Positions 1 to 38,361 of a stretch of 38,361 nucleotides of DNA are shown in pieces. Numbering within the stretch: the first letter of the stretch is position 1; the number at the start of each line of letters is the position of its first letter. The notes under the pieces were generated by a model that worked only from the letters and a program-made list of their open reading frames with translations, was not told the DNA's origin and ran no database searches. The stretch comes from a virus, in IMG/VR virus record IMGVR_UViG_3300048694_000978, positions 1 to 38,361 of that record; one strand, given 5' to 3'. Both the position numbers and the translations under genes were made by a program.

Positions 1-1330
1 ATAGATAACTGGATCCGCCGCCAGTTCCGCCGGCATATCCTTGGCCGCTGGTTGTGGGACATGCAGGCACCAACCGACCGCCACCGCCTCCTGTAGAACC
101 AACTGTGGACGAAGTTACACAAGTTGTACCACCTGCGCTTCCGCCACGGCCGCCGCCATATGCTGTGTATGAACTAAAGGATGAATTTCCACCTTCTGTG
201 CCTTGAGTGGCCGAATTGGAGAATCCGCCTGCGCCGCCGGCTCCTACTACTACAGCATAGCTTCCAGGATCTAGCAGAACAGTAGGCACGGTAATGCCGC
301 CGCCACCACCACCACCACCGCCGCCCGAAGCGTTATCACCACCGCCGCCACCACCGCCACCGGCGGCTACCATTACAGTAGCAGAAGTTCCAGAGGTTAC
401 GTAATCAATGGTGTAAGCCACTGATGGAGTTCCCCAAGAGTTTGTTAAGTATGTAGTGCTGGGAGGTCTAACTGACAATGTAGATTCTGTGCCAACTGCT
501 GCCACTGAACCCACTGGTGATTCTTGGAACACCGCAGTTAAAGTAACTACCGTATTGCCATCATATTCAGCTTCAACAGCCAAATATGTTCCAGTGTTGC
601 TGGTTAACGTACTGTATTGTCTAAACACTTCAACAGGAGAAGATGATAGAGCATAAAATCCAGTGTTGGCGCTGATGGTTCTTCCAGCATCGTTCGCTCC
701 ACCAATTTTGGTTACCCCGTTGTATGTGGTTCCGTTGATTGTTGCAGAGTTACTGGCAGATCCTGTACCAGGACTACTCAAAACCACAGTTCCGGCATCG
801 CTACAAATGCTGTTAAGTGTGGCGTTGATTCCGCTGCCGCTGGGATGTGTAAAGCTCAATGCCAGTTGGCCGCCGGCATTGAAAAAATATCTGGCCTTTG
901 CTGCATTGTCAAATGTCACTGTGTATGTGAAAGTCAGCGAGTCATTCCAGGTACTTGCCCCAGTAGCTGTAGTATTGGCTGCGGTGCCTTGTCCAGCTGC
1001 GTTTAATCTGTTGCTGTAAATTGTTGCAAGGTTATTGGTAACTGATGCTTGATATGTGATTGTACCACCAGTTGCTGGCACAGTCATTGATTGCAAGGTA
1101 GACCCTTGGTGACTTCCAACGCTTGAAATTGTATTAACTAGGTTTGCCCAAGGTGCAGCGTAAATGAGTCCAGATGACACATTTGCCAACGGGGTCTGGC
1201 CATATCCTTCGCTAGCAGAACCTGTACCTATGATTAAATTAAGACCAGTTCCTGCGCCAACTCCACTAGCATCGCCCACCAATGTGTTATAGTCGCTAGC
1301 TTGAATTAAGCCACCTTGTTCATATGCCAT
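1..1330 (-). CDS. Glycine-rich tail fibre/adhesin-like protein (C-terminus outside window)
   Basis: Open reading frame from the ATG at 1330 (N-terminus MAYEQGGLIQASDYNTLVG) to the left edge with no stop, about 443 codons visible. The start follows the 509-aa fibre gene by 15 nt and has a weak AGGT-type ribosome site. The middle is beta-rich, Ser/Thr/Asn/Gly-rich sequence with a stretch FNAGGQLALSF typical of phage fibre ectodomains. From about residue 315 it becomes a glycine-rich domain with runs of 8-9 glycines, followed by GSYAVVVGAGGAGG, as in Gly-rich phage adhesin tips (polyglycine-II type folds known from T-even gp38 adhesins). Its place at the end of the late structural operon fits a distal tail fibre or receptor-binding protein. 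The family is not recognised more precisely, and the receptor is unknown. Confidence 0.75.
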   Translation of the reverse strand, partial: MAYEQGGLIQASDYNTLVGDASGVGAGTGLNLIIGTGSASEGYGQTPLANVSSGLIYAAPWANLVNTISSVGSHQGSTLQSMTVPATGGTITYQASVTNNLATIYSNRLNAAGQGTAANTTATGASTWNDSLTFTYTVTFDNAAKARYFFNAGGQLALSFTHPSGSGINATLNSICSDAGTVVLSSPGTGSASNSATINGTTYNGVTKIGGANDAGRTISANTGFYALSSSPVEVFRQYSTLTSNTGTYLAVEAEYDGNTVVTLTAVFQESPVGSVAAVGTESTLSVRPPSTTYLTNSWGTPSVAYTIDYVTSGTSATVMVAAGGGGGGGGDNASGGGGGGGGGGITVPTVLLDPGSYAVVVGAGGAGGFSNSATQGTEGGNSSFSSYTAYGGGRGGSAGGTTCVTSSTVGSTGGGGGRLVPACPTTSGQGYAGGTGGGSSYL

Positions 1331-1345
1331 TTTTATTACCTATTA

Positions 1346-2875
1346 TTATACTTTGATTGCCACAATAGCTTCTACAGTCCCGACTCCATCAGTTGTTTTG
1401 CTTCGTAACGCACGCCCAATAACGTTAAATGCTGTTGCTTCACCTGCACGAGCTGCTCTTGCCATACCGTTTCCGGCACTGACTAATCTTTGCCCTTTTT
1501 TAACTTGTCCAACAACTTGCACAGGAACTCGTCCAGTCATTGCAATAGGAGGATGTGTTCGATCAGTTCCTGCTATGCCATTCATTAGGTAAGCTGCTTG
1601 AGTACTAATAACACCAAAAACATTTTCGCTAAGGTCATCTTGAACTCGAGTAATTTCTTTTTCGCCGCCAAGTTCAACCACAGTACCAGCATCGTATTCA
1701 GCGTCTGCTTCAAAGCGTTCTGCCAAGTCAGCATATTGTGCAGATGTGGCTTTGGCAAACACAGTATTAAACGGATAAGCACTTGATCCTATGTTGCCCA
1801 CTGCACTTTGAGTCGAAACAATACCAGAAGTTGTAACCAGTACGTTACCAACCACGCTGGCTGTGGTAACAATATTTGAACTGTTGGTTCCGCTGGCCAG
1901 GTACAAGGCCACGCTGGCATTGCTGTAACCTGCTGCCAAACCAGTTAATTGACTACCGTTACCGATGATGTAATTTCCAGTTACGTTACCTGCAGCAGAT
2001 ACAAATCCTGTAGCATATACATTTCCTGTATTGACATTGGTGCCAGCAGTAACGTTGGCTGTGGCGGTGATGTTATTTCCAGTAATGTTTCCAGTGGTAC
2101 TGATAACACCCGAACCAGTCACTTGAATACCTGTCAATTGGCTACCATTACCGTAAAAGTAACTGCCAGTAACATTGCCTGCTGCGCTGACATAACCTGC
2201 CAGGTTAGCGCCGGTGCTGGTCACTGTTAGTGTGGCATTGCCGCCGGCGTTTACAACAAAGTTACCAACTGTGGATACGTTGCCGCTTTGAACGCCAGTG
2301 TTCCAAACAGTAGTGCCTTTGAAAATCTTGGGGAAGTTTGTGCTGTACGGTGCAGCAGGAATAAAATCTGAACCAGGGTTGGCAATGGATACCAAGCTGT
2401 TGGCAGCATAGATACCAGTTACAATGTGCTGTGTGCTGCTGATGTCATTGATATACAGTGGAACCGCACCTGACACACCTTGACCGCTTGAATAAGCAGG
2501 ACCCACAACCAGGAACGCAGAACCGTTCCAAATTTTCAACTGTTGGTTGCCAGTATCAAACCACAAGTCGCCAGTGGTGTTGCTGGTCGGTTGTGTTGAT
2601 GATGCTGCGGCTGCGGAAATGGTTTTCCAAACACTGCCATTGTACATCTTGAGCAACAAGTTGGAGTTGTCAAACCAAAGCTGTCCAGTTAGTGGAGCGG
2701 GAGGTGCCGAGGAATTAGACGAGTTTTCCAACAAGTGAATGAAGTTTTCGTCCAAGAATTCGCCATAACCAGCATAGTTTTTTCCCACCAAAGTCATTGA
2801 ACTTGAGGTGTTAATGGTACCATCTGCTACTACAGCAAAAACTGTACCATCTGTGAGGTTAATTGTATATGCCAT
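1346..2875 (-). CDS. Tail fibre-like structural protein with repeat modules
   Basis: 509 aa, start MAYTINLTDG, 25 nt downstream of a TATAAATA late-promoter motif. The N-terminal ~85 residues match a conserved attachment domain common in marine T4-like fibres (motif NYAGYGEFLDENFIHLLE). Next come two tandem copies of a GxLWFDxxNxxLKxxNGSxW unit (about residues 64-125), then beta-rich repeats including two near-identical copies of GNVTGxYxxGNGSQLTG (about residues 228-250 and 295-318). The last ~130 residues (QYADLAERFEADAEY through VFGVISTQAAYL) resemble C-terminal intramolecular-chaperone domains of the peptidase G2 type that trimerise fibres and may be cleaved off. Known of the family: virion fibre or whisker proteins. 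The specific fibre identity and any cleavage are inferred. Confidence 0.8.
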   Translation of the reverse strand: MAYTINLTDGTVFAVVADGTINTSSSMTLVGKNYAGYGEFLDENFIHLLENSSNSSAPPAPLTGQLWFDNSNLLLKMYNGSVWKTISAAAASSTQPTSNTTGDLWFDTGNQQLKIWNGSAFLVVGPAYSSGQGVSGAVPLYINDISSTQHIVTGIYAANSLVSIANPGSDFIPAAPYSTNFPKIFKGTTVWNTGVQSGNVSTVGNFVVNAGGNATLTVTSTGANLAGYVSAAGNVTGSYFYGNGSQLTGIQVTGSGVISTTGNITGNNITATANVTAGTNVNTGNVYATGFVSAAGNVTGNYIIGNGSQLTGLAAGYSNASVALYLASGTNSSNIVTTASVVGNVLVTTSGIVSTQSAVGNIGSSAYPFNTVFAKATSAQYADLAERFEADAEYDAGTVVELGGEKEITRVQDDLSENVFGVISTQAAYLMNGIAGTDRTHPPIAMTGRVPVQVVGQVKKGQRLVSAGNGMARAARAGEATAFNVIGRALRSKTTDGVGTVEAIVAIKV

Positions 2876-2899
2876 GTCAAATACCTGTTTCTATCTATA

Positions 2900-2907
2900 T
2901 ATTTATA
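2900..2907 (-). promoter_or_regulatory. T4-type late promoter (TATAAATA)
   Basis: Minus-strand TATAAATA, an exact match to the T4-like late promoter -10 element read by gp55-programmed RNA polymerase. It overlaps the last codons of the 201-aa gene and lies 24 nt before the ATG of the 509-aa fibre gene, so transcription should start about 18 nt before that ATG. It gives the two distal fibre genes their own late transcript. Confidence 0.7.
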
Positions 2908-3508
2908 CGGTGTTAATGTTACTCAGCGTCTGGATTCGCAGAGTGTAATCGATTTGAATCTGTCTATTCAAACTTTTCTGAACTGGGTGAAAAATCACAT
3001 GCGTAATTAAACGCAAGTCATCAGATGCGCCGTTCCAGGTTTTTAAGCCCAGCTCATCAAAAACAAATTCACCATTGAAGTTGGTACTGTTGTCAAACGC
3101 TTGCTGGTTAGGAGGCTCGCCATAATCCAACAAACAAGTTACCAAAATGTCGCTGTATGTCTTTCCCGAAGTATGCAAAACTGTCATTTTGTTAGCCTGG
3201 GGATCTGTATCTGCTGCTGAGTTGTCGTCAACAACTTTGGCATAGGTTTGATTATACAAATCAGCATTTTGGCCTACTACGTTTGGGGGCAGGTATGTGA
3301 TGACGCCAGTGGGGTCCACCGAACTGCCACCGTTGCCAAATGCCATTTGGTAGATGAATCCTGTATCACGGTTTGACAAAGTCTGTGCCATTGCAATCGA
3401 AATGTTTTCGTAATTGATGGCATTTTTCTTATCCACAAATACTTCACCGCTAACTGGGTCGTGTATTTTCAAAAATCCTTCGATTTTGGCTAGTCCTGGA
3501 ACTATCAT
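2903..3508 (-). CDS. Conserved T4-like phage structural protein, 201 aa
   Basis: 201 aa, beginning MIVPGLAKIEGFLKIHDPV. Its ATG overlaps the stop of the 55-aa gene upstream as ATGA, so the two are probably translationally coupled. The N-terminal part (KIHDPVSGEVFVDKKNAI, then YQMAFGNGGSSVDPTG) is a block I recognise from structural genes of marine T4-like phages, where it sits among tail-fibre and baseplate genes. No enzyme motif, membrane segment or signal peptide is visible. The role is probably a baseplate or fibre-connector protein, inferred from neighbourhood only. The first ~25 residues share a short motif with the C-terminus of the preceding 55-aa protein. Confidence 0.75.
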   Translation of the reverse strand: MIVPGLAKIEGFLKIHDPVSGEVFVDKKNAINYENISIAMAQTLSNRDTGFIYQMAFGNGGSSVDPTGVITYLPPNVVGQNADLYNQTYAKVVDDNSAADTDPQANKMTVLHTSGKTYSDILVTCLLDYGEPPNQQAFDNSTNFNGEFVFDELGLKTWNGASDDLRLITHVIFHPVQKSLNRQIQIDYTLRIQTLSNINTV

Positions 3509-3672
3509 GCTCTGCCCTCCACAAACACCTGTTTATTCACAGGATCAAAAATTTTCATATGAGCCTGCACAATGACTGATCCAGTATCATTGGGTTTGCG
3601 TTCAGCCGATTTTGACTCAGCTTTTGCTGGCATTGGGTTGCCATTTGGCAGTTTTTTTTCTAAATTTGACAT
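3505..3672 (-). CDS. Small 55-aa protein with motif shared with the next gene
   Basis: 55 codons, starting MSNLEKKLPNGNPMPAKAES and ending FDPVNKQVFVEGRA. It starts 18 nt after the giant gene's stop, has an AAGG ribosome site, and its stop overlaps the next ATG (ATGA). The last 15 residues (MKIFDPVNKQVFVE) resemble residues ~12-26 of the following protein (LKIHDPVSGEVFVD), 8 identical positions in 14. The first half is Lys/Pro/Ser/Asn-rich and likely disordered. It may be a truncated tandem duplicate of that N-terminal domain or a small adaptor using the same interface. Its coding nature is supported by the coupling overlap and the filled operon gap. Confidence 0.6.
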   Translation of the reverse strand: MSNLEKKLPNGNPMPAKAESKSAERKPNDTGSVIVQAHMKIFDPVNKQVFVEGRA

Positions 3673-3690
3673 GGTCAATTATTTACCTTG

Positions 3691-6600
3691 TTAAAAATTG
3701 CATAGGAATCTTGCTGCTACAGTGTTGGTTTGCTGCAAAGCTACCCCATCACTAGCAGTGTCAACACCACGATGATACCAAGTTACACCGTGTCTTACCA
3801 GTGCTGTAACTTCTTGCCCAGCAGGCGGTGCTGTATCAAATGTCACGGTTACTACATTGTCAGCGATATCAACCGCAAATCCTTGTAACTGGCGTATTCC
3901 GCCCACGTACACTTCAACGCTTCCTTCGATGATGTTAGTACCCAAATTATTGGCAACAAACTGCACTGTGGAACCATCGCCCATGGAAGTATCTCTACTG
4001 ATGTAGTCTTGATAGGACAACTGCAACAAGTTACCGCTGTTCATGTCATACACCAATGCACCAACTGTGTGTTCTGCTGCACCTGTTCCGGCAGTTCCTC
4101 GTAACAAACTGCTGATAGAGTTAGTTGCAACATCACGTGTTCTGTACATGATTCGTTCACCGTCGATGGTAACAACACCAAATATACCTTGATCTAAATC
4201 AGGGTCGGGCAATACTGTGACGTCGTCAACGTAGATAATGTCTGCTGTGGCCGAAACATCTTGTGCAACTGCTGTGGTTGAAGCATCTGTGATGCGATAT
4301 GTTGCTTGCACGCCTCGCATGTCTTGGAATATTCTAAATGCACATGCATCAGGCACAACACTTTCTGTAAATTCAGTCACTACCAAAATTTGATTGCTTT
4401 GAATTGCCCCAGCGGCCAAAATCAAGTAGTCGCCTTCGATATTGAAGTCAACTCCATCTACCAGTCGCTCACCATCTAGTGTAACCCACAAACGATAGCC
4501 CGTGACATTTGGTCTATTCAAGTAGAAATTATTGCTAGGTATTACATGTCCAATCAAGTAATTAAAGCTATCGGGCAAGTTTGCATAATCTACCACAGTC
4601 CAATAACTGGTATTGGTTACAGCAGTTCCTGCAGGCACAGACTGGATTGCCTGATAAAATACAGGAGTTGTTCCAGCAGCTGGAACACCCGGTGATGAGT
4701 ATACTTGTGTGTACACCAATGTACCACTGGCATAAGAATCAGTGCTTGTCCATTCAGCAGCCGAAGACGTTTCTAACGGAGCGTAATCTGTGCTGTTGTA
4801 TGCTTCTACTTCAGCAATACCTCGGTAAGAAGGTCCAACAAATACCAAAGTAACCATATCCTGCTCGCTGGTATCATTGAATGTGGTGATTGCTAACTCG
4901 TCGCCAATGTTTACTGTAGATACAATTTCAACATAAGGTGTTGGATCTGTTGCATACACAATGTAATCAGCTAATGTACTGACAGATATCAATATTGTAT
5001 CTCCAGTGGTAGGAGCTGTAAAGAATGACACTTGTCGATTTGGATTGGATCCTGTCACTGCATAATCCATGCCTTGCACTTGAATTCTGTCGTTGAGCCA
5101 CACTTGAATTTCTGTAGCTGCATCAATGGTGTCTTGATTCAAGCTGCCTAATGTTGTGGGCAATCCAAACGATGTAGTCACGCTATTTCCAATGTGCTCA
5201 ATGCCTGCTGGAGGAGTCAAGCGGAGGCCATTGCGAACCACAATCATGTTAGCAGCATTGGTGCCGCCCACATAGTTGGTCAAGTCAACAGTCTTGCTGT
5301 CAGCAATGGCAGAATCAACTGTAACATACTGTGTTACTGGGGCACTCCAAATTCGTTGAGGCTGGTTGGTAATTCCTAATACCACAACAGTTACCAGGTC
5401 AGTGCTTTGGACTTCCACCGGTACTGTGACTATTGTGTTTCTTAGAGGACCTGTAAACTGCAAATTACCAGGCAATGCATGAGCACTCGGTTGCCAATAT
5501 TCAAAATTGGTCAACAGTATACCAGTTGGCACAGCCTTGATTGCTCTGTAGTAGATATAGTGAGAATCATACACTACGTCATTGTATGCATAAGAACTAT
5601 AGATGCTCCATTCGGTGCTTGGAGCATAATATGGTCTCCAAATTTCAGCGTTGGTAGGTGTTCCGTTTACAAAGAACACAATCGAATCAACTCCTACATT
5701 GCTAACTGGCAACACTAGACTTTGTCCAATTTGATCTCCAGTGTAGGTGTTGCGATAAAGTTGGCTACCGCCACCGATTTCGTAAACATCAACGTTGATT
5801 ATATCACCAACGCTAACATTGTCCAACATGGTAACAGTTTGTGCTGCCCAGTCAATGGTGTAATCGGTTCCTGGATTTAGTTGCAGTCCAGTTGTTATGT
5901 TACTAACAATTAACTCTGTAGGAGTATCAACAGCATTAGCCCAACTCCAAGCATCGCCAGAAATGTCAGCGTCAAGTTGGAATCTTACGGAGCCAATTTG
6001 GAAACCGTGACCGTTGCGTTCCCAATCGCTACCAGGGCGGGTATAGATACGCATGTCCATGGTGTCGTATTCAGCGCCATTAACCAATTCTTCTGGAGCA
6101 TAATTTTCAAATGCGCCTACAAATTGGCCGCCATCGACGTTAACGTCAGTGGGTCTGGTTCCCAAAAATACATCTGTAAAACTGCTTTCGTAAATTGCGT
6201 CTAACGCATCGATATAGGTGAAGTCATGCCCGAATACTTGCACACCAGGGAAATCTACACCGTTAACCAACAATGGCAATTCTAATCCGGGTTCGTTTAT
6301 ACCAGGAACATAGTAGCCCATAGTACGATCAACCCCGCTGAGGTCAGCAGCAGATACTTCTGTCCACTGCGCTAAATTAAACTCGTCTGCTGGACCGTTA
6401 TCTTCTGTGGCTTCCCATACTGAATCAGTATATCGAACTCTATCTCCAACAACATAAATTCCGCTAGTGCTCCATGCGTCGATAGCACTGGAATACTGAT
6501 ATCTATCAAACTTGATAGTTGTCTTGAACGACCGTACATTTGTAAGACTCAATACACTATCGGTATCAGCTTCCCATTCTGCCACGCTAACTGGAGGATT

Positions 6601-9600
6601 TACATTATACACAAACTCATCGAAGTCTGCGGCATTGCGGTTTACCATCACTGCGTATCCTCGAGCACCGGTGCCTGTTGGGCTTTGGATTATCACTGTT
6701 GGTGTGGTCAAGTACCCTTCGCCTGGAGAAACCACATTGATTGCAACAACATGCCCTTCAGAATCTATTACCGCTTCGGCTTGTGCTTGCACTGAGGCGT
6801 CGCCTTGGATTATTACTGAAGGCACTGATGTATAACCAGAACCTTGATCCAGCAATTTTACAGAACGCAAGGACAGCAGGTAATTGCCGATCCACTGGCT
6901 GTATGGCCATTCACTCCACAACACACTGGTAGGTGCTGTATCACTGTTGGTGTTAAACAGTTGGTTAGTAGCGTGATCGTACGGTGTTAGAATCGGGCTA
7001 ACATACTGCGGTACAGACAAGTCAGTGTTGTAGTATGCTGGCAGATCAAAGTCAGTTACATCACCTGTGTAGTCATCAGCGCCGTTGTAACTCAAGTTAA
7101 ACTCACGCACTTGCACGTGATATGGCTTGACTTCTTGTAAGTAATCGCTAACGAACGTTTGATTGTCACGCAAATAGTTCTGGAATGGAATTAATTCACG
7201 AATCTTATGATCAACGTCAATCAAGCTGGTCTTGACCAACCACTCAGGTGCTTGCAGTTCGCTGAGTATAAAGTCAAACATCAATGTCAATGATTTATTG
7301 CGATCGATGTAAAGATCATCAATTAGCAATTCTTCATTGATGGCTTGAATAATCTTGCGAGTCTCAACCACCGGTTCTTTGTCGTAGTACTGAGCATCGT
7401 ATACTTCAGAATCAAATCCAAATCTTCCCAGCTCGTAATCATAAATTTCTGCAGAGATAGCAATTGTACCATCTTGCAGACCCACACGTTCCCAGCCAGT
7501 ATCAGTAAACAAATAAATTTCGTATTTGCCTTGTGCGTTGGCTGTGACTTTCACGCTGGTGCCTACAGACACTGATAGCTGTGACAAGCTTGTGTAATTG
7601 GCTACTTCAAAAGAAATCTTAGAACTGGAGTTATAGCCAGGCATGTACCAATTGATGTAGTTCCAATAATTAACAGTCTTGTAGTTTTGAACTCGTGTTA
7701 ACAACAAAGTTCTAACATCAGTTGTGCCTTGTTCAATCACCACTGTATAGATTGTCCATAGACCTTGGTTACTGCTGTCGTAATCGACCAAATAGGTATA
7801 TCCCAAGTCAACTGCATAAATGTCTTGGTAGCTGAGTATTTCCAAATTAGCAACTTGAGCATCCCATGCACCAGAGTTGGCCGAAGGAATTGGTTCTTCA
7901 CTGTTGAGCAGAACAAAGCTGCGTGTTTCGCTGATAGGATACAGTGCTAACACTGAATTAACATGCGTGATATAATTCTTCAGCGCCAGGAATCTGTCTA
8001 CAAACATGCTTTGGCGTGGTCGAACTTGAATGCCATACTGCTGACTAACAGGCAGGCGTGGGTCTGGAACCTTGTTACCAAATGTATCAAAACCGCAGAA
8101 ACTGTCTTGTAACTTTCTGTACAATGCAGCGCTCAAGAAAGCTTCTGGACGACCTTGTGCAATCAATTCATACTCGGCATGCACGTTGGCATCATTGAGT
8201 TGCTGGTCAAACTCCACGCTGATTATGGTATCGGCTGCATTTATATACTGCAATCCGTTGTAGATAGCAATAGTGCTTGAGTTAATTGGTGCAATGTAAC
8301 TGATGCCGCTGCTCTTAGGACTTTCAATGTACTGGCTTACTGTCAGCGCACTAAGTGTCTTGCCTTGCTGTGTTGCAACTGTGGTTACATTTCTTACCCA
8401 GAAATAGTAACTGGTTACAAACAGTCCATCGTGTGTTAACTGTGTTTCGATTACATAGCTGTCAATACTCTTGGGTGTCCCAACTCCAACATAGTTTACA
8501 GGAGGAACAGAACTTTCGATCCATTGATATACATCGATGCGACTGCCCGGAAACACTTGACCCCAGCGACGACTTGCATACACAATATCGTCCTGGTTGG
8601 GATCAATAAAGCGAACTGTGGAAATATCCCACCACATTTCACCCAAGTGGTTTTGTCCCCAACGGTTACCAGCATTGTTTAGATATCCTACATTGTATTC
8701 CGCTGGATCAACTGCGCCAATGTAGTCCAAGTTTTGCTGAGCAGCGCCCAGAATCTTGCCTTGCAGAGGATCAAAGAAATCAAAGAATTCTGTGCGCTCT
8801 GAAGTGATTCGGTCATACATGTACACGCTGTTCAGCAAGTAGATATCAACAACAGGTTGCTGTTGATGAATCACTGCCCATGCAGGTGTGTCAGTTGGAT
8901 TTTCGAATACAAATGCTGCGCCCGAATCTTGTGTTTCATTCTCTCCATCGTCATTCAATGGAGCACCAGCTACCAACGCACCTGAGTTAAAGTTCACAGC
9001 AGTTCCATAGGTGTCGTATGGGTTGACATTGATATTGGAAATTTGTTGTCCAAATACAAACTTACCTGGGTTGGCAACTGAACTGGTCGAGCTTGGGAAA
9101 TAATCAAATGTATAAACTGCTCCGCTGACATTAACTGGGGAGAAGAACACAGTGTTATTGCCGTCAAATGTAGTAGTGGGCTTTTCTAATGTAGAATTGT
9201 AATCAAATGTATTTGGCAAATATAAACTTGCACCCGGTGCACCTACTGCTATGCTTAGAGCAGTATTGTTAACCGAAACGCTGTAGCCAAATGCTCCAAA
9301 GTCTACAGGGAATGGATTGGAAATAGTTTCTGCATAAGCAAACTCTTCAAATCCAAAACTGGAATATACTACACCTGTCGACCCAGGTGCCACTTGAAGT
9401 TTATCTCCAACAGTGGCTGCATTGGAATTTGTTACAGAAATGGTCAAGTATCCATCTGCATCAACAGATGCTGTGGCATTGGGTGCGCTGGCATTGATTG
9501 CGGCAGCAAGTCCTGTGGCATTGTTGTTTGGCAGCGCAGGGACTGCGATGTCTACATTGTTTACACGCAGGGTTTCGCCAGCAACCAATTCTGGATCTGC

Positions 9601-12600
9601 AACAGTTGCTGTAATTGTTCCATATGTTCTAGCTTGAGCAACACTGCGTTGCACCACGCCACCTTTCCAGGCTGTGGTACTGTCTTGCGGAGCTCCGATA
9701 TACAAACTGCAATTGTAAGGACACAAATCCAGTGACTGACCAAAGTTAACAAACTCTGCAGGTGTGTTTTGTGTTATTTGTTGTTGTAACACAAATTGAT
9801 TTGTTTCAATTTCGATTACATCGCCAACATTGACTGTGGCATAGATGGTAACAGTGCTTCCGCTAACTGTGAATGAGTTATCGGAGTTCAATATTCCATT
9901 TGCTTGGTTGGTCAAGAACTGATTGTTGAGTATCACGCTCACTGGAGCAGAGACAGATCCCAGAACTGTTATACTGGTTGTGGTAGAATCAGCTGTGGCA
10001 ATGAATTTTTGTACGTTTCTATCGTAAGCGAATACTTTGCCAGCTTCAACTTTTCCATCAACTGTGATATTTCTAGCACCAACCAGCAGTTGTCTACCAT
10101 CGCTGCTGCATTGTACACTGTGACCAAATCTATCACCCACTGCTGGCGCACTAGGTGTTAACTGTGTTACCAGTTGATAATAACTCTTGGACAGCACTGT
10201 GACGTCGTCGTTTATTCCTGGGGTAGTAACAAATGTTATTACGCCACCGGTCATTGTGTAATCAATATTAGGACGCTGTTCGACTTTGTTCACGGTCACC
10301 AAACATGCGTAGATATTGCTCATTCCAAACAAATATGGATTGATGTTATAGGAAGCAGAACCTCCGTCAAAGTTCCAGCCAGTGTTTCTGCTGATAACAA
10401 CACTGTCGCCGGCTGCTAGTTCGCTTGCAAAATCAACACTGCTGAAATCACCTGCTACTGTGTAATCTGTTCCTAGTACCAATAATGTATCATTGACTGT
10501 AACAGAAATTTGTAGTGAATTATTAATTTGAATTTGACTGGCAATGTTTATAGTATCAGTCACTGCTGGCAGTATTGTGCGTATTTCTTGCACAGGAACA
10601 CCCACTTGGCCGTATGCATAAACTTTGTTAACACCTGGAGCTCCAACATATAACCAACGCTCATCTTGACTGACAGCAACTGAATAACCAAACTCGCCAG
10701 CACCAGGTGTGGTACTAGATGTAGTTCCTGGCAATGTCAACACTTGGCTGACTACAAATGGATTTGCGAATCCTTTGGCTGCGGCAACAGGATCATAGTA
10801 CAGCACTGCACAGTATCCGTTGTTGGCTTCGCCATTGGGTCCAAGGCTGGCACTTGCACCGGCTGCGGCCCAGGTCAATGTACCAAAATCAACTGCGTTT
10901 CCAAATCCTCTTGTGCCAATTGCCTCCAATTTAATTGTTTCATCTACATTACCTGTGGGATTCACGGGCTCATATTGGCTGGTGTAGCCTTTTAGATAAA
11001 CATAAATGCTGCCAATTGGTTGGTTGCTGTCATTTTTGTAGCCAGGGCTTCCGACCAACATGGCATTTTGACTCTTGGCCTGTGCAATACTGCTGCCGTA
11101 CAACTGATTGTCAGCAGGAGTATAAGGATGGAATTCTCGACGAGTTTGGAATGGGTTTTTCTTTTCCAATACTTCCCACATGCCTTGTCCGTCGTTGTCT
11201 ACCCAGGCCTTGGCGCCAGGTAAAATTTGTTTGCTGTAAGGCAGTGTGCTGATGTCGCTGGCCTGGGCCACTCGCATGGTCTGCAAGGTAAAACCAATGC
11301 CGTTACCGTCTGCTACTGTGCGACCGCCAGTGAATGTAAATGCAATATTAACAGTGTTGACATCGCTTACACTGAGTACTTTGTACACGCCGTTGACTTG
11401 ACTGTCAAAGAATCTAATAATCAATGTGTTGCCCACAGAAAGACCATGCACACCTGAGAAAATTACTCTGCTTGTGCCGTTTAAGTTGTCACAAACGTGC
11501 TGGATTGTTCCTGGGATGCCTTGAGCTCTGTAAATGTTCCAGTCGTAGTCGTTGACTTTTGCTACCCAAATACTGGTACCATTGCTGATAGAGTTGATAT
11601 TTGCATTCAAGCTTGCAGGATTTGAAAGTTCAAATACGCTGATGTCAACGTCGTCTAAGTTAACATAACCAGCTGACGGCAAACTTGTATCGGTGACTGT
11701 AGTGGTAGTGGTAGGTAGAATGTCAGGTGTTGTCAACGCAAAACTGCTCTTCCACACATCATTCAACAAAACAGTTTGATCTGCTTGGCTCTGTTGCTGC
11801 GGCAATATTACTTCTACTAGCACAGGATCGCTGGTTAGATATTCTCTATTCAAACGCAAATCAATAAAGCTGCGGTTGGCATTTGCTCCATACACAGAAC
11901 GTTGGATTGCCCAGTTTTCGTAGATGGTATAGTCAGCTGCTTCTTTTCCTAGGTTAGCACGAGTCAACAAGTCTGCACTGAGAATTGTACCTTTGGATCC
12001 AATGAACTCTCTGTAGACATTCAGCTGACTGACGTCATCCAAGTTAAGTGCTGTGAAGTATTGACGAGGTCTAAATCCAATCAATCCATAGCTCAACAGG
12101 TCGTTATCTGTTTCCAAGTTGGCAGAGTTGATGTTATAGCTATTGGCCAATTGATTGGCCTTGTTGGCCAAGTTAGGCAACAGTCCTTGTTGAATCAAGG
12201 TGTAATCACTTTGATTCCAGTCATTGTAATTGAATGTGGTGCTGGGCTGTACAATAGTGGCAGCACTCCAGTACTTGTTTTTGTACTTGACCAACTGACC
12301 TTTTGGATAGGTCTTGAGTCCAGTCCATTCTTCAATGTTGTCTTGGTTGAGAATAAAGCCTTGTGCATCAACACTGCCATTCCATTCTGTAGTGGTTGCA
12401 GCTACCAAACTCAAACGACTTTGTCTTGCACCTGTAATAGGCTCATAAATCAAATCGCCAAACAAGCTGGTGTTGTTGAGCACAATCATGCTTTCGAAAC
12501 TGGTAAAGCGCATGTCAACAAAGCTCAAGCTCTGGTTATTCAGTGGAGCAATTGTAAATGTGTTGTCGAGTCTAACAATGTTAAGATCGCGAACAGGAAA

Positions 12601-15600
12601 CTCACGCTTGTTTTGATCCAACATCACATGTTCAGCAGTTTGTGCAGACACACTGTCAACCACTGCCAATGGTTTGGTGATTGACAACTTGTATGCCAAC
12701 GGATTCAAGTTAATCAATGTGCCAACGCCCCATCCCTGGTTGCTCCAGTACAGGAATTCTTGTACCATTTGGTCCCAGTTAAGGATATAGCCGTTGTCTC
12801 TATCAGTGAATGTAAATCCATCTTGTTCTAACAGCTTGCCATAACTCAATAAGAAGGTAGCTACCGCAGTTTGGGAATTAAACACATAACCATAAGGTAC
12901 TTGTGTGATATCTTGGCTGTAGAATGTGGGAGTTTGAATTGTGGTTCCGCCGACAGTGAACGTTTGGAATTGTCCAACTGGAACACTGGTAAGAGTTTCA
13001 AAGAACGGACGATTCAGCGAATATCCATACACTGCCCATCCATCTTCTACCACTTGAATAACCACCGAACTGTACACACTGTGATCAAACGGTTGATTCT
13101 TATACAACAGCAAGTCATAACTTTCATCAGGAATCAACAGCGCAGTATTTGTGGACGCAGGGCTGGACTTTTCTGTATAAATTTTAATGTATTGCTTGTC
13201 GCTGAAACTGGCCATACGATAGCACAAGCGCACATCGATGTTAGCCAAATCATTTTGTAGGGCCACGGTGGAGTCTTGGCCTAGAATTCTATTGTAATCA
13301 ACAATCCAGTCAATGTAGCTGGCCTTGCTCACACCATTGCCATACACTTGAACGTTGGTGTTTTCGGGCTGGTTAGGATTGTTTCGAGTACTCAAACGAT
13401 AACGATCGTCGTACAGGTACTGATTAAACTCTTCGTTATAGCGATACAAATCGCGATCAGCAAATAACGCAAAGAATTCTGCTGGGCGAGTCAGTGCCAA
13501 TAGGCGCATGGCTGCAAATGGATAGTCACTGCTGTTCCACCATGACGCTTCAACTGGGCCGCCATCGCCAACCTTCCAGCTCTTTTGGAATGTGTTGTTT
13601 GCATAAACACCAACCACGCAATCCAACGGAGCCAGCAATGCGCCTTCGCTGCTGGTTGGCAATACCTTGCTCAGACCTGGACGAGCGTACTGAGGAAGCA
13701 CATAAGGAGCCACAGGATCGCGAACCAATCCTGCTTCCAAATCATCCCATAACACTTGGTTGTCACGAGTGTATGGAGCAGGACCGTAAGTTATTTCCCA
13801 CCAGTCTGGTCGCTTGGAGAAGCCCAACATTTCCCATGGTGTTTCTTCGGGCTGTTGAGTATCATAGAACCAACGATAAATGCCGCGCCAGGCTCCCAAC
13901 AACGGTTGATTGTCCAAGGTGTTCAAACTTTGACTGTAGTTGAAACTAAATGTGTTTGAAGCATTGTAATCTTGTGTGGTATAATCTAACTTGTTCCAGC
14001 CCACATAGCTCAAGAAACTTTCAGACAGTATGTCATTGATTTCTGTGTAGCTGTAACCTGTGTCTCGGAATTGGCCGGGAATTACATCACTCAATTTGAG
14101 AGGAATTGGGTTGTCATCCAGTTTCAAGTTGTTGTAGATTCGTGTTTCGAATTCCAACAATACATCATCGCGAATGTCATTGAACACTGGAGTTTGACTG
14201 CCGTCGTGTCCGACGATGACTGAGGTTGTTCCTGTGGTTGTTTTCACTGGAATAATGCCTGGTTTGAATGCAGGGTACAAGCCCAACTTGGTCGGGGTGT
14301 TGGGAACAAATGTACCGTATGTGGCTTGATATTCTTGTATGGTGATAACATCGCCTGTTTGCAGTCGAGCAAAACGTGCCGGCAATATTGTTATTGTTGC
14401 ACTGTCGGTTCCAACACTGTAATCAACACCGCGAGTTTGAATCACGTTGTTGATATAAACGTTCATGCCTTGGTAATTGGCCGACGCATAATTGTAAATG
14501 TACAAGGTAGAGAATGTGTCTGTGGTAATGTAACCCAATGTGTATGTTGTGGTCTGGTAAACTTCACCAGCTGGCAACATGTCACTCCAATAGAATGGAT
14601 TGCTATCTGTTCTACCAAGAATAACTTCGTTAAGCACATAATCCAACAATTGACTTGTGGTAATGTTGTAAGAAATAGTTTGGCGTGTGGTTGCTTCCAA
14701 CAACTGATTCTTGTATTTCTGATACTCACGGCTGTTGTATTCCAATGCTGCAAATACATTGTACTTGGTTGAGCGCATGAAATAGCCAGCCATGGTCAGT
14801 GGACTACTTTGTTGAAGAATCAATTGACCATAAGGAATAATATCGCCAAGGTCACGGGTGTTATTGGCTCCATTGATTGGTCCAACTAGATCTGTAAGGT
14901 TTTGACAAATTGTTTGGTAGTGTGTGCGAACAGTACCCAGTGTAAAATATTCACTGTTGGCATTAAGTGGATTTTGTTGCAAGTTTGTTGGTACTTGATA
15001 GAAACCAACTGCACTGGTTTGATTGCTGAGTACTTCAACTTCGACCACTTGACCAATCACATGAGAGGTAATAAAGCTAATAGTGGTTGTAGTATCTGTT
15101 CTTGCAACAGTGTATGTGCTGGGATTTTGAAACTGCGATCCAACAAATACTTTTACTGCAGGTACTGTGGTCACTTGATCAGTTAATGCAGCCACATCCA
15201 GCAACAGTGGTTGACCATTGTATGTGAATTTGAACTGCTGTCTAATCAGTGTGGGTGTAATGGCCGATTGCCAGCCCAATAGTCTATCATAGGTGGTACG
15301 GTCAATGTATTCTCTTGGCCATCCTTGGCTGATATTGCGTGTTTGACTTACGTTGTCAATAACATAGATGAAAGTATCTTGATAAAGGTTGTTATCAAAA
15401 ACAATATCGCCAACATTGCTTAATGTTAGATATTGCAATTGGAATTGCAATACTGGGTCAATTGTACCAACGCCTACTGCATAGCTAAACAACTTGCTGC
15501 CGCGGAATGTAGAACTAGGATATACAGTATTATTGCTAAAACTGATTCCGTTAGCGTCGTAAACATCATAAATCGGTGGTTGCTGAATTGCTGTTTTTTG

Positions 15601-18309
15601 CTGTGCTTCAGCCCATTCAACACCGTCATACCAGTAAGTAATGCCAGCATCGTCGCCATCTAACACTACTGTGGATTGATCAGCAAGTATTTCAGCATCG
15701 TCTGCTGGGATCAAATTAATCACTGGTTCAGCAAATGTAGCTGTACCAGTACCAGAACCTGCGTTAACAACCAAAATAGTATCACCAACTGCATAAGTTT
15801 CGCCGGTGGTGTCTGCAACTTGGTTCCAATCAGTGTTGCCCAATGTTGCAATAGTGTAACGAGCATGCAAATGGAAATTGCCTGCTGTGGTCAGCGGAGT
15901 AGAATTCGGTACTATAAAGTTAACAACATAAATTTTATTGCGTACATTGGCATCTAAATCAGCGGCAAAAATTATTCTGCTGCCATTGACCACTGTATAA
16001 CCGTTTGTGGTATAGCTCAATGAGCCTTCAATGTCACTAAATGCATCAGTTGCGCCGAAGTCAATGACATTGACAGGTTGTTTACCTTCAGTGCCCATAT
16101 TAAACAAACGAATGCCGGGGCGGAATTGAATAATTGGTCGCTTGGCTCGATTGTTGTTGTCTAATGCCACGGTGGTATTGTTATATGACCCTGTGGCATA
16201 CAATACGTCTATGTGGAACCAGCGGTTGCTGCGGCTCCAAGCATTTAGGTCTCGGCTGGCTCTGCTGATTGTGATATAATCGTGATCGCTGGGCTCAACA
16301 TAAACTGTTTCTGTATTGGCATCTGTAGCATACGATTCAGGAACAATAAAGTTATCAACTGGCAACAGCTCAATGGCTGTACCCACTCCGCTGACATAGT
16401 ACTCTCTGTTGGCGCTGGCTGTGGCGTACATGAGATTGTCTGGCGGTGCAGTTGCTCCAGTTAACGGCAACGCAGGGCCACCTTTTACTTCAGAAATAGT
16501 AAATTGTGTGCTGCTAAAAATTTGATCAACATAATACACTGTTTCAGGTTCAATGCCGCCAATGGTTGGAGAATTGAAAACAATTTCCAAACCGCGCTCC
16601 AAGCCCTGAGTAGTTGTACAGTTAATAAAGTTAATAGTTGCCGAGGTAGACAAACATGTGACAGGAACACTGCCGGACCAATAGGATCTTGGATATACTT
16701 CTCCAGTAAATTTAACCTTAAGGCCATTAGTAAATGTAACACCATTGGGATATTGATCCGTTACAGGACTGGTATATGTTTTTCTTCCAATGATTTCTGT
16801 TATGTTTAATACTGCATTGCTGGTTTGTTCAACTAACTTAATAGTTCCAAACATGTCAGGATTGAGAGCATCTTGATAATACAAAGTATCTTGTACTGCG
16901 CTCAATAACGGAATTCTCTCAAATGTCAACGACGGATTTTTATACCATTGTGTATTGGCGTAAACAGTGCCATAGGCGATGGAAAATTTGTCAAGAGCCG
17001 CAATACCAAATGCCGATGACAACGAAATGTATTGAACATCGTCCACAGTTACAAAGCTGATTGTCCAAGCCACAGCTTGATCAGCTGTATTACCATTGTT
17101 AAATGCCAATGTCAAACCATCCATGTTGGCAATACCATCAATGCCACCATACTGTGCCAAGAAGTCTAAGAGATTTGCGCCGTCGATCTGATCAAAGTTT
17201 AATGTAGTTAACAAATCAACTGTGCCAAGGTCATTTAGGGTATAATAAAAATTCTGTGCTGTCTTGGTTGGCACGTTGAATGTTATTGTACCTAAGTTGG
17301 TACCGTTGTTGACCACACCAAGTACATCTCTAGTGCTTAGATTTGGGCTGGTTACATTTCGGCCAGTGACTCCAGGTGCTGTTTGAATCCAGAATCCAGG
17401 TCCAGTTGCATTGTCAGCGTTGACAATGGCAAAAGAGCCGTGCATGTTGGCATTGTTCTGTGCAGCGTAGTACAGTATGTCTGGAGCATCTTGAGGAACT
17501 GTGAAAATAACTGTGCCAGTGCTGTTCCCGTTGTTGGTCACACCAGAATTGTAGGCATCGCCAATTCCGGTTGTGGGCTGTGTTTTAATCCAGAATGGAT
17601 ATGCTGCCACAAGGTTCAATGTAAACACATAAGTGTTGCCGCGAACCAAAGTCAGTGTGGGATTGGCTTGATAATCTATCAAGTAACTTGCAGTGCCCGA
17701 ATTGGTCACACTGTAGTTTATTGTTTGCTTGATGTTGTTGGCTATTTGGAAAGTATAGCTGCCGCCACGGACCAAAGTGATGATAGGGTTATCACCAGAC
17801 TCTCCAGAAAAAGTATATGCACCGTTTCGGTCCACAGCAAAGTTTTCAGTAAATGGCACCGAGCTGGCAAAAACATCAACAACATCAGGGCCGTTAGGTA
17901 CCCAAAAATATTGACTGAAGTTTACAAAAGCATCAAAGTCAATGAACGGGTCCCAAGTGTAGTAGTCACTGGTGAACAGTCGATCGGGACGATTGCTGTC
18001 TGCGCCTTGAAAACTCAATGCATCCAAGAGGCCAGGATAAGTGATTGCATCTTGAATTTCAGCTGTGTCCGCAGGATTCAAGCTGACAATGCCCGGCTCC
18101 AGCTGATAGTCTGTGCGTGTTTTGGTAGGTTCGACAACATATTTGTCATTGGGGTTTACGCCCGGACCCACTGAACGTCCGATAAAGCCCTGAGTCTTTT
18201 TGAATTTTGGTTCTTGAACTAGTTGATCAAGGGTAGCAGCTAAAAATTGCTTGTTAGCATCAGTCTGAAAAATTTCAGGAAGAAAGTCTACACTTCGAAC
18301 TCTTGACAT
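3691..18309 (-). CDS. Giant 4872-aa mosaic virion structural protein
   Basis: A single uninterrupted frame of 14.6 kb. Its ATG overlaps the gp6 stop as TAATG, so it is coupled to gp6. The N-terminus (residues 1-150, VRSVDFLPEIFQTDANKQFL and SQYFWVPNGPD) and the region ~3140-3800 (LIPFQNYLRDNQTF, EVKPYHVQVREFNL) look like the conserved core of very large marine T4-like virion proteins. Modules seen: a cupredoxin-like region with degenerate copies (~173-356); a YTIATLGNTDWNQV module (~813-860); CBM5/12-like aromatic modules (~1992-2034, 3941-3985, 4229-4276, 4516-4573); seven FG-GAP-like blades (~2400-3136); a GSGYTSVPSVIIQG double repeat (~3821-3890); at least nine VxVNxxxxxxGxDYxV beta modules; and a TIDGERIMYRTRD-type module near 4700. 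Position after gp6 matches T4 gene 7, so a wedge or peripheral baseplate role with surface-binding arms is inferred. Confidence 0.85.
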   Translation of the reverse strand: MSRVRSVDFLPEIFQTDANKQFLAATLDQLVQEPKFKKTQGFIGRSVGPGVNPNDKYVVEPTKTRTDYQLEPGIVSLNPADTAEIQDAITYPGLLDALSFQGADSNRPDRLFTSDYYTWDPFIDFDAFVNFSQYFWVPNGPDVVDVFASSVPFTENFAVDRNGAYTFSGESGDNPIITLVRGGSYTFQIANNIKQTINYSVTNSGTASYLIDYQANPTLTLVRGNTYVFTLNLVAAYPFWIKTQPTTGIGDAYNSGVTNNGNSTGTVIFTVPQDAPDILYYAAQNNANMHGSFAIVNADNATGPGFWIQTAPGVTGRNVTSPNLSTRDVLGVVNNGTNLGTITFNVPTKTAQNFYYTLNDLGTVDLLTTLNFDQIDGANLLDFLAQYGGIDGIANMDGLTLAFNNGNTADQAVAWTISFVTVDDVQYISLSSAFGIAALDKFSIAYGTVYANTQWYKNPSLTFERIPLLSAVQDTLYYQDALNPDMFGTIKLVEQTSNAVLNITEIIGRKTYTSPVTDQYPNGVTFTNGLKVKFTGEVYPRSYWSGSVPVTCLSTSATINFINCTTTQGLERGLEIVFNSPTIGGIEPETVYYVDQIFSSTQFTISEVKGGPALPLTGATAPPDNLMYATASANREYYVSGVGTAIELLPVDNFIVPESYATDANTETVYVEPSDHDYITISRASRDLNAWSRSNRWFHIDVLYATGSYNNTTVALDNNNRAKRPIIQFRPGIRLFNMGTEGKQPVNVIDFGATDAFSDIEGSLSYTTNGYTVVNGSRIIFAADLDANVRNKIYVVNFIVPNSTPLTTAGNFHLHARYTIATLGNTDWNQVADTTGETYAVGDTILVVNAGSGTGTATFAEPVINLIPADDAEILADQSTVVLDGDDAGITYWYDGVEWAEAQQKTAIQQPPIYDVYDANGISFSNNTVYPSSTFRGSKLFSYAVGVGTIDPVLQFQLQYLTLSNVGDIVFDNNLYQDTFIYVIDNVSQTRNISQGWPREYIDRTTYDRLLGWQSAITPTLIRQQFKFTYNGQPLLLDVAALTDQVTTVPAVKVFVGSQFQNPSTYTVARTDTTTTISFITSHVIGQVVEVEVLSNQTSAVGFYQVPTNLQQNPLNANSEYFTLGTVRTHYQTICQNLTDLVGPINGANNTRDLGDIIPYGQLILQQSSPLTMAGYFMRSTKYNVFAALEYNSREYQKYKNQLLEATTRQTISYNITTSQLLDYVLNEVILGRTDSNPFYWSDMLPAGEVYQTTTYTLGYITTDTFSTLYIYNYASANYQGMNVYINNVIQTRGVDYSVGTDSATITILPARFARLQTGDVITIQEYQATYGTFVPNTPTKLGLYPAFKPGIIPVKTTTGTTSVIVGHDGSQTPVFNDIRDDVLLEFETRIYNNLKLDDNPIPLKLSDVIPGQFRDTGYSYTEINDILSESFLSYVGWNKLDYTTQDYNASNTFSFNYSQSLNTLDNQPLLGAWRGIYRWFYDTQQPEETPWEMLGFSKRPDWWEITYGPAPYTRDNQVLWDDLEAGLVRDPVAPYVLPQYARPGLSKVLPTSSEGALLAPLDCVVGVYANNTFQKSWKVGDGGPVEASWWNSSDYPFAAMRLLALTRPAEFFALFADRDLYRYNEEFNQYLYDDRYRLSTRNNPNQPENTNVQVYGNGVSKASYIDWIVDYNRILGQDSTVALQNDLANIDVRLCYRMASFSDKQYIKIYTEKSSPASTNTALLIPDESYDLLLYKNQPFDHSVYSSVVIQVVEDGWAVYGYSLNRPFFETLTSVPVGQFQTFTVGGTTIQTPTFYSQDITQVPYGYVFNSQTAVATFLLSYGKLLEQDGFTFTDRDNGYILNWDQMVQEFLYWSNQGWGVGTLINLNPLAYKLSITKPLAVVDSVSAQTAEHVMLDQNKREFPVRDLNIVRLDNTFTIAPLNNQSLSFVDMRFTSFESMIVLNNTSLFGDLIYEPITGARQSRLSLVAATTTEWNGSVDAQGFILNQDNIEEWTGLKTYPKGQLVKYKNKYWSAATIVQPSTTFNYNDWNQSDYTLIQQGLLPNLANKANQLANSYNINSANLETDNDLLSYGLIGFRPRQYFTALNLDDVSQLNVYREFIGSKGTILSADLLTRANLGKEAADYTIYENWAIQRSVYGANANRSFIDLRLNREYLTSDPVLVEVILPQQQSQADQTVLLNDVWKSSFALTTPDILPTTTTTVTDTSLPSAGYVNLDDVDISVFELSNPASLNANINSISNGTSIWVAKVNDYDWNIYRAQGIPGTIQHVCDNLNGTSRVIFSGVHGLSVGNTLIIRFFDSQVNGVYKVLSVSDVNTVNIAFTFTGGRTVADGNGIGFTLQTMRVAQASDISTLPYSKQILPGAKAWVDNDGQGMWEVLEKKNPFQTRREFHPYTPADNQLYGSSIAQAKSQNAMLVGSPGYKNDSNQPIGSIYVYLKGYTSQYEPVNPTGNVDETIKLEAIGTRGFGNAVDFGTLTWAAAGASASLGPNGEANNGYCAVLYYDPVAAAKGFANPFVVSQVLTLPGTTSSTTPGAGEFGYSVAVSQDERWLYVGAPGVNKVYAYGQVGVPVQEIRTILPAVTDTINIASQIQINNSLQISVTVNDTLLVLGTDYTVAGDFSSVDFASELAAGDSVVISRNTGWNFDGGSASYNINPYLFGMSNIYACLVTVNKVEQRPNIDYTMTGGVITFVTTPGINDDVTVLSKSYYQLVTQLTPSAPAVGDRFGHSVQCSSDGRQLLVGARNITVDGKVEAGKVFAYDRNVQKFIATADSTTTSITVLGSVSAPVSVILNNQFLTNQANGILNSDNSFTVSGSTVTIYATVNVGDVIEIETNQFVLQQQITQNTPAEFVNFGQSLDLCPYNCSLYIGAPQDSTTAWKGGVVQRSVAQARTYGTITATVADPELVAGETLRVNNVDIAVPALPNNNATGLAAAINASAPNATASVDADGYLTISVTNSNAATVGDKLQVAPGSTGVVYSSFGFEEFAYAETISNPFPVDFGAFGYSVSVNNTALSIAVGAPGASLYLPNTFDYNSTLEKPTTTFDGNNTVFFSPVNVSGAVYTFDYFPSSTSSVANPGKFVFGQQISNINVNPYDTYGTAVNFNSGALVAGAPLNDDGENETQDSGAAFVFENPTDTPAWAVIHQQQPVVDIYLLNSVYMYDRITSERTEFFDFFDPLQGKILGAAQQNLDYIGAVDPAEYNVGYLNNAGNRWGQNHLGEMWWDISTVRFIDPNQDDIVYASRRWGQVFPGSRIDVYQWIESSVPPVNYVGVGTPKSIDSYVIETQLTHDGLFVTSYYFWVRNVTTVATQQGKTLSALTVSQYIESPKSSGISYIAPINSSTIAIYNGLQYINAADTIISVEFDQQLNDANVHAEYELIAQGRPEAFLSAALYRKLQDSFCGFDTFGNKVPDPRLPVSQQYGIQVRPRQSMFVDRFLALKNYITHVNSVLALYPISETRSFVLLNSEEPIPSANSGAWDAQVANLEILSYQDIYAVDLGYTYLVDYDSSNQGLWTIYTVVIEQGTTDVRTLLLTRVQNYKTVNYWNYINWYMPGYNSSSKISFEVANYTSLSQLSVSVGTSVKVTANAQGKYEIYLFTDTGWERVGLQDGTIAISAEIYDYELGRFGFDSEVYDAQYYDKEPVVETRKIIQAINEELLIDDLYIDRNKSLTLMFDFILSELQAPEWLVKTSLIDVDHKIRELIPFQNYLRDNQTFVSDYLQEVKPYHVQVREFNLSYNGADDYTGDVTDFDLPAYYNTDLSVPQYVSPILTPYDHATNQLFNTNSDTAPTSVLWSEWPYSQWIGNYLLSLRSVKLLDQGSGYTSVPSVIIQGDASVQAQAEAVIDSEGHVVAINVVSPGEGYLTTPTVIIQSPTGTGARGYAVMVNRNAADFDEFVYNVNPPVSVAEWEADTDSVLSLTNVRSFKTTIKFDRYQYSSAIDAWSTSGIYVVGDRVRYTDSVWEATEDNGPADEFNLAQWTEVSAADLSGVDRTMGYYVPGINEPGLELPLLVNGVDFPGVQVFGHDFTYIDALDAIYESSFTDVFLGTRPTDVNVDGGQFVGAFENYAPEELVNGAEYDTMDMRIYTRPGSDWERNGHGFQIGSVRFQLDADISGDAWSWANAVDTPTELIVSNITTGLQLNPGTDYTIDWAAQTVTMLDNVSVGDIINVDVYEIGGGSQLYRNTYTGDQIGQSLVLPVSNVGVDSIVFFVNGTPTNAEIWRPYYAPSTEWSIYSSYAYNDVVYDSHYIYYRAIKAVPTGILLTNFEYWQPSAHALPGNLQFTGPLRNTIVTVPVEVQSTDLVTVVVLGITNQPQRIWSAPVTQYVTVDSAIADSKTVDLTNYVGGTNAANMIVVRNGLRLTPPAGIEHIGNSVTTSFGLPTTLGSLNQDTIDAATEIQVWLNDRIQVQGMDYAVTGSNPNRQVSFFTAPTTGDTILISVSTLADYIVYATDPTPYVEIVSTVNIGDELAITTFNDTSEQDMVTLVFVGPSYRGIAEVEAYNSTDYAPLETSSAAEWTSTDSYASGTLVYTQVYSSPGVPAAGTTPVFYQAIQSVPAGTAVTNTSYWTVVDYANLPDSFNYLIGHVIPSNNFYLNRPNVTGYRLWVTLDGERLVDGVDFNIEGDYLILAAGAIQSNQILVVTEFTESVVPDACAFRIFQDMRGVQATYRITDASTTAVAQDVSATADIIYVDDVTVLPDPDLDQGIFGVVTIDGERIMYRTRDVATNSISSLLRGTAGTGAAEHTVGALVYDMNSGNLLQLSYQDYISRDTSMGDGSTVQFVANNLGTNIIEGSVEVYVGGIRQLQGFAVDIADNVVTVTFDTAPPAGQEVTALVRHGVTWYHRGVDTASDGVALQQTNTVAARFLCNF
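8902..11112 (-). other. Seven-bladed FG-GAP-like beta-propeller inside the giant protein
   Basis: Residues ~2400-3136 contain seven spaced units of the form (F/Y)G-x-S-V-x(6-15)-L-x-V-G-A-P, followed by a G-x-V-Y-x-Y strand: LYGSSIAQ..MLVGSPGY; FGNAVDFG..AAAGAS; FGYSVAVS..LYVGAPG; FGHSVQCS..LLVGAR; FGQSLDLC..LYIGAPQ; FGYSVSVN..IAVGAPG; YGTAVNFN..LVAGAPLNDDG. The count and motif match the integrin-alpha/FG-GAP propeller pattern. Unlike a plain propeller, extra beta modules are inserted after blades 3 and 4. Ligand or protein binding is the usual role of such propellers; the partner here is unknown. Confidence 0.6.
17242..17793 (-). other. Degenerate cupredoxin-like repeats in the giant protein
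   Basis: Residues ~173-356 hold three related segments: ITLVRGGSYTFQ (173), LTLVRGNTYVFTLN with FWIKTQPTTG and LYYAAQNNANMHG (216-296), and FWIQTAPGVTGR with ITFNVPTKTAQNFYY (303-356). The middle copy follows the cupredoxin layout in which a C-x(2-4)-H-x(2-4)-M copper loop normally precedes the last strand. Here the Cys and His positions are Ala and Asn, and only the Met remains. The fold is probably kept and metal binding lost. Confidence 0.5.
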
Positions 18310-21300
18310 TAAATTACTCCGCTACCAGGTGCAGTACGTAGGTTAGTACTGGTCAATGCTTCAATAACTTCAATGTTATCAACTGTGGCTGCATTGGCAA
18401 AGATTTCCATGGGCTCTGCACGAATTTCGTACAGGTCACCAAAGTATTTTTGTGTGTCCAGAGGCACCAAGACCACTGAACTGATAATAGTACCCAACTG
18501 TTTGTGCAGATAGGCTGCTAATTCCGAGAAATAGAATGTATCACCAAAATTCCATTTGTCAATGGAGAAATAATCATTCATTGCTGCTAACACCGCACTT
18601 TTAATTTCACTAGTGCTTGCAGTGGAATTCTGAGCACGTATAACCTTGATTGTTGCTTGCAATGCACTGGCAGCTTTGGGTCCAAACAATGGCTTGAATA
18701 TAACAGAATTCATAACAATGTTATCACTGATCATTTTATAATCCTGCAGACCTTGGTATGCTGTGCTCAATTCATTGATTGTGGGAATGTCGGGTTCTGC
18801 CACTGTGCCTGTGGTATCACGCAACCAGTTTTGGTATGCTGTGTAGTACGACAATGTAACCAAATAAATGTCAATGATGTTGCTGGTGCCCGGATCAATT
18901 CTGTTGGTCAATGGTGAATTGTGACGATATTGAAAATACAAGCTCTGGCGTCCTGGGTATGCTTTCCAGTCTGTCTGTTCAGTAAGGACCAATACTCCAG
19001 CAGTGTTGATGCTTAACAACCAAAATGTCTCTTGGCTGTATGCATAGAAATACTGTCCAGGAGAATATTGGAATTTGGCCGCTTCGATTGCATCGTAACT
19101 GGCATACGCACTGTTAACTACTCCGGGCTCTACCAACAGGTATCTTTGTAGATTGTCAAAATCCACAGTTTGTTGTAAGAACACCCAAGGCGAATTGGCA
19201 TTGGCGGTTGTGGGGACAGGGCCAACAATTTCATCAAAGAAGTCTGGATTGTCTGGCACGCCGTCGCTATCTGAATCTCTATAGCTGATTAGTACTTGGA
19301 AGTCATCCACATAGCCATCGCTTTCCACAGGTTGTCCGATAATTGTTGTGTAAATGTCACCGTTCAATGATGCAGCAGAATCCGGCTTGGAATTCATTGC
19401 CAATACATTGATAAAATCTTTGATTGTTGTTCCTGTACGGCTGTCGTAAATCTTTTGATTTCCGTAAAAGAAGAAACGTGTTTGCAACACACTACCAAAG
19501 TAATATGCCAGCGATCTAGTCAACACAGTGTAGGTTCCATTTTGTACAGAACACTGCACCATCCAAGACGCATCGGCATTGGTGCCAGAAGTATTACCTG
19601 CATATTGCTGGCTCCAAGGAGCATTTAGTGCAAGGTTTGTGCTGGTAATCAGATACCATGTTCCAGCACCATCAGACGTTGGCACTGTTCCGTTGTTGTC
19701 GTAGCCCAGGCCAAAGTTTCTTCCCAATAGAATTTGCTGTTGGATTTCAGATTGTAAACTAGCACTGAGTGCGGTAGTAAACACAGGAATAATTGTATCA
19801 ACCAGCGCACCGGTGGGCACAAAGTTGTTTAATGCAACAGGTCCTTGACCCGATGATAAGTTTCCAGCGCCGCCATTATATCCGTCGCCTACAATAGCAA
19901 TTGGGCTTGCCCAAATTTCTGTGCGTTCGTTGGCTCGTGTTGGGGTGCCTGCTTTGAGTCTATTGTTGCTGTCAAAGTAATATCCTGTAGGAGGAACAAA
20001 CTTGATCAAGCTTCTGACCACAGCGTACTTGAATGCTGTGCTGGTTGTGGCGCCAATAGGAATTGGTGCACCGTTTGGCCAGGTCGAGCTCACAGTGTTG
20101 TCCTTGAAATAACCTGTGGTTTCATTAGCAACAGTGGTGCTTTGATTCCAGGCTGCACCCGGTACCCATGTTGACCCTGGGGGTAAATTGGTTTCTGTCA
20201 CTCGAGGAAAGTTTGCATAATAAAATTGCTTGGTCGTGGCTTCTAACAATTGCGGTTGCAATCTGTTGATAATGAAATCAGTGATTTCGTTTCTGTTGGA
20301 CCAAGTAAAGCTGATGGGCGGTTGGAAAGCAGTGTTTTCCCACAGCGCACCATCGCTGGAGAATGTGTTGGTAGAACTATACTTGCCGGTGTTGTCAACC
20401 AAGTCGAGATAACGACTGGTGCCAATTGAACTGCGGTTCACAGCTTTTGATTTGATAATTGAATTGTATGCTGTGTATGGGAATAGGTTGTAATCTTCGC
20501 CATTGACCATGCGGTTCTGGGTGTAGTAACGAGCAGGAGCACGTTGCTTGATTGCTTCAATTGATTCACGTGCCTGAGCGTTGCTTACAGGTTGTGTAAT
20601 GCCGCAGGTAAATGTAATTGTTTCTAAATTGCCTGCGCGACTGATGTAGCTGATAGGCAACACAACGTTTTGCATTTCTTCAGGATTGATAATATACTGC
20701 AATCCGTTGGAGCTGCGAACATAGGCACGGAATGTGCCCACTGGAATTTCACTGAACACACCATCACCAAACACCATGGTAATCTGGTCATTGGTTCTAG
20801 ATGTAGTTGAATAGATTGGGCGCAGGGTTGTGAGCTGTTCTGCAGCAGCAGTGTAAACGTTTTCAGTGTAGGCCCACTCACGAGCAATATTACCCACGTT
20901 GTCTAATTGGAACAACCAACGATCTTCATTGTTCACACCTTCGATGTTGATGTTTACTGTGCGGTTAGCAATGCGCTCGGCCAAGTTGAAATCTTGGTTT
21001 TGCAGCGTACCTTGTTTGAACAAAAAGAAATAGCCATTGTTAGCACTTTGATAGCCCAGTTGGTCATTGCGATACAGTATGTTGAAACTGGTGTTGGGCA
21101 CAGGACTGGGTTCATAGATATAGTCTCTGCCCACTGTGGTTGCAGTCATGGCTTCAAATGGCATGTTGATGCCATCCACTGTGGCAGTGTAAGGAATCAC
21201 TGGCAAAAAGCCTGGAACCAAATTGATAGCATACTCACTGGTGGGAATGTTTAATATGGTTTGACGATTGCCCGGACGGCCAATTTTTTGTGTGTCAACA

Positions 21301-21791
21301 AAGCAGGCATTGAGAATGGTATTCCACTGTTCCAACCAGTCCGGATTGGTAGGGTCAGCCCAGTTGATTGTGACGTTTGAAAGGTTCACACCATTGTAGT
21401 CAACTACGTTTTCAGTTGTTTGTACATTGAATACTTTGAGCAGGCCCTGTGCTGCGGTGTTGCGCTTGGCTGTGTAGCTTACAAGGTTTCCTAATTTAAC
21501 TACTGAATCACGGCGCTCGGCAGTATCCATGTAGTTTTCACGGGTATTCAGGTCAGTACGGAAGGCCATGGCCTGGCCCATAAACGCAATAACGTCCAAC
21601 AGCGCAATATATTCTGATGATTCAATGAAGTCATTGAATGTTTCTGGATAGTACAATCGCAGATAATCAGTGAAACTTTTTCTCAGTGTTTCAAAATCGT
21701 AACTTTGAAAGTCAGCTTCTCTGTAAGTCTGGTATATTTGTTTCCAGTCTTCAACGCCGAATATTGCTGTTTGTCGTGTGGTTTTTGCCAT
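18309..21791 (-). CDS. 6: Baseplate wedge protein gp6
   Basis: 1160 aa. The N-terminal region carries the gp6 hallmark: SFTDYLRLYYPETFNDFIES followed by ALLDVIAFMGQAMAFR and DLNTRENYMDTAERRDSV (residues ~38-100), closely matching T4 gp6. In T4, gp6 dimers form the inner ring of the baseplate wedge and join neighbouring wedges. T4 gp6 is about 660 aa, so this protein has roughly 500 extra residues, mainly beta-rich sequence in the middle and C-terminal half, as usual in marine relatives. A CATAAATA late-promoter motif lies 19 nt before the ATG. Its stop overlaps the start of the giant gene by one base (TAATG). No signal peptide or membrane segment is seen. Confidence 0.92.
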   Translation of the reverse strand: MAKTTRQTAIFGVEDWKQIYQTYREADFQSYDFETLRKSFTDYLRLYYPETFNDFIESSEYIALLDVIAFMGQAMAFRTDLNTRENYMDTAERRDSVVKLGNLVSYTAKRNTAAQGLLKVFNVQTTENVVDYNGVNLSNVTINWADPTNPDWLEQWNTILNACFVDTQKIGRPGNRQTILNIPTSEYAINLVPGFLPVIPYTATVDGINMPFEAMTATTVGRDYIYEPSPVPNTSFNILYRNDQLGYQSANNGYFFLFKQGTLQNQDFNLAERIANRTVNINIEGVNNEDRWLFQLDNVGNIAREWAYTENVYTAAAEQLTTLRPIYSTTSRTNDQITMVFGDGVFSEIPVGTFRAYVRSSNGLQYIINPEEMQNVVLPISYISRAGNLETITFTCGITQPVSNAQARESIEAIKQRAPARYYTQNRMVNGEDYNLFPYTAYNSIIKSKAVNRSSIGTSRYLDLVDNTGKYSSTNTFSSDGALWENTAFQPPISFTWSNRNEITDFIINRLQPQLLEATTKQFYYANFPRVTETNLPPGSTWVPGAAWNQSTTVANETTGYFKDNTVSSTWPNGAPIPIGATTSTAFKYAVVRSLIKFVPPTGYYFDSNNRLKAGTPTRANERTEIWASPIAIVGDGYNGGAGNLSSGQGPVALNNFVPTGALVDTIIPVFTTALSASLQSEIQQQILLGRNFGLGYDNNGTVPTSDGAGTWYLITSTNLALNAPWSQQYAGNTSGTNADASWMVQCSVQNGTYTVLTRSLAYYFGSVLQTRFFFYGNQKIYDSRTGTTIKDFINVLAMNSKPDSAASLNGDIYTTIIGQPVESDGYVDDFQVLISYRDSDSDGVPDNPDFFDEIVGPVPTTANANSPWVFLQQTVDFDNLQRYLLVEPGVVNSAYASYDAIEAAKFQYSPGQYFYAYSQETFWLLSINTAGVLVLTEQTDWKAYPGRQSLYFQYRHNSPLTNRIDPGTSNIIDIYLVTLSYYTAYQNWLRDTTGTVAEPDIPTINELSTAYQGLQDYKMISDNIVMNSVIFKPLFGPKAASALQATIKVIRAQNSTASTSEIKSAVLAAMNDYFSIDKWNFGDTFYFSELAAYLHKQLGTIISSVVLVPLDTQKYFGDLYEIRAEPMEIFANAATVDNIEVIEALTSTNLRTAPGSGVI

Positions 21792-21810
21792 TGCCTGATA
21801 ACCTTTGTAT

Positions 21811-21818
21811 TATTTATG
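21811..21818 (-). promoter_or_regulatory. Late promoter motif (CATAAATA) before gp6
   Basis: Minus-strand CATAAATA fits the NATAAATA form seen in marine T4-like phages, with T4's TATAAATA as strict consensus. It lies in the 46-nt gap between gp25 and gp6. The predicted start is near 21805, just at the AAAGG ribosome site of gp6, so the leader would be very short. Confidence 0.5.
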
Positions 21819-21837
21819 GCTAACAAAAACCGCGTAG

Positions 21838-22212
21838 TTATACGTAGGTGGCGTTGCGCTGTTGTTGATTGAAGAAAACGCTTAATAATTCGTTGGCGCC
21901 GGTTGCTACAACCTGCAATTGCAATTCAATTAGTATGCCATTTTGTTGGGGAAACACATTGATATCGCTGATGTAAATTCTAGGATCTCCACCTGCCACA
22001 CGCTGCACTTCATTGATAATACCTTGTTGTACTGTTTCGATTTGGTTTTCAAACATGTAGTCCCACAGTGCAGTGCCGTAGCCTGGGCGGCCGGGCAATT
22101 GTCCTTGACGAATGTTAAATGCATTCAACAAGTCGCGCTTGATCAATTCAAAATCCAGCAATGTGAATTTCTTGTATTGTTGTTGGGTATTAAAACCGAT
22201 GAATGTGGGCAT
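21838..22212 (-). CDS. 25: Baseplate wedge protein gp25 (GPW/gp25 family)
   Basis: 124 aa, close to the T4 gp25 length of 132. It has the family layout: an N-terminal LIKRDLLNAFNIRQGQLPGR segment, then PGYGTALWDYMFEN and the C-terminal beta part IYISDINVFPQ. gp25 is the wedge core protein shared by contractile tails and type VI secretion (TssE); it lies against the sheath initiator. The ATG is 5 nt after a perfect TATAAATA late promoter, and no Shine-Dalgarno sequence is visible, so late transcripts may be leaderless. The gene precedes gp6, as expected for wedge components made together. Confidence 0.92.
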   Translation of the reverse strand: MPTFIGFNTQQQYKKFTLLDFELIKRDLLNAFNIRQGQLPGRPGYGTALWDYMFENQIETVQQGIINEVQRVAGGDPRIYISDINVFPQQNGILIELQLQVVATGANELLSVFFNQQQRNATYV

Positions 22213-22217
22213 AGCTA

Positions 22218-22225
22218 TATTTATA
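22218..22225 (-). promoter_or_regulatory. T4-type late promoter (TATAAATA) abutting gp25
   Basis: Minus-strand TATAAATA between the stop of the 626-aa gene and the gp25 ATG. A late RNA starts about 6 nt after the last A, which falls at or next to the A of the gp25 ATG at 22212. It is an exact consensus match in an intergenic gap, so it is likely functional. Confidence 0.65.
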
Positions 22226-22226
22226 G

Positions 22227-24107
22227 TTAAGTTCCGAGGGTCTGAACACGGATGGCTTGTGTGTAAATCTTGTTGGCCAGGTCTTTAATCAGTTGTCTAA
22301 CTTTGTCACTTGATTCTCCCATGGCCGGAAGATACCTGTCTATAATATCGTGAAACGTTCCCAATGCAGTTCTTTGTGCAAAGTTTTGTCCAGAGCTAGG
22401 AATGGTATTTTGTTCTGCTAACGCTGCGGCATTTAGTGCTTCGATTCTTGCTCGCACTGTGGCTCTCAGTGCTATTGCTTCGTTGTTGATTGTGTTCCAC
22501 TGATCTTGGGTAATAGCCTGATACTGTGAATTGATTGCATTGATTCGTTGTTGCAATGCATCAAATGCGGCGGTAAGTTCTCGAACAAACTGTGCAAATC
22601 CGCTGATTGCAGTGTATTCACCAGTTGCAGTGCCTGTGACCACTGTGGGTACTTTTTCATTGCCTACAACTCGTGCGGCGGCAGCATCTGCTGTGGCAGA
22701 ATTCACTGTGTTTTCGCTAGGCTCCACAACCCTTTCTTTGAGCACCGGCTCTTCAGTTTTTTCCTGGGTAAGTGTTACCGCAAATGCTCCATTGGTTGCC
22801 ATGCTGTCAAATTTGCTCTTAACGTCTGCAGGCAGGCCTGGCTTGTTAGTAGCCCATTTCAGTGTATCCTGTACACTTTTGGCTGCATTGGTTGCAAGCC
22901 CGCTCAGTGCCTGCGGCGATAGTTTGTCTGTTGGTATTCCTAACTGTTTTAGATCGCCAAGTCCAGAACTCATCAAACCCTGTTGTACCTTGTTTTGCAA
23001 GTTGTCGTTGCCCAGCAAGTCCCCAAGCCCTTTGACTCCGTCTTTGCCAGTCCACACTGTGGGACTTTTTAATACGTTGATAAGTTCATTTGTGCCTTCT
23101 TGCAAAAATGCAGCCGCAGTTCCTGGTTTTATCAATCCAGCTTTTTCCAATTGTGAAGCGTCAAACCCAAATTTTCCAGCGCCCAGTTCGTTGCTGATTT
23201 CTGTGGATGCTTGCCCTATCAATTTACTAGCTTGAGCCAATGTCCCTGTAACATCTGTTGAACTAAGATTACCGATACTTCCCAGTCCAGGAATTTGTTT
23301 GGTCAAATCAGCAATGTTGATGCCATTGGTAGGAATGCCATTTAATGCATTGGTAATTCCTGCAATTCCCGCTGGCAAATTGGCTTGAAATTTTGCAATC
23401 TCGCCGGGCAGGTTTGCTTGAGCAGTTGATACAGCGCCTGGCAATCCGCGTTGAAAGGAATTTACTACTCCAGGAATCTGAGAAGTTATGCCTCCAGCAA
23501 ATTGATTGAAGTTGGTTGCGCCAATTGCAAGTGCAGAAGCCACAGCCGGCCCAGCACCTTGCAATGCTGAACCGATTTGACCGGCAGCAGCAGATCCGTT
23601 AGGTCCCAGTGCCGCGGTTATGGCAGCAGTGTTGGTTCCCGGAGGTAACAATTTAGCAGCTTCAGCAAAGCCTTGTGACAGTTGAGGTGCTGCGGCTTCC
23701 AATCCATCGGCTGCTTGTGTGGCTGCACTCAGTGTGTCTCCAATGTTGAACCCAACCAGTGCGCCTGTTCCGGCTTGCTGTTTGAAAATAGCTTGTGCCT
23801 GCTCCAGTGTCATGCCCGGAGGACCTTTTATTTTGAATGTTTCTACTGTGGCAGAAGATGCAGCAGGTGCCACAGCATCATCTGCTGGTCGCGGGTAGCC
23901 AATATCGGCCAAGCTGGGCAATCCACGTTTGAGTCGTTCTTGATTTATGCGGTCCCAAACTATTGCATCATTGCCTGTGTATGTTAAGTCTTGATCCGCA
24001 GTACCAGAATACAGCGAACCCCCGAGGTTAGACAAGCCAGCGGGTATTTTTGGCAAGCCACCGTCGCTGACTAAAATTCCATTGAGATTAAATGTAAATT
24101 CGCTCAT
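22227..24107 (-). CDS. Unrecognised 626-aa baseplate-operon protein
   Basis: 626 aa, not recognised. The start overlaps the gp5 stop as ATGA, so translation is probably coupled to gp5. The N-terminus (TFNLNGILVSDGGLPKIPAG, then DQDLTYTGNDAIVWDRINQER) is followed by FKIKGPPGMTLEQAQAIF (about residues 87-104). Residues ~130-300 are Ala/Gly/Asn-rich with recurring short amphipathic units ending in LPG or IPG (for example FQRGLPGAVSTAQANLPG, FQANLPAGIAGI). The C-terminal ~110 residues are helical, probably coiled coil (FDALQQRINAINSQYQ). No enzyme motif, signal peptide or metal site is seen. Location between gp5 and gp25 suggests a baseplate hub or spike accessory; a tape-measure-like or membrane-active helical role is possible but unproven. 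Confidence 0.75.
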   Translation of the reverse strand: MSEFTFNLNGILVSDGGLPKIPAGLSNLGGSLYSGTADQDLTYTGNDAIVWDRINQERLKRGLPSLADIGYPRPADDAVAPAASSATVETFKIKGPPGMTLEQAQAIFKQQAGTGALVGFNIGDTLSAATQAADGLEAAAPQLSQGFAEAAKLLPPGTNTAAITAALGPNGSAAAGQIGSALQGAGPAVASALAIGATNFNQFAGGITSQIPGVVNSFQRGLPGAVSTAQANLPGEIAKFQANLPAGIAGITNALNGIPTNGINIADLTKQIPGLGSIGNLSSTDVTGTLAQASKLIGQASTEISNELGAGKFGFDASQLEKAGLIKPGTAAAFLQEGTNELINVLKSPTVWTGKDGVKGLGDLLGNDNLQNKVQQGLMSSGLGDLKQLGIPTDKLSPQALSGLATNAAKSVQDTLKWATNKPGLPADVKSKFDSMATNGAFAVTLTQEKTEEPVLKERVVEPSENTVNSATADAAAARVVGNEKVPTVVTGTATGEYTAISGFAQFVRELTAAFDALQQRINAINSQYQAITQDQWNTINNEAIALRATVRARIEALNAAALAEQNTIPSSGQNFAQRTALGTFHDIIDRYLPAMGESSDKVRQLIKDLANKIYTQAIRVQTLGT

Positions 24108-25612
24108 GAACTTCTCACTATTTCTACGCCAGCCGGCACAGGTATTGCCCCCGGAGGTGGAGGTGGTTTGCCTTGCTCCAATGAGATTTCAACATCCACA
24201 CCCTTGTTATGATAAGGGTAAGGCTCATGTGTAGGCGCACGACTCACAATGCTTTCAAGGCCATTAGGGTCAACTGTCCAACCAGTGGATGTACTAAATG
24301 TTGTATCGTCCATGATTGTTTTGGTTATCGGATCAGGTGCTTCTACTGAGGGTGCTGCTGGACCGTTGAGGTCAATTCCACCGGCGCTAAACACCAAGCT
24401 GGAACCACCGTTCCAAGATCCGCCTGCTGCGCTGTCTACAGCCAGTGTACCGTCGGCTTTTACTTGCACAGTGTCTTTGCTATACAATGTCATTGCTTGT
24501 TGGCACTGTATTGTCAAATCAATTTCTGCTTGGATATCAATATTTTCTGTGGCTTTTACTTTGAAGTTTCTGCCAGCATACATGTTGATATCTCTGTCAG
24601 CATGCAAGTTGATGTCACCTCTAGTACGTAGGTTGATTGAGTTTGTGCTGTAAACATCCAAGGTACCTTCTGCACCCAATTCAAACCAGCTTAGACCATT
24701 GGCATGAGTGATATAAAAGAAGTTGCCCGAATCGTTCATTGTGATCTGGTGACCGGATGTGGTGCGGAAACGTATGAGTCTATTGTTGCCGTCTATGTCT
24801 CCGTCGTCCATGACCATGCTGTGCCCACCCACACGCCCAACAACCTTGGCGTCTTGGGGTCGGATTTCTCCGGCAGCAATCTTGCGCTGTATTTCCCCGG
24901 GCTTCATGCCACCTTGATACACTGCTGTACCCGGAGTAGAGATACCATATACTGCGCTGGGTGTTTCTCGTTGACTGCTGGATCGGATTGGTCCACGTTC
25001 GGGGTCTTTGATCAAGCCCTGATAAAACATAGTCTGTGCTACTACGCCCTGCACAGGCTTGGGACTGTCAAAGAATCTACCACTTTCTTCCAGTGCAGTA
25101 TTGTTGACGTTGAGTTCAACTACAGGTAACTGCGTTGCTCCGGCAAAATAAGTTGCTTGATTTTGGTTTTCTGTGACAAATTTTGAGCTAGCACCGATTG
25201 CCGGCACCATATGTCCCACGCTTTGATCTGGCACAACGCCAATGTAAAATCCTTGGCTGCGGTCGCCGTTGACAAAAACACACAACACAGTGACGCCAAT
25301 GTCTGGGGGAGTAAACCACATGCCATAGGCGTTGGGGTTGCCATCAATGTAGGTGCCTACTCCTGTAGAAGCAGGATTGGCAGGTGTTGATCCAAAGAAC
25401 CCTGGCAGATAACTCACACTGGTCCATTTGGTTTGATCATCAGGATTGCCATCAGCAAACACATCAATGTAAACTTGCAGTCGGCCTGCTCGTGTGGGGT
25501 CTACGTTGTTTTTTACCACGCCATAAAATGGTCCTGACTCCGCAGGAACACCGCCGCGATCTAATTTGTAGTTTTGCGGGCGACCTCTACTGCGTTGAAT
25601 TTCTTCTGCCAT
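24104..25612 (-). CDS. 5: Baseplate central spike protein gp5-like, no lysozyme domain seen
   Basis: 502 aa. Residues ~25-150 form an OB-fold like the gp5/VgrG spike N-terminus (FYGVVKNNVDPTRAGRLQVY, MWFTPPDIGVTVLCVFVNGD). Residues ~264-395 are a run of short beta-strands with a 6-10 residue period (INLRTRGDINLHADRDINMY) as in the triple-stranded beta-helix needle of T4 gp5. T4 gp5 (575 aa) has a lysozyme domain between these parts; here the ~110-residue linker (KFVTENQNQATYF to KVVGRVGGHSMVM) shows no T4-lysozyme-like E-D-T catalytic pattern. The C-terminus is Pro-rich (KPPPPPGAIPVP). The start has an AAGGAA ribosome site. It forms the cell-puncturing trimer at the baseplate centre. Confidence 0.88.
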   Translation of the reverse strand: MAEEIQRSRGRPQNYKLDRGGVPAESGPFYGVVKNNVDPTRAGRLQVYIDVFADGNPDDQTKWTSVSYLPGFFGSTPANPASTGVGTYIDGNPNAYGMWFTPPDIGVTVLCVFVNGDRSQGFYIGVVPDQSVGHMVPAIGASSKFVTENQNQATYFAGATQLPVVELNVNNTALEESGRFFDSPKPVQGVVAQTMFYQGLIKDPERGPIRSSSQRETPSAVYGISTPGTAVYQGGMKPGEIQRKIAAGEIRPQDAKVVGRVGGHSMVMDDGDIDGNNRLIRFRTTSGHQITMNDSGNFFYITHANGLSWFELGAEGTLDVYSTNSINLRTRGDINLHADRDINMYAGRNFKVKATENIDIQAEIDLTIQCQQAMTLYSKDTVQVKADGTLAVDSAAGGSWNGGSSLVFSAGGIDLNGPAAPSVEAPDPITKTIMDDTTFSTSTGWTVDPNGLESIVSRAPTHEPYPYHNKGVDVEISLEQGKPPPPPGAIPVPAGVEIVRSS

Positions 25613-25621
25613 TGATATTCC

Positions 25622-28531
25622 TTATGCTTCTCTTGTGATTTCTTGTGGGTCTATTGGCGCAGGAGCCAAGCCGTCAAGAGTAACTCTGCCAATTGCCGGC
25701 GGTGGGGTGTTTTCTCTAAACCCAACATCTTCGCCGGACCCAGATGTAGGCGGTTGTGGTGGATCTTGTGGTTGTAGCACCGGTGCTGGTGGCGATATAG
25801 TCGGCGTATTATTTTCCGCTGTAGAAGTTTGGCTAACAGTAGGTGCAGGTAATGCAGACGTATTGCTGCCATAATTTGCTGCTGATGCCATTTGTTCTTC
25901 AGTGGGCGAAGCACCTTCGGCACTGCTGTTTCTCAACAGTATGTCATTTTGTCTTTGCAAACGCTGCGTTTCTGCTGCGCTTTCATCGGGCACAGATGCA
26001 GTTGCAGCTTTATTAGTAGCTTTTGGTATGGGAAATGTATACAACGAACCTTCGATCGTTTGCTCAAACTTTCCTTGTCGGAATTCACTAACACATTTTT
26101 TGGCCACATATATTCTGCTGGCACCCGGTTGGCCATTTTGAGAAGTGGGCCTGTTATAAGGATTGGCCAAGCCAGTGTTGAGATCGTAATCCTCCGGGCG
26201 TTGCCATGCCACTTCAAACAGGATTTGCATAGCATCAAAATTGATTGTGCCGTCGGGCAGGAATGGATTCCAATTAAATGCACTTGGATCTATTCCTCCA
26301 GCAAAACTTCCCTGTTGCACCCAAGCAGGGTCTCCAATTATTCTCAGTGTTGTTTTTGCCAAGTCAGCTGGACTGTAAAAACTTTCAGCCAAGTTAGCAG
26401 AAGGTTCCAGTGCTTGCCCTTCGGTGCCTTGGCGGCTTTCTGTGCTGGCAGATTGATATGCATAAAATGGAATATCCCGCATGCTGGATGTACGAGCACG
26501 ACGTTGACGTTCGGCTGCTGAATTTTTTGGACTTGACCCGCTGACTGTGAGATTGTACAAACTATTCAACTGTTCTTTGTAGTCCAATACTGCTGTGTTT
26601 TTTCCAGTAAACAAATATTGATAGCTTTTATGCACTCCTCTGAATTTGGTTAGAGGAAAATACCTACTGTCATACTGTTCAATAGTAAATGGTGTGATAT
26701 AAAATGTTATATCAAATCCAGTATCGTTTCTCAGTTCATCGTAGTCTTTGGGCAAGGCTTCAAAACAAATGTTGTACCACTGTACTGGCTTGCCAAACTT
26801 CTGTGAGTTAGGTTCATCTTCGCCTGTTTGTGTATTTCTAATTGTCAATGCTTGATCAATCACATAGCTGGAATTTCTAATTGCCAAGTCAATTACTTGC
26901 ACAATCTGCATGCCTGCTGTGATGCTGAAATTTCTTGTGGTAGTATCTTTTGACACACGGCTGGGATCTGCACTTTTTGGATCTTGTGTAACTGGTGCAC
27001 CGAACCCAGTATTAGCACTTTCTTTTACGCTGCCCGGTAACACAATGGTCGCATCCCTTATGGGTTGTCCGCCGTCTTTTGCAGGCACCCATACTATTTT
27101 ATATGTGTCGGGCACTGAAAATATAGCATTAGCACCTTGACAAATATTGTATTGAAAGTCGTTCATTGCGCCCATCAGACCTTGTTTGACTATTTTTCTA
27201 GTGGTGGGTGCTGAGTTTGCTTTAGACGGAGATGTGTCGCCGCCGATTGCCTGGCCTGTTACTGTGTTAATACCGCCACTGGCTTGATCTACTCGTCGCG
27301 GATCGGACCCAGCGGCGTCTGCACGGGCTTGAGCTGCAACAGCAGTGGTTGGGGCGCCAGGTGCAGCAGTGGAACTTTGTGTTGCAGTATACAAGGCATT
27401 TGAGCCCAGCAGATTACCCACTGTGCCAGCATTCAATTGCACATCATAAGGAATAGTGCCACGTCGGGTGCCGGCACCGACCATCATGTTCAATGCTTTG
27501 CCTTCAAATTCGTATGTGACCAGTTTGTTGGATACTGACCAGTCCAACTTACTGAGTCTGAATGGTATGAATTTTTCAACCACAGCATTGGGATCACTCA
27601 ACGAAGTGGATGCATCTGCACCTTTGATACCAGGGACTAAATTTCCATTGGCATCGTAACCGTAAAATTTTATTACCATGAGATAACTCACAGCGTTGTA
27701 GTTGACGTTGCCAGCGCCATTCTTGGGAATAAAATCCTGTGCTGCTTGATATATTCTATCAATCAATGTAATGCCCAATGGTTCAACAACAGTAAATCTT
27801 ATACTGGATACAGCATGTGCTGCACGACTGCCTCGGCCCGATAGTAGGTTTTCGATGGTGATAGAGTCAATGTAAAAGTCTAGCGGAAAAGCTGGATTAC
27901 GTCCAGCATCAGCAGATCCTGCGCCAGGGATATTTCGAGTTATTGCTGCGGAAATTTCAGCCGCAGTTGCTTCGCTGGCTCGCAGTGATGCTGCTGTGGC
28001 TTCTGCCCCTGGTGCTAGACCACCCTGAAATCCGCCAGTGTTGTTTGGTGCACCGCCACTTTGAAACAACAATTGATAACCGTTGACAGATTTTTTCTTT
28101 GATACTGCTAACGATCTATACTGTGCCGGACTCATCATGTACACAGAAGCATGGTATGTATAGGAGCTAAATGTATCTAGGATGTTGGGCCTAGGCTCCA
28201 CCTGTTCGTTAGCGGCGTTGGCATTTATGTTAACTGCATTTGCTGTGTTAACGGGAGTGTCGGCCTGGCTGGAGTCGTCCTGTTGTCCATTCCCACCTTC
28301 AGTTGGTGCCACAGGCGCATCATCACCAAACTCACTGACTCCGACACCAAAGCCAGCACCGACAGTGGCAATGTTAACTCGGGGTACTGCTTTGGCACCA
28401 GTGTTGCTGCCATTGTTGACTCCGGCTGGCACTCTGGCACTGGTTGCTTGTGTTTGTTGCAGTGTTTTGACCGGAGCATCAAGCCCGTCATCACCTATGT
28501 AATTACCCAGAGCATCATACATAGCTGCCAT
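25622..28531 (-). CDS. Large baseplate hub-type structural protein, 969 aa
   Basis: 969 aa. The first ~110 residues are low-complexity (Asn/Gly/Ala/Pro, acidic) and probably disordered. A conserved domain follows (~116-420) with SYTYHASVYMMSPAQYRSL, FYIDSITIENLL, SSIRFTVVEPLGITLIDRIY and YLMVIKFYGYDANGN, a block I recognise from large hub or baseplate proteins of marine T4-like phages. A second folded region (~450-860) includes ITFYITPFTIEQYDSRYFPL. The C-terminal ~110 residues are Pro/Gln/Thr-rich and disordered. It sits between gp53 and gp5, where a hub component that holds the spike would be expected, so a gp27-like function is a reasonable inference, not demonstrated. The ATG follows the gp53 stop by one nucleotide. 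Confidence 0.75.
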   Translation of the reverse strand: MAAMYDALGNYIGDDGLDAPVKTLQQTQATSARVPAGVNNGSNTGAKAVPRVNIATVGAGFGVGVSEFGDDAPVAPTEGGNGQQDDSSQADTPVNTANAVNINANAANEQVEPRPNILDTFSSYTYHASVYMMSPAQYRSLAVSKKKSVNGYQLLFQSGGAPNNTGGFQGGLAPGAEATAASLRASEATAAEISAAITRNIPGAGSADAGRNPAFPLDFYIDSITIENLLSGRGSRAAHAVSSIRFTVVEPLGITLIDRIYQAAQDFIPKNGAGNVNYNAVSYLMVIKFYGYDANGNLVPGIKGADASTSLSDPNAVVEKFIPFRLSKLDWSVSNKLVTYEFEGKALNMMVGAGTRRGTIPYDVQLNAGTVGNLLGSNALYTATQSSTAAPGAPTTAVAAQARADAAGSDPRRVDQASGGINTVTGQAIGGDTSPSKANSAPTTRKIVKQGLMGAMNDFQYNICQGANAIFSVPDTYKIVWVPAKDGGQPIRDATIVLPGSVKESANTGFGAPVTQDPKSADPSRVSKDTTTRNFSITAGMQIVQVIDLAIRNSSYVIDQALTIRNTQTGEDEPNSQKFGKPVQWYNICFEALPKDYDELRNDTGFDITFYITPFTIEQYDSRYFPLTKFRGVHKSYQYLFTGKNTAVLDYKEQLNSLYNLTVSGSSPKNSAAERQRRARTSSMRDIPFYAYQSASTESRQGTEGQALEPSANLAESFYSPADLAKTTLRIIGDPAWVQQGSFAGGIDPSAFNWNPFLPDGTINFDAMQILFEVAWQRPEDYDLNTGLANPYNRPTSQNGQPGASRIYVAKKCVSEFRQGKFEQTIEGSLYTFPIPKATNKAATASVPDESAAETQRLQRQNDILLRNSSAEGASPTEEQMASAANYGSNTSALPAPTVSQTSTAENNTPTISPPAPVLQPQDPPQPPTSGSGEDVGFRENTPPPAIGRVTLDGLAPAPIDPQEITREA

Positions 28532-28532
28532 A

Positions 28533-28835
28533 TCAGAACCCCAGAGCTGATTTCAGCGTTGTAATTTTAGGAATGTAAATTTTAGTACCGGATGCAAAGT
28601 CTAGCGGTGGAGCTTGCAGTGTGTTGGGATTGCGTTGATAGAATACCCACCACAGTCCAGCATTGTTGTAGAGATCGTAGGCCAATGCATCTGGTCTGTA
28701 CTGATAAGTTTGAGTAATAACCCACAGCTGGTCGTCGGCTTCTTTGGGTATGGGACGATTGGTCATCACGTCCAAGAAGAATTGACTGTATCCTGTGAGA
28801 TAATAAGGACTGGTTGAATCGTAAACAGCGGCCAT
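28533..28835 (-). CDS. 53: Baseplate wedge protein gp53 (LysM-like)
   Basis: 100 aa from the ATG at 28835. Conserved gp53 features are the N-terminal YYLTGYSQFFLDVM, the central LWVITQTYQYRPDALAYDLY, the GLWWVFYQRNP motif and a LysM-like tail (FASGTKIYIPKI). T4 gp53 is about 196 aa, so this is the short marine form. In T4, gp53 clamps adjacent wedges around the hub. A TTG two codons upstream (28841) could also serve, but AAGGAGG at 28845-28851 is 9 nt from the ATG and only 3 nt from the TTG. The ATG also forms TAATG with the stop of the upstream gp48-like gene, the same coupling seen at the gp6/giant-gene junction. Confidence 0.9.
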   Translation of the reverse strand: MAAVYDSTSPYYLTGYSQFFLDVMTNRPIPKEADDQLWVITQTYQYRPDALAYDLYNNAGLWWVFYQRNPNTLQAPPLDFASGTKIYIPKITTLKSALGF

Positions 28836-30283
28836 TACCAAAACCCTCCTTTGAGTAAATCACCATTGGCAAAACTTTTGAGACTGAATTGTTGACTGAC
28901 TTGGCTTCTAGTTTGAATTGGCAGCAATTGAATAGATATTTCCATTTTGGTAGGCACATAAGTGCTGTTGGTATTGGTAGTATTTGTTATACTGGCTTTT
29001 ACAGCACCTTGGGTGGGTACTTGCGGCAAGCCACCGGGGAACAAACCGTTGACTCCCAGTTTGTTTGCCAAAAATCCCAAGGCGCCATTTAAGCTAGGAC
29101 CGCTGGACAGTTGTCTGCGGTTTTCCAAATTCAGTCCATAGTTGTTGAATCCGTCAGCACGAATATAATCCACATCATTGGGCAGGCTGTAGTTGAACGA
29201 AGATATCAAACAAGGATGATTGTTGAATTGATACTGACCGTACCCTGACAAATACACCAGCGGCGGAGGAGTGCCTGCCTGTTGGTCTTTGCCATAAAAC
29301 ATCTTTGTCACTGATCTGAAGAAATGTATTACGGCCAACAAATATTGTGCTTCAGATGTGTCTTGTGCTGTAAACGTTCCGCGAATGTTGATTGCGTCAA
29401 CATAACTGTTTTGGTAAAAATATCCGCGATAGTTGCTGTGAACCAAATCGGCCATTTGATATTTGGCAAGGTATGAAGTTTCGATGCTGGGTGTATATGG
29501 GAATATCACACCGTCGGTTTTTGCCAGTGGTGCAAGTATGCCTGGTCCAGGTATTTCTCGACCTTGTGAACTGCCGCCTTGAGCTTTGTAGAGATAATCA
29601 GCACCTGGTGCCAACTGTATACGCACACGCCAATCAGCAGAACTAGGCTTGTTTTGACGAGCTTGTAGCGTTTGCTGCTTCTGAGCATTGATGATTTCAA
29701 CTTGTTGTTGTACGCCTGCTTCTGATCCGTCACTAACAGCAGTGCCGGGCTGATTCAACACAGGTTCTGGATAAGGGAAGCCTTCGGGACTAACTGGTGT
29801 TGCTTGTGCTTCTTGTTGCGCTAATTCAGCTCGAGCGTTTTCTGCCTGCAGGCTTTGATAGTACGCAACTTCAGGATCTTCGTCCCCAACGGGAGGAGGG
29901 TCAGTTTCTAATTGATTGTCGTTGAACTCAGCTGCTGAGGCCAATCTAGACGCTTCAAATGGATCAACTTCAGGAGCAGGAGCTGTTTCGGCCACGGTGT
30001 TGTCGACTGGTGCAGCAGGGGTTGGCGCTGGCGCAGCAGGGGCTTGACGCTCTATATTGGCTCGTTCAGTTACCAAAGAGTTGACACTGCTTTGAGTGGT
30101 TGCAATTTGTGCCTGCAGGTCCACTTGCTGAGCCAAAAGCTTGGCAATGTAATTTTGGTTTGCTTGATAGGCTGGATTGATATTGTCAAGGCTCTGACTA
30201 ACAATCCGTAGCTTTTCCTGCAACGTTTGCAAGTTGCCTTCTGCTACGCCTATAGCTGTGTTGATTTCTGCTTGTGTTGCCAT
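28835..30283 (-). CDS. 48: gp48-like baseplate/tail-tube cap protein
   Basis: 482 aa. The N-terminal ~85 residues are helical and probably coiled coil (KLLAQQVDLQAQIATTQSSV), followed by an Ala/Pro linker (PAAPAPTPAAPV) and a Glu/Gln-rich region to ~215. The C-terminal half holds the conserved domain: VIFPYTPSIETSYLAKYQ (~259), YFYQNSYVDAINIRGTF, LLAVIHFFRSVTKMFYG (~313-329) and LPNDVDYIRADGFNNYG. This block is annotated in T4-like cyanophages as tail-tube cap gp48; gp54 (tube initiator) is the alternative. These proteins cap the hub and nucleate tube polymerisation. It heads the leftward baseplate operon. A near-match to the late motif (GTTAAATA) is 17 nt before the ATG. Confidence 0.75.
   Translation of the reverse strand: MATQAEINTAIGVAEGNLQTLQEKLRIVSQSLDNINPAYQANQNYIAKLLAQQVDLQAQIATTQSSVNSLVTERANIERQAPAAPAPTPAAPVDNTVAETAPAPEVDPFEASRLASAAEFNDNQLETDPPPVGDEDPEVAYYQSLQAENARAELAQQEAQATPVSPEGFPYPEPVLNQPGTAVSDGSEAGVQQQVEIINAQKQQTLQARQNKPSSADWRVRIQLAPGADYLYKAQGGSSQGREIPGPGILAPLAKTDGVIFPYTPSIETSYLAKYQMADLVHSNYRGYFYQNSYVDAINIRGTFTAQDTSEAQYLLAVIHFFRSVTKMFYGKDQQAGTPPPLVYLSGYGQYQFNNHPCLISSFNYSLPNDVDYIRADGFNNYGLNLENRRQLSSGPSLNGALGFLANKLGVNGLFPGGLPQVPTQGAVKASITNTTNTNSTYVPTKMEISIQLLPIQTRSQVSQQFSLKSFANGDLLKGGFW
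28845..28851 (-). promoter_or_regulatory. Strong ribosome binding site for gp53
   Basis: Minus-strand AAGGAGG within the last codons of the gp48-like gene, 9 nt before the ATG at 28835. It is the best Shine-Dalgarno match in the operon and decides the gp53 start over a TTG six bases upstream. Confidence 0.7.
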
Positions 30284-30300
30284 GCCAGTTTCCTATACCT

Positions 30301-30308
30301 TATTTAAC
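30301..30308 (-). promoter_or_regulatory. Possible variant late promoter (GTTAAATA)
   Basis: Minus-strand GTTAAATA differs from NATAAATA at one position and lies 17 nt before the gp48-like ATG, the distance expected for a T4-type late promoter. The leftward operon needs a promoter here and no better match is seen in the gap. Confidence 0.25.
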
Positions 30309-30339
30309 CATTTTTTTATCGGCGCAGTTTATAAAAAGG

Positions 30340-30367
30340 TTGACAAGTGTTGTAAATATGCTACAAT
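30340..30367 (+). promoter_or_regulatory. Sigma70-type early promoter for gp55 operon
   Basis: TTGACA at 30340-30345 and TACAAT at 30362-30367, separated by 16 bp. The -35 box is perfect and the -10 box has one mismatch to TATAAT. It lies in the 109-bp divergent gap and points at gp55, whose AAGGAGA ribosome site is at 30374-30380. The host sigma70 holoenzyme should read it early, giving gp55 before late transcription begins. Confidence 0.65.
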
Positions 30368-30392
30368 TTCACTAAGGAGACTTAGCAGTCAT

Positions 30393-31289
30393 ATGACTTT
30401 ATTACCCAAAACCGCACCACGTGTTAACTATCTAAACAACAGAGACATCCTAAAAGAAATCCACTACAGCAAAAATACATACTGTTGGTATCGCGACAGA
30501 GACGCAGATCACCAGTACGATATCATATTGCCCAGTATAGACAAAATCAATCAACGCACCATTGCAGAAGCCCGCAGAAATCGTGCAGATCGCATCAAAC
30601 GTGAAACAGGCGAAGTGATCGATCAAAAGAAAATTCCCAACACTGATCTAGTGTTTCGTATTACAGCTTGGGACCACATTCCCAAAGCACCTAAAAAACT
30701 TACCAAAGCCGAAGCCAAAAAGAAAAAACTGGAAGAAATTTTTGAACTGGACACCGTGGAAGAAGATCCGCTGGCAGACTTGATCGAAGAGCCTGTGTTG
30801 GACATGAACCATGTGCGAGTTAACTTTCCGCCATTTGAACACTATCGCATAGACGAAGAAAAAAATACTTTCATCGTGGGTCGTAGTCACTGGCGTGGCG
30901 ACTTGGAAACAGGAGAGTTTTCAAAAGATCACGGTCAGATGACTCGCAAGCTGGCCACAATGTTTATCAAACTGTGCGAACGCTATGCCACAAGATCAAA
31001 CTGGAGAGGATACACTTACAATGAGGAAATGCGTGGACAAGCTCTTTTGCAACTTAGTCAGATCGGCCTACAGTTCGATGAGTCGAAATCTCAGAACCCC
31101 TTCGCGTATTACACGGCTGCGATTACTAATAGCTTTACACGAATTCTTAACATTGAGAAAAAGATGCAAAATATCAGAGATGACATCTTGGAAATGAACG
31201 GACTCAATCCATCATGGACCCGACAAAATTCTGGCTCAAGAAGTATGGCTGCTTTGTCCGGGCCGGTTGTATCTAGCTTGGATGAGTAG
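30393..31289 (+). CDS. 55: Late-transcription sigma factor gp55
   Basis: 298 aa from the ATG at 30393. A longer in-frame start at 30234 would run through the promoter and into the opposite gene, so it is rejected; AAGGAGA at 30374-30380 supports 30393. Residues ~190-285 match the gp55 sigma region 2-like core (MTRKLATMFIKLCERYATRS, NWRGYTYNEEM, NPFAYYTAAITNSFTRIL). gp55 replaces host sigma70 on RNA polymerase and recognises TATAAATA late promoters. T4 gp55 is 185 aa; here the N-terminal ~180 residues are an added Lys/Glu-rich region with PKKLTKAEAKKKKLEEIFEL, common in marine relatives. It is first in a plus-strand operon with the GIY-YIG endonuclease, gp47 and gp46. No Zn site or membrane segment is seen. 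Confidence 0.92.
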   Translation: MTLLPKTAPRVNYLNNRDILKEIHYSKNTYCWYRDRDADHQYDIILPSIDKINQRTIAEARRNRADRIKRETGEVIDQKKIPNTDLVFRITAWDHIPKAPKKLTKAEAKKKKLEEIFELDTVEEDPLADLIEEPVLDMNHVRVNFPPFEHYRIDEEKNTFIVGRSHWRGDLETGEFSKDHGQMTRKLATMFIKLCERYATRSNWRGYTYNEEMRGQALLQLSQIGLQFDESKSQNPFAYYTAAITNSFTRILNIEKKMQNIRDDILEMNGLNPSWTRQNSGSRSMAALSGPVVSSLDE

Positions 31290-31297
31290 TATACTAC
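31286..31297 (+). repeat. 12-bp perfect palindrome at the gp55 stop codon
   Basis: GTAGTATACTAC is a perfect 12-bp palindrome that includes the gp55 TAG stop. It sits 16 bp before the stem-loop that precedes the endonuclease gene, at the left junction of that insertion. It could be a protein-binding site, or chance. Confidence 0.4.
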
Positions 31298-31312
31298 GTA
31301 GATGTATTTTAA

Positions 31313-31346
31313 CCCAAAGTGTATAAATAAACATATATACTTTGGG
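31313..31346 (+). promoter_or_regulatory. RNA stem-loop that hides the endonuclease ribosome site
   Basis: Left arm CCCAAAGTGTATA (31313-31325) pairs with right arm TATATACTTTGGG (31334-31346): 13 pairs with one G-U, and an 8-nt AATAAACA loop. The right arm contains the GGG of the only Shine-Dalgarno-like stretch (GGGA, 31344-31347) before the ATG at 31353. RNA read through from the gp55 promoter contains both arms and should fold. It is not a typical terminator, because no U-run follows. Confidence 0.7.
31322..31329 (+). promoter_or_regulatory. Late promoter embedded in the stem-loop (TATAAATA)
   Basis: Exact TATAAATA spanning the end of the left arm and the loop. The expected late start, near 31335, is inside the right arm, so late RNA lacks the left arm, cannot form the hairpin, and carries an 18-nt leader to the endonuclease ATG. 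Confidence 0.7.
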
Positions 31347-31352
31347 ACAAAA

Positions 31353-32117
31353 ATGTTTATCTACAAAATTACCGTTATTCCTCTCAATCAAGTTTACGTT
31401 GGGTTGGACACAAAACCAGTGTACAAGCAATCACGTTGGAAAGAGCATTGCAAAAACTACCTCAAAGATTACAATACTAAATTGTACAAAGCAATGAAAG
31501 AGTACGGTCTTGCAAACTGTGTCATTGATGTGGTTGAGGACGGTTTTAATTCTGTTACAGAGTTAGCATTGGCCGAAATAAACTATATTCAACAGTTTGA
31601 TTCTTACAGAAACGGATTGAATTCTACTAGAGGGGGTGACGGCCTTGGTCGACATGTTTTGCACAAACTATCAGCAGCCGACATTGATAAAATCAAGATC
31701 GCATTAGGTAATAACCTAAGCGAATATAACTTACAAGTCAAGTGGGCAAACACTAGTTTTGAAGATCGGCAAGAGCTAACCAAGCACTTGCATACCCAAG
31801 AAGTGTATCAAAAAAAGTCTAATACTTTAAAAAAGTTCTATGAAGCCAACCCTGCTGAAAAAGAGAAAAAGAAGATTGGAATACTAGAGTGGCAAGCAGC
31901 TAATCGTAATACACTGATTGAAAACAACAAAAAAAATTCGTTACTTGGTGCCGCAAAGGTTTCGAAGAAATTGCTTGTTGAACACCCTAATGGAGATCTG
32001 TTACACTACACAAGCAAGAGTGAGTTTCAACGTCAAACCGGCCAATGGGCCAAGACAATCATAGAAAAAACTAATCAAGGATCATCACACAATGGATACA
32101 AAGCATGGGAACAATAG
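31353..32117 (+). CDS. Free-standing GIY-YIG homing endonuclease (I-TevI/Seg type)
   Basis: 254 aa from the ATG at 31353, just after the stem-loop; an upstream in-frame ATG at 31302 lies before the hairpin and is not preferred. GIY-YIG residues are in place: IYKIT at 3-7, VYVG at 14-17, R28, E75 (ALAEINYI) and N90 (GLNSTRGG), matching I-TevI's R27, E75 and N90. The middle is a charged, helical linker (~140-200). The C-terminus (VEHPNGDLLHYTSKSEFQRQ) resembles the NUMOD/helix-turn-helix DNA-binding tails of phage homing endonucleases. It lies between gp55 and gp47, genes that are neighbours in related phages, and its TAG is directly followed by the gp47 ATG. It should nick or cut homing sites in competing phage DNA; the target is unknown. 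Confidence 0.88.
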   Translation: MFIYKITVIPLNQVYVGLDTKPVYKQSRWKEHCKNYLKDYNTKLYKAMKEYGLANCVIDVVEDGFNSVTELALAEINYIQQFDSYRNGLNSTRGGDGLGRHVLHKLSAADIDKIKIALGNNLSEYNLQVKWANTSFEDRQELTKHLHTQEVYQKKSNTLKKFYEANPAEKEKKKIGILEWQAANRNTLIENNKKNSLLGAAKVSKKLLVEHPNGDLLHYTSKSEFQRQTGQWAKTIIEKTNQGSSHNGYKAWEQ

Positions 32118-33134
32118 ATGAGTAATTTGTTTAAGAAGGCGGCGGTTTTCACAGATGTGCATTTCGGACTCAAGTCAAACAGTCAACTGCACAACGAAGA
32201 CTGTTTGGCTTTTGTAAAATGGGCCACTGCCAAGGCCCGAGAAGAAGGTTGCGAAACCTGTTTATTCTTGGGTGACTGGCACAACAATCGAGCCAACCTC
32301 AACATTGTCACGCTGAACTACAGCTTGCGGGCACTGGAGCACCTAAATGAAAACTTTGATCGCGTGTATTTTATACCTGGGAATCACGATTTATATTATC
32401 GCGATAAGCGTGATATTCAGAGCGTGGAGTGGGCACGCCATCTCCCCCGTGTGGAAATATGTAACGATTGGTTTAGTGACGGTAACGTCACTATTGCTCC
32501 TTGGCTTTGCGGGGATGACCATAAACGCCTGGCTAAGCTTCAAGGACAATACTTGTTTGGGCACTTTGAACTGCCTGGTTACTTGATGAACGCCATGGTA
32601 GAAATGCCAGATCATGGAGAAATACAAAGAGAACACTTGTCGGGATTCGAGCATGTATTCACTGGACACTTTCACAAGCGGCAGACTAAGAAGAATATTA
32701 CCTACATCGGTAATGCGTTCCCTCACAATTATGCAGATGCTGGGGATGACGAACGAGGACTTACAATACTGGAATGGGGCAAAGCGCCTGAGTTTTATCA
32801 ATGGCCTGATCAACCAACCTATCGAGTCTATGGGCTTGCCAACCTTATTGATAACGCTGCAACTCTTCTTAAGCCCAAAATGCACGTTCGTGTTAACCTC
32901 GATATTGAAATAAGCTACGAAGAAGCCAACTTCATCAAAGAAACATTTATTCGAGATTACAGTCTACGAGAGATGTCCTTAATTCCCAACAAAGCATCAG
33001 GGGTGGAAGAAGATCTTGCACCCGGAGAAGTAAAGTTTGAAAGTGTGGATCAAATTGTTACAGACCAGCTGACCAACATTGAATCAGAGTTTTACGACAA
33101 CCGACTATTGCTGAAGATCTATCAAAATCTATGA
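32118..33134 (+). CDS. 47: Recombination nuclease subunit gp47 (Mre11/SbcD-like)
   Basis: 338 aa, near the T4 gp47 length of 339. Metallophosphoesterase motifs are complete: D13-x-H15 (FTDVHFG), GDWHNN with D53 and H55, GNHD at 88-91, GH at 148-149 and GHFH at 183-186. gp47 with gp46 forms the Mn-dependent nuclease that resects ends during phage recombination-dependent replication and host DNA breakdown. The ATG directly follows the endonuclease TAG; GGGA at 32107-32110 is a weak ribosome site. If the endonuclease is silent early, gp47 must start from that site without coupling. Its stop overlaps the gp46 start (ATGA). Confidence 0.95.
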   Translation: MSNLFKKAAVFTDVHFGLKSNSQLHNEDCLAFVKWATAKAREEGCETCLFLGDWHNNRANLNIVTLNYSLRALEHLNENFDRVYFIPGNHDLYYRDKRDIQSVEWARHLPRVEICNDWFSDGNVTIAPWLCGDDHKRLAKLQGQYLFGHFELPGYLMNAMVEMPDHGEIQREHLSGFEHVFTGHFHKRQTKKNITYIGNAFPHNYADAGDDERGLTILEWGKAPEFYQWPDQPTYRVYGLANLIDNAATLLKPKMHVRVNLDIEISYEEANFIKETFIRDYSLREMSLIPNKASGVEEDLAPGEVKFESVDQIVTDQLTNIESEFYDNRLLLKIYQNL

Positions 33135-34897
33135 CCATTAACATCCACAATCTCACAGTTCGAAACTTCATGAGCGTGGGCAATGCCACGCAGGCAGTTG
33201 ACTTCAACCGCACAGACCTAACACTGGTCTTGGGCGAAAACTTAGACCTAGGTGGTGATGGCTCGCGCAACGGCACAGGCAAAACCACAATCATCAATGC
33301 CTTGAGCTATGCCTTGTATGGGCAAGCTCTCAGCAACATTCGCAAAGACAACCTGGTAAACAAAACCAATGGCAAAAACATGTTGGTCAGCTTGGACTTT
33401 CATGTCAATGGCATTGAATATCGAATCGAGCGTGGTCGCAAGCCCAACGTGCTTAAATTTTATGTCAACCATGAAGAAAAGTCTGCCACAGACGAAGCAC
33501 AAGGCGATTCAAGAGAGACGCAAGATGCCATTGAGCGTATTTTGAACATGAGCCATGATATGTTTCAGCATATCTTGGCGTTGAACACCTACACTCCTCC
33601 GTTCTTGAGTTTGAAAGCCAACGAGCAACGCACAATCATTGAGCAGTTGTTGGGTATTACCTTGCTAAGTGAAAAAGCAGATCGCATCAAGGAACTGAAC
33701 CGACAGACCAAGGATGCTATTCAAACAGAAGAACTACGCATACGTGCTGTTCAAGAAGCCAACAAGCGCATTGAAGAACAGATCGACAGCCTGCGTAAAC
33801 GTCAAAACATGTGGATCAAAAAGCAAACAGAAGATTGTGCAGGGTATCAAACTGCAATATCCGATCTGGAACACATTGACATTGACGCCGAAGTGCAGGC
33901 GCATAGAGACCTAGCAACTTTTCATGCCAAACAAAAAGAAATCAATGACTTTGGCAAGCAAATCAAACTGGTAAGCGGTGAAATTTCCAAGCTAGAACGC
34001 GAACGTGTGAAGCTGGAGCAGGATCTAGCGTTGCTGGCAGATCACAAGTGTCATGCTTGTGGACAAACTGTACACGACAACAAGCATGATGAAATCAAAC
34101 AGGCCAAGCTTGTGGCCTTAGGCGAAGTCAACGATGCCTGGCAAGAAAAACGCAACGAGCTGGTTGAGTATGAAAATGAACTGGAAGAGCTAGGCGAGCT
34201 GGGAACTGCACCCACTGTGTTTTACGACACACTGGAAGATGCACTGAATCATCGCAATACCTTGAGCACTCTTCGCACCAGTTTGGATTCACGACAAGCT
34301 GAAGCTGATCCCTACAAAGAACAAATTTCCGACATGCAGAATCAAGCCTTGCAGGTTGTAAGCTATGATGATTTGAACGAGCTTACTCGAGTGCAAGACC
34401 ATCAAGACTTTTTGCTCAAGCTGTTGACCAGCAAGGATTCATTTGTTCGCAAGAAGATCATTGATCAGAACTTGAGTTACCTGAATCAACGACTCACACA
34501 CTACTTGGATCGCATTGGCCTGCCACACACTGTGAAGTTCCAAAACGATTTAACTGTGAGCATCGAAGAACTAGGCCGCGAACTAGACTTTGACAACTTG
34601 AGTCGTGGCGAGCGCAACAGACTTATCCTCAGCATGAGCTGGGCATTCCGTGACGTTTGGGAAAGCTTGTATCATCCCATCAACGTGCTGTTCATTGACG
34701 AGATGATTGACAACGGCATGGACACACAGGGTGTGGAAAACAGCCTGGCCCTGCTGAAGAAGATGAGCAGGGAACGACACAAATCAATTTGGTTGGTCAG
34801 TCACAAGGATGAGCTGACCAGCCGAGTGGAAAACATTCTAAAAGTTGTGAAAGAAAATGGTTTTACAACCTACAGTACAGACATCGATATAGCATAA
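33131..34897 (+). CDS. 46: Recombination nuclease ATPase subunit gp46 (Rad50/SbcC-like)
   Basis: 588 aa, near the T4 gp46 length of 560. Walker A is DGSRNGTGKTT at 43-53 (K51); long coiled-coil arms run either side of a zinc hook, CHAC at 307-310; the ABC signature LSRGE is at 490-494; Walker B VLFIDE is at 519-524, and the last part has WLVSHKDEL, the H-loop. gp46 is the SMC-like ATPase that opens and positions DNA ends for gp47. The 4-nt ATGA overlap with gp47 fits equal synthesis of the two subunits. All motifs are intact. Confidence 0.96.
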   Translation: MTINIHNLTVRNFMSVGNATQAVDFNRTDLTLVLGENLDLGGDGSRNGTGKTTIINALSYALYGQALSNIRKDNLVNKTNGKNMLVSLDFHVNGIEYRIERGRKPNVLKFYVNHEEKSATDEAQGDSRETQDAIERILNMSHDMFQHILALNTYTPPFLSLKANEQRTIIEQLLGITLLSEKADRIKELNRQTKDAIQTEELRIRAVQEANKRIEEQIDSLRKRQNMWIKKQTEDCAGYQTAISDLEHIDIDAEVQAHRDLATFHAKQKEINDFGKQIKLVSGEISKLERERVKLEQDLALLADHKCHACGQTVHDNKHDEIKQAKLVALGEVNDAWQEKRNELVEYENELEELGELGTAPTVFYDTLEDALNHRNTLSTLRTSLDSRQAEADPYKEQISDMQNQALQVVSYDDLNELTRVQDHQDFLLKLLTSKDSFVRKKIIDQNLSYLNQRLTHYLDRIGLPHTVKFQNDLTVSIEELGRELDFDNLSRGERNRLILSMSWAFRDVWESLYHPINVLFIDEMIDNGMDTQGVENSLALLKKMSRERHKSIWLVSHKDELTSRVENILKVVKENGFTTYSTDIDIA

Positions 34898-34934
34898 TTT
34901 AACACACAGGCAGCAAACAGATAACTAACAATGA

Positions 34935-35369
34935 ATGACATGGCTCTATCAAAATCAACCAGTGGAAACTCTCCCAGAAGATTGCGTGGGCTTTGTCTAC
35001 ATGATTACCAATATCACAAATCAACGCAAATACATAGGCAAAAAACTAGCAAAATTCTCTCGAACCACTCAAAAAACAGTTAAACTCAAAAACGGCAACA
35101 AAAAGAAAAAGAAGATTCGAACCAAAGTTGATTCAGATTGGCGGGACTACTACGGTAGCTCACCAGAACTAACCAAAGACGTAGAACTTCTTGGCAAAGA
35201 AAATTTTCAAAGAGAAATACTTTTTTATTGCAAAAGCAAAGCAGAGTGTAGTTATATAGAAGCAAGAGAACAGTTTTCACGGCGTGTGCTTGAAAGTCAA
35301 GACTGGTACAACGGTCATATTCAAGTTCGCGTCCACGGCAGCCACATAATCAACAAACTCAACGGTTAA
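34935..35369 (+). CDS. Small GIY-YIG nuclease-like protein
   Basis: 144 aa from the ATG at 34935; an overlapping ATG four bases earlier is in another frame that closes after about 50 codons. The GIY-YIG core is seen at 19-37 (GFVYMITNITNQRKYIGKK). A basic insertion (KNGNKKKKKIR) follows, then WRDYYGSSPELTKDVELLG and a Glu in YIEAREQ (~109). Close relatives are common in T4-like marine phages and are usually labelled putative endonucleases. It has no clear DNA-binding tail, unlike the 254-aa enzyme, so it may be a domain-only nuclease. The ribosome site is poor, and it lies 37 nt after gp46. It ends the plus-strand operon. Confidence 0.82.
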   Translation: MTWLYQNQPVETLPEDCVGFVYMITNITNQRKYIGKKLAKFSRTTQKTVKLKNGNKKKKKIRTKVDSDWRDYYGSSPELTKDVELLGKENFQREILFYCKSKAECSYIEAREQFSRRVLESQDWYNGHIQVRVHGSHIINKLNG

Positions 35370-35815
35370 CAGTATAGGCTCGCACCGGCTAAAAACGGGT
35401 GCCCATGATAACAGGACCTCGGGTCTCTGGGACGGAAATCTCTTCGCTGTAAAGAGTACTCAATCACTATCCTTAACAGGACGACGATCGCTAATCGCTG
35501 CGATTTGATTGTTTGAAGACGAATAAAAAGCTAAAAAGACGCTACCGTGGGGTAGCAGGTTTGTACGATGTGTTAGCGTATGTTGTACAAATTGCCGTTG
35601 TGATAAAGACGCTGCTCGAGGTACCGGACAACCGCCTCTGTAATGCAGTAACGCTAAGTGACTTGCCCGACTCGGATGAAGTTTCTTTGCCCTGTGCGGG
35701 CAAAGTGTGACCATAAGATCTGGATGAAGCATTAAATCGCTTCGCTCTTAGAAATACACTACGTTGTTGAGCGATAGCGAAAACAACAGACTTGCGTAGC
35801 AAGTCTCTAAAGCTA
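35370..35815. other. 446-nt hairpin-rich gap, candidate structured RNA
   Basis: Lies between two convergent genes and holds no convincing coding sequence; the three ORFs above 60 codons overlap each other, and the plus-strand one needs a TTG start. Hairpins seen: 35382-35402 (5 bp), 35412-35429 (7 bp with one bulge), 35440-35456 (5 bp), 35493-35505 (5 bp), 35541-35556 (6 bp, 4-nt loop), 35618-35638 (7 bp with a 3-nt bulge), 35685-35705 (8 bp, 5-nt loop) and 35788-35806 (8 bp, 3-nt loop). The last is better read as a terminator on the minus strand. I could not match this to a known RNA family, and no clear promoter was found. Confidence 0.35.
35779..35806 (-). terminator. Probable intrinsic terminator after the gp26 frameshift extension
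   Basis: On the minus strand an 8-bp perfect stem (AGACTTGC and GCAAGTCT, loop TAC) is followed by GTTGTTTT. It lies 9 nt after the stop of the -1 frame, at the end of the leftward unit. Confidence 0.5.
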
Positions 35816-36046
35816 TTAGAAGAAGTTCATTCCTGTTTTCTTTGTTGTTTCCATGTTTTCTTTGATGAGTTCACCAATGGCTTGGCGTTCGTGTTGGCTC
35901 ATCATCAGCACTTGATCGTAAGGAATACCACCGCGCATGTACCATGTTAGCTTGATGCTATCTGTTCGTATTTGTTTGGCCTCCTGCTGTAGGCCGTCGA
36001 TGTAGTGTTGTATCTCGTCGTGGGTAGAGGTCAGGAGGCGTTGCCG
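35816..36046 (-). CDS. -1 frame extension of the gp26-like protein (frameshift product)
   Basis: A 76-codon frame, -1 to the gp26-like gene, from CGG at 36046 to TAA at 35816. It has no ATG, GTG or TTG near its beginning and no ribosome site, yet it encodes a sensible helical peptide with DEIQHYIDGLQQEAKQIRTD, KLTWYMRGGIPYDQV and NMETTKKTGMNFF. I recognise similar small proteins next to gp26 in marine T4-like phages. It is probably made only as a fusion of residues 1-276 of gp26 to these 76 (352 aa in all) by -1 frameshifting at the slippery site. In lambda the equivalent fusion, gpGT, links the tape measure to tail-tube protein. Confidence 0.75.
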   Translation of the reverse strand, partial: RQRLLTSTHDEIQHYIDGLQQEAKQIRTDSIKLTWYMRGGIPYDQVLMMSQHERQAIGELIKENMETTKKTGMNFF

Positions 36047-36052
36047 AAAAAA
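35979..36052 (-). promoter_or_regulatory. Predicted -1 programmed frameshift signal
   Basis: Slippery heptamer T_TTT_TTC (36052-36046, minus strand) is in the right phase in codons 274-276 of the gp26-like gene. After a 6-nt spacer, GCCTCCTG (36039-36032) is perfectly complementary to CAGGAGGC (35986-35979), an 8-bp stem around 45 nt that could stall the ribosome. A smaller alternative stem (GGCCT/AGGCC) overlaps it. The zero-frame stop follows four codons after the heptamer. Confidence 0.72.
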
Positions 36053-36873
36053 AGCGCAGTGTCTAACACAAACGATTGTTCATATTCATGCTGGCATTCT
36101 GGGCACTGTAAATTTATAGGCTTGAGGTCATCGGCTGTGCGTAGTTTCACTGCATGATCTCGAATTTCTGTAAACAGTTGACCATCGCAGTTGCTCAAGA
36201 ACTCTTCAATATACTCTGGTTCCACAACCACGGCTTGCGGAGTTCTGATAGCTGCAATGCTGAATTTCATGGCTTGCAGCGTGATCTTTGTGATTTCAGT
36301 CAGCACATTGTTTAGCTTGGCGTTGCGTTCTTCTTCACTGATTTCTGCATTTGGCAAGTACTGCAACATTCGCTGCTGTTCAAACTGCATGAGGTTAATG
36401 GTATTTTGATCCTTGTAGCTCATGGGTTTGAAGAAAATTTCAAGGTCTCTGTAGTTGATTGTAGCGGTGAAATCGCCGGGTTTTAGTTGATCAATCACCT
36501 GTCTTAGATCCACCCCATAAGTGTTTTCAGTGCTGCAATTTGGGCATTTGGTAGTCAAGTCAATTTCGTTGCCATTGCTGGCAATACGTATGGCAGTCAA
36601 GATTGTGTTGAGGTCAATGCCCGGAACTTGCCAAGCGTCCTTGATTGCAGGAACGCAACTTTGTATTACCTGCACCACTGCGTCACCGTTAAACAGCGCA
36701 TCTGGGGTGCGATAGCTGATTTCATCCAGTGCAGTCATAGGCAGCACGCCCAGTTCGTTGTTTGGGGGCATATCTAAACTGCCTTTGGGCCAGTATTGAC
36801 CTTCTGAAGGCAGTCTAATGTATAGAGCAGGTTGGCGAAAATAATTCGCCAATGGATTGGATGTTTGTGTCAT
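36031..36873 (-). CDS. 26: gp26-like zinc-binding tail/baseplate assembly protein
   Basis: 280 aa. Cys pairs C110/C113 (KCPNCSTENTYG) and C257/C260 (QCPECQHEYEQ) probably bind one zinc. The N-terminus (NYFRQPALYIRLPSEGQYWP) and ILTAIRIASNGNEIDL and IFFKPMSYKDQ follow the family called gp26 (baseplate hub assembly) in T4-like phages. T4 gp26 is 208 aa. The -1 frameshift near the C-terminus makes a longer fusion, which is how tail-assembly chaperones such as lambda G/GT work, and the divergent neighbour is the tape-measure gene, their usual partner. The family assignment is from memory of conserved motifs. No late-promoter match was found before it. Confidence 0.8.
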   Translation of the reverse strand: MTQTSNPLANYFRQPALYIRLPSEGQYWPKGSLDMPPNNELGVLPMTALDEISYRTPDALFNGDAVVQVIQSCVPAIKDAWQVPGIDLNTILTAIRIASNGNEIDLTTKCPNCSTENTYGVDLRQVIDQLKPGDFTATINYRDLEIFFKPMSYKDQNTINLMQFEQQRMLQYLPNAEISEEERNAKLNNVLTEITKITLQAMKFSIAAIRTPQAVVVEPEYIEEFLSNCDGQLFTEIRDHAVKLRTADDLKPINLQCPECQHEYEQSFVLDTALFFGNAS

Positions 36874-36881
36874 TTTTTGCC

Positions 36882-36889
36882 AATAAATA
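36882..36889 (+). promoter_or_regulatory. Late promoter motif (AATAAATA) before the tape-measure gene
   Basis: Plus-strand AATAAATA fits NATAAATA; the predicted start near 36895 leaves a 22-nt leader before the ATG at 36917. It lies in the 43-nt divergent gap. Confidence 0.5.
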
Positions 36890-36916
36890 TATTTCTACTT
36901 ATGGACTCTAAAAAAC

Positions 36917-38361
36917 ATGGCCAACATAAATGACGATTTAGCCGCAGCACTTGAAGCTGCCCAGCGTGAGTTTGAAACCCTGGGCAAAGTCACTGACGCC
37001 ACAGCGGCTCGTTTGAAAGTGGCTCAAACAGCAGTTGACCAGTTCAAAGAAAAGATGAACTTGGCGGCCAACGCCAGTTCAGCATTGTACAGAACATTTA
37101 CTTCTTACAACCGAGCAGTCACTGACGGAATCAAAGGCTACAAAGACCTAGCTGACACAACAGATAATTTGGCCACCAGCATTGAAGCTCTTTCTGCTGC
37201 GCTGGCATTTGTGTTGCCCATTGGGCGTGTGGCCAAAATTGTCACTGCTGGACTAGGGTTGCTAGCTGGAGAATTGGTAAGAACCAGCAAAGCAGTGGGC
37301 GAGCAGTTGGATGGCCTGCGTTCGGGTTTTGATGAGCTAGCGCAAATAGGCGCAACCACAGCAGGTGGCTTGACTGACATGTTTGAAGCCATGCAAAAAG
37401 CAGGGCTCAGTGTCAAAGACTTTCCAAATTTTGCTAAAACTCTAGCAGAAAATGGGCAAATATTATCGCAGTTTGGGGGCACAGTAGTTACAGGTCGTAA
37501 CGCGGTGTTGGATCTAGCCAATGATCTCAAACCCATGCGTAACGAGCTACAGAACTTTGGTGTGCGAATCGAACAAATTGGGGAAGCCAGTTTGTCATTT
37601 ATCAAGAACCAAAAGCTCATGTCCATGGGTACCAATGCCAATTTGAACATGGGCGCTCAGGCCATGATGAAATACACTCAGGAGCTGGACACCCTGGCAC
37701 GATTGACAGGCATCAACACAAAAGAACAAGAAAAGATCATGGAAGACGCCATGAGTCGTGCTAGCTTTGCTGCTACAATCGATCAACTGCTAGCCGAAGG
37801 GAAAAAAGACGAAGCTAACGCAATACAGCAAGCTCAAATGTATTTTGCTAGATTGGGTCCTGAATCTCTGCGTGGATTCCAAGACAGTATTTCGGGTTTT
37901 GTGGGCACTACAGATGAATCCAACAACTTGTTCTTGGCGTCAAACGGAGCACATTTAGAATACATTGAAAAGCTCAAAGACGGCACCTTAAAAACTGAAA
38001 AACAAATTGCTGAAGGTGCTCAAGGTGTGTATCGTGCATTGACTGATGTCAGTGAAACAATTGGACGCAATGCAGCCATGCTAGGCACCAGCTTTGGCAC
38101 CATGTATCCTGAAACAAGAAAAGCAAAAGATCTTGCATCTGCCAGCATTGAGCAACTGGTCGAAACGGCAAAAGAAGAGCAGAAGAAACGTGACGAAGCC
38201 CTTAACAACTATAACAAGGGACTGACCAAAGCCAATGACGAGATGATAAAAAACCAAAAAGTGTTGCAAGCACAGGTTGGTAGATATCAGGCAATGATTG
38301 AAGGCACTACAACAGGACTGGGTGCGCTTAGTACCGCTGCAACCGTTGCAGCAGAAGCTTT
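36917..38361 (+). CDS. Tail tape-measure-like protein (C-terminus outside window)
   Basis: Starts MANINDDLAAALEAAQREFE at 36917 and stays open to the right edge, about 481 codons visible. It is strongly helical with long heptad-like stretches (residues ~5-60 and ~400-440) and one hydrophobic segment around 88-120 (ALAFVLPIGRVAKIVTAGLG), as in tape-measure proteins that fill the tail tube and later insert in the host membrane. Other blocks are LKPMRNELQNFGVRIEQIG and LDTLARLTGINTKEQEKIME. Known role: sets tail length and leaves the tail during injection. The assignment rests on composition, late promoter and the neighbouring frameshift-type assembly gene; a homologue of T4 gp29 cannot be claimed directly. 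No clear Shine-Dalgarno sequence. Confidence 0.65.
   Translation, partial: MANINDDLAAALEAAQREFETLGKVTDATAARLKVAQTAVDQFKEKMNLAANASSALYRTFTSYNRAVTDGIKGYKDLADTTDNLATSIEALSAALAFVLPIGRVAKIVTAGLGLLAGELVRTSKAVGEQLDGLRSGFDELAQIGATTAGGLTDMFEAMQKAGLSVKDFPNFAKTLAENGQILSQFGGTVVTGRNAVLDLANDLKPMRNELQNFGVRIEQIGEASLSFIKNQKLMSMGTNANLNMGAQAMMKYTQELDTLARLTGINTKEQEKIMEDAMSRASFAATIDQLLAEGKKDEANAIQQAQMYFARLGPESLRGFQDSISGFVGTTDESNNLFLASNGAHLEYIEKLKDGTLKTEKQIAEGAQGVYRALTDVSETIGRNAAMLGTSFGTMYPETRKAKDLASASIEQLVETAKEEQKKRDEALNNYNKGLTKANDEMIKNQKVLQAQVGRYQAMIEGTTTGLGALSTAATVAAEA

Follow-up and report, generated by a model that had tools for sequence, protein, structure and literature searches.

Control by a hairpin combined with a late promoter has been reviewed for the homing endonucleases I-TevI, I-TevII, I-TevIII, segB and Aeh1 mobE (PMC2988022), and the same control has been described for gene e of T4 (PMC3014915). 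Here, we analyzed a locus with comparable features in an uncultured T4-like phage (IMG/VR record IMGVR_UViG_3300048694_000978; its 38,361 bases are hereafter the window), for which an original prediction had proposed I-TevI-like logic in front of a GIY-YIG endonuclease gene. A hairpin/late-promoter switch acting on an endonuclease carried by a cassette is very probably the best explanation of this leader. The finding extends a classic T4 control to an endonuclease family of uncultured phages that offers natural covariation, empty alleles and relics, which makes the claim testable by comparison and beyond a single phage.

The minus strand of the window carries T4-type structural genes. The plus strand, on which all features below are located unless indicated, displays in order gene 55, the GIY-YIG gene, gene 47 and a candidate gene 46 with AAA_23 and SMC-type matches. 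The upstream neighbor of the endonuclease gene (31353-32117, 254 residues) is a homolog of gene 55, the late-transcription sigma factor (30393-31289; phrog_12791, E 1.3e-76; phrog_234, E 5e-22), and gene 47, which encodes an SbcD-like nuclease subunit (32118-33134; phrog_100, E 3e-63), begins directly past the endonuclease stop codon. The endonuclease matches homing endonuclease families of PHROGs (phrog_314, E 3.2e-15; phrog_5123, E 1.8e-12) and has no match in Pfam; its family profile matches the I-TevI catalytic domain 1mk0 (E 2.3e-5). Its AlphaFold model (mean pLDDT 87.5) aligns with 1mk0/1ln0 at a TMt of 0.81-0.83 and an rmsd of 1.7-1.8 Å, and residues Y4, Y15, G17, R28, H32, E75 and N90 are invariant across 21 relatives. 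Together, the profile, the predicted fold and the invariant residues indicate that the window enzyme has the GIY-YIG fold and catalytic residues. In the isolated-phage collection, even the best matches align with less than half of the protein, and no relative was confirmed in bacterial and archaeal genomes. As originally claimed, the gene is free-standing: no group I intron or other Rfam family was detected in 30200-33200 up to E 1, and the genes on either side are both complete, with the junction known from empty alleles, which argues against an intron-encoded endonuclease. L070, L100 and L128 contain relatives of a second GIY-YIG-like ORF that the window carries downstream of gene 46 (34935-35366; phrog_447, phrog_7363).

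The three elements of the original prediction, a 13-bp stem-loop, an exact late promoter and a GGGA, are all found in the endonuclease leader. The stem (31313-31346) contains 13 pairs, one of which is G-U, between a left arm CCCAAAGTGTATA (31313-31325) and a right arm TATATACTTTGGG (31334-31346) separated by the 8-nt loop AATAAACA (31326-31333), and the exact T4-type late promoter motif TATAAATA (31322-31329) lies across the left arm and the loop. The proposed role of GGGA (31344-31347) as the ribosome site holds in part. It is the best candidate and its GGG lies within the right arm, but it is a weak Shine-Dalgarno sequence that is not fully conserved, with GGGT, GGAT and GGAC among relatives. 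The computed fold also contains a feature that was absent from the earlier description, an outer helix whose 5' side (31298-31310) pairs with 31350-31364 and so covers the endonuclease AUG (31353-31355); among relatives, the six columns tested in this helix show partial conservation. The hairpin is far beyond chance. RNA spanning 31290-31400 folds at -25.0 kcal/mol, compared with -12.6 +/- 3.0 for shuffled sequences (z = -4.1; 0/200 as good). When the upstream 30 nt were dinucleotide-shuffled 2000 times with promoter and leader fixed, none equaled the native interaction with the leader (-22.8 versus -5.0 +/- 2.6, best -17.9). Among the 303 late-like sites examined, the window leader ranks second for this interaction energy.

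In the switch that we propose, a mobile cassette composed of this leader and the GIY-YIG homing endonuclease gene would have inserted exactly between genes 55 and 47. RNA coming from upstream would contain both arms and fold, hiding the ribosome site and AUG of the endonuclease. Late RNA polymerase with gp55 would start within the hairpin at about 31335, a position that we take from T4 late-promoter geometry (6 nt downstream of TATAAATA). With the right arm starting at 31334, the resulting late RNA is predicted from sequence to lack the left arm; it would then be unable to fold and would be translated. The enzyme would be produced mainly from its own late promoter, and read-through RNA could be common to genes 55 and 47. 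The computed cost of opening the region from -13 to the AUG is 19.5 kcal/mol in read-through RNA and 4.9 kcal/mol in late RNA from 31335, in agreement with the earlier view that the former folds and the latter does not. The corresponding values for long and late RNA (in kcal/mol) are 14.3 and 5.1 for T4 I-TevI, 14.8 and 2.6 for I-TevII, 15.6 and 5.4 for segB, and 15.5 and 0.7 for gene e, compared with 4.0 and 1.5 for T4 gene 18. The family median is 11.1 versus 2.7, with a difference of at least 5 in 19 of the 21 leaders; the L166-type leader is weak (5.8 versus 2.4 kcal/mol). From these features we infer promoter activity, the start site, a translational block and its timing. A late-like motif is also located at 30351, upstream of gene 55, and folded read-through RNA may therefore occur late as well.

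Exact TATAAATA is found three times in the window for 0.95 expected, a number reached by 6/100 shuffles. All eight NNTAAATA sites of the window stand immediately before genes and on the correct strand, seven of them preceding ORFs of at least 60 codons and the eighth (3687, minus strand) an ORF of 57 codons. Exact TATAAATA is rare in the clade's large genomes and does not exceed its reversed control there, unlike the looser TAAATA motif, the only one to be enriched. Strand-specific enrichment upstream of clade genes was seen for the heptamers ATAAATA, CTAAATA and TAAATAC (for example, ATAAATA 25 versus 1 in G007 and TAAATAC 19 versus 3 in G016). Since these looser heptamers are enriched and the eight window sites precede gene starts, the motif fits the late promoter of the clade, of which TATAAATA would be one form. 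On the minus strand (22212-22225), the ATG of a gene 25-like ORF lies 5 nt past the end of TATAAATA; its predicted late RNA would start on the AUG and possibly be leaderless.

A profile search of viral contigs returned 41 loci and 21 distinct intact leaders including that of the window, these counts being sequences and not independent events. The 20 further leaders precede enzymes with 45-68% protein identity to the window enzyme, and all intact relatives with available flanks are located between gp55 and gp47, their gp55 being 45-100% identical to that of the window. The hairpin around the motif folds in 21/21 leaders; in line with the original prediction, no relative that keeps the gene was found to have lost both arms. 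TATAAATA is present in 20 of the 21 (19/20 besides the window), the L169 group displaying ACTAAATA at a shifted position. In the stem alignment, 86% of the cells are paired versus 20-48% when the partner is slid, and 8 of 19 pairs have changed on both sides, a value reached by 3/500 shuffles. Since the unpaired promoter letters A24, T26, A27 and A28 are invariant among the 21 relatives while the remaining loop letters vary, promoter and pairing appear to be two separate constraints.

Comparison with alleles devoid of the endonuclease sheds light on the origin of the leader. Among 77 gp55-gp47 junctions without the gene (not deduplicated, and comprising both empty junctions and junctions with other inserts), 37 contain only a 12-nt spacer, two overlap, and the others have longer spacers or other inserts. 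In the 37 empty alleles, the gp55 stop codon is followed by 12 nt (TATAMTnnnnnn) and the gp47 ATG. The window junction successively displays a 12-nt spacer, the old gene 47 ATG, the cassette and gene 47. The putative ancestral spacer TATACTACGTAG (31290-31301) matches that of empty alleles, and the ghost start codon of gene 47 (31302-31304) occupies the position of their gp47 ATG, in frame with the endonuclease and at -51 from its AUG. Filled and empty junctions were both found, revealing a presence/absence polymorphism at one site. The motif (A/T)ATAAATA occurs in 0/77 endonuclease-free junctions, the intergenic part and the 60 nt preceding it included. Relics consisting of the last 50-64 codons were identified between gp55 and gp47 (L178/L179, 2440-2720; L180, 270-475; L181, 2365-2675), without promoter and without hairpin. 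Since the motif is missing from junctions without the gene, and promoter and hairpin from the relics, the leader is part of the endonuclease cassette, which brought leader and enzyme gene to the site at once. All relics shown and most intact alleles retain TGGGAA or AAGGAA ahead of gene 47. In the window, TGGGAA lies in the endonuclease 3' end (32106-32111) and is the likely ribosome site for gene 47, from which we infer that the endonuclease tail now serves translation of gene 47. The I-TevI-like logic originally put forward is thus supported by the geometry with respect to the predicted late start, by conservation in intact relatives, by covariation, by the disappearance of the leader along with the gene and by a calculated behavior like that of the studied T4 cases.

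Since its dyad symmetry spans the promoter, the inverted repeat could alternatively be a DNA operator, bound by the endonuclease or another phage protein, with an incidental RNA fold. Such autorepression is documented for I-TevI, which represses its own late promoter (PMC2988022), and the stem shows no asymmetry between G-U and A-C cells (16 versus 19), hence no sign of a paired form acting as RNA rather than as a DNA dyad. However, the arms have freely changed in sequence with pairing kept (L173, L182, L153), and in Mob-like genes a promoter of this kind is enclosed by unrelated arms; both observations are more easily reconciled with pairing than with a fixed recognition sequence. The symmetry also extends to the ribosome site and the AUG. 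Moreover, the cassette leader does not resemble the insertion site (P = 0.52), and no autorepressor operator similar to the homing site was found in this comparison, which was made with a reconstructed empty site from which the true homing site may differ. Taken together, an operator in place of the RNA switch seems quite improbable. Even less probable, with only a slight chance of being right, is a hairpin that mainly serves processing, stability or termination of gene 55 RNA versus endonuclease RNA. Its location between two genes would suit such a role, and Gibb and Edgell are said to have reported in 2007 that Aeh1 mobE RNA is cut internally, but this role would account neither for the invariant promoter in the loop nor for a ribosome site that is paired. 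An intrinsic terminator is rejected, the stem being followed by ACAAAAATG and no T run.

A further scenario would modify the hairpin/late-promoter switch rather than replace it. In this allele, the early block might be leaky through restart at the ghost AUG (31302) after gene 55, yielding an enzyme with 17 additional residues. The distance from the gp55 stop codon to this AUG (12 nt) equals that of empty alleles, and its reading frame continues uninterrupted into the enzyme. Yet an open in-frame AUG within 60 nt is absent from all other family members, and in L007 the frame from the same AUG stops at -25. Initiation at the ghost AUG is therefore not a conserved function, and we hold this leakage to be unlikely.

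Beyond the window family, a hairpin/late-promoter switch is also predicted for the Mob-like HNH genes L303 (first met as L059; phrog_655), L304 and L316, with opening costs of 22.6-25.6 kcal/mol in long RNA versus 1.9-4.2 in late RNA (highest pair, 25.6 versus 2.3). Their arms differ from those of the window family although the promoter is identical, so that the design probably has more than one origin. Other Mob-like genes show other arrangements. In L305 and L315, which display a different geometry of this switch, a left arm at the promoter end pairs with the start codon region, the Shine-Dalgarno sequence being in the loop, and in L306, L309 and L311 a GGTTTCC...GGAAACC hairpin without TAAATA motif directly precedes the ATG. 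A hairpin across a late-like promoter is also found before a small conserved protein without PHROG match (MSRPKP..., 95 residues in L020; further sites G019:55477, G020:36441 and G005:270817).

The design appears to be recurrent, but neither universal nor exclusive. Universality among homing endonucleases is contradicted by the MIIYSIY GIY-YIG family, in which most members are without late-like motif and hairpins are weak or absent where TATAAATA is present (ddG -1.8 to -8.0). Exclusivity to endonucleases is contradicted by the 7.5% of 265 other late-like sites of the clade that reach a ddG of -12.6 or stronger. With an identical promoter core, the enrichment is modest, with five endonuclease-like clusters versus 11 others (P = 0.014) and classes set after the folds had been seen, one of the five (L023) matching PHROGs of nucleases/resolvases and not of homing endonucleases. 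On a broader scale, we see about an even chance that free-standing homing endonucleases of T4-like phages repeatedly and independently acquired hairpin-embedded late promoters, and that the role of ribosome site for gene 47 passes to the endonuclease 3' end, so that decay leaves a relic of 50-64 codons without promoter or hairpin. The persistence of such elements might be favored by their own timing and maybe by a start signal provided to a needed neighbor gene.

To conclude, the window case is well supported as a further example of a control known from T4 and its relatives, and not as a new kind of system. A free-standing enzyme under such control has precedents in T4 segB and Aeh1 mobE (PMC2988022). 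These free-standing homing endonucleases similarly combine a late promoter with a hairpin hiding the ribosome site, but they differ in enzyme, insertion site and arm sequences, the window family being fixed at gp55-gp47. T4 I-TevI, in the td intron, shares the same catalytic GIY-YIG fold and a promoter in the hairpin, with read-through RNA that folds over the ribosome site and late RNA without the left arm. However, I-TevI is encoded within a group I intron, and its autorepressor operator is similar to its homing site, whereas the window gene is free-standing and its leader displays no operator similarity. The leader of T4 gene e shows the same switch between long and late RNA, and the 5' strand of its structure contains TATAAATA, although e is a phage lysis gene and not a mobile element. 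Finally, the Mob-like genes L303, L304 and L316 belong to the HNH family and have arms unrelated to those of the window, but like the window leader they combine TATAAATA near the loop with a long stem that extends to the start codon.

Follow-up and report, generated by a model that had tools for sequence, protein, structure and literature searches.

The window analyzed here is a 38,361-base IMG/VR virus record with T4-like gene content, including baseplate wedge, hub/tail lysozyme, and gp46- and gp47-like nuclease subunits. On its minus strand, at 36031..36873, lies a gp26-like ORF of 280 aa (TAC-N). Alone in the 38-kb record, this ORF matches PF12322 (E 2.6e-14; 53.9 bits, cut-off 24.5), a family that T4 gp26 and T4 gp51 both match as well, and it also matches phrog_150, labeled 'baseplate hub' (E 3e-17). 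Its 3' end reads ...GCG CTT TTT TTC GGC AAC GCC TCC TGA, and the slippery heptamer T_TTT_TTC at 36052..36046 of the minus strand, within a run of seven T, is in the correct phase for a -1 shift, as the initial annotation had it. Also as claimed there, the -1 frame continues for 76 codons before it meets a stop (36046..35819; 35816..36046 with the stop codon, minus strand). The post-slip frame, TAC-C, reads RQRLLTSTHDEIQHYI...KTGMNFF, 76 residues, to 35819, and the predicted fusion of TAC-N and TAC-C comes to 352 aa. Six nucleotides past the heptamer, beyond the spacer GGCAAC, begins the 5' arm of a putative stimulatory RNA stem, GCCTCCTG (36032..36039, minus strand), to which the 3' arm, CAGGAGGC (35979..35986, minus strand), is exactly complementary, so that the perfect 8-bp pair first noted at this offset is borne out.

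Other elements of the window include a single ORF of 4872 aa (3691-18309, minus strand). A SegE-like GIY-YIG endonuclease gene adjoins the chaperone gene (34935-35369, plus strand; PF19835, E 3e-34), and segE in T4 also sits a few genes away from gene 26. Past the 3' end of TAC-C, on the opposite strand, lies a Polynucleobacter-1 RNA (RF01718; 35377-35514, plus strand; 112.5 bits), which also lies downstream of this gene in 4 of 20 divergent phage relatives (L015 4328-4460; L053 3266-3400; L060 4801-4936; L069 3532-3672). This suggests that the candidate sRNA is phage-borne; a literature search on it found nothing beyond the 2010 discovery paper.

Divergent from TAC-N is a plus-strand gene, cut by the window end (36917..38359), that is assigned to a tape-measure-like virion protein through the family matches of its relatives. 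The window copy itself drew no Pfam or PHROG name, nor a match when used in a tblastn search of a phage collection. Its counterpart in one relative (L001) is 774 aa, and in most loci the gp26-like gene stands head to head with a divergent ORF of about 640-930 aa; counted as a divergent ORF of at least 500 aa, adjacency to the tape-measure-like gene is again found in most loci. The relatives' neighbor family matches the corresponding neighbors in CBB, GAP32, RaK2 and 121Q at E values from 1e-26 to 2e-18, and the RaK2 record annotates its copy as similar to tape measure protein. A GEAGPE motif near the C-terminus of the neighbor is something we take to point toward tape-measure identity, and on this annotation and motif the gene is called tape-measure-like. 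In the CBB virion, CBB_251 was detected with 29 peptides, and the virion table goes directly from CBB_247 to CBB_251, without CBB_249 and CBB_250. This pattern, from one study of a relative, is the one that a tail assembly chaperone and its client should show.

Chance alone would give TTTTTTCG 1.6 times in the window, and the heptamer alone therefore proves nothing. Among the 46 stop-to-stop ORFs of at least 100 aa in the window, two have a slippery heptamer of any such kind near the end together with a -1 extension of at least 60 codons. The argument thus turns on relatives, which were collected from viral contigs with search patterns that exclude the junction (41 loci with TAC-N, 80 with TAC-C). 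Every fetched contig locus that reaches the junction has the heptamer, in the correct phase. When 124 loci were scored, comprising 116 viral contigs and 8 isolates (e.g. RaK2, 121Q, PA5oct and Atu_ph07), TTTTTTC was found in 123, the exception being XacN1 with TTTTTTT, and the heptamer stays invariant while the codons around it vary. Of 351 Phe-Phe sites in the long ORFs of these loci, 137 are T_TTT_TTC; about 124 of these are the junctions themselves, leaving a use of about 6% for the rest. The heptamer is also found in isolates at 22-33% protein identity, in S-RIM8, SRB7757, Aeromonas 65.2, Munch, CBB, XaC1, GAP32, Kaldavass, Hallingskeid and pEa_SNUABM_19, and in all 77 distinct cyanophage-type loci. 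The alignment of relatives that the initial annotation called for accordingly spans about 200 related sequences, in which slip site and frame are both kept. Loss of the heptamer with retention of the frame, named there as grounds for rejection, was sought and does not hold for the group, the heptamer being kept wherever the frame is. At the level of sequence, this conservation is the decisive point for a slip site.

The one clear exception is Pseudomonas phage Cygsa01 (L134 2790-2990): its gp26/TAC-C junction has no heptamer, and stop and start codons overlap there as TAATG, a sign that coupled reinitiation may have replaced frameshifting. In LR756508 (L143 about 2700-3035), a gp26 relative also without the heptamer, the C-terminal domain is likely in the +1 frame. 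A second in-phase TTTTTTC occurs at the end of TAC-C in L077 (3222-3228), and likewise in L078, L079, L080, L081 and L082, beyond which the -1 frame is open for another 43 codons.

The heptamer is lost in six phages of the T4 subgroup (T4, JS98, KMB19, Ac42, kvi/RB49 and 50AhydR13PP), and these six have a gene of its own for the long form, gene 51. T4, JS98 and KMB19 retain Phe-Phe at the site, as TTC TTT or TTC TTC, and the need for the slip site is therefore distinct from the need for the residues. T4 genes 26 and 51 belong to the same PF12322 family as TAC-N here, gp51 consisting of the N part plus a C-terminal extension, but unlike the window T4 has two genes and no heptamer. The roles of the short and long chaperone forms were reportedly given to T4 genes 26 and 51 by Vladimirov, Gautam and Davidson in 2022 (Virology 566:9-15).

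The -1 frame behaves as a coding frame. It is kept in all relatives, with codon position 3 the most variable throughout, also before codon 37. AlphaFold2 models TAC-C with a mean pLDDT of 91 and with helices at residues 9-36, 43-47 and 51-71, in line with the protein-like helix predicted initially, and a profile comparison links TAC-C to the RaK2-type TAC-C (E 4e-15). Cyanophage TAC-C corresponds to phrog_634 and matches residues 207-244 at the C-terminus of T4 gp51; TAC-C of the present group has no detectable relation to the T4 and cyanophage counterparts, profile comparisons with cyanophage TAC-C, the gp51 C-terminus and phrog_634 giving no significant link. Comparison of the predicted TAC-N and TAC-C structures with solved structures gave no usable chaperone match.

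TAC-C might instead be a separate protein, made by internal initiation at the ATG of codon 37 (35938) or by termination-reinitiation. That ATG, the only conserved internal AUG, occurs in 60 of 63 representatives, small ORFs are annotated there in Atu_ph07, Phosso, 121Q, Munch and CBB, and a few relatives, Cygsa01 among them, have an ATG that overlaps the stop. The initial statement that the small frame has no usable start thus needs amending to the extent that an in-frame ATG exists, but it stands in that no Shine-Dalgarno-like sequence accompanies this ATG, and a start there would split the domain in two. A conserved start with a ribosome site, the other proposed ground for rejection, was sought in the representatives and not found for the group. 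The ATG is the Met of a WYMRGG motif, with no Shine-Dalgarno-like sequence upstream in the representatives, and initiation there would lose the conserved helix 9-36. The coding constraint is the same in the codons before the ATG. A separate TAC-C would also leave the invariant synonymous bases of the heptamer unexplained. The codon-37 start was rejected on its missing Shine-Dalgarno-like sequence and its position after the helix, and independent synthesis of TAC-C is improbable.

The predicted frameshift is further supported by the RNA downstream of the heptamer. In the window, the 8-bp pairing is the core of the minimum-free-energy structure and the region folds with z = -2.5; for the stem at that offset the shuffle p is about 0.0005, and about 0.11 under a synonymous-codon null. 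The stem starts 5-6 nt past the heptamer in most relatives. When the best stem whose 5' arm starts 3-14 nt past the heptamer was taken from each of 69 representatives, 61% did better than dinucleotide shuffles at p < 0.05, and the enrichment persists under the synonymous-codon null, with 41% below 0.05. No stem excess was seen for control arms starting 20-40 nt downstream in the same representatives. The longest stems have 16 perfect contiguous base pairs (L069 and L101; folding z -6.0 and -4.5). Pairing registers cluster in classes, with sums of 41, 59, 72, 79 and 93. The covariation score is 0.35 in class 79, versus 0.17 in shuffles, and 0.61 in class 59, versus 0.23, scores reached by 0 of 500 shuffles in either class, although the classes were selected by best register, which biases them toward pairing; slid controls score far lower in both. 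Class 72, to which the window belongs (9 loci), has diverged less, and covariation there lends weaker support in the same direction, including a compensatory change from C-G to U-A in L053. A simple stem is weak or not evident in a marine subgroup (L087, L096, L102, L106 and L111) that keeps the heptamer, and the stem signal is weaker in the cyanophage-type loci. It is reasonably likely that in jumbo T4-like phages a long-range stem drives the predicted frameshift, and that while its 5' arm has stayed fixed 5-6 nt after the slip site, the 3' partner has moved several times among registers 41, 59, 72, 79 and 93, the stimulator having been re-invented within the coding region rather than inherited in place.

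A fusion could also be translated from mRNA edited by RNA polymerase slippage on the T run, without ribosome slippage. A run of six to seven T does exist, but it is exactly six T in 121 of the 124 loci, followed by a C that is invariant except in XacN1, and the usual transcriptional slippage sites are longer than a 6-T run. The stem 5-6 nt downstream is, moreover, what ribosomal shifting uses, and slippage by the polymerase has only a very slim chance of being the explanation. That the two frames are a single decayed or mis-sequenced gene, as the direct continuation of the domain in the -1 frame could suggest, is refuted by about 200 independent assemblies and isolate genomes, which share the break at the identical base.

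It is concluded that the gp26-like gene is very probably a tail assembly chaperone gene of the lambda G/GT type, with one mRNA giving TAC-N and, via the predicted -1 frameshift, TAC-NC. What can be read in the DNA is the slip site and its frame, a covarying stem, coding constraint and synteny; slippage, its efficiency and the chaperone role we infer as follows. Most ribosomes would read the gp26-like frame to the TGA and produce TAC-N (280 aa). A minority would be held up by the long-range RNA stem, which starts 6 nt past U_UUU_UUC, and shift back by one base while Phe tRNAs occupy the P and A sites; translation would then continue for another 76 codons, yielding TAC-NC (352 aa). By analogy with lambda gpG and gpGT, the tape measure protein, product of the head-to-head gene, would be coated by many copies of TAC-N and few of TAC-NC, and recruitment of the tail tube protein would fall to the C-terminal helical domain.

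The lambda proteins gpG and gpGT have the tape measure protein as their target and are both absent from the virion (PMC5009743). They likewise comprise a short form and a long form made by -1 frameshifting (PMC5009743), which is the arrangement predicted here. The likeness to lambda that the initial annotation drew is supported by the domain order, the head-to-head tape-measure-like neighbor and the absence of the predicted chaperone from the CBB virion list. However, the lambda sequences are unrelated to those here, the tape-measure-like gene is divergent and not downstream, and TAC-N has zinc-ribbon-like Cys motifs, unlike gpG and gpGT.

The novelty that was implied for T4-like phages is not borne out. 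As relayed by papers citing Vladimirov et al. 2022, frameshifted tail chaperones with poly-T slip sites have already been reported (PMC12846349, PMC10885494): poly-T is a known -1 signal in TAC-N genes of T4-like phages (PMC12846349), and some of these phages carry a short and a long gene instead (PMC10885494). Like the window, the chaperone loci described in these accounts combine a gp26-family TAC-N and its poly-T slip site with TAC-C as a -1 extension. Since both poly-T signals and short/long gene pairs have been reported in T4-like phages, the present finding joins a known kind. In TAC loci of the Vandenendeviridae and Andersonviridae, too, TAC-N has a conserved poly-T slip site close to its 3' end and the -1 frame stays open across the locus, but these are other phage families and the motif is GTTTTT, not T_TTT_TTC (PMC12846349). 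A literature search on frameshifting in jumbo-phage tail chaperones found no matching paper, and the literature searched, in which Vladimirov et al. 2022 is represented by papers that cite it, yielded neither a covarying long-range stimulator nor an extension to RaK2-like jumbo phages. As a detail, a covarying stimulator of this long-range kind may be new.

With the predicted frameshift, the 'baseplate hub' and 'hypothetical' genes of RaK2-like jumbo phages become one frameshifted chaperone gene, and the slip site is extended to very distant T4-like phages. The stem offers a good case of covariation for a phage frameshift stimulator. Together, the comparison shows a switch between frameshifting, where the heptamer is kept, and the separate genes 26 and 51 of T4, where it is lost.
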